From Gordius sp. MW1 (taxonomy: Eukaryota > Nematomorpha > Gordioida > Gordea > Gordiidae), in the NCBI GenBank assembly GCA_964036665.1, contig OZ038531.1:7688168-7752167 (forward strand): DNA of 64,000 nt, read 5' to 3'. Shown here in pieces: positions 1 through 64,000 of the stretch. A program made the position numbers and the translations under genes. The notes below the pieces were generated by a model that saw only the letters and a list, made by a program, of their open reading frames with translations, did no database searches and was not told where the DNA came from. Numbering within the stretch: position 1 is the first letter of the stretch; the number at the start of each line of letters is the position of its first letter.

Positions 1-273
1 TGATTTGGTCTCTACCACAACGGTGCCAGCGCACTTTTTTCACTTTATGCTAGGTTTTAGCTTAATTAAATTTATAATTTGCGTCTGATCTATATTGATC
101 TCTTTGCTTTATTAATTTCAGTTTAAAGGTTCGCCTTCCACCGATGTTGTTTTAGTTTAATTAAATAAATCAAACATTACTATCCATATCCACATACAAT
201 CCATCTTATATAAATAATCATAAAAAATCACCCACAACAAATAATATTTCTTCAATCTATAATAATTTATTAC
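1..273. other. AT-rich spacer, no gene seen
   Basis: Stop-rich AT-rich DNA in all frames. No coding, RNA or repeat signature could be supported. Confidence 0.5.
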
Positions 274-433
274 ATGGGCGTAGCCCCCCCCTTCCCAAAT
301 TACGACAAAAATTTTTCAATGCAAAAACATTGGAAAATTAAAAAAATTAATGTTTTGCCCTCCCCCCCCCCCCCTCTAATTGAACTTTTAAACGTCCCCC
401 CCCCCCCCCTAATCTAAAACTTGGCTACGCCCA
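274..433. mobile_element. GGGCGTAGCC-family TIR element
   Basis: The left end reads ATGGGCGTAGCC and the right end GGCTACGCCCA, forming inverted termini around a C-rich and T-rich core with two long C runs. It encodes no protein. Flanks share a degenerate TTTATTA at both sides, compatible with an old target duplication of about 10 bp. At least eleven related copies occur in the window. Confidence 0.75.
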
Positions 434-1075
434 GGTTTTATTATCATATTCTTTTTGGTTAGGCTTATTTATTATTAATTTAAAGGTTATTTTCGTGATT
501 TTTTATATTTAATTATTAAATAGCAAAAACAAAATTTTAAATTAAATCAATAATTATTTTTGATCCAAGTTTATAAATTGTGTTCCTTTTATTAAATTAC
601 TTTTCAGATTTTGCATTTAAATTATCAAAGTCTCGATTAAAGAAAATTAAATACATAAAAAAGTCTTTGCACAAAAGCTGAATTTAGTTACAAATAATTA
701 TTAATATGTTCAGAGTTTTTTTAGAATTGCGAAGGCTATATTATAATTAATAAGTAATTATACTATTTTATGATGAGATGTGCTAAGGCAAATCCGTTAA
801 AGATGAATTGCCTGTATATATTTTCCTGCGAAATTACTCTCTTGTTAAAAGCAATCTGTTAAGTGAGTTATAACATAAGACCCTTTATGGTAAAATTTTG
901 TGTGCATATTTTTTGAACTAATTTATTTTGTGTGCATATTTTTAGCCCTTTTTGAGTAGTTGAAAATGCCGCGATTCAAAACACCTTAATAGAATGCCAA
1001 CGTCTCATTAATTTGATCATATTTTATTAAGGTCATCGGTTTGATCAATAAATCCCATTAAATATGGATATTAGT
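434..1075. other. AT-rich spacer
   Basis: No exon-like stretch with plausible splice sites was found. A short direct repeat (TTTTGTGTGCATATTTTT type) occurs near 895-945. Confidence 0.4.
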
Positions 1076-1238
1076 ATGGGCGTAGCCAGGGGAAGGCAGG
1101 GAAGGGTGGCTGCCGCCCCTTTAAACCCAAACAATTCGTAATAATTATTAAAATTTTGGCTGACATTTCGAAATAAATTCTAATTTGCCCCTCCCTAGAT
1201 TATTGTTGCACCCTATAATTAAAATCCTGGCAAGCCAT
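1076..1238. mobile_element. GGGCGTAGCC-family element, right end decayed
   Basis: The left terminus ATGGGCGTAGCCAGG is followed by the family's GGCTGCCGCCCC and GCCCCTCCCTA blocks. The right terminus has decayed to CCTGGCAAGCC instead of CTGGCTACGCCC. Confidence 0.65.
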
Positions 1239-3213
1239 TGTATTTTGGTATTTTGTGTGCTTTGTGTTAATTTTATAAATGCTGCTGTACACCGCATTGG
1301 CTTTGCAGTGCAATATCTCATTTCTTAATGCACAAAAAGATTAGAATTATCGACATTTATAACTATTTTATTTTATAATATAAAACATGTGGCATCACTT
1401 TCCGACGGATTTTCATAAAAAGACGCTGAAGTTCAAGTTGTGATATTAAGTTCTAATTAAATTGGTGGAGGTTTATAGAAAATTGGTATAAACTATCACG
1501 GGAAACGTTACTTACTATATTTTAAATAAGATTCATTCCAAACCATTTAAGTTTACGTAGCAAATTATAGGTGTGGCTGTGGGTGGCGTCACACCATCAG
1601 AATACTCTTTCATTATGTATGACAAATCATTTCCTGGTTTCTCCTGCTCCTCCTCATAAGAATGAAACTTTTAATCTCTACCCATTAAAAACTTCTAGCC
1701 CACGCCCGTCCTCTCTCAAGCTCCTTTCGACTAACATTATTATGCTATGGCATGGCACTCCCTTTTAATCCTTAGCAACTTTCTTCACACATATTATTTC
1801 TAAACTTTATCAACTACGCAGCGATTACAATCTCTGAACCTGTGCAATTTAGTGTTGTTCTTCGCAACCCTCCTTAATCCCAACAAATTCCATAGTTCCC
1901 TAACCATCTCAGCGCGGGGGGGGGCTTACGTAATTCTTTCGTGTCCCCGGTCATTAATATAAGCTAGTAAATAAGTCTTTACGTAGTGTTGTTTGGGGAC
2001 TGGTAGAGAAAGTATGAAGATGGAAGAGATAATAAAGTAAAATAAGTTCTACTACCACCTTACCTTTACTGATGCAGCAATGCTGTGTACTTTTCCCATT
2101 ATATCAAAAAGGCAATAACCTTAGAAATGCGTTGTTGTGCTAAATTATCTCTCAAGTCATTTTGACGCGCACACCATAATATTTTGGGGATAATTTCGAG
2201 AACGGTTTAAATTGCCTGTGCACCGCTACTCCAACAAAGTAATTATACCCAACAAAAAACGTTATGTCGTGCGGAAATATTTTTTGCAAGAGCTGTTGGT
2301 CTATCCAATAACCTTTGGAAAAAGTGACATTTTAATGATGCTCATCCATACTCCAATCTTTATATTCGATGTCGCCACTTCTTTTATAATAAGTTATACT
2401 TACAATTGCTTGCTATTCCCGTAGTGCCTGAATATTTCTAAGCTAAGATTTGGATCCGGGGGGAACGGGGCAGAAAAGCTATTATACTATAACTTTATAA
2501 AAAAAAATAGTGGTATAGATTGAAGGAGGCGGCTGACCACCTTTTCCGTTACTATAAAATAGTAATGCAATTTGCATATGTCCACACGGTTAATTAAATT
2601 ACAATTTTAGATTTTTAAGTGTAATTAAGGCCCACTGGTCAGGCCTCTTAACCAATTCTACTTTATAATTTCCTAAAATTGTATTTGCCCAATTGAGTGC
2701 CCTAACTCGCCTTTAACTAATCAGGCCCGCACCTTTAAGTGCTTGTTGTATATAAGTAAGCATTTGAAAAATAATTAAACAAATATAATTAGTGGTTTTT
2801 GAGAATGCAATTAAAATTAAATAAACAACGTGAGCCAGGTTAATATTAAATAAAAAGCGAAAGGCAATTTTATAAGTATCAGCCTCTCAACCACATACCT
2901 TAAGAAAAGCTCATTTTGTCTGAAAGTCAAGCAAAACAATTTTGCTTATTAAACTAGGCACACACAAGTAATTGCGGCCCGGGCGAGTAATAATGAAAGA
3001 TTCTGTCTCACTCTCAACGTAACATTACTAATATTTAATTTATTTTTATCCGACAACCAAACAAAGTCTCGATGCGTCTAGCAAAGGACGCTGCAAAATT
3101 GGCAGATATGATGTTTGTTTAAAGGTCATACAGATAGGTAATAAATATTGCGCTTGTTTAAATATTGAGTTTCAAGCCTTGTGCGTTTTTCACGATATAC
3201 ATAGTAAAGTGCA
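1239..3213. other. Intergenic, no supported gene
   Basis: The open frames here are at most about 70 codons, of low complexity, and have no matching splice partners or recognisable motif. A G run sits near 1917-1924. Confidence 0.4.
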
Positions 3214-3323
3214 GGCTTGTAGCCGGAATTTTCTCAAGGGTTTAGGAATTTCGGTAATTTTTTCATAATTTTAATTTACAATATAATAAAGATAAGAAAT
3301 GAGAAAAGTCCGGCTTACAAGCC
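3214..3323. repeat. Small fold-back (MITE-like) element
   Basis: An imperfect inverted repeat of about 22 bases, GGCTTGTAGCCGGAATTTTC on the left and the complementary AAAGTCCGGCTTACAAGCC on the right, encloses about 65 bp of AT-rich DNA. No coding capacity. It could be a solo miniature transposon. Confidence 0.55.
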
Positions 3324-4346
3324 GGGCAGGGTCATTGTCGTAAAATTATATTCGTAGCGGGTCCGGGCGGGCACCGTAACATGATTCGAGAAATTCAGGC
3401 TTAATAAAATTTTTTAAATAGTATTGCATTGCTTTTGTGTATTATTTTATCTTTTTATTTGATTCTATTATATTTATTAATCGTGTTCCTTGCCTTAAAA
3501 AACGTGAATTAAATCTACACTTTATCAAAAATATAACGAAATTACTGCCAAAAATTTTAAAATTCATTATTTCGAACTGTTAGGGCAGCTTTAATAAGTC
3601 GGACACGAGCCGACGTTGGAAGTGTTTAAGAAGGCCCGGGAAGGCATTTCAATTATAAATAGGACAGGGCCATAAGCAAATTTTTTTTAAACAAGGCTAA
3701 CTTCTAAAATGATATGAATTGTGTAACGTTAGAAAAAATGGCGTAAAAAGACATGGTTATTATTTCTTTTACTTAGCGATTTTTTATAGAAAAATTCACC
3801 TGAGGTGGGAACATTTCCGATGAATTATTAAAATAAAGCCAATTCATTTTATCGATGAACAAACTAATTAAATATTTCAGTGGTGCATGTGATTGTGGGG
3901 AGACAAAAAGGTGCATTCATAATATTAGGCAGTGGCTTTAATAGCACTTTGTAAGCTGTTAGGACTTAGGATATCAAACGCATTTTTGTTACCACAAGTC
4001 TCTTAAGATTGAGACAAAGCCATATACCAAAAACCATCTATTTTATTTAATATTTGTGCCATTTAAATCACTTATTCAGCCAAATAATATCCTAAGCTTT
4101 TAGCATAATAATTAGCGGGTCCTGGGAAAACAAGATTTTTATAGGAACTCAACGTTCAGTAACTTGTGAAATGAAGAATTCGATCAATGTGATACAAATT
4201 GTTAATTGAAATAAACCTCAATGAATTTAGTTGAAATATTAGTAAGAAAATTTTGTATCTTGGTAAATCTAAATTTAGATCTAACATATAAATCAACAAA
4301 TTTTAGCTGCTGAATGTCAAAATCCTTGTTCTGCCATGGTTTGCAT

Positions 4347-4771
4347 CAGAGGTCAGATTTGTTAGAATTTTTCTGCCCGAACCCGGCCCGGCCCGATTTT
4401 ATAATTAATCAGCCCGCCCGAGCCCGCCCGAACTCTTCTATGTGACTGCCCGGTAATGCCCGAATCATCTCAGCTGCCCGAACTACCGGCCCGAAATGGT
4501 GTGTTTTAAAATTTTTAGCACTAATATCGTTATATTTTTTAAAAATTTTATCTTTATTTTTGATTTTTTTTAAATGAGAACTAGGATTAACAAACATTAT
4601 GAAATCAATTAAAAAAGTGGCAAAATATAGACAAAAACAATATGATACATTATTTTAAAAACGAAATTGAGCCCGAATTGTCCGAATCTTGTTATGGTGC
4701 CCTCCCGGGCCCGCCAAGTATGACAGTTGCCCGGCCCGGCCCGTGGGCCGGGCCAGGTAGGTTCGGGCAGC
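4347..4771. mobile_element. Non-autonomous hAT-like element, CCCGG-rich ends
   Basis: GC-rich ends made of CCCGAACCCGGCCCG-type arrays surround an AT-rich centre. The ten bases TGGTTTGCAT occur immediately outside both ends (4337-4346 and 4772-4781), which is a good target duplication. The left end begins CAGAGGTC, like the TAGAGGTCTGC ends of other copies in this window, while the right end has diverged to GGTTCGGGCAGC. It carries no transposase. Confidence 0.65.
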
Positions 4772-4781
4772 TGGTTTGCAT

Positions 4782-5702
4782 AGTAAGGGTATATTGCTGA
4801 AAAATATTAAGGCAATTTGTCAGTATAAAAGGATAGAGATAAATTAATATTTTTGTATATAACTCTAAAATCAATTATGCCAGGATAAATTTCTAATGAA
4901 TTTCTTTTATTTATAACTCAAATTTATTAATTAAACATTTTAACGATTAATTTGCAAGTTATGGCGTTTAAAAAACGCCAAAATTGCTGGTTTTATCAAC
5001 TTTGACATCAAGTAATTAAAAACTTGACGTATAGGAAAAAATAAAAAACATATTCGTGTTCACCGTAAAAACTCTACCAGAATCTGCAAATAATAATTTG
5101 CCGGTTGATTTTTCTTGTGGAACCGTGTAATTTAAGCTAAGACTTTTATCTTGAACTTATAAGATGGCAAATCGGTTAAATTTTGATAATCTGCAACTGA
5201 TTGTGCAAACGCCATAAAATTGGATGCTAACTTAGAAAATAGAAATAATTTATACAAATAATATGTCATATTTATTAAAACATTATATGTTAAATACCAA
5301 CATTGAATTTTAAATAGATATTTTCAACAATTATGCTCGGGTTGAAATTATAAAATGATCAAATCGAGGGTCCTGTGTCTGGTATGGTAATAATCATTAA
5401 ATTATTTGCTCAGAATAAAACTTATCTTTAGATTTCTACCAAATACCTATAAAATTCACATCATACCTTCTTCAAACCGAGTATTTATCAATTTTAAAAT
5501 TTTTTGTTGTTTACATATTTATATTAAGAATTAAGGTATATGTTATTGTCGAGGAATTACTAATTATATGGTACTCCATACGATTAATTATGCGTTATAA
5601 TATTTTTGCCGAAATTAATATCTACTATATCCTTATTTTAATAACGTAATAAACATAGCTTAGAATAAACACTTTCATCCATTGCATTAAATCCATGGAA
5701 AA
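4782..5702. other. AT-rich spacer
   Basis: No coding or repeat feature was recognised. Confidence 0.35.
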
Positions 5703-5712
5703 GGTAATGCGC

Positions 5713-5806
5713 ATGGGCGTAGCCAATATTTCAATATAAAAACCCTTAAAAATAAAAAATTTGTGTTTTGTCCCCCCCCTCTAATCCAAAACCTGGCTAC
5801 GCCCAT
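5713..5806. mobile_element. GGGCGTAGCC-family element with perfect 10-bp target duplication
   Basis: This short (94 bp) intact copy runs from ATGGGCGTAGCC to GGCTACGCCCAT. GGTAATGCGC is present directly on both flanks (5703-5712 and 5807-5816). It is the cleanest copy for defining the element ends and the target duplication length of this family. Confidence 0.85.
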
Positions 5807-6512
5807 GGTAATGCGCTAAAACAAATCGCGAATTTATATACTACTTTTCTGAAGATGAGAAAGCAAACAAATAACTCTACAAGATGTTCAGTCTTTACCA
5901 AGCGTGGAAACTAGGAACGTTTAAAGTGGACTTAGCACGAACTTAACTCTACTTTTGAGGTAGCCTCCTCGACCCCAACCACGATCCATCTTTTTGCTCG
6001 CTACTTGAAAACGTGTGACCTTCAAGATAAAAAGGGACAAGAGGCCTTTAGGATAAAAATAAGTGTGTGAAATCACCCCTTCAGCTATGTTACGCTTGAA
6101 GAAGGGGAAAATCGTTTTCAATTATATACACATTACACACCATGTGAAAAATGGCTTGAGATTACTTGACCGAGATGCTGTTTTGCTGCTGCTGCACAGG
6201 AAAGATTTATTCCTTTTCCCGTCCACGTTGCAAAGTTTGAAGTGCAAATAAAAGTCTCCCTCACACGCACACGTATAGATTTGTGGTCGATCACAAAGCT
6301 TATTTTTCACTTAACCTATATAACCTTTAATTAAATTGTAATTTTGAGATTAATTAGCTTTCGTTTTAATATTTGAAACTTTTTTTTACCGAGCTATATA
6401 GAAACTTTAATTTGAGTTTAAGTTATAACGTAGCGCGTTATATCAGTTGTAGTTGTAGCCTACCATTAAATCCTAAAAATATTCTACGTAGCTTGAAAAC
6501 GTTCAATTTTTA

Positions 6513-6676
6513 CAAGCAAGTAGCCAGGATTATATTCAGAGAGGGGAGCAATAATGATTTACAGAGGGAAATATGTTAATTTTTTGAAATTTTTGCCATA
6601 ATTATATTAAATTTTAAAAGATTTTTGGATTTAGAGGTGGGGCAACCGCCCCTCCTTGTCGCTCTCGGCTAGCCCA
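6513..6676. mobile_element. Decayed GGGCGTAGCC-family element
   Basis: Recognisable internal blocks are GTAGCCAGG, GAGGGGAGCAATAATG, TTTTTGGATTTAGAGG and CCGCCCCTCC, ending GGCTAGCCCAT. Both termini carry substitutions relative to intact copies. Confidence 0.55.
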
Positions 6677-8955
6677 TGAATCCTTAGAGTCTACTTTATG
6701 CCCATTTGCCTACTTTTCACTAGATATTCAATTTTGCTACATTTGAGCAATTTTAGAACCGATTTATATAATAGATTCCAACACATATTTTATTACATTC
6801 AATTAAAAATGTTTTAAATTCTAATTGTCCAGTTTAAATTAGGTGTAAAGCACTTCGAGTCAGCATTAGCAAGTCTTATAAAATTGGAAAATAAAATAAG
6901 TAATAAAATTATAAATTAGTTCTAAATTTGTAATTAACTTATTTTTGAATCATTGGGCTTTTACGTTTCCAAATAAGTTTAAATTGTGGGTCCAAATGTC
7001 CCTAAGGTGAAGTTCTTTAGATAAAAGAGTCCATGATGCCTTTTAATTTTTTTTATGTTACACTGCTTTTATGATAAATAAGTTACAATGATAAAAAGAA
7101 GTTTAAAATTAATTAAATTTAAAATGGTTCTGTTATTGTTGGCCTAATGATTATGTGGAATAAAAAATTTCAAATAAAGAATAACTAATCAATAAAAACA
7201 CATTGTAAATAAATTGCACGTTGTTCAATTCTTGATCATCATTAACGCGACGCGACGATGGGATAAATTCGACCAAATAGGCAGTCTATTAGAGACTACA
7301 CCGGCAAAAACTTATTTTCAAAGTTTTATAATAATTTATTGATTTCCTGTTTATTAAATATCTGCATTAAACAGGCCGGGAATATAACTAAATAATAATT
7401 ATTCTATCAAAGAGTTTCGCTCTTTGACATGGTAACTGTAAAGTCGGCAAGGAGAAGACTGTTGTACATCAAAAGCGGGCCGCCCGCTGAAGGCGGAAGG
7501 TGTTAATACGAGGAAAATATTAAAAAAATGATAGCAATAGTAATATTGTTAATAATAACGGGCAGTAAATGTAGAGAGTAGAGACATTATTGATCTTTTA
7601 CAATTGCAAGAGGTGTAATAACTTACAAAAAAATTAAAATTATTGATTTTAAGGCAAGTTTCCACCCAACCTCCAACTGCCATTGTAGTAGTTCATAATT
7701 GTAGTACTCTTTGTTGTAAAAATTTACTTTGGCCCAAAAATCGATTTAGGGTAAATAAAATAAATTGATCATCAATCGAGTAAAATTAGCCTCGTAATAA
7801 AGTCAAGGTGGGACCTAGTAGGGGGCTGTGAGTGGGGTGGAGGGGAAGCTGAAATGCCCTCTGTCCTTCCTCATAAATAAAATATATAAAATGGCACGAA
7901 AAATATATGTGTTTGTAAAGAGGATGCGAGACGTGATGTATCATGTATATGTGGAGGACAGAGGAGCTATACTAGCTAGCTACTACCCCTTACCTGAAAA
8001 AAAACAACATATCCATATATACGTACATACCTCAATTTTGGGTAGTTAAATATAGTCTTTTTAATCCTAAAGCCTCCCACCCCCCTTCTTCTCTTACAAA
8101 ACATTCTCTCTTGATTTCGGTAGGTTAAAGTTGTAATCTAAAAAAAATAATAGAGGTTGGACGAGTCTAACCTTCAACTTACTTCCCTTAATCATAGAGC
8201 GTCTTATATAAAACAACTTTTTTCGACGAATGACATCTTCAAAAATTTGCTAAATAAAGTAATATATGTCGACTTTCTCGAATATTTACACAAAAAACTA
8301 CTAACTACCGCCGCCATCTTACCTTTCGCGTATAATAAATTAATTTTCACTGTTTGTCTGTAAGGACTGAGGAGACACATCATATAATATGCGATAAGGC
8401 ATAATCCACCCTTCTCTTGACTTAGTATCCGTATCCGTCACTAGTTATTATTATACTGCACAGAATATTACCGAATGATTCTTTTACTCAAAGAAGCATG
8501 TGTTTAGCTATTATATGTAACGTTGCTGCATGTTTTACACTATTTTAGCCACAAAAAATATTTATTTGACCAAGCTTAAACTTCGCGATATAGCATATAC
8601 CCTCTAAATAACCGCAACGCATTTGTTAGAGATCAGCCGAGAGGATCTTGAAATAAAAGCAACAAACACTCTCTCCATCCACTCCGTAACATATCGGAGT
8701 TTGATTATTACTTTACCATCAAAAATCCCAATTATTATTTCATAACATAAAGTTTAGCGATTGAAATACAAAGTACTCTCTCAACAAACACTTTATATAT
8801 TAATTTTTCCAACTTATTTATCGCGATTTTAATGATCACATCGGATAATAATGGTCGATATTTATTTTTGACCGATTTAAAAAATTTTCCGACCTAAAAT
8901 AAAAAAAATATTGCAACTCTCCAATCCTATCTTTAATACCTATTCCGTAAGCTAA
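6677..8955. other. Upstream of formin: no further exon identified
   Basis: I searched for upstream exons coding the missing N-terminal part of the formin DID domain and found none that joins in frame. The stretch is AT-rich with low-complexity open frames only. A distal promoter or non-coding first exon could lie here but is not visible. Confidence 0.3.
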
Positions 8956-11900
8956 ATGGCACGAGCTTTGGATAACCTAGAGCTTGATTGCATTATCGAG
9001 GACGACACATACTGCGAAAAACTTTGTAAAGGTAAATTTATGACGTTTTAAATTTATAAAATTCTATCTACACTAATACTTTTGCAACTTGATTAATTTT
9101 CCATATTTTTATTAAGTAAAAGCCTAAAATATTTATTTAATAAGTATTTTGAATTCTAAACAATAGTTTTGTTCTTAGATATATTTTAAATTAATTTAAA
9201 ATGCACTTAAGATTGAGTTATTTTATGTCGATTTAATTGTGAGTTTTTAAAAACAGATATATATCCTTTAAAGTCTTTCTGGAACTAAATTTTTGAAATT
9301 TATTAACTCATTTAATCTTTGACTGATTGATCAGGGTTAGATTATTATTTTAAGCCAAATTAGTAACTCCCACATTAACTCTTTTTGACCTACCGAAGAA
9401 ATATACTACCCTACCAATACTCATTGAATAAAGTTTCATGTGCAAAACGTGCTTAATATCACTTTTTAAAGATTAGTTAAGTTTTGGCAAGCGGTGAGTT
9501 CAAAGTACACAAGCATCAGACAAATTACCAAAGTCGTTAGAAAATTAACTATTTTTAACAAAATTATTGCTTAAACTTCATTGCATTTTTAAATATCTGG
9601 TTTTTGTAAAGCTGTTTGCCATTATAGGAATAAACGCATTTGTTAGGTAATCTATTAATTTTTTTAACAGTTTTAGGTACAATGAGTTTTAACATGGGCG
9701 TAGCCAGGATTGGATTTAGAGGGGGAGATATTGATTAAGGGAGGGGCAAAATGATAATTTGTAGTAATTTTAGTCATAAATAAATTAAATTTTGAAGAAT
9801 TTTTGGATTTAGAGGGGGCAGCCTACCCTCCCTGCCACCCCCTGACTACGCCCATGAGTTTTAATAACTGTTTTTTGGGTAACAAATTTATATTTAAATA
9901 TAAATTAGTAGTTATTGGTTTTAAGCCATTAGAGTTTTTTCCATTATCATTTACAGCTATGGTAGTTTTAGAGCTAATTACTTTTAGCATTTGATTATAT
10001 TTTGTTGAACCCGAAATCTCTTGTCAATAGAAATATTAATACTCTGTTCGAGATTAGATGCCATGAATTTTGTCTAAAAGGGGTAGAGGAACTTATTCTC
10101 AAAACGTTTTTCATGGTAAATAACGTGAACGCATGCTAGATAAAAACATTTTTTCCCCATTCCAATTGATTAGCTATTGATTGGCAATTTTCTCATACAG
10201 CATATTTGATGCATTTTTAAAAAAGCCTTACACTCTCATCTCATCCTTTAGCCACAGTTAATAACGATCGGTTAATCTAAGCACAAATATTTAATGTCCA
10301 TATGGAAATTATTTCCGCATTACTCCCTCTCTCTCTTCCCCATTCCCCCGCCCCAGCCCTCAAGCGCCCCATTTAATGATTTAGATAGCGTCCTAAAATT
10401 CACATTTTGCTGTACTGCTTGTGCATTGAAACGTTTGCTTATAATGTGCATCGCCCAAGTCATGAAGTTTATTGGTCTCGGCGAGGATGGTGCGTGCATG
10501 CATACCTTATCCGAAATTTTCTAAGTAATTAATTAACATTAAACATTGCAGGCAGTCACTTTGCTTGAAAGAGATCTCGTTGATATGCCATTTGCTAATT
10601 TCATCAATTATAGAATCTCTAAAATTATTTTTTTATTAATTGCTATAACGTATGATATTAATTTCGGAAAATATACATACCTACTTGTCAAACAATTTAC
10701 ATTAAAATGTATACACAAGAAGAATCGCTTGTCTAAATCCAATTTCAAATCTAATCCCGCATTTTATTAAGGCAATATTCAAACAAATCAAATGTTGTTT
10801 GGTTATTCCGGACGCATAATTTTCTAGTCAAGCTACGCAAACATAATAAATAACACTCGAACGACAAATTTAATACAGATAATTGTATAAGGCAATAAAA
10901 ATTATATAGACTAAATATCCGTCATGTAAGACAATCATTTCTGGGAATGTCAACTAAGTAGGCCTCTTTAAAGACAACCTTATATAATTTTATGACAAAA
11001 TGACCAACCTTTTATTCCGAAAAATTATAAAAAGAGAAAATCGACACAATCGCTTTCATTTCACATTTATGAAGCCCCTGAGGCCGATGCCTTTACCTTT
11101 GAAAAATCCCTTTATTCGCGACCAGCTCGTGATTTTTGACAACCTTGAGCATCTCTCCTCATCTTAAGGTAATAGGTAGTGTAGTCTTTTAGTTAGGTTT
11201 ACTAGGACTTGTTTTTCATTTGTTATTTATTTGGTAGTTAAAAAAGCGTAAAAAGAGTCCGAATTTGTAGTATAAATTGTATCACATATATATAATAAAT
11301 GCCAAAATAGTAAAATGGCTTAAAGCTCATAGACATAATCCAGTGGATAAGTGGGGGGGGGGGGGGGTCAGAGGTGAAACAGGTGTATGCATTATTTAAC
11401 CTGTCGCAAAAAGTAATATTTAGACGTAGCCTCAAAACTAGCGACCAAAACACCACCTTTGTCAATTTAGGTTAAGTGGCCCTGTTAAACAACCTCGATG
11501 AATATATTATATATCAATCTTAACTATTTACTAAAACTTTTATATGTGGGATATATATATTTTCGGAAAGAAAATTATTTTATTTCTAAATGAATAAATT
11601 AAAATATCAAATTTGTAATTCATTTATTCAATCATATAGAAAATAATACCTTAATTACTTATTTATAACTTATATTAGATTCACGATTTTTATCGGACTT
11701 TTGAAATAGGGTCTTTATTTGGATGATAAAGTCCATAATTTTTAAGTTTTAAAAATAAATTTTATCGTTTCATTTTTATATTAACATTTTTGTAAGTTAA
11801 ATGTAAAAAGTCAAAATTTTTCAATTTAAATATAACAAAAAAACGTGCCATTTTAAAGGGTAAACTACAAAAAAATAAAGGCAAATGATTTTACTAAATG

Positions 11901-14900
11901 CGCTGTTCTGTTTAACTTTTTAGAGTAAAATTTAATCTAGAACTAGTTCATAAAAATTCACCTTATTATACCAAAGCAGCTCACATTATCAAAGGCCCCC
12001 TAAGCCATTTACTTTTTGAATCCAGATAAAATCTACCAACCACAACAAATCTACCAGTAAACTAAGTTCAATGTTTAAGATAAAAAAAATAAAGGTAAGA
12101 GAAGGAGGGAGGAAAAGATAAGGTTAGAAAATATTTAAGGGAAATCTGGGTTAGATTTTTTAAATTTTTTGTTATTATTCTTAGCGAGATGCTAAATGAA
12201 ATAGCTTACCTTTGAACATTGTAATATCTCGTATGCGCAACACTACTATACTCATATAAAGGAAAATTAAAGCGTCGTCTCTAATCCACTTATTGTTAAT
12301 TGCAATTTCGCGCATTCGCGTTTTTTTAAAAATTATAAGCCTTTTCCTTCTTTATTTTTAAATTTTTACAGTGTCAGGGTCACATGGAACTTAGTTAACT
12401 TGTAATTATAGTTTTATTTTATTAAATTTCTAAATGACAAAAAAAATTATAAATGCAGTATAATGATTCCCCGTTGCTCATTATATTTAAAAAACTCATG
12501 TTGGAATTTAGTTAGAAATATTAAAGCGCTTTTTAACACCACTGTGTTAATATTTTAGAAGATACAATATCTTTGGGTAAGGTAGGGGGGACTTGATATA
12601 GGGCATTGGGGGACATATGCCTCCTTGTACTGCAAGACAGGCATAACCTCCCAACTCAATATATAATTAATTTACTCTTTTTGTCCTTTATGTATGTATA
12701 CACATAGAATTACAAATGTAACAACAACAAGAGCAAAGTATAATATTATTTTGTAAGAGATTCAATACCGCGCATTTTTTTAAAATGCTATATCATCGAC
12801 AAAATGTTTGCTTAACTATGGGACGCACCTACCTATAATAATAATTAGGTAGCATTTGAGTTTGTTGAAAATATATATTTAGTATGGCAACTTCTATTGT
12901 ACAATACAATGTCTCATGTATTTTAATCGTTTCTCGTATGAACTTTGGTAGATGAATGAGAGATAATTCAGTAAATCTTGAAAAGCTGGTTATGGCTCAG
13001 CAGTGAGATATGGTTTTGTATAACCTTTCGTATTACATTTTCAAAAGCCTTTTAAAAACTACAGTTCATGGTACGATGCATCCGTTATATGTATTATTAA
13101 GTCATCATAAATTTAGTAATGACATTAGGATTGCTTGACAAAGTATAATTGGCCGGAAAGAGTTTGGCTTGATAAAAAGTTTAACTACTTTAAAATTTAT
13201 CAGGGTTAAAATTTGTAAAATTGTTAATCCTGACATTGTGGCTATTTTGTATCAAATAAAATAATAATCAAAAAGTAATAAAAACATGTATCAGTTTGTC
13301 GTGTTATAGGTTTTATCATACATGGGTTGTTATTTTTACACTCAAAACATCGAATGTTAATGCTATTGTTTAATCGTCATAAATGTTTGTGCGATTGTTT
13401 TTTTAGGGCTGATTGGGTCGGTCGGGAATAATATATATATAGTCGAAACTTCTTAATCGCAAATCGGATTATCGCGAAAATCTTTTAATCGCGAAGTTAA
13501 CCGCCATTTTGTTTTTTTAAAAGATAATATTAACAAAAACATCGTTTATTGACAAATGGCTTAATAGTACAATATCGGATATTCACAAACAATTTCGAGT
13601 TCTTAAATCAACCAGATAATTATTAAAAACATCGTTTTATTGCGAAGCGTAAGAAATGAATATTTAATATAATGTACATATGCTTTCATTTCCATCGTGT
13701 AATCACAAATTTTATTTCAGGCCCAAGGCTTTGCAATTAAACGGTTTTGACTGCATCTAGAGCGGGATAGTAAATGCGACTTTAGCTTAAATTATCATTA
13801 TATATGTTAAAACAAAATTTTCAGTAGACGATCATTTTTTACTTTTAAATTTCCATATTAAAGGACCCATGTTAAATTTCATCTAATTAATATATAAGCT
13901 TATATTTTTCCTCATCGCCGCCTCCACAGTCACCCACGTTTTAACGTGAAACTAGTAGCAACGACTCCGCTTTCAAGCAACGCCACGAAGTTGCGTCGTC
14001 GCGCTTATCCTAATAACTAATGTAACATCTCAGTTATCAAGAGCACCACTTAGTGAACCATGATGGGCCTAGCCTGTATTTTCGATCAATTTCGTTGATT
14101 TTATAGCAATTTTGGATTCTGGGTGGTGACTGCTTTCCCCACATGACTCCCTTTGACTATGTCCATGTAATGAAGTCATTTTCCTTGTTGGAATACGGAT
14201 TTTATCCGTTTGTCTATAACGATTTTTAAGCGTAATTTTTCATTACCCAAATAAATATGAGTCAAGTCTGTTTGTGACGGTCAAAAGTAAAGGCATGTTT
14301 TTCTTATTTTTAAATATTACTAAATATTTGCCCTAACTAACTATGCCAAATCTATTTTATAATTAAATTGTACTTGGAAGGTAAACGGGGTTTGCCCCAT
14401 TTAAAAATTATTTTGGCCTCGGCTCTAAATTGCGTCCGCGAGTAATTCTATGTTTATCAAGGACTCATTTTTAATATTGCATCTTCACTTTTGAAATTAA
14501 AATATTATTTTATATGATCTAGAAAATATTGAAAGTTATTGTAAGTAAGTGTGGCAACATCCGGCTTTAAAATATGTATAGGAAAATTCCCATTTTAACA
14601 ATTATAATTGTGCTCCCTTTATTGTCTTGAAACAACTATTTAATGACATAAACCGAAGAATGGTGGGGTAGAGGATTGATCAAAATTTTGACTGAGTTTA
14701 TTATCAGTTTTTTTGCTTTCTGTGATAAACAAATTTATTATATAATTTTTAAAATAATTTTTAATGCATAAAGCTTCAGAAAATTAGCTTCGGGGGAAGT
14801 ATCAGTAATAATTTGATTTTTAAAATTTCGGGGGGAGGGGTATCCCTACCTCTCCTTTGTAAGAAACCCTGGCATAAGGGTATAGTTTTAAAAGCATTAG

Positions 14901-17900
14901 ATATTTTTCTACTTTCGTTAAAATTCTTCCTATAAAATATTTTAAATATATAGGGTTTGTTCAATTTTTCACAATAAAATATTATGATTCACGATTTTTT
15001 AAATATATGAATGTTACAATTTATTATTTAGATTTAATGAAATTCTATATCAATTGAATATTTTGACCGATGAAGGGCATATTATTAAAATATTTTCATG
15101 GATTAATTATATTTTATACCCAAAGTTTGACTGATAATATTGCACAACCCAACCATCAATAATTTGATCTGAGCTATTATTGTACTTTAATTGTTTATCA
15201 TGAACTTGACAAATTAATGCCTACAAAATAAGCGGCCATACCCTTAGATTGATTAATACAATTTGATTTTCAAATTTTAAATACACATCCTAACAACAAA
15301 AAAATTAACTATGAGATTTTGCAAATCTTTATGTCGTTATCATTAATAAATGATCCAAAATTTCTTTCAAACTATGAAAAATAGGTGACTAAATTTTTAC
15401 AAAACTTCAAAAATATAGTATAACCAAGAAATAGGAATGGGGTTTAAAATTTTCGAAAATTATTATTCTCGCCGTATTTTTAGTTAAATGCCGACAAAGA
15501 GGCACCGCCTTCAAATTAGAATGACTAATTGGAATTACTAACCTGAAAATGAAGGGCAAGACCGTTTTTCATAAATTATAAGAGATAAAATTTCACTAAG
15601 CAAAACGTGTTATAATTATAAAATTTGTAAGGAAATAGCTAAAATTTGGATTAAGCGCGCGGCAAAGGAATAAAAGCTGGGGCAAATTTAGAAAATTTAT
15701 AGAGTAAAGCCCATGATGGTTGTTAACATTACCAGATCCATAGCATTTGCACAATTATTTAGAAAAACTTGAAAAGTAGGACTCATTAGTGCGATTCCGA
15801 TTTAGGCTAAGAATTTTGAAATAAACCCGACTTGATAAAATAAAGTTTTTTGGGTAATCTTTCTAGTCGTAACATGATTTCAATTTTTGTTAAATTTATT
15901 ACAAATCCTTCCTTAATTAGGATTGGATGCCGAAAACGTCACAATACGTCAAGAAGTCTACAAATTGTTGGCAACGCTGTGCAAATATTCCCCCAAAGGG
16001 CTCGCTAAAGTACTGGAAATCCTCGAAAGATTTAAAGTAATCATACTTCTTTTTATTTTCTTGAATAAACAAAAAAAAATTACAGCACATTTTCAGACGT
16101 TTTGTTATAGAATATAATGAGTTATATTAATTTGGCATTTTATGAAATCCCTTTCTATATTGCAAAAACAATTTAGTTAAATATATAAATAAAGTTGGAA
16201 GTTGCTAATCATAGGCAACTTTTTTAGAATTAAATGCATTTTTTCCTATTAATTTATCATGATTTTTAATCCTTTTATGTTTAAAAATTTTGAAGAAACC
16301 TTGAAGAAAACATCCTTCCAAGCCATTAGTCTTGCTATTTTTTTGGAATAATTTCACTTTTTTATAGTTTTTTGGGGATTTTATTAAGGCTTTTTTGTGG
16401 ATAGAATTCAACACATTCAAACTTTGAGTCCGAATTGAAAACTTTCTGCAGCCCAGCAATAAAACAGTTTATCTATGATATCTAGAGATATAATTTTTAG
16501 ATAATATATTTCGAAAGGTACTCGCGCTATTTCATAACGCATTTTTTATTTCTAAACATTAACCCATAATATTTCACATCGTTATCGAATAACTGATGAT
16601 TGTGTAGTGTAATAATTGTAGAGTAATCAAGAAATTAGGTTTTGTTTGATAAACGCTTTCCCTCTGCTGGGGTTAACGAATAAGAAAAAATGTATCATGC
16701 TCCTATACCTGTGTCTGTGTGAGTTGTGCTGGCATCAATGTAATGATATTCACCTGCATATAATTCCGAGAGAAACGACTCGATAAAATTATATAGATTA
16801 TGATGTGTGAAAATTAAAATTCCCTCCACCTACCCACTGATAAAAGAATGTCCCAGGGGGTGGGGGATTATATGCTATATTAGCTTGGAATTTAAAACAC
16901 TGGAACAGAAAATAGCTTAGAGTAGGGGGAGGGGGGGTTGCTTATGATGATAAGATTAATGATTTCTTCCCATATCTAAGAGGACTTTGCGCCCCCCGAT
17001 CACTTTATTTTTTATCTAATATTATATTCCTAGGTAAGTCAGGGTACAATTACCTTAATACATGAAAATAATATATACTATGCTTCCTAATCGAAAATTA
17101 ATGGTGATAATTAAAGGCGTCTCCCGCCCGAGATTAGTTGCCAGTGTTTTCCTTTCCTCACCCCTCCATCTTCATTCCCCTTCGCGCAAAATATCAAGAT
17201 GAGGTTCATATTCATAATAAATAATATCCTTTTGCCTTAAACCTCATCCTATGTCTGATACTAGAAAAAAACAAGCCTAACATTTGGAAATGTATTAGCC
17301 CGAGATTTTGTTAATCTTTGCTAGGGCATTATGGTGTGGCAAGATTAAGAAATGTCATTATTCATCATAACAGCTCATTCTTACGATAACCGGAAAAGAT
17401 TGGGTAGCTGAGATTCTTATTTCCGCCCTTTAACAACAGCCAACGAGCCTCAATAGGATCTACTAAATAAATTAATTGATCACGCCTGTACATCATAATT
17501 TAGTTGTGTTAGCAATTCAAGGCTATAACGATAATAAAACATAGCAGCATCATCTTTTTTATGCCTGCCCGTATTTTGCGTGCATTTTGTAACGCGAAAT
17601 TGTAATTTTTAATTAATTATGGGTAGAGTCTCTATTGATAACAAGACTTTTTAACGTACATTGCATTGAATGGTGAAAATTTATCTGTAACGTTATATCA
17701 AGTATACGTATACCTAAGAATATTGTATTTGAATAACACAAGGGCGTTGCCAAGGGGAAGCACAGAGACGCTACTTAGAGACCTGCACGGGTCACCCGAA
17801 ACCCGATCGGGTTCGGGTTAAAAATTTTCGGGTCGGGTTCGGGTTGAAAATCTCAGAATGCTTTCGGGTCGGGTTTGATTTATAGAGTCGGGTCAAAGGA

Positions 17901-20900
17901 TATGAATCCTACATTACAAAATGATCGAAACGTATTTGTTAAATTAATGCTATTATCAATAATTTTGTAAAACAATATCGAATTGTATAACTAATTATAA
18001 TCATTTATTCATATAATCAATTTCCTTTTCTACTTTTTTAATTTGTTTAATTTGGGGGCAAATTTAAATTTAAAGCTGAATCACGAAAGGTTAAATATTA
18101 ACAAATTAGTATTTATTATTGTTTATGTCTATAGAGTAATTTATAAATTTAACTACATAAAGATATAATTAAATATTCTTAAAGTTGAATCACGAAAGGT
18201 AAAATATTAACAAATGATTATTTATTATTGTATATAGTCTATAGAGTAAATTATAAATTAACTTCATAAAGATATAACTAAATATTCATGAATCAACAAA
18301 AAAGTAAGTTTTATTTAATTATGTAGATCTAAAATTTTATACTTATTTTATAACGTTTTCGGGTCGGGTCGGGTTCGGGTTGAAAATTTAAAAACGCTTT
18401 CGGGTCGGGTCGGTTGAAATTTTAAAAACGCTTTCGGGTCGGGTTCTGGTTGAAAAAAAGTGACTTTGCAGGCCTCTAACGCTACTGCTCCCCCCTCCAT
18501 AATAGAAATGTTTTCTTTATGCCAATAATTAAATTTTAATAAAATTATTCCCACCTTTTAAAATTTTTAATAATATTTTTACCCCCTCACCCACCTTTTG
18601 ATTTTATTCCGCCTTTAGCCTTAAGCAAACCGCCTAATATTTACATGTTTTAAAATGGCATTGCCGACGCTACCATCTCTGTCATTTTAACAAAGGATTG
18701 AGGAGGAACCAACTGCCCTACCCCCATAGGCGTAGCCAGGCCCCCCCCCTAAATGGCGAAAATTTAGTTTTTCAATGCAAAAAGCCTCCCCCCCCCTTCC
18801 TAATTGAACTTTTGACCGTTTCGCCCCCCCCCCCCCCAATCAAATACCTGGCTACGCCCCTGCCCCCCCCCCCCCCCCTTTAGCTTAAAAATTTGTTATT
18901 TAATTGTGGGCTGATGTTTTTAAACCGATCTACAGCCTGGCTAAGCACAAGGCAAATACTATAATGATGATACTTATTTAAATAGTAGTAAGTTTGGTCA
19001 GGTTTTGAATTAGAGGGGGGCAGATTAAAAAAAAATTTTTCTCTAATATTTTCCTGAGAGCAAAAAAAAAAAAAAGCCGAGGCTTTCCAAATCCAAAAAT
19101 TTTCCTCTACAATTTGCCTGAGAGCAAAAAAAAAAGGTCTCGTCTATTCCGAGGGGGGGAGCAAAGCCTAATTAGGGTGGGGCAGAACCTAATGAGGGTG
19201 GGGCAGAGCAAAATTAGAGGGGGACAAAACATAATTTTTTTTTAATTCTTGAGGGTTTTTGTATTGAAAAAATCTTATTTTTAAAATTAGGGCAGGGGGG
19301 CAGCCCCCCCCCCCTGCCCCCCCTGCGTACGCCCATGTACACTTTGATAAGAATTTTAGTAAATTTATGCAGCTAAGTTATTTGGAATTTACATTTAATC
19401 TCGTTATATTATAATAGTGCCTTAAATTGTTTATACCCTAGAATAGTAGTTAATATATTACTTTATACTTATAATAGAGATGGCACTTTTCAAATGTTTA
19501 CATTGAATTGTTGAGTATTTTACACCAATGGCAATGGAGATTTTATGACGTAGATAATAATATTTTTCCAAGGTTTGTTTAATGTATCATTTGAAATGGT
19601 ATGCAACATACCTGACCATATTTCATTGCAATCCTGCACAATCTCACTTTTTATCTCCTTAAACATGTTTGAATGAACTTAAATGCTACAAATTCCTGAT
19701 AAATCCCTTCCAAATGAATTATAATCATCTGCACTTTTAAAGGAATGTGTCTACCTAACTAGCACATAAGATTAATGTTAAATTTTAGGTATTTTACAAA
19801 ACTCTTATGAGCATAGCAATTAATAAATAAAAGTATAAAAATGTAAGTTATTTAAATCTATAGAGTTGATTAAAATGAAATTTAATATCATAATTTCAAT
19901 TTTTGATAGCGGACTGGATTAAAAGTTTCTGCAAATTAGCACAAACGAAATTTGGGATATATCTATAACTAATTAATAACAAGACAAACAAAAAGTGGGC
20001 CCATAAATTGCATAGCATATAAAAGTATGAAATAAGGCAAAATTCAGACGTTTTTTTTATAAGTTTATACTTATAATGTTCGTATAAGACTTGTGTTAAA
20101 GGCTCTAATATATGGGCGTAGCCAAGAAGGGGGGGGGCAGGGAGGGGCGGCTGCCCCCCTCTAAATCTAAAAAATTGTTGAAATTCATTAAAATTATGGC
20201 TAAAATTTCAAAAAATGTTCATTTTGCCCCTCCCTAAATCATTATTGCCCCCCTCTAATTCCAAAGCTGGCTACGCCCATGAATATATTTAAGAACAGAA
20301 TATGAGTCAACTTAAAGGCGTATTCTTAATTGGCCGATTACGTTATTGGCTTCTTTTAGTCATATTTAACGAGGCATACTTATATACTATTAGCCAATTA
20401 CAAATTCCATTCCTGACAAGGGGGGGGGGATGTGTTAATATAACAATGTTTGCATCCACCAACAAGCTGCATTTAATAATTTCTTTATTAATTTTTAAAG
20501 TTTAATAACAAATAATTTTTATAAGCCCTCCCTCAAATTTAAGTTTTAGGTACAATGTGAAATGGTTATAAAGCCTTTAATCTTATCTTGTCGATATACT
20601 GAGCTTTTGCCGATATCGGGGATAAAACGTCAGTATTTTGTTGTACTAGAAAAATTCCCCAACTAAGGTTATTTAAACAAAACATGATGTATACATAAAA
20701 CATGAGCTAATTGTTACTTTTGATCCCAAAAAGTCGGCGCCGTTTATTAACCTTTTCAAAGGATGCCTCAACTCGATATACAAACTCGCGAAATAACTTC
20801 CAGATGATAGGCAAATAAAAAATTTATAGAAGTCATAAAAAGATCTTACCTACCCCACCACTTATCACTCACATGCTAAAAGCTGCGAAGATCCACCCCC

Positions 20901-22430
20901 GAGAGCATCATCAAAATTCTAAGAGGAGTTCTAAAATTCCAAAAACTATACACTTTTACATCCCCATTATACTAAAAAAATCCCACCCTTCCTGCCCTCT
21001 TACATTAAGTCAAAAAACAGCTTAAATATTATAAGCACTAAAATTTTGAGACCGTGTAATATGATTGGTTTATAACTTTCAAGGTTTTCCACCAATACAA
21101 ATATCGCTTTGACCCCTTAATCAACGAACTGAAAAAAAATCACATCCCAGAACAGTGTTTAGTATATTTGATTGATTTCATTAATTCCATCATCGATGCT
21201 ACAGAGGATATTGTTGAAAGAACACGGGTTCGAAATGAATTCATCGGTAACAAAAACATTTATTAATTGCGCAATCTTTAAATTTTTTTATGTTTAAAAT
21301 ATTATGTTTTAACTGCTGATTTTAGAAAATTTTATTAACATTTTTACAAACTTAAATGAGTCACATTATCTATTGACTTTTGCTACATAAAATTATTATA
21401 CAATACTATTTGCTCCTTGATTTTTTTTACCAATTGTTTAGTTATTTATTTCAATTGTAACATTATAAAATTTTTTAAATGTTATTAAATTAAAATGGAT
21501 TAACATTAATTTCAGGTCTCCGGCTTCTCGTATACCTCGATCGTATAAAGTAATACTTCATTTAAAATTAAATAACTTTTTAAATTTCTATTTACTAATT
21601 TTTTATTATTTATTTATAGGGAGCAAAATGTTCAACACGAGAGTTTGATTAAACAAATTGACCTTTTTTATAATCACATGGCATTGGACGATCATCAAAA
21701 ATCCCCTTATAACGATATCGACATAAATTGTTCTCTAGACGTATTTTACGGCATACTAAAACAAGTACTCCCCTTAAATAACCTTTATAATTGCTAGGGA
21801 ATTTATGTTTATATATATGATTAATTCTTAATGTTTGTTTAATTAATCTACGTTAAATTTTGTCGTAATATCTTTAAATTTAAAGTAGGGTTTGTTTCAA
21901 AAACAGTTCAACAATTGTACAATAATTTTAAATTTAAATGATAAAATTGATAAGATTAAAAACTTTAGATTTTTTAATTGTGCAGATAATACATTAGTTA
22001 CTAAAATAAAAATAACGCCAACATAAGGTTTTTAAAAGTTTTCTAACTATTTTCGAAATAAAACGAATTATTGATTGTGATTGAACTTTATTAAATTTAA
22101 TTATTTTTCTCATAAACTTTGGAATTAAAATCTTTTATGTTTTACATGTTATTTTTAAAGGTATCCGGTACGCCTCAGGAGGTCATATTTTTATCCGTTC
22201 TCCAACATTTACTCTTAGTCGCTTTAAATAAACGAACATTAACCGATGCCACCGGGCCTAACACCAGCTCTAAAACCGTGAATGATAAAGGCTTACCCAA
22301 TTGTGAAATTTTGACGTGGGAATATATCGAGAAAGCGGTATATTCGGCATCTTTGATTGCGACCAAAGCCGAAGGTCAAAAATTACTGATTAAGCTGTCC
22401 CAGGCTCAGAACAATGCGTTTGAGCTTAAG
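8956..22430 (+). CDS. Formin DID/FH3-coding exons 1-6a
   Basis: These exons give an armadillo-like inhibitory domain. Diagnostic strings are KLCKGLDAENV (exons 1-2), [14 protein letters not shown] (exon 2), [14 protein letters not shown] (exons 3-4) and [18 protein letters not shown] (exon 6), each matching the expected order of INF2-type DID helices. The chosen ATG at 8956 is preceded directly by an in-frame TAA (8953-8955), so this exon cannot extend upstream in frame. The protein begins in the middle of the DID compared with INF2. Alternatively, the exon starts at an acceptor inside it (CCTAG just before 8980) and earlier exons were missed. Confidence 0.75.
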
Positions 22431-25400
22431 CCCGGCGATACTAATGGAATTAACACTATGGACTTCAAACCCGGTAACGGTAGTAAGGCGGTCAGGATAA
22501 GGAAAAATGGTGGCTGCATTTGCTGTTGCCACGACACTCTGGTCGAATTTACCGGACCACAGACCAATGTGGCAGCCATTGTAAACCAATCGCCTACCTT
22601 GGCTCCCCCACCACCTCCTCCACCACCCCCGCTCTCATGTCGCACCTTCAGTAAAGGCGCTTCAATTGATTCTCCTCTTCACGATTTTGGGAATAATAAA
22701 TCACCGATCATTACCGTTACAAACACTTTATCACCTCCCCCCGAATCTCACTTAGTTGATGAGAGATCTCCCCCTAACGCCACTTCACTCGGAGTAGGCA
22801 GCAAAATTTACGAAAATCATACGACTGACTCCCCTCCTTCTAGAATTGCTGTAAAAACGAGTACCCTGACGCCCCCAGACAAACTTATGATTGGGGGTGA
22901 ACAGGCCTTACCCCAGCAAAAAACACCTACGCCTAAGTCTAAGCTTAAAACTGTTAATTGGATACGGATCCCATTAATGAAAGTGCTCTCCAACACCAAC
23001 CGTAACGTATGGACTTTGAATAAGAAAAAAAATTTGGGCCAACAATACGATATAGATTTCGCGTACTTGGAGGAGTTGTTCATGATGCAGCATCACAACT
23101 CGAACGGGACAATAAGTTGTGGGGATAGGGGAGAAAATTATGGGCGTAGGAGCGATGGAATTTTGAATGGTACCATCGATTCTAGGAAACGGGAAAATAA
23201 TGAGGTCCAAATTTTTTATTGAATAGTTTATTTTATTTCATATATTTTATTGCAATAAATGCCGTCACATTGACTCTATGTTAGAGAACTGCATGGGTGA
23301 CCCGAAACCCGACCCGTGAAAATTTTAAATGTCTTTCGGTCGGGTTCGGGTTGAAAAAAAATTAAGAAATCTTGGGTCGGGTCGGGTTCGGATTGAAAAA
23401 AAGTGATTTTGCAGTTATCTACTCTATGCCATCGCCATGCAAATGCCGATAAGTAGTTTTATTCATCCGATTTAACATTGCAATCATAATAGGACAATTA
23501 AATTTTTTTTTGAATTCAAATCTTTATAGATGCTAGATTTTTTTTAAAAAATTTTTAAAGGCGAAAAAATTAAAGATAATGTTTTGTTTTAGGTATTATT
23601 GCTGGATGCCAAAAGAAATCTCAACGTCAGCATCTTTCTCAAGCAGTTTAAAAGGTAAATTTTTGATGTCCTATAACTATATTGTATCTGACCCTTTCTA
23701 TTTCTAGTGGTTACAAGGAATTGTTAGATAATTTAGAGAGTGGAAATGCTGCCAAGATCGGAACTGAAAAGTTAAGGGGTCTTTTAAAAGTTTTGCCAGA
23801 GCCGTACGAGGTATTTTAATTAAATACATTTTTATTTTAATAATTGTTCCTTTACAAGATCGAAATTTTGCAATCATACACTGGTGACTTCAATCGTTTG
23901 GGGATAGCTGAAAAATTTTTGAAGCAGCTCATCGCACTACCCAAGTAATTTATATCGATTGTCACAATTAAGTGATTTATACCATCTCGAAGGTTTTAAT
24001 TTTTTAATTGCTGAGAATTGCCATTAGGTGCCTGATGCATTAGATGGCATCATGGGCGTAGCCAAGATTGGATATAGAGGGGGGCAATAAGGAGTTAGAG
24101 AGGGGCAAAATGATAATTTTGATTAAATTTAGCCATAATTCATTTTATTTTTAAGAATTAATGGATTTAGGGGGCAGCCGCCCCTCCCTGCCACCACCTG
24201 CGCCCATGTTGTTTTTGTAAATAAAATGATAAATAATAATCAGAATAGTTTCAAAATTTGACTTTATTATAATGCATTTATGCCACCTTGTGCACTCCAA
24301 TTTGCTTTTTAGGGATTAGCTTAAAGGGGCTGAGGTAAACACTAGACACATATTAAAACCACCAAATTTCTATCAAAATTTTATTAAATGTTTTTCATTT
24401 TATTTTTACAGTTACCAATTAACGATTGAGGGTTTGTTACTCAAGGAGGATTTTATGAATAATTTGGATGAAATATTACCAACTTTAGACATGATCATAT
24501 ACACGGCCCAGGGTAAACATTATATTAATAATATTATAAATTATTTGTTATACACAGATATTCAAAATTGTACAAAACTTCATGAAATGCTGCTTTTGAC
24601 CGTCTTCGTTGGCAATTTTATAAATTCGGTATAATAATTATTACTCGTTATCTTATAATTATTTTCTTAGGGGGGCTACGCAGGTAATGCGGCCGGGATA
24701 AAGCTAAGTTCTCTCCTAAAAATCGCAGAAATTAGGGGAAATAATCCCAAAATTGGGCTATTACATTTTGTTGCACAGGTATACTTAAATGGCATTAAAA
24801 TAAAATATAACCAAACTGCATTACTAGGAATTGAGAAAACACAATATTAATCCGTCGTCGTTATTGGTGGAATTAAAATATTTGGAAAACGTTCAAAAGT
24901 AAATTAAAGTCGGTTTGATTTGCAAAATTTAATTCAGAGTTAATATGGACGCCCTATTGTCAGACATTTCTTCGATTATTACTAAATGTGGCAATTTATC
25001 GTCTCAGGTGTCCAAGGCTGTGGGAATTCTCAAAAAGACACTCGAAGAGTTTCTTAAAGTCAGTGGATATTTTTACAATTTTGATTATTATTCATTAAAT
25101 TGAGCAAATGTTGGTTACTAAATTTTTGATGTGATATTTTGATTAGTATGCTAAACAAGAAATGGATGGTATTCAGGATGATTTAGTTGCAATCGAAAAA
25201 TGGCGTACTACTTTAGCCGACTTTTTTTGCGAAGAGCGATCAACGTTTAAGCTGGAAGAATGTTTTAGGATATTTTACAACTTTTTAAACAAACTCAAAA
25301 AGGCTGAAGAAGTATATAATATTTGTTTCACCAATATAATTTGTATGTAATTTTTAAAAGGAAAACATTATGCGTAAACAAATGGAAGAAAAATCCAAAA

Positions 25401-27912
25401 TGTACAAACATAGACTCTACAACTCGAGTATCAATTTACACAATACAAGAAACAAAGGTAATCGTTTAAATTGTAAATTTAAAATTTGTTCAGAAACTAA
25501 TAAACGTACTATGAAAGAAGAATTTGAGGATACCAGAAGCTCCGAAACCTCATCCCTTTTTACCGAACAAGGTAAAACTTATATTAATTTGATATTAAAA
25601 TCACCATGCCATTTTAGACAACGACAGTTTACGGTCTGGCAGTCCTGGCTCATACAAGAAGAAAGTTGGTAAATCTCCTGTGCCTTCGAGTAGCGAGGAT
25701 TTAATGGACTACTTAACTCACACTTCCGAAGATATCCAAGATCTCCACAACTGTCTAAGGTTATTAAACATTTAGATAAACAAAATTTTAAGTTAAACGT
25801 ATGGACCTTAGGTGCGGCTAAATGGCCCCGTCTTGATTCATCAATTTACGGGTCGGTCTTTAAAACTATGTTGATTATATTTGCCTTGACATAACTATAG
25901 ATGCATAGGTATCGTTAAAAAGGACGACTTTATTTGACTGTCAAAAATAAATTAAATTTGAGATAGATAGGGAAAATTAAAATTCAATGGCCTAGGCTAA
26001 GTTGCTATAATTTATTTTAAAACTAATTCAGCTTAAACATGTTGTATGTTATAGACGCGATCGTAGAAGTCATGTTCAAGTCAAAGGGGTAGATGTCAGG
26101 AAGCAAATTAGAAACGAGGAAGGCAATAGGTTGAATGAAAATGTGAGATTTCAAAGGGAAATTGTAGTTGCTGAGCAATTCAAAGGCGATAAAGATGCCA
26201 TGTCCCTACCCTCACTGTCGAATAATAATAGTAGCAAAAAAGGTCAACACGAACGCCAACTCAGTTTACCAGATGGTGATTACAAAAGCAATCAACCCAG
26301 CATCAATTATTCACCAACATCGGTGTCGGAAAGGTGTCCGAGAAAACAATGTTACAAACGAGAAAATGCGGATGAAAAGATTCCCATGTCGGGAACTTAT
26401 GGACAGTTGAGGAAACATCGGGAATACGTTTCGACATACAGCAATGGACAAAGGGATAGCGGTTTTATCGAGCACACTACACCTGACGAGGGAGTTGATG
26501 GTTTGGATAGCACGATTTGTGCCCCTCAAGAACCTACCGTCTGCCATGGTTCAACTATAATAGATACTAATTTAACGTTATCGGTATCTCAACTTTTTGC
26601 TTCGATAGAAGAGGCCGAGGTGCGACAAAATAATAAGAGCACACGCGACAAATTAAACAGTAGTACGCCGTCTCAATCCATTAAGTATGAAACGGGCAAA
26701 TGTTCAAATTCATTCGATACTAAAGTTATTTCCGACCCAAGTAAACTCTATCCCAACTCTGACAGCGCGAGCATGAATCTGAGTTCCCAAGAGAGCCAAA
26801 TTCTAGAATTATCCACACGATCTCCTTATAAAATCTCACTCATTAATTCCACTCACGGTTTAGAGGGTAATCAAGAGAATGATGCCGAATCGTTAACTAT
26901 GTATGACAGCAATTCATTCATAGAAGACAATCATAAGTATGATTCGGTAACGTGGAAAAATAAATTGCACATGCTAAAAGATAAGTACAATAACATGGAC
27001 GATAATGAAGAAAATACAAAGTTAAATGAAAAGGTTGTCGAGAAGTCTTTCTTCGACTCTCTAGCCAAGGGTAATAATGGTACAACCCAAGATTTTTATA
27101 AGCAAGTTTTGCTGGATCGCGAAAGGCGAATAAAACCTGAAAGTAGCGATTCAACAAACACCAAAGCCAATGCGTCGAGGAATAGAAAATTGGAATTGGA
27201 GAAGAAGACCAAGGTAGGCAAACAGTCAATGAGCTCTAAAAAAGAGCCTATAAAAAGACCCACTTTTTCCAACGTCATCAGTAAAAATATACATAATAAT
27301 TCGTCGATACTGTACAACCACCCTTCGCAATCGATTCACGACCTCAACTCGAAAGATGAAAGAAAAAATGACAGAAAGGAGCAACTAAATAAAAAAGATT
27401 ACACGAATAAAAGTTTTAAGAAAGAGGTTGCTATCACCATAACGTTCGATAAAGTTGACAAGAGCAATTCCTTAATAAAATCAGTCAAGACCAAAGTAGG
27501 AAATTCATCGACTCGATATAGCGACCTTAACAGTGTTATAGCGGCCAAAAAGAATGGCAGTACTCCGTCTAATTTAAACTTGAGTAAACGAATCATAACT
27601 CGGGCACTGCCCAAGAGCTCTGATACAGCCGCATCCAACGATAGCCTATCAACTATAGCCTCAAATATGGGCAAATTAGCTGATCGAAATTCTAAGCCTC
27701 TATGTTTGAAGAGTAATGCCCAACTGAAAACGTTTGTAAATAATTCAAGTTTACTGAAGAAAAATGAGCCATTATTAAATCATCAAATGGATGTCAAAAA
27801 TAAAATTTCTATTCCTAATTCAACTATTAGGGTAGGCCCTCATAAATCTGTTAAAAGTAAATGTGGTGAAAATTATAGAAAATCGATACATTTACCCATA
27901 ACGGCAAAATAG
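8956..27912 (+). CDS. FHDC1: Formin of the FHDC1/INF2 type (19 exons)
   Basis: Formins nucleate and elongate actin filaments through the FH2 dimer; the FHDC1/INF2 class also acts on microtubules, Golgi or ER membranes. I traced exons at 8956-9031, 15921-16036, 21084-21246, 21516-21549, 21620-21764, 22161-23204, 23593-23654, 23708-23810, 23859-23944, 24412-24512, 24558-24628, 24671-24778, 24828-24898, 24938-25058, 25147-25311, 25361-25457, 25494-25571, 25618-25759 and 26055-27912. All junctions are GT-AG and phases agree (4641 bases, 1546 residues plus stop TAG). Order: DID/FH3 (about residues 1-260), FH1 (about 326-338), FH2 (about 436-845), long tail. From memory of the family, the FH2 resembles FHDC1 most and the N-terminal domain resembles INF2, as expected for a single invertebrate gene. 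The start is the least certain part. Confidence 0.88.
9694..9855. mobile_element. GGGCGTAGCC-family element in formin intron 1
   Basis: ATGGGCGTAGCCAGGATTGG to GACTACGCCCAT, with flanking GAGTTTTAAC (9684-9693) and GAGTTTTAAT (from 9856), a 9-of-10 target duplication. The insertion is in sense-neutral intronic DNA. Confidence 0.8.
13905..14020. other. GC-richer island in intron 1
   Basis: In strongly AT-rich surroundings this patch has CATCGCCGCCTCCACAG, CCACGAAGTTGCGTCGTCGC and similar CG-containing words. It could be an alternative promoter or exon, or a remnant of an inserted element. No frame with good splice sites supports coding. Confidence 0.25.
17776..18479. mobile_element. Non-autonomous hAT element with perfect 8-bp target duplication
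   Basis: It starts TAGAGACCTGCACGGG and ends TTTGCAGGCCTCTA. ACGCTACT lies directly at both flanks (17768-17775 and 18480-18487). Both ends carry arrays of CGGGTCGGGTTCGGGTTG. The AT-rich interior contains a tandem duplication of about 109 bp (18072 and 18181 starts, GAATCACGAAAGG). The 8-bp duplication and these ends place it in the hAT superfamily. No transposase. Confidence 0.88.
18072..18290. repeat. Two tandem copies of a 109-bp unit inside the hAT element
   Basis: Copies start at 18072 and 18181 and share AATCACGAAAGG, ATTAACAAAT, TTTATTATTG and AAAGATATAA blocks in the same order. Confidence 0.65.
18726..18861. mobile_element. GGGCGTAGCC-family element, C-run rich
   Basis: Left end ATAGGCGTAGCCAGG (one mismatch) and right end CCTGGCTACGCCCC. 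The interior has several runs of 8-13 C, and a 16-C run follows immediately downstream. Confidence 0.7.
18990..19336. mobile_element. Longer composite GGGCGTAGCC-family element
   Basis: The right end is TGCGTACGCCCAT. The left end is truncated at about GGTCAGGTTTTGAATTAG. Inside are repeated CTGAGAGCAAAAAAAA and AATTAGAGGGGG blocks, so it looks like several partial copies joined together or an internally amplified one. Confidence 0.55.
20112..20280. mobile_element. GGGCGTAGCC-family element
   Basis: ATGGGCGTAGCCAAG to GCTGGCTACGCCCAT with the internal GGCTGCCCCCCTCTAAATC block. Both termini are intact; flanks show no convincing duplication. Confidence 0.78.
22602..25457 (+). CDS. Formin FH1-FH2 coding block
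   Basis: FH1 is a single run of nine prolines (from about 22605), short for a formin, so profilin-actin recruitment may be modest. FH2 opens with [11 protein letters not shown], where the usual start is a Trp-containing K-x-x-W motif. It then shows [17 protein letters not shown] (exon 7), [18 protein letters not shown] (exons 11-12), LLHFVAQ (exon 12) and [17 protein letters not shown] (exon 15). These are the lasso/knob, core and coiled-coil segments expected, in order and without gaps, so the domain looks functional. The conserved Gly-Asn and the LSSLLK helix are present. Confidence 0.9.
23254..23259 (+). promoter_or_regulatory. AATAAA in formin intron 6
   Basis: A canonical poly(A) hexamer lies 50 bases into intron 6. 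Reading through the donor adds VQIFY and a stop, so a transcript ending here would encode DID plus FH1 without FH2. Usage is unknown. Confidence 0.25.
23282..23421. mobile_element. Short (140 bp) hAT-derived element
   Basis: TAGAGAACTGCATGGG to TTTGCAGTTATCTA. Flanks CTCTATGT and CTCTATGC match at 7 of 8 bases. It retains only the CGGGTTCGGGTTG end arrays of the 704-bp relative at 17776. Confidence 0.75.
24052..24207. mobile_element. GGGCGTAGCC-family element in formin intron 9
   Basis: ATGGGCGTAGCCAAGATTGG to CTGCGCCCAT (right end lost GCTA). It lies between exons 9 and 10 and does not disturb splice sites. Confidence 0.72.
24513..24557 (+). other. 45-base formin intron 10, in frame and stop-free
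   Basis: GTAAAC to TTATACACAG. Its length is divisible by three and it has no in-frame stop, so retention would insert 15 residues ([15 protein letters not shown]) before the GNFINS segment of FH2. Family alignment favours splicing. Confidence 0.6.
25494..27912 (+). CDS. Formin C-terminal tail, low complexity
   Basis: Exons 17-19 code about 690 residues after FH2, rich in Ser, Asn, Lys and Asp, with no folded domain I recognise. Most lies in one 1858-base exon ending at TAG (27910-27912). Around residues 908-932 a string beginning [12 protein letters not shown] and ending LRRDRR resembles the acidic-hydrophobic then basic layout of formin DAD tails. That is inference only. FHDC1-type tails are known to be long and to bind microtubules. 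Confidence 0.75.
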
Positions 27913-28681
27913 AAAAAAACATTTATCATTGCTATTTATCTAAAATTTTGCATTATACTTATTTGTATATCACTATGAATTTAGATTATTTTATAACAAA
28001 TATTAAATTTACGCATCTTGCATTTACGTTTTTATTTTATTAGGTGTATAAAGATTAATAATATAAAGAAACATGTATGGTGTTAGCTAGTTTTGGATAA
28101 ATCAATTTTAGATATACTGTGATTACTTATCCTTAATTAATTGCACTTTATAGGATTTAAGTAATGTTTTAAGCTATAAAAGTTTTGAGCTAATGTGTAA
28201 TTTGTTAATTGACAACTTAAAATTTCGTTAATATTTTTACTTGTTTGTAAATGCTATAATATGATTGTATTAGAATGCATGCGCAAGGCATTTCGTGAAA
28301 CATTATAGGCATAGAACAGACCGGGGCTAGTCGTAACCCGGGGTTACTTTTATCTTTCTAATTATTTTTTCTAATAATAATGATATTAAATCAAAATTTA
28401 AACCATAAGTGTATTTTTCCATAGGGTATAAGTAAAAAAATTTTTGTGTAAAAAAAATAAGATTTAAAATTTTTATAGAGAAAAAACGATTTTTTGGGGC
28501 TATTAGTAGCCTTGTCAAAATTTTATATTTTACACATAAAATTTTTTTGGCTGCATATTTCGGATAAATATAGGTTTTATCTTATAAAGGAATATTGTTT
28601 ATATAAAAACCGTTTAATGATTCAATTTTTATATGCAAACATCTTAAATTATTAATTGTTTATGAAAATAGGGGTCTGGGC
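27913..28681. other. Formin 3' flank, AT-rich
   Basis: This stretch should hold the 3' UTR. No AATAAA is seen directly after the stop; ATTAAA near 28002 is a possible poly(A) signal. At 28322 CCGGGGCTAGT begins a sequence whose inverse recurs at 34199-34209. Confidence 0.4.
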
Positions 28682-28964
28682 TAGAGGTCTGCATGGGCCG
28701 AAATTTTAAGTTCAGGCCCGACCCGCGCAAATACTATTTTTTGGCCCGAACCCGGCCCCCAAATAAACTTAAAAATTGCGCCGCATCAGGCCTGCACGAA
28801 TAAAAGCAAGTCTACGTTGTTACAAAATCATTATTTGTATAAAAACCATTTTGTATTGTTCAAAAAATAACTTAGCTGTAGCTTATAAAATGGATTTTAA
28901 TCAAAAATTATAATTTAATATTGTCATTTAGAAATAAAAGACTATCTATTTTCAAGCAATAATT

Positions 28965-29430
28965 TTGTTCTTCTCTGTTCTATAAGGTGACTTGCCTTAA
29001 TGAATGTGCGTTTACTCGTTGCACTGGTGGCTTGAATTGACAAAAACTGATGCTAATTTTGCTAAGTTTTCATAGCCTAAGTTGGTGTACTTTCCACCAT
29101 AAAAATACATCTAAGAAAGCATCTTCAGGTTTTAGATTTAATTTAAGATAAGTATCAGCTTCGTTAAAATCTTCAATCTTTTCCCTTTCATCATCCTCCC
29201 AAATGAAGATATCCATATATGCATCACCAATCGCTTAGTGTTGCACACCTGAGCTTGTTCATAGGTGGACGAATTATAAGAAGAGTCAAGATCTTCTTGC
29301 ATGAATATCTTTACCGTAATTTTTACGATTTTATCTTCGGGTAGCATTTTTAACGTGCGAAACTTAGGAACAAGAAAGGTTGATATTTTATGATAAATAT
29401 CGCTAATAAACTTTAAAATTAGCATAGTTT
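28965..29430 (-). pseudogene. Degraded hAT transposase, C-terminal part
   Basis: Minus-strand frames contain STFLVPKFRTLKML, resembling the FLDPRFK region of hAT transposases. Then come EADTYLKLN and WWKVHQ, the usual E-x-D-x-Y-L and WW segment. Finally ATSATSKRTFIKASHL corresponds to the ATSAxSER-x-F-S-x-A-G dimerisation block. The pieces are separated by stops and frame changes, so it is not functional. Confidence 0.75.
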
Positions 29431-30149
29431 AGGCTCTTGATTATAATTTATAGATCTCTAAGTAAACAGGATAATAATTACACATGGAAGATGGAAACAA
29501 ATTTAGGATGATTTTTAATTATGTGTTAAAGGGTAATTAATACTTTATAAAGTGTTAGTGTTTCATTTACTTCTAACTCGATACTTGTCTTTTATAAGGT
29601 GAAAGCATATCAATTAATAACTTTATGTTTTTTGGAAACGCCTTCAAGTTTTTCCTTCAAATTTTTGCCAGATAAGAAACTGAATATTTCATCATATATC
29701 TCATTCAAACTTTTAATATAATGATTTTTAAGTTCCACCCCATTTTATTTTAAAAAATAAAAAGTTTTTATCAGCAAGATAATAAGTGCATTTTTTTGTT
29801 TCTATATTATAACTAGCTGTGCCTGGCCAAGCGTTGCTTTGGCTTAGTTCTTATTTGGCTAAATAATTGGTATCTATCAATAGGGAATATATGAAAGAAT
29901 TTGGGTCAGCTTATTTATAGAAAATACTATAAGTGTAAGGGTATGTGGTTATGATTGACATTGTGCGAGTAACAATCGCTGCCATTTCTAAAGTATTGTA
30001 CCGCTGTTCAAGACTCATATCAGTGTTGAGTAAATCAGATCTACATCGATTTGGTTAACTCATAGAAAATGATTAATTTTAAAATTGGCAATGACAATGC
30101 AAAGATCCTATAGCAATCAAAATGCTTCATTATACATTGCGTCGCTGAA

Positions 30150-30365
30150 TGATAACGTTAGATCGTTTCACCTTGAAGGATGTCGATATGATCAGTCATT
30201 GAATCTTTGCTTATACCACAACGTTTGTGCTCGGTGTGGGAAACATGCAGTCAACACTATAGCGAATAGTAGACGAATTTGTGTTCCTGTACAGTTTAAT
30301 GCTGCTTCAGTAAGAATACTGTCCCGATGGTTGTCGTCTTCTAGCAAGCCTAATTCAGCATAACT
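30150..30365 (-). pseudogene. Helitron helicase-region remnant, copy 1
   Basis: Minus-strand translation gives QIRLLFAIVLTACFP and then AQTLW before a stop, followed by KDSMTDHIDIL. This resembles the conserved segment upstream of the Pif1-like helicase in Helitron RepHel proteins (LR-x-LFA...LW...). It is interrupted by stops. A second, more damaged copy lies at about 32935-33125. Confidence 0.55.
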
Positions 30366-30500
30366 TAAACTATCGATGTCTTCAGGAGGTATTTTGTCGA
30401 TGAACTAAATCAAATGTGAGCATTTTATAGTATCACTGTATGACGTCATAAAGTTGCCTATGTGACATTTTATTAAGTGTCAAAACGTATAAAACAAAAA

Positions 30501-30629
30501 AGGCGGCTGCCCCTATAAATGGAAAAACTCTTTTAAACTTAATAATGGCTAAATTATTGTCAAAAAATATTATCTTACCCCTCCCTAAATTATTATTTGT
30601 TCCCCTCAAATTCCCATGCAGGCGCCCAT
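30501..30629. mobile_element. Truncated GGGCGTAGCC-family fragment
   Basis: Only the GGCGGCTGCCCC to GGCGCCCAT right portion survives; the left TIR is absent. It is inserted within the Helitron. Confidence 0.5.
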
Positions 30630-30831
30630 GCTATATGGTGTTTTAAGGTAGAATCCTTGTGTATATAATTTTGTACATATGAATCTATTACTCTAAATAC
30701 ATTATTGTTCTTTTGTTCTTATTCCGTATTCTAATAAATACTATAAATTTGTCCTGCCAAAACTATCAGCATAACTCCGAACGCGCACTTGCTAATCGCG
30801 TGGATGCACGTTGCTGTAGGTAGTCCACGTC

Positions 30832-32114
30832 TAGAGACCTGCAAAATCGATTTTTTAAGGCCCGGCCCGGGCCCGGAATTAAAATGGGGAAATAGGCTCG
30901 GCCCGGGCCCATATTTTAGCTTCTTTAAAATCAAGGCCCGAGCCCGGCCCGGAATTTTGGTAAATGCAGAAACTTAATCAAACTTAATTTTGGTAAAAAT
31001 TTTTATTGAATAATAAAACGCACGTAAAAAATTATAAATGGATAAAAAATTATTTTGATGCAAAAAACACAGGCATCAAAAATTTCCGTGTTTTAGATTG
31101 TTCTCCGCTCTTCATAAATGCGGCCAGCTGACGAAAAACACCTCTCACTCGAGGCCAAATCAGGTGTCGAAAAAATCTTACAAACAAGAGGGCTAAGCGC
31201 TGGAAATGACCACTGTGGTCTTTAGACCAATCCGATAATTTTATTTTTTTTCTCATTGATCTTTAACTTGTTGGTGTCAACTTCATTTTCCTCTACCTCT
31301 TTCTTCATAGAAGATGTTTCATGCCATATCCATTCAACAAATTGGGCTATTGAGGATATGAGACATTTTTTGATTTTTGCAGGATTTTTAAGTTTTGTTA
31401 AAAGTGGCTTGCATAGGTTATTGTCCAATTTTTATTTTCCTGGACTTCTTTACAGCATTTATGTTTTTGGAGATGGGTGTTCCATATTAAGCATTATCAA
31501 AACTAACATAAATATTGCTTGATGAGTAGGAATTATAGGATAACACATTCTAGCAAATCTTACAAAAAACAAAATTTATTTTCTTATAATCTTTTCCATA
31601 CTTCACTCTTTTCTCTAATATTTTCTTTTCCTTTATAAAATTTTTTCTATTTTCAGCTATTAGCAGTAGATTTTTTTTGTCCCATACTTAATTGTTTGTA
31701 TATTAGAATAAGCGCGAAATGAATAAATGAGTGTTTAACAGATTCAATAAATTTTTTTTTTTTTTTTAATGATATCTTTTATTAAATGAAACTATATATA
31801 CTATAAAAATTATATGCGAGGTAAACATTCAAAAATTGCGATCGCGTTGAAATGACAAATTATAATTCCGATTTTTTGTTTTAAAAAAAAAGTTTCCCTT
31901 TTGTCAAGGGTATTGGCAGCTAAATTGTAATTTATTTTTTGAAATATTATAGATTCTTTTAAAAAAGACTACTTAGACTCTTTAAATTATTCCGGGCCGG
32001 GCGTATAATTTATAAATTAGGCCCGGCCCGGAATTTTAAAGCCTAAAAATGCTCGGGCCCGTCCGGGCCCGGGCTTTTCCGGGCCGGGCCTCGGGCCGCC
32101 CGTGCAGGTCTCTA
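30832..32114 (-). mobile_element. hAT element nested in the Helitron, perfect 8-bp target duplication
   Basis: TAGAGACCTGCAAAATCG to CCCGTGCAGGTCTCTA. TCCACGTC flanks both sides exactly (30824-30831 and 32115-32122). Ends are rich in GGCCCGGCCCGGGCCC. A damaged transposase lies on the minus strand. It is the youngest insertion of the nest by position. Confidence 0.9.
31060..31430 (-). pseudogene. Degraded hAT transposase in the nested element
   Basis: Minus-strand SSERCFSSAGRIYEERRTI (about 31100-31153) is the hallmark hAT C-terminal block (SER-x-FS-x-AG-x-I...R). It is followed by a stop where the family has Leu, then DACVFCIK where VFLK-N is expected. Upstream frames are shifted. Non-functional. 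Confidence 0.78.
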
Positions 32115-32280
32115 TCCACGTCACATGCAAGAATACATACAGGACGCTATGGATTTCGTACGCGAATACGAAAATCACCCTTACATGTAATCCAAAATGG
32201 CAGATTACATCGTAGTTATTACCAAGACAAAATGCAATACATCGTCATGACTTTACAGCTAGCCATCGTTTGGCCTTGTG

Positions 32281-32555
32281 CCTTATGGATTTTCATTGCG
32301 AATGCAATCTAATTGAAAATTTAATGCGTTTGAATTCAATCGGCACATATGTGGGAATCATAGGGATTCGTAACAGCAAACATGTTCACCTCGGGACTTG
32401 CCATTCCAAATGCTGGTGCGCCTTATTGATTGTCATTGCGAAGGCCAACCTAATTGGATATTTAATGCGTTTGAATTCAATCGGCACATATGTGGGAATT
32501 ATAGGGATTCGTGGCAGCATACATGTTCACCTCGGAACTTGCCATTCAAATATTT
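32281..32555. repeat. Two tandem 140-bp units inside the Helitron
   Basis: Copies start at 32281 and 32421 and share TTTAATGCGTTTGAATTC, CGGCACATATGTGGGAAT and CATGTTCACCTCGG with few differences. Confidence 0.75.
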
Positions 32556-33269
32556 TAAAGACACGGCCAATGTGATGCCATTCTTGTATCGTATCTCGGC
32601 AAGAATTATAGAAATGAGAAATGTTTTGCCAGTTCCACCTGATGCATCCAAAAAAAAGAAACCAATTGTCCTGCCGAAACTATCAGAATAATGCGGTCGT
32701 AAATGGTTTTTTGTTCATGAGTTAGTGGTGGGACATTGCGAGTAACAATCGCTGCTATTTCTAAAGTTTTGTACTGCAGTTTAAGACTCATATCAGTGTT
32801 GGGTAAACAGATGTACATCGATTTGGTTAACTCATACCAAAATTACTAATTTTAAAATTGGCAATGACAATGCAAAGATTCTATAGCTATCAAAATGCTT
32901 TATTATACATTGCATAACTGAATGATAACGTTAGATCGTTGCACCTCGAAGGATGTCGATATGACCAGTCATTGAATCTTTGCTTATACCACAACGTTTG
33001 TGCTCGGGGTGGGAAACATACAGTCAACTATAGCTAGTAGACGAATTTGTGTTTTTGTATAGTATAATGCTGCTTCATTAAGAATATTGTCCCGATGGTT
33101 GTCGTCTTCTAGCAAGCCTAATCATTTTTACACGCTAGATACTTTTGTCCATTTACTTTACATATATCGTGAAATGACAATGAGCCGGTGCCATTAACCA
33201 ACAACAGTTGCAGTTGAAAGAACTCAGTCTGCCTTGGATTCACTGTATATACACGACGGCGATGATCGA

Positions 33270-33445
33270 TCAAAATACCCACATGGGCCATGATTATTTT
33301 TGTACAATATTAAACAATAATTTATCAGTAGACGGATTTGGAATTTCGGCATAAATCAAACTATCGATGTCTTCAGCACGTATTTTATCGATGAACTAAA
33401 TCAAAATGTGAGCATGCGCTAATTCTCGCATTTGCCACTCATTCG
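33270..33445 (-). pseudogene. Helitron Rep-domain remnant
   Basis: The minus strand reads ELAHAHILI, stop, FIDKIRAEDIDSLIYAEIP, then after a frameshift NHGPCGYF. This is the Helitron-like N-terminal/Rep region: HAHIL...W...DKI...EDID...I.AEIP...HGPCG. At least one stop and one frameshift break it. Confidence 0.72.
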
Positions 33446-33858
33446 AATACATCCAGCAACGTGCGGGGCTAAATATTATTGCTGATATGTTAATAAATAG
33501 AATACTTCAGCCCTTTTTATATATGAAGATTATTTACATTGTTGCATTTTACAGTATCTCTGTATGACGTCATGAGGTTGCTTTTGATTGTCGTTTTATT
33601 AAACGGCATCACTTAGAGATTTCGAATATAGTTTAAAACCTTTTCTCAGACCTACCAAATATTCTCAGAAATTTTCTTAAAAATCGGTCCAGCCGTTTTG
33701 GAGGAGTTTAACACCAAACACCGTGACACGAGAATTTTATATATTAGATTATAGCAAAGTTAAAAAATTCAAATTTTTTCGCTTATCAAAGCCCAAGATC
33801 GGCCCGCTTTTTTATTGCTCTTTTTTAGGCCCGGCCCATACAGACCTCTAGTTTGGGC

Positions 33859-35221
33859 TAGTCGGGGAGGGGCTATTGCTAGCCATTTGCGTCTTACAAA
33901 TGAAAAGATTTAAAAAACAATAAATTTTGTTTAATAATAATCTAACTTAATGTAATTTGGAATATAAATAGACTATGTTTATACATCAGAAAACGACTAA
34001 AAGTTTTTTTCCATTGCTAAACCCGTCTTGTACTTAAGACATTGTCATCTTGACCCTTTTTTATTTGTTTATATAAAATACAATTATATTACATTTGCAT
34101 TTTCTATATTTTTTATAATGAAACAATCTTTTTATTGATTTGAGTTAGCATACACTAATAAGTAGTGAAAACGTTAGAGTTAATCTATCGGCGATAACTA
34201 GCCCCGGGCAAAATTTTTAGGATTTTTGTTTTCTTCACACTTAATTTGTGAGAAAACTATTACTAATTTCCCTCCAATTTTTCCTATAGTAAAAATACAC
34301 CTTAAAACTATATTCCAACAAAAGATGCGGAAAAATAATTTTAAGTTTTTTTTAAAACGTGATTTATTTTTTTATGGCTAAAGTAGCGCAGGTGTCTTTT
34401 ACCCTAGATAAGTTATGCAAAATTATACAAAGAGATATATATATAGTTGTCATTATAAATTTAAAATCCTAAAAACTGAGGCTAATCCCCTAGTATTTAA
34501 TATAATGAAAAACTGATAAAGACTAATGTATGCTAAATCAGGGTGTCTTTTGAAAAATATAGTCCGGGCGGTGTTTAAATTACGCAAGGGTATGAAGTAA
34601 ATTTTTTTTTTAATTTGCATAATACATGTCCGAATTTTTGGTTTAATTTTAGGAGAGGGGGTTAAATCTACCCTTCCTTTAAAAGAAAACTCTAGACTAA
34701 CTGAATATTGTGTTTAATTTGGTTACACCTTCCCGTCTTAACTCATATAAACAGGTAAATCGATTGATAATTTGAACCTTTTACAAATAAATTTATATTA
34801 GATTCGTTAAAAAGATCACCTAGCCCTAGAAATTATAGTATATTTATGCTTTTAAACTCCACTAAAATTGCAAATAGTGCAGTTTGAATTTTTAAAGTTA
34901 AGGATGCAGCTAAAAAGCTTGATGTCGATAAAGTTTCATGCTGTAAACAGAGGTGTGGGAAGATATTATAGAGGCAGATATTAAGTTTGGTGCACAAAAT
35001 CACCATAACACGATACTTTTGTCATCATAATATCTGAAACATAGTCTAGTCTTAGTTCAAATCACTCTTAAAGTTAGCTAATTCGGTCTCTTTTTAAAAA
35101 ATTAAAACTTTGACTCCCATGCTAGGGTAAAATCTAAGATACGAGCGTTTTGGACCTTATTGATATCCATATTAAGCATGATGTAATATTCTAAAAAAAT
35201 ACTATAACTATATATTCATAA
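33859..35221. other. AT-rich intergenic spacer
   Basis: No gene. ACTAGCCCCGGGC at 34199-34211 mirrors CCGGGGCTAGT at 28322, possibly the outer ends of a still older element. Confidence 0.35.
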
Positions 35222-35227
35222 TTTATT
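35222..35227 (-). promoter_or_regulatory. Possible poly(A) signal of the minus-strand gene
   Basis: On the minus strand AATAAA lies about 220 bases after the stop codon at 35449-35451, the first such hexamer downstream. The position is suitable, but there is no transcript evidence. Confidence 0.4.
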
Positions 35228-35448
35228 AAGCAATTACAAACTACATCTAGATGTATGATATATAAGCCAAAAGATAAATATAATATAATCACATGTGAAT
35301 CTAAGATAATACAATCACATACGATTTGATTGGTCAATGATTAAATACTATTTGATTGGTGTAATATAAATATGTATCCCATAGAATTTAATAATTTTTA
35401 AATTGAAAAAAGTAATTGTTAATTATGCATCTATGAAATCAATAAGTT

Positions 35449-38400
35449 TCATTCGCCACCCAGCTCCTTTAAACCTGCAAAAATACAATTATGTATAAAA
35501 AAATATGGTAATTCATTTAAAATGTATTAAATCATTTTTCAAACCTTTGGGATCAATAGAAGAAACAATGATTCTTGATGGATTTAAATTGATATTTTTC
35601 AAGGCCTTGGACAACATATTACTCATTTCATCATTAATTTTGCACGAAGTTGCAAACAGGCGAACATCTACATCACACTCCTTACAAATTCCATTGTTAA
35701 GTTTATGGCAACTGATGGCTATGAAATATTTCGGTCTCTTAACCAAAATGGCCGTTATTTCTGCAAAAAACAAAATAAATGGTTTTATGTTTAAGGTGAC
35801 TAAAATATCGAAGTAAAAAAGTGTAGCTTTACTAATAAAATTTAGTATAAACATTGAAAAGTCTTTGAGTTGTAATAATAATTGATTTTCATAACATTTT
35901 GTTAAAATAGTAAGTAATATTCGTTTTTTGACTTGAAACATGCATGATTTATTACAGTCTTGATATCAAATCATTTAGGCCATGGAAAACTTTCTAATGG
36001 TTAAATTAATATGGTTAAACAATGTTCTTTGTATCCTTCAAAAATAGCCTTAAACATTCTCGATCTAGATGAAAATTTTTAGACCAATAAATAATTCGAG
36101 TCTAGGCAACTCACAAAAGTTTAAGCAAAAAACGGTAGGTATTGTAGGATATATACTAACAATACAGAGTACAAATAGAAGAAAACAATTTGAAATTGGC
36201 AATTTACGCTAAGCTTTTGAAAAATAACGAAGTGACTTTAGAACAAGTCGAATATTAGAGTCCTAAGTAAACAGCGTAATGCTAAGATCGGCAATTAAAA
36301 TACTAAGCGTTAAAATATGTAATGAACATGCCATTTCTGATCGAATAAAATTTGTAAAACTTATATTTAGTATAATATACCAAATGCGACTAATCTTTCT
36401 TTGGAGTCTGCATTTATAGGCAAAGACCAGTTGTAGAAAATTCGTCCGTTTTGGACACTTGCATATTCTTTGTCGTAATTTTCAATTTTTCCATCTCTAA
36501 AACAATCACTATATGGGTAAAATGTGCCAATTTTACTTGTATATACGTGATTCACATTTGCTTTCATTGGCTACACTCTTGAAAATGGCGCTAAATATAA
36601 TATTAGCCTTCTCCTGCGAATTTTGTTCAGCTTTGTAACAAGCCAAACTGAACCATTTTTTCATTCCAAGCTAAACCATTTAAAATTAGAATTTATTTAA
36701 TAAAAATATCCATGTCTTCTACACTTACATAATGTGCAGAAAGATGGCCGGCCGAGAAAACACCTATAAATATGTATATTGATTCATTAAAACTACATGA
36801 TTAAACGTTAGTTTTTTAGTTCTATTAAAACTCTGAAGGTAAAACTATCTACTCACGGTATTTTCTTGATATGATGTAGAAATATAGTGGCTGATTAAAC
36901 TGGGCATCTAAATACATTAAAATGATAACATCATTTAAAATTTTGCATTTATTTAAAGACATTTATATAAATCTCTTAATAATAAAAAATCATTCAAAAT
37001 ATTTAATAGAAATTTAACTCTAAAGATGTCTTTACCTTCCACAAATAGGCAGGGACTCATCAAGCCATACTTTTCAGCATCTGATAACGCAAAGATTTAA
37101 AATATTTTAGTATTATTTTATCAGTTTAATTTTTATCGGTTTGCCTTAAATTTATAAACTTACATTGGGCATAAGAAGGCAAATGTGATTTTTGTTCATC
37201 GGTTAAAGTGTATCCCTCTATAATATGATATTAATGATTCCACCTAATATAAGTTACTTAGTTGTTTCAAGTCACCCGAGACATTTTGCTTGTAAGAAAA
37301 TCGTTTCTCTATAAAAAAAATTAAGCAAGGAATTGAAATATTTTGAAACCAAGGTGATTTATTATTCAAATGTAGTTACTTAGTTTTTCCATGTCAAGTT
37401 GAGCGAGCCATGATGAAAATTGCAATAAAGAACCTATATAACATCCGAAAATTATCGTATTCTATTAATGCTGATTTTTCATTTAAAAAAACCAAAATAA
37501 GAATATTTTATCATACCTTTTGGATGACGCTTGTAATACTCAAACAATGCATACATAGCAAGTTCCGGCGAGCCTATTTATAACAACATAATTTAGATGT
37601 CTTATTTTACGATATTACTTTGGTAAGAGATGTAGCCATGTTCCAGAATCCACATCACAAATCCGGACAAGGACTCTGAGTTAAAAAAAGAGATGAGTTT
37701 TTTACGAATAATATAAGTTTACCTTTGCTAGTTTCTTGCCAATATTCATATATGTTTGACATGAGATCCTCACACATTTCTATACAAAGATTACTTTACT
37801 GCAAATTTATTTTATTTTTACCCGAGGTCGTGTAGGTGTATCTCAATGAATAATAATATTCCAAAGATTGGCCTTAATTTGTTTTGATTAATATATCAAT
37901 ATATACAACTTACCTTCTTCTACAAAACTTTTTATTTCATAATATTTATCGAATATGTCAATATCGGGCGATTCTATAAGGGTGTTAAAACATTACTTCA
38001 AAATCATAGAAAAGGATTAATACCTGTTGGCTCCACTTCGCAAGTTATGTTAGTTATGTATATGTACTTGAATTCTAATAAACAAATAGTTATATAAAAA
38101 AATTAGTAAAATGCCAATTAATAAAACATTATATAATGATTACTCTTAATTGAAACGATGCGCTTGTTGTATCTCTTCAAAATACTCTTTTGGCATGCTA
38201 GGAAAATTGAAAAATAAAAGTTGTGTAAATGTACAACTGCAAGCAACAATTTACCTGTACTTTTGGGGCAAACATATACAATTTTTTTGGTTTCCAAACA
38301 AAGCCCTTTAATTAGACTAAGTATAAACTTGTTATCGGCAGAACTTAAGTCGTCCTTAGCACCATAAACACCAATATCTATATAATTGGGGTGGCATCGA

Positions 38401-39973
38401 TTCTTTTTGATAAATTTATAGCAAAACAAAATAACCACAAATCCTTTTTGACTGAAGACGATGAAAGAGGTGTCTAAGAGGGGGAAATACAATAGAGAAC
38501 ATTTCGAAGATAATAGTACTTGATTTGAAGGAGGGATTAAATTGTAAGCCAAGTCGTTGCCATAAACATGGGTTGGGATATTTGTATACGGAGTTTTTAA
38601 CAAATAGTGAAGCTTTGCAGCCAGCTTTCCTAAAAGCGTTAATGTTAAATTTTAATGTATATAATACCATATCATCAAGTTTAAATGTAAATTTTACTTT
38701 ATCCTCATAAAGGTGATCAAGATAGAGTCTTTCGATTTGGGCTCAATTATAATGTTGTCAAAAATGTCCCGGCTTGGAAGGTTACATAAGTTCCGATAAT
38801 ATATCAATCTATTTAGGACCTGTTTGTGACACTGTTTATTGAACAAAAATAGAGTTGTTAATCGCCTATCAAATCAATCATTACTAACCTTGGAGTCGAA
38901 AAAGACATTATTCTTAATAATGTACGCCAAAGCACATATCTTATCTATAATAAAAAATAAAAATCTGTACTTTATTTGTATAACCATGTATAAATGATCA
39001 GGCGACTAAATATCTATTGAAGCTAAAGAACGACCATTGCTTTTTAATGATGTTTCAATCATACGACTAAGACCCATTATTGAATAAGAACCCTGTTTGA
39101 TTTATATTCTACTATCATGGGTGATCGGCTATAAACGAGGTTTTGGTCCGAAGTTATATTTTAATATGAACATCTCTTTTAAATCTATGCAAAAAGCCAC
39201 ATAACGTGGCCATTGATAGGCAACAAAGTGGCATTTTTGTTTATAGTTTAGAAATTTTTTAATTCTCTTTTCTTGGCTTTGTAAAATTTTAGGCTAAAAA
39301 ACACGGTTTATATGGGTGTCTTAATTGAATTATATTTGTTATTATAAATCATTCAACAGTTATCAATGTAGTAATGTTAAAAATTATTAACGTAACAAAA
39401 TGAATATAAATAGTTTGTTAAATTAAATAATTTTGTTAATTGTGAAATTAAAAATAATTTTATAGGTATTATAAGAAAAACATTTTACAATACCTATTTA
39501 TAATTATTTAAATTTCTTACTAGTATGTTCATCAGGTTCTAAATAAGGAAATACAATTTTAGATAATTCATAAAAATAAAATTAATTATAAGCTACACAC
39601 GTATAAAACTTTAGTGTAAATAAATACTCTCAGTAACGGCCAGGGTAGTAAACTCATCGGTAAATAGTGTTAGTTCATCTGTATACAACAAAAAGTTTAA
39701 AAAGTTTATAAAAACTAATAAATCTATTACGTTCATCATAAGATGGGGTCGAAATTGAAGTAGACTCTTCTTTTTCAGTAATATCTAAACAAATATAAAT
39801 TAATTTAATATAATTTAGAGCTTATATAGCTCATGTAATTAGATCATACCTAGGAGTGTGGTAAATTCCTCTTCTATAGGATATATATAATAATTTGATG
39901 ATAATCATTGGAAACTAATATATACCTTCAAACGGCGTCTCAGTGAATCCAGTATATAGGGTAGTCGTAGTAG
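35449..39973 (-). CDS. 3' non-repeated part of the micro-exon gene (24 exons)
   Basis: Exons, given in ascending order: 35449-35474, 35545-35760, 36381-36570, 36729-36763, 36857-36907, 37036-37080, 37164-37217, 37258-37308, 37380-37433, 37517-37573, 37619-37675, 37723-37779, 37822-37872, 37914-37973, 38024-38074, 38144-38197, 38255-38451, 38501-38741, 38786-38819, 38889-38944, 39628-39678, 39731-39784, 39850-39873, 39926-39973. They total 1814 bases and stay in one frame (about 604 residues). Segments include YAEKYGLMSPCLFVE, SLSGFVMWILEHGYISY, CHPNYIDIGVYGAKDD and VDVRLFATSCKIND; none gives me a confident family. The donor at 38500 (GTTCTC) is the weakest junction. The 39.0-39.6 kb gap is an intron. 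Confidence 0.65.
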
Positions 39974-42900
39974 CTATAAAAAATTGTAAAAATAAATATA
40001 TTGGTAATTTTTTGTAAGGGTTTGTTGATGTGAATAAAGTATCTTTTATATTCATATAGCAATAGATAAGATAATCACTTATTAATATTATGGAGTCTTA
40101 TGAATTATTTTAAATTATTTTTTGACTGCAATGCTTGTTGAGGTTAATTGTTTCCAAAAAAAATTTCATAAAATTGCCAAGAATTGTATAATAGTTTGCA
40201 CTTATAACATAAGATGTCGTTGAAAACGCATGTATAAAAAATATATGTATTCATTTTATGCCCTCATATATGTGCGAAATTAACAAGAAAAAAAGATTAT
40301 AAACAAAGATCTATATAAATTTATTTTAACTACCATAAGTAAATTTTGAATTTTAACAAATTTACAAAATGTTCACTGATGGCGATTATTAGTAAAAACA
40401 AATCTGCCCAAAAATATTTGTCGAGAATAAGCTGTAGAAAAACTTTGCAAATATAAAAAGGTTCAAATCAATATCCTTCTCTTTGACAACATTCTTAAAC
40501 TATGCAAAATGAATTAGATTTGCGTTTTAGTATGGAAGATGAAGGTAGCTAAAAACCGGTATAGGATAATTGACAGGGTTATCTTATGTTTAAATTGACA
40601 CAACGAAAATAGTATTATAACAGATTGTGAGGCTATACAAAATTAAAAAAATTACATACCATTCCTATGTGAAGTAGTGGACGACCTTATTCGTAACGTA
40701 GTTTCCGTTTCTATTTTATCATAATTTTTAATAGTTTGTTGGTATTCAATAGTGATTAATCAGTGATTTTAATCTGATCAAACGGTTACCTTCTTCCCCA
40801 GTAGTGGTCGGTGGAGTTGTTTCTATAGTTTCTGAGCAATAAAATTTTAATGTTAATAACATATTCGATGTTTTAATTACTAATCAAGCAAACATTTATT
40901 CGGCATTAATAAACATAATTGCGTTTAACATATTATTTCTTGTAACTGTTAGAATTGTTTGAATAGGAAGTTTGCAGATATTAAATTATTTTAGACTTTA
41001 TAATAAAAACTTGGTTTTAATTAAGGATTTTTTAATGTGATTATTTGAATATCATATTCATTATTCCTTCAACCTCAGATGGACCAAATTTTTATATTGG
41101 TCTTCAAAAGCCATATGCTTTTTCAGATGAATAGTTGGAACGATTGTTGAAAACTGTATATTGCTGCTCATTAAATGAAAAAGATTTGTGAGTTAATTAG
41201 GACAAAATATTCATTCGTACCTAAAACATTACTCATCTAACAATTATCATTTATTAATAGATGTTCTTTACAATAAAAAACTTGGAAAAAATAGCCCTTA
41301 AATGTTCATATGGTTAAAATTACAATATTTTATGAAAAATTAATTAAACAAAATAATTAATCCACCTTGTTATACAACTGATTTTTATAATTTTACAAGT
41401 ATATTTATTGAAAGAGAAAAAAAATGAAATACATTTGAGATTTGGGGCATATTTTAAATGACACTATTATAGAATAATAGATTTTAAAGGTTTTTTAAAA
41501 CAGAGTGTACAGAAAATTTCGATCTTTGGTCCTAAGTCCACAAAGTAATCATTACTCAAAGTTAACTACTCGGTGTGATAAAATAATTGCAGATATTAAA
41601 TATTAGATATAATCATGGGCGTAGCCAGCATTGGGATTAGAGGGGGGGGGGGCAATAATGATTTAGGAGGGGGCAAAATAATCAATTTTTTGAAATTTTT
41701 GCCATAATTTTAATAAATTTCAACAAATTTTTGGATTTAGAGGGGGGCAGCCGCCCCTCCCTGCCCCCACCCCCTTTGTTACGCCCATGTATATAATCAT
41801 GGGTATAGCCAATAGTTTTAAATTGTGGCAGCTCCTAATCCCTGCATTTCAAAACGCCCATGTAATAAAATGTGTAAGGTACTGACAAATTTAACAGCCC
41901 CCTAATGATAGATAGCATTTTACGTTATGGTAATACAATTAATATATCAACCTATCGGTATAGGTGCTTTTAGTATTTTCATTACATAATATAATAACAT
42001 TAAAAACAACCTTAGTTATGTAATCAAGAATTTACAATCCGTTTATATAAATGTCATTGTATAAAATCGGTGGATTAGGATTGATAGCGTAGGTAGAGGG
42101 AAATGGAACGCGATATTTCTGGCTATAAAAGCCCATCATCAGGGAATTCCCCTGATGATGGGCTTTTATAGCCAGAAATATCGCGTTCCATTTCCCTCTA
42201 CCTACGCTATCTATCCAAATCGACCGATTTTATACAATGACAACCTTAGTTATATACAGTACCATTTTTAATCATAAAATTTTATTTTTATACCTTTTTT
42301 ACAGTCTGAGCTATTACACGTCTTATTTTAACACGCTCGCAAAGGTTAATGTTTGTATTAATTCAAAACTAATTAGCCAAATGCTGAAATGAATAATAAA
42401 AGAAAGGTACCTATTTGATATGTTGTGGTTGTGGGGATCCGACCACGTGAGGTTAAAATCGTTCCTGGAATGGAATCAAATTATATTTTTGCCTTATTGC
42501 TCAATATTAGTTAAAAGAGTTAAGGGTGGATTCAAATAATATTGTGCTTTTCGAAACAAAGCATTTAAAATTGCACAATTGGTGGATAGGAGAGCATCCT
42601 TAACCAATACTTTTAGCATTTTAGAATAACATTTATGATAATAGGATAAAAATAAGAGAAATTTTAATATTTATTTTATAGAAAATTGTTTTGTTATAGT
42701 TGGGACATTAATAGACATTCGCAAATATTTATGTAAAAAAGCTTCGTTTGCTATATCATTGATCAATTTTCCCGCTTTCAATGATATTTAAAATGTTATA
42801 CAAAAGAATACGCTCAATAGTGGAGGTAATTTACAATGCATTTTTGATTTATAGTGGAGTTCAATATTTTATAAATTTAAAACTCCTACGGGATATCTTA

Positions 42901-45900
42901 AGAGCTGTAATTGTTGAAATTAAACCAGTCGAATTTTCTTACTAAATATTATCTTTTAAAATGTATATATTGCGAAAATAAATATTAAATTTTCTACAAA
43001 TGTTTTTAATATCTTGATATGTGCGAAGTATTGCAAATATATAACAAGGCTATGTCCTTCAAATTAAACGTTATATATTGCAGTACCTTTCCTCGAGGTA
43101 AATTTAGTTGGAGTTGAAGTGCTTTCTAAAAACATATCAAAAATTAAAAAATCTCATATTTTATTAGTCATATTTTGAGCAATTATTAATGCCTACCTTT
43201 TCGATATGTTGTGGTAATACGTTCACGCAGGCTAGAAGTTGTCCCTTAAATTAATTAGATTACACATAATTAAGTAGAGTTAGTGTTTAAATTAAGTAGA
43301 GTTGTGTTTGAAAAAATACTTTCATGATATTTTATTCAAGGTGGCTCATATAAAATTAATTTAAAATTATATAAAACAAAATATCTATTTAAGTTAGAAT
43401 TACATAAACATTAAAAATAGAAGCATTGGCAGGCAGGATTGTGGAAGGCGGGGGTAAATTGATAAATCAACTAACAAACTTTTATCAAGAGTCTCGGGTT
43501 TATCATTATTAGTTATTTAAATTTTACAATCAAAATCGTCAGCCTTTCTCCCAAGGACGCAATCTACAATGAGCTCCTTCAATTTTTAAAACCAATGAAT
43601 GAATTATAAATATGCCCGGGACCTTTTAGGCTTAATTGGACCACCTCAAGGAAAAATTAAAAAACATGGGCTCGGCAAAAACTCGTTATAATTAAACTAC
43701 AAGTTGTTTCAAGGTGACGAGTCGAAGTTGTCAAATTTATTTGAAATAGTGAATAATAATTAAGAAGACGCACATTAAATATACTACACATGTTTTTAAT
43801 ATCTTGATAAGAGCAATTTTGCAAAAGTATAACTAGAAGCTGTGTGCTTTAAATTAAACGTTATTTATTGAATATATACCTTTGACAAGAGGTGTGGTGA
43901 TCGTCTTGATCGATGTTCTTGCTGCAACGGTAATCAAAGTTAGAATGACGTAGAAAATACACTCAGATACTCAGTCGAGGTAATTTACAGTATAGTTTTA
44001 ATAAATAATGGAGTTTTATATTCAATAAAGGCAAAATGTAAAATTCTACCGGTAATCTTGGGAGTTGTCGCTGTTTCAACGCGAGTCGAAGTTTCTTAAA
44101 ATCCATTTAAAATTGTATATAATAAATAAGAAGACGCACATTGAATCTACTACACATGTTTTTTTTTAATGTCTTGAGAAATGAGGTTATGCAAAAATTA
44201 TACCTAGAAGCTGTTGAAACTTTATACATATATTGCAGTACCTTTCCTTGAGGTAAATTTATGTGGAGTGGTGCTTTCTAAAAACAAATCAACAGTTAAG
44301 AAGTCGCATAATTAATTGAAGATATTTAAGTGAATTAGTTATTGCTTACCTTTTCGATATGTTGTGGTTCTTCGTTCACGCTGGCTGGAAGTTGTCTCTT
44401 TAAATAGTTTTAATATTTTATGAATATATCCATTTTAAGGGTAATTATTGTTTTCAACCTCTATATTATTCTACAAAATCCTTCATTCAAACAACTACGC
44501 TTAAAATGCGAAGAATAGAATGTCTGAAGATGTTTTTAATGGCTTATGCTTATGAATAATAGATTTGTGATAAAATTACCGTAACATTTTTCGATGATAA
44601 TTTCGATTAGGTGAAGTTGTCCTGTTATCTCGAAATCTCCCAATAAATCACTTACGAATGCATTCTTGTATTTAATTTCAACAATTTTGCCATTTTCGTT
44701 AACCTTCAGGATGACATCTAATCCAATTTGATGAACTTCGATCTAAACATCAAGGAGTTACCATATATGTATGTAATAAGGTTCAGGGAAAAATGATAAT
44801 GAACATATAACTGCACACCGAACTTACTATATTTATATTCTTGGGTATACACAACTTTTTAACGGATTTATTTGGCTTGAAGATTATTAGGCAGACGTAC
44901 AATCCTTTTCCTTTCGGATTTTTTATGGCGCATAGCTATGTAAAACATATATTTAACGTTTTGAGATAAATCTTACGTCACTCTTTATAATGATTCCATA
45001 TGATGATAATTGGTAAATCCAGATGATTTGCTTTTTAATTATTTTAGAAATACTTGAACCAATAGCATTAATAACGAATATATCTTTTCCATCGAATGGA
45101 TACAAGACATTATCGCCTTCTTTGATGAGGTAAACTTGTGCTGGGCTAAAATATAATGAAAATAGATTTAAATAGATTTCGGAGTAGACTTACAAAAATT
45201 GAGGAATGAACGGAATCAAAATTCGAATGATATAGTTGCCGCTCTTGATGATGTAATCGCATATTTCTAGTTTAAGAAAAAAACATGATATAGTTTGTTG
45301 GCATTGAAAAAACAATTAAAAACACATACTCTTGCGGGGAATAGTTGGACATGTTCTAAGGAAGGTTGTACCGGTTTCTATTTTTGAATAAAATTATTAC
45401 AGTAATTATTTTAAAAAATGATATAGCATGTAAGTATTTGACATAAAAGTTAAATCTGCACATAAAGGTGTAGAAACAAAGTTCACCTTCTTCCTCAGTT
45501 GTAGTACGTGGGGTTGAATGAGTTTTGTAGGTTCCTAAATAATAATTAAACAAAGTTAAAGTCGTATAATTTTGAAATAATCTAAATCATTGTAAACGAC
45601 GAATAGTAGCACTACGTCCAAATCGCATTATTGAATTCATACCTTTGGTAAGAGGTGTGGTGATTGTCCTGATCGATGTTCTTCCTGCAACGGTAATAAA
45701 AGTTACAATGCTGTACAAAATACTCTTAACAGTCGAGGTAATTTACAATATACAATAATTTGCATAGATAGTGGAGTTTTATATTGAATAAAGGCAAAAA
45801 GTAAAATTCTACCGGTAATCTTGGGAGTTGTAGTTGTTTCAACGCGACGAGTCGAAGTTTCTTAAAATCAATTTAAAATTGTATATAATAAATAAGAAGA

Positions 45901-48900
45901 CGCACATTGAATCTAATACACATGTTTTTAATATCTTGATAAAAGCGGTTATACAAAAATTATAACTAGAGGCTGTGTGCTTTAAATTAAACGTTATATA
46001 TTGCAGTACCTTTCCTTGAGGTAAATTTATGTGGAGTGGTGCTTTCTAAAAATAAATCATCAGTTAAGAAGTCGCATAATTAATTGAAGATATTTAAGTG
46101 AATTAGTTATTGCTTACCTTTTCGATATGTTGTGGTTCTTCGTTCACGCTGGCTGGAAGTTGTCTCTTTAAATAGTTTTAATATTTTATGAATATATCCA
46201 TTTTAAGGGTAATTATTGTTTTCAGCCTCTATATTATTCTACAAAATCCTTTATTCAAACAACTACGCTTAAAATGCGAAGAATAGAATGTCTGAAGATG
46301 TTTTTAATGGCTTATGCATATGAATAATAGATTTGTGATAAAATTACCGTAACATTTTTCGATGATAATTTCGATTAGGTGAAGTTGTCCTGTTATCTCG
46401 AAATCTCCCAATAAATCACTTACGAATGCATTCTTGTATTTAATTTCAACAATTTTGCCATTTTCGTTAACCTTCAGGATGACATCTAATCCAATTTGAT
46501 GAACTTCGATCTAAACATCAAGGAGTTACCATATATGTATGTAATAAGGTTCAGGGAAAAATGATAATGAACATATAACTGCACACCGAACTTACTATAT
46601 TTATATTCTTGGGTATACACAACTTTTTAACGGATTTATTTGGCTTGAAGATTATTAGGCAGACGTACAATCCTTTTCCTTTCGGATTTTTTATGGCGCA
46701 TAGCTATGTAAAACATATATTTAACGTTTTGAGATAAATCTTACGTCACTCTTTATAATGATTCCATATGATGATAATTGGTAAATCCAGATGATTTGCT
46801 TTTTAATTATTTTAGAAATACTTGAACCAATAGCATTAATAACGAATATATCTTTTCCATCGAATGGATACAAGACATTATCGCCTTCTTTGATGAGGTA
46901 AACTTGTGCTGGGCTAAAATATAATGAAAATAGATTTAAATAGATTTCGGAGTAGACTTACAAAAATTGAGGAATGAACGGAATCAAAATTCGAATGATA
47001 TAGTTGCCGCTCTTGATGATGTAATCGCATATTTCTAGTTTAAGAAAAAAACATGATATAGTTTGTTGGCATTGAAAAAACAATTAAAAACACATACTCT
47101 TGCGGGGAATAGTTGGACATGTTCTAAGGAAGGTTGTACCGGTTTCTATTTTTGAATAAAATTATTACAGTAATTATTTTAAAAAATGATATAGCATGTA
47201 AGTATTTGACATAAAAGTTAAATCTGCACATAAAGGTGTAGAAACAAAGTTCACCTTCTTCCTCGGTTGTAGTACGTGGGGTTGAATGAGTTTTGTAGGT
47301 TCCTAAATAATAATTAAACAAAGTTAAAGTCGTATAATTTTGAAATAATCTAAATCATTGTAAACGACGAATAGTAGCACTAGGTCCAAATCGCATTATT
47401 GAATTCATACCTTTGGTAAGAGGTGTGGTGATTGTCCTGATCGATGTTCTTCCTGCAACGGTAATAAAAGTTACAATGCTGTACAAAATACTCTTAACAG
47501 TCGAGGTAATTTACAATGTACAATAATTTGCATAGATAGTGGAGTTTTATATTGAATAAAGGCAAAAAGTAAAATTCTACCGGTAATCTTGGGAGTTGTA
47601 GTTGTTTCAACGCGACGAGTCGAAGTTTCTTAAAATCAATTTAAAATTGTATATAATAAATAAGAAGACGCACATTGAATCTAATACACATGTTTTTAAT
47701 ATCTTGATAAAAGCGGTTATACAAAAATTATAACTAGAGGCTGTGTGCTTTAAATTAAACGTTATATATTGCAGTACCTTTCCTTGAGGTAAATTTATGT
47801 GGAGTGGTGCTTTCTAAAAATAAATCAACAGTTAAGAAGTCGCATAATTAATTGAAGATATTTAAGTGAATTAGTTATTGCTTACCTTTTCGATATGTTG
47901 TGGTTCTTCGTTCACGCTGGCTGGAAGTTGTCTCTTTAAATAGTTTTAATATTTTATGAATATATCCATTTTAAGGGTAATTATTGTTTTCAACCTCTAT
48001 ATTATTCTACAAAATCCTTTATTCAAACAACTACGCTTAAAATGCGAAGAATAGAATGTCTGAAGATGTTTTAAATGGCTTATGCATATGAATAATAGAT
48101 TTGTGATAAAATTACCGTAACATTTTTCGATGATAATTTCGATTAGGTGAAGTTGTCCTGTTATCTCGAAATCTCCCAATAAATCACTTACGAATGCATT
48201 CTTGTATTTAATTTCAACAATTTTGCCATTTTCGTTAACCTTCAGGATGACATCTAATCCAATTTGATGAACTTCGATCTAAACATCAAGGAGTTACCAT
48301 ATATGTATGTAATAAGGTTCAGGGAAAAATGATAATGAACATATAACTGCACACCGAACTTACTATATTTATATTCTTGGGTATACACAACTTTTTAACG
48401 GATTTATTTGGCTTGAAGATTATTAGGCAAACGTACAATCCTTTTCCTTTCGGATTTTTTATGGCGCATAGCTATGTAAAACATATATTTAACGTTTTGA
48501 GATGAATCTTACGTCACTCTTTATAATGATTCCATATGATGATAATTGGTAAATCCAGATGATTTGCTTTTTAATTATTTTAGAAATACTTGAACCAATA
48601 GCATTAATAACGAATATATCTTTTCCATCGAATGGATACAAGACATTATCGCCTTCTTTGATAAGGTAAACTTGTGCTGGGCTAAAATATAATGAAAATA
48701 GATTTAAATAGATTTCGGAGTAGACTTACAAAAATTGAGGAATGAACGGAATCAAAATTCGAATGATATAGTTGCCGCTCTTGATGATGTAATCGCATAT
48801 TTCTAGTTTAATAAAAAAACATGATATAGTTTGTTAACAATTAAAAACACATACTCTTGCGGGGAATAGTTGGACGTGTTCTAAGGAAGGTTGTACCGGT

Positions 48901-51900
48901 TTCTATTTTTGAATAAAATTATTACAGTAATTATTTTAAAAAATGATATAGCATGTAAATATTTGACATAAAAGTTAAATCTGCACATAAAGGTGTAGAA
49001 ACAAAGTTCACCTTCTTCCTCAGTTGTAGTACGTGGGGTTGAATGAGTTTTGTAGGTTCCTAAATAATAATTAAACAAAGTTAAAGTCGTATAATTTTGA
49101 AATAATCTAAATCATTGTAAACGACGAATAGTAGCACTACGTCCAAATCGCATTATTGAATTCATACCTTTGGTAAGAGGTGTGGTGATTGTCCTGATCG
49201 ATGTTCTTCCTGCAACGGTAATAAAAGTTACAATGCTGTACAAAATACTCTTAACAGTCGAGGTAATTTACAATATACAATAATTTGCATAGATAGTGGA
49301 GTTTTATATTGAATAAAGGCAAAAAGTAAAATTCTACCGGTAATCTTGGGAGTTGTAGTTGTTTCAACGCGACGAGTCGAAGTTTCTTAAAATCAATTTA
49401 AAATTGTATATAATAAATAAGAAGACGCACATTGAATCAAATACACATGTTTTTAATATCTTGATAAAAGCGGTTATACAAAAATTATAACTAGATCTGT
49501 GTGCTTTAAATTAAACGTTATATATTGCAGTACCTTTCCTTGAGGTAAATTTATGTGGAGTGGTGCTTTCTAAAAATAAATCATCAGTTAAGAAGTCGCA
49601 TAATTAATTGAAGATATTTAAGTGAATTAGTTATTGCTTACCTTTTCGATATGTTGTGGTTCTTCGTTCACGCTGGCTGGAAGTTGTCTCTTTAAATAGT
49701 TTTAATATTTTATGAATATATCCATTTTAAGGGTAATTATTGTTTTCAGCCTCTATATTATTCTACAAAATCCTTTATTCAAACAACTACGCTTAAAATG
49801 CGAAGAATAGAATGTCTGAAGATGTTTTTAATGGCTTATGCATATGAATAATAGATTTGTGATAAAATTACCGTAACATTTTTCGATGATAATTTCGATT
49901 AGGTGAAGTTGTCCTGTTATCTCGAAATCTCCCAATAAATCACTTACGAATGCATTCTTGTATTTAATTTCAACAATTTTGCCATTTTCGTTAACCTTCA
50001 GGATGACATCTAATCCAATTTGATGAACTTCGATCTAAACATCAAGGAGTTACCATATATGTATGTAATAAGGTTCAGGGAAAAATGATAATGAACATAT
50101 AACTGCACACCGAACTTACTATATTTATATTCTTGGGTATACACAACTTTTTAACGGATTTATTTGGCTTGAAGATTATTAGGCAGACGTACAATCCTTT
50201 TCCTTTCGGATTTTTTATGGCGCATAGCTATGTAAAACATATATTTAACGTTTTGAGATAAATCTTACGTCACTCTTTATAATGATTCCATATGATGATA
50301 ATTGGTAAATCCAGATGATTTGCTTTTTAATTATTTTAGAAATACTTGAACCAATAGCATTAATAACGAATATATCTTTTCCATCGAATGGATACAAGAC
50401 ATTATCGCCTTCTTTGATGAGGTAAACTTGTGCTGGGCTAAAATATAATGAAAATAGATTTAAATAGATTTCGGAGTAGACTTACAAAAATTGAGGAATG
50501 AACGGAATCAAAATTCGAATGATATAGTTGCCGCTCTTGATGATGTAATCGCATATTTCTAGTTTAAGAAAAAAACATGATATAGTTTGTTGGCATTGAA
50601 AAAACAATTAAAAACACATACTCTTGCGGGGAATAGTTGGACGTGTTCTAAGGAAGGTTGTACCGGTTTCTATTTTTGAATAAAATTATTACAGTAATTA
50701 TTTTAAAAAATGATATAGCATGTAAGTATTTGACATAAAAGTTAAATCTGCACATAAAGGTGTAGAAACAAAGTTCACCTTCTTCCTCGGTTGTAGTACG
50801 TGGGGTTGAATGAGTTTTGTAGGTTCCTAAATAATAATTAAACAAAGTTAAAGTCGTATAATTTTGAAATAATCTAAATCATTGTAAACGACGAATAGTA
50901 GCACTACGTCCAAATCGCATTATTGAATTCATACCTTTGGTAAGAGGTGTGGTGATTGTCCTGATCGATGTTCTTCCTGCAACGGTAATAAAAGTTACAA
51001 TGCTGTACAAAATACTCTTAACAGTCGAGGTAATTTACAATGTACAATAATTTGCATAAATAGTGGAGTTTTATATTGAATAAAGGCAAAAAGTAAAATT
51101 CTACCGGTAATCTTGGGAGTTGTAGTTGTTTCAACGCGACGAGTCGAAGTTTCTTAAAATCAATTTAAAATTGTATATAATAAATAAGAAGACGCACATT
51201 GAATCTAATACACATGTTTTTAATATCTTGATAAAAGCGGTTATACAAAAATTATAACTAGAGGCTGTGTGCTTTAAATTAAACGTTATATATTGCAGTA
51301 CCTTTCCTTGAGGTAAATTTATGTGGAGTGGTGCTTTCTAAAAATAAATCGACAGTTAAGAAGTCGCATAATTAATTGAAGATATTTAAGTGAATTAGTT
51401 ATTGCTTACCTTTTCGATATGTTGTGGTTCTTCGTTCACGCTGGCTGGAAGTTGTCTCTTTAAATAGTTTTAATATTTTATGAATATATCCATTTTAAGG
51501 GTAATTATTGTTTTCAACCTCTATATTATTCTACAAAATCCTTTATTCAAACAACTACGCTTAAAATGCGAAGAATAGAATGTCTGAAGATGTTTTAAAT
51601 GGCTTATGCATATGAATAATAGATTTGTGATAAAATTACCGTAACATTTTTCGATGATAATTTCGATTAGGTGAAGTTGTCCTGTTATCTCGAAATCTCC
51701 CAATAAATCACTTACGAATGCATTCTTGTATTTAATTTCAACAATTTTGCCATTTTCGTTAACCTTCAGGATGACATCTAATCCAATTTGATGAACTTCG
51801 ATCTAAACATCAAGGAGTTACCATATATGTATGTAATAAGGTTCAGGGAAAAATGATAATGAACATATAACTGCACACCGAACTTACTATATTTATATTC

Positions 51901-54900
51901 TTGGGTATACACAACTTTTTAACGGATTTATTTGGCTTGAAGATTATTAGGCAGACGTACAATCCTTTTCCTTTCGGATTTTTTATGGCGCATAGCTATG
52001 TAAAACATATATTTAACGTTTTGAGATAAATCTTACGTCACTCTTTATAATGATTCCATATGATGATAATTGGTAAATCCAGATGATTTGCTTTTTAATT
52101 ATTTTAGAAATACTTGAACCAATAGCATTAATAACGAATATATCTTTTCCATCGAATGGATACAAGACATTATCGCCTTCTTTGATGAGGTAAACTTGTG
52201 CTGGGCTAAAATATAATGAAAATAGATTTAAATAGATTTCGGAGTAGACTTACAAAAATTGAGGAATGAACGGAATCAAAATTCGAATGATATAGTTGCC
52301 GCTCTTGATGATGTAACCGCATATTTCTAGTTTAAGAAAAAAACATGATATAGTTTGTTGGCATTGAAAAAACAATTAAAAACACATACTCTTGCGGGGA
52401 ATAGTTGGACGTGTTCTAAGGAAGGTTGTACCGGTTTCTATTTTTGAATAAAATTATTACAGTAATTATTTTAAAAAATGATATAGCATGTAAGTATTTG
52501 ACATAAAAGTTAAATCTGCACATAAAGGTGTAGAAACAAAGTTCACCTTCTTCCTCGGTTGTAGTACGTGGGGTTGAATGAGTTTTGTAGGTTCCTAAAT
52601 AATAATTAAACAAAGTTAAAGTCGTATAATTTTGAAATAATCTAAATCATTGTAAACGACGAATAGTAGCACTACGTCCAAATCGCATTATTGAATTCAT
52701 ACCTTTGGTAAGAGGTGTGGTGATTGTCCTGATCGATGTTCTTCCTGCAACGGTAATAAAAGTTACAATGCTGTACAAAATACTCTTAACAGTCGAGGTA
52801 ATTTACAATGTACAATAATTTGCATAAATAGTGGAGTTTTATATTGAATAAAGGCAAAAAGTAAAATTCTACCGGTAATCTTGGGAGTTGTAGTTGTTTC
52901 AACGCGACGAGTCGAAGTTTCTTAAAATCAATTTAAAATTGTATATAATAAATAAGAAGACGCACATTGAATCTAATACACATGTTTTTAATATCTTGAT
53001 AAAAGCGGTTATACAAAAATTATAACTAGAGGCTGTGTGCTTTAAATTAAACGTTATATATTGCAGTACCTTTCCTTGAGGTAAATTTATGTGGAGTGGT
53101 GCTTTCTAAAAATAAATCGACAGTTAAGAAGTCGCATAATTAATTGAAGATATTTAAGTGAATTAGTTATTGCTTACCTTTTCGATATGTTGTGGTTCTT
53201 CGTTCACGCTGGCTGGAAGTTGTCTCTTTAAATAGTTTTAATATTTTATGAATATATCCATTTTAAGGGTAATTATTGTTTTCAACCTCTATATTATTCT
53301 ACAAAATCCTTTATTCAAACAACTACGCTTAAAATGCGAAGAATAGAATGTCTGAAGATGTTTTTAATGGCTTATGCATATGAATAATAGATTTGTGATA
53401 AAATTACCGTAACATTTTTCGATGATAATTTCGATTAGGTGAAGTTGTCCTGTTATCTCGAAATCTCCCAATAAATCACTTACGAATGCATTCTTGTATT
53501 TAATTTCAACAATTTTGCCATTTTCGTTAACCTTCAGGATGACATCTAATCCAATTTGATGAACTTCGATCTAAACATCAAGGAGTTACCATATATGTAT
53601 GTAATAAGGTTCAGGGAAAAATGATAATGAACATATAACTGCACACCGAACTTACTATATTTATATTCTTGGGTATACACAACTTTTTAACGGATTTATT
53701 TGGCTTGAAGATTATTAGGCAGACGTACAATCCTTTTCCTTTCGGATTTTTTATGGCGCATAGCTATGTAAAACATATATTTAACGTTTTGAGATAAATC
53801 TTACGTCACTCTTTATAATGATTCCATATGATGATAATTGGTAAATCCAGATGATTTGCTTTTTAATTATTTTAGAAATACTTGAACCAATAGCATTAAT
53901 AACGAATATATCTTTTCCATCGAATGGATACAAGACATTATCGCCTTCTTTGATGAGGTAAACTTGTGCTGGGCTAAAATATAATGAAAATAGATTTAAA
54001 TAGATTTCGGAGTAGACTTACAAAAATTGAGGAATGAACGGAATCAAAATTCGAATGATATAGTTGCCGCTCTTGATGATGTAACCGCATATTTCTAGTT
54101 TAAGAAAAAAACATGATATAGTTTGTTGGCATTGAAAAAACAATTAAAAACACATACTCTTGCGGGGAATAGTTGGACGTGTTCTAAGGAAGGTTGTACC
54201 GGTTTCTATTTTTGAATAAAATTATTACAGTAATTATTTTAAAAAATGATATAGCATGTAAGTATTTGACATAAAAGTTAAATCTGCACATAAAGGTGTA
54301 GAAACAAAGTTCACCTTCTTCCTCGGTTGTAGTACGTGGGGTTGAATGAGTTTTGTAGGTTCCTAAATAATAATTAAACAAAGTTAAAGTCGTATAATTT
54401 TGAAATAATCTAAATCATTGTAAACGACGAATAGTAGCACTACGTCCAAATCGCATTATTGAATTCATACCTTTGGTAAGAGGTGTGGTGATTGTCCTGA
54501 TCGATGTTCTTCCTGCAACGGTAATAAAAGTTACAATGCTGTACAAAATACTCTTAACAGTCGAGGTAATTTACAATGTACAATAATTTGCATAAATAGT
54601 GGAGTTTTATATTGAATAAAGGCAAAAAGTAAAATTCTACCGGTAATCTTGGGAGTTGTAGTTGTTTCAACGCGACGAGTCGAAGTTTCTTAAAATCAAT
54701 TTAAAATTGTATATAATAAATAAGAAGACGCACATTGAATCTAATACACATGTTTTTAATATCTTGATAAAAGCGGTTATACAAAAATTATAACTAGAGG
54801 CTGTGTGCTTTAAATTAAACGTTATATATTGCAGTACCTTTCCTTGAGGTAAATTTATGTGGAGTGGTGCTTTCTAAAAATAAATCGACAGTTAAGAAGT

Positions 54901-57900
54901 CGCATAATTAATTGAAGATATTTAAGTGAATTAGTTATTGCTTACCTTTTCGATATGTTGTGGTTCTTCGTTCACGCTGGCTGGAAGTTGTCTCTTTAAA
55001 TAGTTTTAATATTTTATGAATATATCCATTTTAAGGGTAATTATTGTTTTCAACCTCTATATTATTCTACAAAATCCTTTATTCAAACAACTACGCTTAA
55101 AATGCGAAGAATAGAATGTCTGAAGATGTTTTTAATGGCTTATGCATATGAATAATAGATTTGTGATAAAATTACCGTAACATTTTTCGATGATAATTTC
55201 GATTAGGTGAAGTTGTCCTGTTATCTCGAAATCTCCCAATAAATCACTTACGAATGCATTCTTGTATTTAATTTCAACAATTTTGCCATTTTCGTTAACC
55301 TTCAGGATGACATCTAATCCAATTTGATGAACTTCGATCTAAACATCAAGGAGTTACCATATATGTATGTAATAAGGTTCAGGGAAAAATGATAATGAAC
55401 ATATAACTGCACACCGAACTTACTATATTTATATTCTTGGGTATACACAACTTTTTAACGGATTTATTTGGCTTGAAGATTATTAGGCAGACGTACAATC
55501 CTTTTCCTTTCGGATTTTTTATGGCGCATAGCTATGTAAAACATATATTTAACGTTTTGAGATAAATCTTACGTCACTCTTTATAATGATTCCATATGAT
55601 GATAATTGGTAAATCCAGATGATTTGCTTTTTAATTATTTTAGAAATACTTGAACCAATAGCATTAATAACGAATATATCTTTTCCATCGAATGGATACA
55701 AGACATTATCGCCTTCTTTGATGAGGTAAACTTGTGCTGGGCTAAAATATAATGAAAATAGATTTAAATAGATTTCGGAGTAGACTTACAAAAATTGAGG
55801 AATGAACGGAATCAAAATTCGAATGATATAGTTGCCGCTCTTGATGATGTAATCGCATATTTCTAGTTTAAGAAAAAAACATGATATAGTTTGTTGGCAT
55901 TGAAAAAACAATTAAAAACACATACTCTTGCGGGGAATAGTTGGACGTGTTCTAAGGAAGGTTGTACCGGTTTCTATTTTTGAATAAAATTATTACAGTA
56001 ATTATTTTAAAAAATGATATAGCATGTAAGTATTTGACATAAAAGTTAAATCTGCACATAAAGGTGTAGAAACAAAGTTCACCTTCTTCCTCGGTTGTAG
56101 TACGTGGGGTTGAATGAGTTTTGTAGGTTCCTAAATAATAATTAAACAAAGTTAAAGTCGTATAATTTTGAAATAATCTAAATCATTGTAAACGACGAAT
56201 AGTAGCACTACGTCCAAATCGCATTATTGAATTCATACCTTTGGTAAGAGGTGTGGTGATTGTCCTGATCGATGTTCTTCCTGCAACGGTAATAAAAGTT
56301 ACAATGCTGTACAAAATACTCTTAACTGTCGAGGTAATTTACAATGTACAATAATTTGCATAAATAGTGGAGTTTTATATTGAATAAAGGCAAAAAGTAA
56401 AATTCTACCGGTAATCTTGGGAGTTGTAGTTGTTTCAACGCGACGAGTCGAAGTTTCTTAAAATCAATTTAAAATTGTATATAATAAATAAGAAGACGCA
56501 CATTGAATCTAATACACATGTTTTTAATATCTTGATAAAAGCGGTTATACAAAAATTATAACTAGAGGCTGTGTGCTTTAAATTAAACGTTATATATTGC
56601 AGTACCTTTCCTTGAGGTAAATTTATGTGGAGTGGTGCTTTCTAAAAATAAATCAACAGTTAAGAAGTCGCATAATTAATTGAAGATATTTAAGTGAATT
56701 AGTTATTGCTTACCTTTTCGATATGTTGTGGTTCTTCGTTCACGCTGGCTGGAAGTTGTCTCTTTAAATAGTTTTAATATTTTATGAATATATCCATTTT
56801 AAGGGTAATTATTGTTTTCAACCTCTATATTATTCTACAAAATCCTTTATTCAAACAACTACGCTTAAAATGCGAAGAATAGAATGTCTGAAGATGTTTT
56901 TAATGGCTTATGCATATGAATAATAGATTTGTGATAAAATTACCGTAACATTTTTCGATGATAATTTCGATTAGGTGAAGTTGTCCTGTTATCTCGAAAT
57001 CTCCCAATAAATCACTTACGAATGCATTCTTGTATTTAATTTCAACAATTTTGCCATTTTCGTTAACCTTCAGGATGACATCTAATCCAATTTGATGAAC
57101 TTCGATCTAAACATCAAGGAGTTACCATATATGTATGTAATAAGGTTCAGGGAAAAATGATAATGAACATATAACTGCACACCGAACTTACTATATTTAT
57201 ATTCTTGGGTATACACAACTTTTTAACGGATTTATTTGGCTTGAAGATTATTAGGCAAACGTACAATCCTTTTCCTTTCGGATTTTTTATGGCGCATAGC
57301 TATGTAAAACATATATTTAACGTTTTGAGATGAATCTTACGTCACTCTTTATAATGATTCCATATGATGATAATTGGTAAATCCAGATGATTTGCTTTTT
57401 AATTATTTTAGAAATACTTGAACCAATAGCATTAATAACGAATATATCTTTTCCATCGAATGGATACAAGACATTATCGCCTTCTTTGATAAGGTAAACT
57501 TGTGCTGGGCTAAAATATAATGAAAATAGATTTAAATAGATTTCGGAGTAGACTTACAAAAATTGAGGAATGAACGGAATCAAAATTCGAATGATATAGT
57601 TGCCGCTCTTGATGATGTAATCGCATATTTCTAGTTTAAGAAAAAAACATGATATAGTTTGTTAACAATTAAAAACACATACTCTTGCGGGGAATAGTTG
57701 GACGTGTTCTAAGGAAGGTTGTACCGGTTTCTATTTTTGAATAAAATTATTACAGTAATTATTTTAAAAAATGATATAGCATGTAAATATTTGACATAAA
57801 AGTTAAATCTGCACATAAAGGTGTAGAAACAAAGTTCACCTTCTTCCTCGGTTGTAGTACGTGGGGTTGAATGAGTTTTGTAGGTTCCTAAATAATAATT

Positions 57901-60900
57901 AAACAAAGTTAAAGTCGTATAATTTTGAAATAATCTAAATCATTGTAAACGACGAATAGTAGCACTACGTCCAAATCGCATTATTGAATTCATACCTTTG
58001 GTAAGAGGTGTGGTGATTGTCCTGATCGATGTTCTTCCTGCAACGGTAATAAAAGTTACAATGCTGTACAAAATACTCTTAACAGTCGAGGTAATTTACA
58101 ATGTACAATAATTTGCATAAATAGTGGAGTTTTATATTGAATAAAGGCAAAAAGTAAAATTCTACCGGTAATCTTGGGAGTTGTAGTTGTTTCAACGCGA
58201 CGAGTCGAAGTTTCTTAAAATCAATTTAAAATTGTATATAATAAATAAGAAGACGCACATTGAATCAAATACACATGTTTTTAATATCTTGATAAAAGCG
58301 GTTATACAAAAATTATAACTAGATCTGTGTGCTTTAAATTAAACGTTATATATTGCAGTACCTTTCCTTGAGGTAAATTTATGTGGAGTGGTGCTTTCTA
58401 AAAATAAATCATCAGTTAAGAAGTCGCATAATTAATTGAAGATATTTAAGTGAATTAGTTATTGCTTACCTTTTCGATATGTTGTGGTTCTTCGTTCACG
58501 CTGGCTGGAAGTTGTCTCTTTAAATAGTTTTAATATTTTATGAATATATCCATTTTAAGGGTAATTATTGTTTTCAACCTCTATATTATTCTACAAAATC
58601 CTTTATTCAAACAACTACGCTTAAAATGCGAAGAATAGAATGTCTGAAGATGTTTTTAATGGCTTATGCATATGAATAATAGATTTGTGATAAAATTACC
58701 GTAACATTTTTCGATGATAATTTCGATTAGGTGAAGTTGTCCTGTTATCTCGAAATCTCCCAATAAATCACTTACGAATGCATTCTTGTATTTAATTTCA
58801 ACAATTTTGCCATTTTCGTTAACCTTCAGGATGACATCTAATCCAATTTGATGAACTTCGATCTAAACATCAAGGAGTTACCATATATGTATGTAATAAG
58901 GTTCAGGGAAAAATGATAATGAACATATAACTGCACACCGAACTTACTATATTTATATTCTTGGGTATACACAACTTTTTAACGGATTTATTTGGCTTGA
59001 AGATTATTAGGCAAACGTACAATCCTTTTCCTTTCGGATTTTTTATGGCGCATAGCTATGTAAAACATATATTTAACGTTTTGAGATGAATCTTACGTCA
59101 CTCTTTATAATGATTCCATATGATGATAATTGGTAAATCCAGATGATTTGCTTTTTAATTATTTTAGAAATACTTGAACCAATAGCATTAATAACGAATA
59201 TATCTTTTCCATCGAATGGATACAAGACATTATCGCCTTCTTTGATAAGGTAAACTTGTGCTGGGCTAAAATATAATGAAAATAGATTTAAATAGATTTC
59301 GGAGTAGACTTACAAAAATTGAGGAATGAACGGAATCAAAATTCGAATGATATAGTTGCCGCTCTTGATGATGTAATCGCATATTTCTAGTTTAAGAAAA
59401 AAACATGATATAGTTTGTTAACAATTAAAAACACATACTCTTGCGGGGAATAGTTGGACGTGTTCTAAGGAAGGTTGTACCGGTTTCTATTTTTGAATAA
59501 AATTATTACAGTAATTATTTTAAAAAATGATATAGCATGTAAATATTTGACATAAAAGTTAAATCTGCACATAAAGGTGTAGAAACAAAGTTCACCTTCT
59601 TCCTCGGTTGTAGTACGTGGGGTTGAATGAGTTTTGTAGGTTCCTAAATAATAATTAAACAAAGTTAAAGTCGTATAATTTTGAAATAATCTAAATCATT
59701 GTAAACGACGAATAGTAGCACTACGTCCAAATCGCATTATTGAATTCATACCTTTGGTAAGAGGTGTGGTGATTGTCCTGATCGATGTTCTTCCTGCAAC
59801 GGTAATAAAAGTTACAATGCTGTACAAAATACTCTTAACAGTCGAGGTAATTTACAATGTACAATAATTTGCATAAATAGTGGAGTTTTATATTGAATAA
59901 AGGCAAAAAGTAAAATTCTACCGGTAATCTTGGGAGTTGTAGTTGTTTCAACGCGACGAGTCGAAGTTTCTTAAAATCAATTTAAAATTGTATATAATAA
60001 ATAAGAAGACGCACATTGAATCAAATACACATGTTTTTAATATCTTGATAAAAGCGGTTATACAAAAATTATAACTAGATCTGTGTGCTTTAAATTAAAC
60101 GTTATATATTGCAGTACCTTTCCTTGAGGTAAATTTATGTGGAGTGGTGCTTTCTAAAAATAAATCATCAGTTAAGAAGTCGCATAATTAATTGAAGATA
60201 TTTAAGTGAATTAGTTATTGCTTACCTTTTCGATATGTTGTGGTTCTTCGTTCACGCTGGCTGGAAGTTGTCTCTTTAAATAGTTTTAATATTTTATGAA
60301 TATATCCATTTTAAGGGTAATTATTGTTTTCAGCCTCTATATTATTCTACAAAATCCTTTATTCAAACAACTACGCTTAAAATGCGAAGAATAGAATGTC
60401 TGAAGATGTTTTTAATGGCTTATGCATATGAATAATAGATTTGTGATAAAATTACCGTAACATTTTTCGATGATAATTTCGATTAGGTGAAGTTGTCCTG
60501 TTATCTCGAAATCTCCCAATAAATCACTTACGAATGCATTCTTGTATTTAATTTCAACAATTTTGCCATTTTCGTTAACCTTCAGGATGACATCTAATCC
60601 AATTTGATGAACTTCGATCTAAACATCAAGGAGTTACCATATATGTATGTAATAAGGTTCAGGGAAAAATGATAATGAACATATAACTGCACACCGAACT
60701 TACTATATTTATATTCTTGGGTATACACAACTTTTTAACGGATTTATTTGGCTTGAAGATTATTAGGCAGACGTACAATCCTTTTCCTTTCGGATTTTTT
60801 ATGGCGCATAGCTATGTAAAACATATATTTAACGTTTTGAGATAAATCTTACGTCACTCTTTATAATGATTCCATATGATGATAATTGGTAAATCCAGAT

Positions 60901-63900
60901 GATTTGCTTTTTAATTATTTTAGAAATACTTGAACCAATAGCATTAATAACGAATATATCTTTTCCATCGAATGGATACAAGACATTATCGCCTTCTTTG
61001 ATGAGGTAAACTTGTGCTGGGCTAAAATATAATGAAAATAGATTTAAATAGATTTCGGAGTAGACTTACAAAAATTGAGGAATGAACGGAATCAAAATTC
61101 GAATGATATAGTTGCCGCTCTTGATGATGTAATCGCATATTTCTAGTTTAGGAAAAAACATGATATAGTTTGTTGGCATTGAAAAAACAATTAAAAACAC
61201 ATACTCTTGCGGGGAATAGTTGGACGTGTTCTAAGGAAGGTTGTACCGGTTTCTATTTTTGAATAAAATTATTACAGTAATTATTTTAAAAAATGATATA
61301 GCATGTAAGTATTTGACATAAAAGTTAAATCTGCACATAAAGGTGTAGAAACAAAGTTCACCTTCTTCCTCGGTTGTAGTACGTGGGGTTGAATGAGTTT
61401 TGTAGGTTCCTAAATAATAATTAAACAAAGTTAAAGTCGTATAATTTTGAAATAATCTAAATCATTGTAAACGACGAATAGTAGCACTACGTCCAAATCG
61501 CATTATTGAATTCATACCTTTGGTAAGAGGTGTGGTGATTGTCCTGATCGATGTTCTTCCTGCAACGGTAATAAAAGTTACAATGCTGTACAAAATACTC
61601 TTAACAGTCGAGGTAATTTACAATGTACAATAATTTGCATAAATAGTGGAGTTTTATATTGAATAAAGGCAAAAAGTAAAATTCTACCGGTAATCTTGGG
61701 AGTTGTAGTTGTTTCAACGCGACGAGTCGAAGTTTCTTAAAATCAATTTAAAATTGTATATAATAAATAAGAAGACGCACATTGAATCTAATACACATGT
61801 TTTTAATATCTTGATAAAAGCGGTTATACAAAAATTATAACTAGAGGCTGTGTGCTTTAAATTAAACGTTATATATTGCAGTACCTTTCCTTGAGGTAAA
61901 TTTATGTGGAGTGGTGCTTTCTAAAAATAAATCGACAGTTAAGAAGTCGCATAATTAATTGAAGATATTTAAGTGAATTAGTTATTGCTTACCTTTTCGA
62001 TATGTTGTGGTTCTTCGTTCACGCTGGCTGGAAGTTGTCTCTTTAAATAGTTTTAATATTTTATGAATATATCCATTTTAAGGGTAATTATTGTTTTCAA
62101 CCTCTATATTATTCTACAAAATCCTTTATTCAAACAACTACGCTTAAAATGCGAAGAATAGAATGTCTGAAGATGTTTTTAATGGCTTATGCATATGAAT
62201 AATAGATTTGTGATAAAATTACCGTAACATTTTTCGATGATAATTTCGATTAGGTGAAGTTGTCCTGTTATCTCGAAATCTCCCAATAAATCACTTACGA
62301 ATGCATTCTTGTATTTAATTTCAACAATTTTGCCATTTTCGTTAACCTTCAGGATGACATCTAATCCAATTTGATGAACTTCGATCTAAACATCAAGGAG
62401 TTACCATATATGTATGTAATAAGGTTCAGGGAAAAATGATAATGAACATATAACTGCACACCGAACTTACTATATTTATATTCTTGGGTATACACAACTT
62501 TTTAACGGATTTATTTGGCTTGAAGATTATTAGGCAGACGTACAATCCTTTTCCTTTCGGATTTTTTATGGCGCATAGCTATGTAAAACATATATTTAAC
62601 GTTTTGAGATAAATCTTACGTCACTCTTTATAATAATTCCATATGATGATAATTGGTAAATCCAGATGATTTGCTTTTTAATTATTTTAGAAATACTTGA
62701 ACCAATAGCATTAATAACGAATATATCTTTTCCATCGAATGGATACAAGACATTATCGCCTTCTTTGATGAGGTAAACTTGTGCTGGGCTAAAATATAAT
62801 GAAAATAGATTTAAATAGATTTCGGAGTAGACTTACAAAAATTGAGGAATGAACGGAATCAAAATTCGAATGATATAGTTGCCGCTCTTGATGATGTAAT
62901 CGCATATTTCTAGTTTAAGAAAAAAACATGATATAGTTTGTTGGCATTGAAAAAACAATTAAAAACACATACTCTTGCGGGGAATAGTTGGACGTGTTCT
63001 AAGGAAGGTTGTACCGGTTTCTATTTTTGAATAAAATTATTACAGTAATTATTTTAAAAAATGATATAGCATGTAAGTATTTGACATAAAAGTTAAATCT
63101 GCACATAAAGGTGTAGAAACAAAGTTCACCTTCTTCCTCGGTTGTAGTACGTGGGGTTGAATGAGTTTTGTAGGTTCCTAAATAATAATTAAACAAAGTT
63201 AAAGTCGTATAATTTTGAAATAATCTAAATCATTGTAAACGACGAATAGTAGCACTACGTCCAAATCGCATTATTGAATTCATACCTTTGGTAAGAGGTG
63301 TGGTGATTGTCCTGATCGATGTTCTTCCTGCAACGGTAATAAAAGTTACAATGCTGTACAAAATACTCTTAACTGTCGAGGTAATTTACAATGTACAATA
63401 ATTTGCATAAATAGTGGAGTTTTATATTGAATAAAGGCAAAAAGTAAAATTCTACCGGTAATCTTGGGAGTTGTAGTTGTTTCAACGCGACGAGTCGAAG
63501 TTTCTTAAAATCAATTTAAAATTGTATATAATAAATAAGAAGACGCACATTGAATCTAATACACATGTTTTTAATATCTTGATAAAAGCGGTTATACAAA
63601 AATTATAACTAGAGGCTGTGTGCTTTAAATTAAACGTTATATATTGCAGTACCTTTCCTTGAGGTAAATTTATGTGGAGTGGTGCTTTCTAAAAATAAAT
63701 CAACAGTTAAGAAGTCGCATAATTAATTGAAGATATTTAAGTGAATTAGTTATTGCTTACCTTTTCGATATGTTGTGGTTCTTCGTTCACGCTGGCTGGA
63801 AGTTGTCTCTTTAAATAGTTTTAATATTTTATGAATATATCCATTTTAAGGGTAATTATTGTTTTCAACCTCTATATTATTCTACAAAATCCTTTATTCA

Positions 63901-64000
63901 AACAACTACGCTTAAAATGCGAAGAATAGAATGTCTGAAGATGTTTTTAATGGCTTATGCATATGAATAATAGATTTGTGATAAAATTACCGTAACATTT
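35449..64000 (-). CDS. Giant modular micro-exon repeat protein gene (5' end outside window)
   Basis: I do not recognise the family. The coding path is assembled from short GT-AG exons whose phases agree throughout: almost all internal exons are 24-60 bases, divisible by three and bounded by phase-1 introns, so each can be added or removed without breaking the frame. From 5' to 3' there are eleven complete copies (plus part of another) of a 245-residue unit, several divergent Thr/Pro/Arg linker exons, then about 604 residues of non-repeated sequence ending KELGGE and TGA (35449-35451). Linkers dense in Thr, Pro, Ser and Arg suggest an extended, possibly glycosylated surface or secreted protein; that is inference, since the signal peptide would lie upstream of the window. 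Some intermediate exons between 40 and 44 kb may be missed. Confidence 0.72.
40660..44094 (-). CDS. Divergent Thr/Pro/Arg linker exons between array and 3' part
   Basis: Exons 40660-40710 (TETTLRIRSSTTSHRN), 40790-40831 (TIETTPPTTTGEE), 42411-42464 (TILTSRGRIPTTTTYQ), 43087-43125 (STSTPTKFTSRK), 43197-43244 (TTSSLRERITTTYRK), 43880-43921 (RTSIKTITTPLVK) and 44050-44094 (TSTRVETATTPKIT) are all in frame, phase 1 to phase 1. They are visibly paralogous to the linker exons of the tandem units but diverged by substitutions and codon-sized indels, so they are older duplicates. Transposon and hairpin insertions between 41.6 and 42.3 kb lie in their introns. Confidence 0.65.
41615..41788. mobile_element. 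GGGCGTAGCC-family element in an intron of the micro-exon gene
   Basis: ATGGGCGTAGCCAGC to GTTACGCCCAT. Flanks AGATATAATC and GTATATAATC share eight bases, an aged 10-bp target duplication. Confidence 0.8.
41799..41864. mobile_element. Short degraded GGGCGTAGCC-family copy
   Basis: ATGGGTATAGCC to AACGCCCAT, 66 bp, placed ten bases after the previous copy. It may be a deletion derivative of the same family. Confidence 0.5.
42053..42241. repeat. 189-bp near-perfect palindrome (fold-back)
   Basis: From GTCATTGTATAAAATCGG to CCGATTTTATACAATGAC the sequence is self-complementary. The inner arms (about 42085-42210) are almost exact around a central GGGAATTCCC; only the outer arm region at about 42071-42083 has several mismatches. 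CAACCTTAGTTAT occurs at both sides (42007-42019 and 42241-42253). It could be a fold-back transposon or a hairpin-forming insertion in an intron. Confidence 0.85.
44210..45355 (-). repeat. Array unit U0 (left, transcript-last, partial)
   Basis: It contains exons 45194-45266, 44977-45145, 44828-44935, 44580-44742, 44350-44397 and 44242-44277, coding EICDYIIKSG through ESTTPHKFTSRK. Its further linker exons (44050 and 43880) are already divergent. It marks the edge of homogenisation. Confidence 0.85.
45356..47123 (-). repeat. Array unit U1 (1768 bp), reference exon map
   Basis: In transcript order: 46962-47034 (EICDYIIKSG...), 46745-46913 (PAQVYLIKEGDN...), 46596-46703 (LCAIKNPKGKGLYV...), 46348-46510 (IEVHQIGLDV...EKCYG), then linkers 46118-46165 (TTSSQRERRTTTYRK), 46010-46045 (STTPHKFTSRK), 45813-45860 (TSTRRVETTTTPKIT), 45643-45684 (RTSIRTITTPLTK) and 45487-45534 (TYKTHSTPRTTTEEE). 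Total 735 bases, 245 residues. A possible extra 26-base exon lies at 45330-45355, just outside the left edge. Confidence 0.82.
47124..48880 (-). repeat. Array unit U2 (1757 bp)
   Basis: Exon layout as U1. Its right part carries the variant block (GGCAAACGT at about 48427, GATAAGG at about 48661) and an 11-base deletion near 48831. It also has TTTAAATGG instead of TTTTTAATGG near 48067, shared with U4. Confidence 0.82.
48881..50647 (-). repeat. Array unit U3 (1767 bp)
   Basis: Exon layout as U1. The left part continues the variant block (AAATATTTGAC near 48957, CTAGATCTGTG near 49491, 1 base shorter). The rest is standard and shares CCTCAGTTG and CAATATACAA with U1. Confidence 0.82.
50648..52415 (-). 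repeat. Array unit U4 (1768 bp)
   Basis: Standard unit with the TTTAAATGG intron variant near 51594 shared with U2. In exon EICDYIIKSG the site near 52317 is GTAACC, which changes Asp to Gly in the assumed frame. Confidence 0.82.
52416..54183 (-). repeat. Array unit U5 (1768 bp)
   Basis: Standard unit. It shares the GTAACC (Asp to Gly) variant near 54084 with U4. Confidence 0.82.
54184..55951 (-). repeat. Array unit U6 (1768 bp)
   Basis: Standard unit, differing from U5 at very few sites (GTAATC near 55851). Confidence 0.82.
55952..57708 (-). repeat. Array unit U7 (1757 bp)
   Basis: The right part carries the same variant block and 11-base deletion as U2 (GGCAAACGT near 57254). CTTAACTGTC near 56332 is shared with U11. 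Confidence 0.82.
57709..59464 (-). repeat. Array unit U8 (1756 bp)
   Basis: The left part has the variant block (CTAGATCTGTG near 58320) and the right part has it again (GGCAAACGT near 59011, deletion near 59418). It is variant at both ends. Confidence 0.82.
59465..61230 (-). repeat. Array unit U9 (1766 bp)
   Basis: The left part is variant as in U3 and U8; the right part is standard, with a one-base shorter A run near 61150. Confidence 0.82.
61231..62998 (-). repeat. Array unit U10 (1768 bp)
   Basis: Standard unit. It has one private synonymous change in the PAQVYLIKEG exon (ATAATAATTCC near 62633, Ile codon). Confidence 0.82.
62999..64000 (-). repeat. Array unit U11 (partial, cut by window end)
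   Basis: The five linker exons and the first ten bases of the IEVHQ...KCYG exon are present. The array continues beyond the window. Confidence 0.82.

What the first reader, a model, noticed from the sequence alone, without database searches (positions are those of the whole stretch)
44210..64000. A giant gene made by tandem amplification of a 1.77-kb, nine-exon module
Seen directly: at least eleven near-identical units, each with nine exons that join in one frame (735 bases) and with introns as conserved as exons. Inference: they encode one continuous repeat protein of more than 2,700 residues in the window alone, rather than eleven genes. No unit has a recognisable start codon, stop codon, signal peptide or poly(A) site, and the last linker exon of each unit joins the first domain exon of the next in phase 1.
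Basis: partly seen in the sequence, partly recalled or inferred. Interest (0 to 1): 0.88.

Follow-up and report, generated by a model that had tools for sequence, protein, structure and literature searches.

The report
Giant gene of amplified ten-exon modules
Part of an animal gene, perhaps from a sap-sucking insect, has been copied head to tail about eleven times almost without change, so that it seems to encode a very long chain of near-identical protein units of an unknown kind; genes are known to grow this way, but this unit is unusually complex.

Summary
The array is real: ten full units of 1,756-1,768 bp plus 1,653 bp of an eleventh, 98.5-100% identical, running off the right edge. The gene lies on the minus strand. 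A four-exon block (171 residues, 5 Cys, no match above cut-off in Pfam, NCBIfam or PDB) alternates with six threonine-rich micro-exons. Block and linkers are phase-1 symmetric, so any number of units splices in frame; 112 exons join into 2,898 stop-free codons. No two of the ten compared units are identical; coding differences are few and mostly silent (4 silent, 2 replacing, p=0.024). Older diverged linker exons lie on the 3' side. Further left, same strand, is a run of about eleven phase-1 micro-exons resembling 'bicycle' effector genes of aphids and relatives. Best reading: one giant, probably extracellular repeat-protein gene, lengthened and homogenised by unequal exchange. It fails the published bicycle/megacycle structure rule. 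Transcript, 5' end, organism and function are untested.

The parts
44705..64000 (-). Tandem array: ten full units of 1,756-1,768 bp and 1,653 bp of an eleventh, continuing beyond the window; eleven four-exon blocks
   Evidence: blastn of one unit, 98.5-100% identity; exon coordinates; joined open frame
46348..47034 (-). One representative block: exons J 46962-47034, A 46745-46913, B 46596-46703, C 46348-46510; 171 residues, 5 Cys, unknown fold
   Evidence: no match above cut-off in Pfam, PDB, NCBIfam
45330..46165 (-). One representative linker set: exons D 46118-46165, E 46010-46045, F 45813-45860, G 45643-45684, H 45487-45534, I 45330-45377; 90 residues, 31 Thr, net charge +11, phase 1-1 each
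43880..44397 (-). Linker exons D, E, F (45 nt) and G after the last block, G and F diverged
42890..43244 (-). Older diverged linker exons D (43197-43244), E (43087-43125), F (42890-42937)
   Evidence: 81% DNA identity over 42995-43251; 42851-43150 scores 309 against shuffle maximum 111
40660..40831 (-). Older diverged linker exons matching H (40790-40831) and I (40660-40710)
   Evidence: DNA score 109 against shuffle maximum 85, 0 of 100 shuffles, splice sites aligned
39628..39973 (-). Further candidate T-rich phase 1-1 exons (39926-39973, 39850-39873, 39731-39784, 39628-39678); weak
   Evidence: three found by the scan for T-rich exons, 39850-39873; no significant DNA similarity to the unit (12 and 16 of 100 shuffles do as well)
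36857..38074 (-). Run of about eleven phase 1-1 micro-exons (45-60 nt): a bicycle-like neighbouring gene or the tail of the giant gene
   Evidence: exon list; chain of 9 by fixed criteria, best elsewhere 4

Best explanation
This is the 3' side of one giant gene on the minus strand. It encodes a repeat protein, probably extracellular, of many copies of a 261-residue unit: a 171-residue cysteine-containing block of unknown fold and a 90-residue basic linker with 31 threonines. Shown: the array, the exons, the open frame, phase-1 symmetry of block and linkers, near-identity of exons and introns, the small excess of silent changes, and older linker copies on the 3' side. Inferred: because every unit begins and ends in phase 1 and all its parts, introns included, are alike, unequal exchange or gene conversion can add, remove and homogenise units without breaking the frame, so protein length evolves as copy number. 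Inferred more weakly: the protein is secreted, T-rich linkers act as O-glycosylated spacers and cysteines form disulfides, giving a long multivalent chain, perhaps a salivary or sheath component of a sap-feeding hemipteran, because a bicycle-like micro-exon gene lies beside it. My odds: one continuous gene 0.77 (lowered from 0.8 after rereading); unequal exchange or conversion as mechanism 0.85; secreted 0.6; hemipteran salivary role 0.35.
For: Ten near-identical units plus part of an eleventh; ten exons per unit with intact splice sites in eleven copies; 2,898 open codons over 112 exons; no methionine in the unit; 4 silent of 174 sites against 2 replacing of 609, p=0.024; all four combinations of variants at alignment columns 140 and 975, showing exchange between units; older copies with an outward identity gradient 92.5, 85, 81% and surviving H-I exons; a phase-1 micro-exon run on the same strand.
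Against: No RNA, no 5' end, no signal peptide, no secure 3' end. Near-identity makes eleven intact copies close to one observation. The silent/replacement test rests on six columns. The linker exons are also open in a second frame, and the most diverged F copy has fewer silent changes in the T-rich frame (1 of 14) than in the other (5 of 15). No diverged copy of the block was found left of 44.5 kb (best tblastn E=1.1). A possible start inside each unit exists. The organism is not identified.
Confidence: 0.6

Rival explanations
1. Eleven or more separate tandem genes, each giving its own short protein, recently duplicated.
For: An out-of-frame ATG inside exon A (57474 or 57456 in one unit) opens a hydrophobic stretch of 19 or 13 residues with a GTATTT donor in phase for exon B; reading past the donor of exon C meets a stop with an AATAAA in the following intron. 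Together these could make a short secreted protein per unit.
Against: It would leave exons J and A and six linker exons without a role, although all keep splice sites and frame; of 29 ATGs only five ATG-donor pairs of ten or more residues fit the next exon's phase, two of them this overlapping hydrophobic pair; poly(A) hexamers are at the chance level.
Confidence: 0.1
2. A non-coding satellite born from a gene fragment: the array is amplified DNA that no longer makes one protein.
For: Exons and introns are about equally uniform (6 of 783 and 15 of 984 variable, p=0.19), as in a young satellite; no expression data.
Against: No disabling change among the six exonic variants, an excess of silent ones, and old linker exons that stay open (though partly selected for this).
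Confidence: 0.08
3. Same gene, but the product is a polyprotein cut at basic sites in the linkers into many identical 261-residue pieces.
For: One RERR (furin-type, recalled consensus) and further dibasic sites in each linker.
Against: The linker is rich in Arg and Lys, so such sites are expected by composition; the older D copy lacks RERR.
Confidence: 0.15
4. Assembly artefact: one or a few units multiplied by the assembler.
For: The array reaches the window edge and read depth is not available.
Against: No two of ten compared units are identical (1-14 substitutions apart), three are 12 bp shorter, and variants are shuffled between units. The exact copy number remains uncertain.
Confidence: 0.04

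Closest known systems
LPA kringle IV type 2 array and nebulin triplicate region (human genes grown by intragenic tandem duplication)
   Same: A multi-exon module repeated in tandem inside one gene: LPA KIV-2 5.6 kb per unit, 1-40 units (PMC11462820, abstract in listing); nebulin eight exons repeated three times (PMC9109913, abstract in listing).
   Different: Other proteins and animals; here ten exons per unit, six of them 36-48 nt, in about eleven copies within the window. One transcript is proven there (recalled), not here.
Spider MaSp2 and flagelliform silk genes with homogenised repeat introns
   Same: Repeat units carry introns homogenised with the exons: mean 97.6% intron identity within Argiope MaSp2 genes (PMC9779670, passages).
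   Different: One or two intron types per unit and low-complexity silk repeats; here ten intron types and a complex block.
Aphid megacycle gene (bicycle gene family)
   Same: A giant gene of more than 100 exons grown by internal tandem duplication, about 2,000 residues (PMC9168663, section 12); micro-exons starting at codon position 2.
   Different: Megacycle repeats are diverged and about 140 residues (2,092/15) with micro-exons throughout; here units are near-identical, 261 residues, with four larger exons of mixed phase; the published classifier rejects it. No sequence of a megacycle gene was compared.
Pea aphid KQY/KHI cassette effectors
   Same: Secreted salivary candidates encoded by many miniature exons (PMC7495047, passages).
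   Different: Large genes for small proteins (KQY1a: 37 exons, 204 residues), not repeat arrays; no sequence compared.

Membership tests
Bicycle/megacycle genes | Almost all internal exons start at codon position 2 | tested here: not met
   7 of 10 exons per unit do; A starts at position 3, B and C at position 1 (rule from passages of PMC9168663). The six linker exons alone meet it.
Bicycle/megacycle genes | Accepted by the published gene-structure classifier (cut-off 0.72) | tested here: not met
   One unit 1.7e-7 or 1.5e-6, eleven units below 1e-60, under two readings of the phase labels and with guessed first and last exon lengths; linkers alone pass (above 0.99); a megacycle with published dimensions passes, 0.9995.
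Bicycle/megacycle genes | N-terminal secretion signal and salivary-gland expression | not testable with these tools
   5' end beyond the window; no RNA data.
Bicycle/megacycle genes | Sequence similarity to a known member | not tested
   No collection with insect proteins was available.
Genes grown by intragenic tandem duplication of multi-exon modules (LPA, nebulin type) | Near-identical multi-exon units in tandem, introns included | tested here: met
   98.5-100% over whole units; 15 of 984 intronic positions variable.
Genes grown by intragenic tandem duplication of multi-exon modules (LPA, nebulin type) | Unit is phase-symmetric and the frame runs through all units | tested here: met
   Phase 1 in and out; 2,898 codons without a stop.
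Genes grown by intragenic tandem duplication of multi-exon modules (LPA, nebulin type) | A single transcript crosses the units | not testable with these tools

The most novel reading that the evidence does not exclude
A sap-feeding insect carries an expandable 'polymer gene': an unknown cysteine-containing block and a set of phase-1 threonine-rich micro-exons, the same exon type as in bicycle effector genes, have fused into a module that unequal exchange can add or remove freely. The product would be a giant secreted chain, or a polyprotein cut into many identical doses, whose length varies between individuals and which forms a class of salivary protein distinct from megacycle.
Probability: 0.2. 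Interest if true: 0.8.

Novelty: new variant of a known kind. Interest (0 to 1): 0.56.

Why it matters
If one transcript crosses the array, this is a clean natural case of gene growth by copying of an exon module: ten exons per unit, about eleven near-identical copies in the window, and a decayed record of older units on the 3' side. It would allow copy number to be tied to protein length within a species, and would test whether phase-1 micro-exons, a hallmark of aphid-type effector genes, act as interchangeable parts for building new secreted proteins. Such arrays are easily collapsed in short-read assemblies and missed by annotation.

Tried and rejected
Reading the linker exons in the second open frame: all six are open there too, but that frame conflicts with the phases of exons C and J, and old copies of F, H and I have stops in it. 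The old D and E copies are open in both.

My own exon-chaining gene finder: in its control stretch it put D and I at shifted sites, read E, G and H in frame 0, and skipped F and J and shortened B, so its model left of the array is not relied on.

A homologous pair that I thought I saw by eye at 35.5-35.8 and 38.3-38.4 kb: no local alignment, dropped. Fold of exon C alone: mean pLDDT 58.9, not used for a fold search.

Homologues: Pfam gave only DUF2283 at E=0.062, below its cut-off; PDB best E=1.5; NCBIfam none; viral contigs none (exon C only); prokaryote genomes none (whole block). No Rfam family at gathering score in the window. Diverged blocks left of 44.5 kb: best tblastn E=1.1.

Taxon: no genome held; the hemipteran placing rests on the neighbour's exon structure alone. 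Schistosome micro-exon genes were considered: a listing describes exons of 3-81 bp with introns up to 5 kbp (PMC10526429, abstract in listing); introns here are 41-182 bp.

Full report
Observation. The window is 31% G+C and no genome is held for it; its many short GT-AG introns mark it as eukaryotic. From about 44 kb to the right edge nearly every 15-mer recurs, on average about ten times, with a main offset of 1,768 bp. A unit probe gives ten full periods and 1,653 bp of an eleventh at 98.5-100% identity, with older partial copies at 43865-44704 (92.5%), 43702-43870 (85%) and 42995-43251 (81%).

Anatomy. The gene runs on the minus strand. Each unit has ten exons: a block of four (J 73, A 169, B 108, C 163 nt) and six linker exons (D 48, E 36, F 48, G 42, H 48, I 48 nt), 783 nt or 261 residues. 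Eleven copies of each exon have AG before and GT after them. Introns of the unit measured are 41-182 bp. The block as a whole and each linker exon enter and leave in phase 1. From the first linker exon at the right edge (63808) to exon E at 44242, 112 exons join into 8,697 nt and 2,898 codons with no stop. The unit protein has no methionine. The block has 171 residues with 5 cysteines; the linker has 90 residues with 31 threonines, net charge +11, one RERR and further dibasic sites.

Which frame. The linker exons are open in two frames. The T-rich frame is the one demanded by the phase out of exon C and into exon J, and in the other frame old copies of F, H and I have stops. Between exon D and its older copy, 2 of 5 changed bases are silent in the T-rich frame, against 0 of 6 in the other; for G the counts are 1 of 4 and 1 of 5; for the most diverged F copy they go the other way, 1 of 14 against 5 of 15. 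Part of this is selected: most 3' exons were listed by a scan that required the T-rich frame and lengths divisible by three. The D, E, F (45 nt) and G copies between 43880 and 44397 and the old D at 43197-43244 were also found by similarity without that requirement.

One gene or many. Of 29 sense-strand ATGs in a unit, five ATG-donor pairs of ten or more residues fit the phase of the next exon; two of these, overlapping in exon A in another frame, open with a hydrophobic stretch and could join exon B. With the stop met beyond exon C and an AATAAA in the next intron, a short protein per unit is conceivable. Poly(A) hexamers as a whole are at the chance level (7 against 6.7 expected).

History of the array. 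The ten units from exon J to exon J differ pairwise by 1 to 14 substitutions, three are 12 bp shorter, and no two are identical. Two protein variants occur among the ten: D4G in two units and R255C in two. Alignment columns 140 and 975 show all four combinations, so exchange or conversion acted between units. Counting each variable column once, 6 of 783 exonic and 15 of 984 intronic positions vary (p=0.19); 4 changes are silent (174 sites) and 2 replace a residue (609 sites), p=0.024. This is a small sample and treats columns as independent. On the 3' side the DNA of the old E-F stretch (score 309, shuffle maximum 111) and of old H-I (109, maximum 85) is clearly related to the unit; old D-E is 81% identical. 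Three other candidate stretches (42360-42520, 39900-40000, 39600-39900) are not supported (3, 12 and 16 of 100 shuffles score as high), and two control stretches gave 43 and 30 of 100. No diverged block was found left of 44.5 kb. The identity gradient fits an array that exchanges inside and decays at its edge.

Surroundings. Further left on the same strand, between 36857 and 38074, lies a run of about eleven short exons (45-60 nt), all phase 1-1, about 100 bp apart. With fixed criteria the chain there is 9 exons; among 204 strand, phase and 1.3-kb bins over the first 44.2 kb, the best outside this region is 4. A stricter scan gave 3 there against at most 1 elsewhere. This is the exon type of bicycle genes, whose internal exons start at codon position 2 (PMC9168663, passages) and which are reported from aphids, phylloxera and coccids (section 11). 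A chain of these predicted exons matches no Pfam family. Whether this is a separate gene or the tail of the giant gene is open; no secure stop codon or poly(A) site of the giant gene was established.

Homology. The unit or block matches nothing above cut-off in Pfam, NCBIfam or PDB sequences; scans of viral contigs (exon C only) and prokaryote genomes (whole block) gave no relative. No eukaryotic sequence collection was available, so absence of relatives in insects is not shown.

Mechanism. Best reading: one gene whose product is a giant chain of 261-residue units, lengthened and homogenised by unequal exchange or conversion, which the phase-1 symmetry of the unit makes harmless to the frame. 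That it is extracellular is inferred from the cysteines and T-rich linkers; that it is salivary is a guess from the neighbour.

Relation to known things. Intragenic amplification of multi-exon modules is known: LPA KIV-2 (5.6 kb per unit, 1-40 units; abstract in listing) and nebulin (eight exons repeated three times; abstract in listing). Homogenised repeat introns are known in spider MaSp2 and flagelliform genes (passages). The megacycle gene of aphids is nearest in likely taxon and scale (section 12), but the unit fails the exon-phase rule and the published classifier (first and last exon lengths were guessed), so I do not file it there. I call it a new variant of a known kind. My paper searches, read as listings, showed no description of this gene; with organism and name unknown, that is weak evidence.

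Noticed in passing
36857-38074 (minus): A run of about eleven phase 1-1 micro-exons of 45-60 nt, bicycle-like in structure.
   Followed up: partly
22116-27912 (plus): Parts of a formin-like gene: an FH2 match at E=2.6e-5, below the Pfam cut-off, and a long open exon of 633 codons.
   Followed up: partly
32499-32714 (minus): PIF1-like helicase fragment above the Pfam cut-off (28.4 against 25.9 bits), perhaps a Helitron remnant (recalled).
   Followed up: no
45330-46165 (minus) and its copies: All six linker exons are open in two reading frames.
   Followed up: partly
18070-18287: Two-copy tandem repeat of 109 bp, 90% matches.
   Followed up: no
35513-35965 (minus): Open frame of 150 codons with several cysteines; a piece of it has no Pfam match above cut-off.
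   Followed up: no
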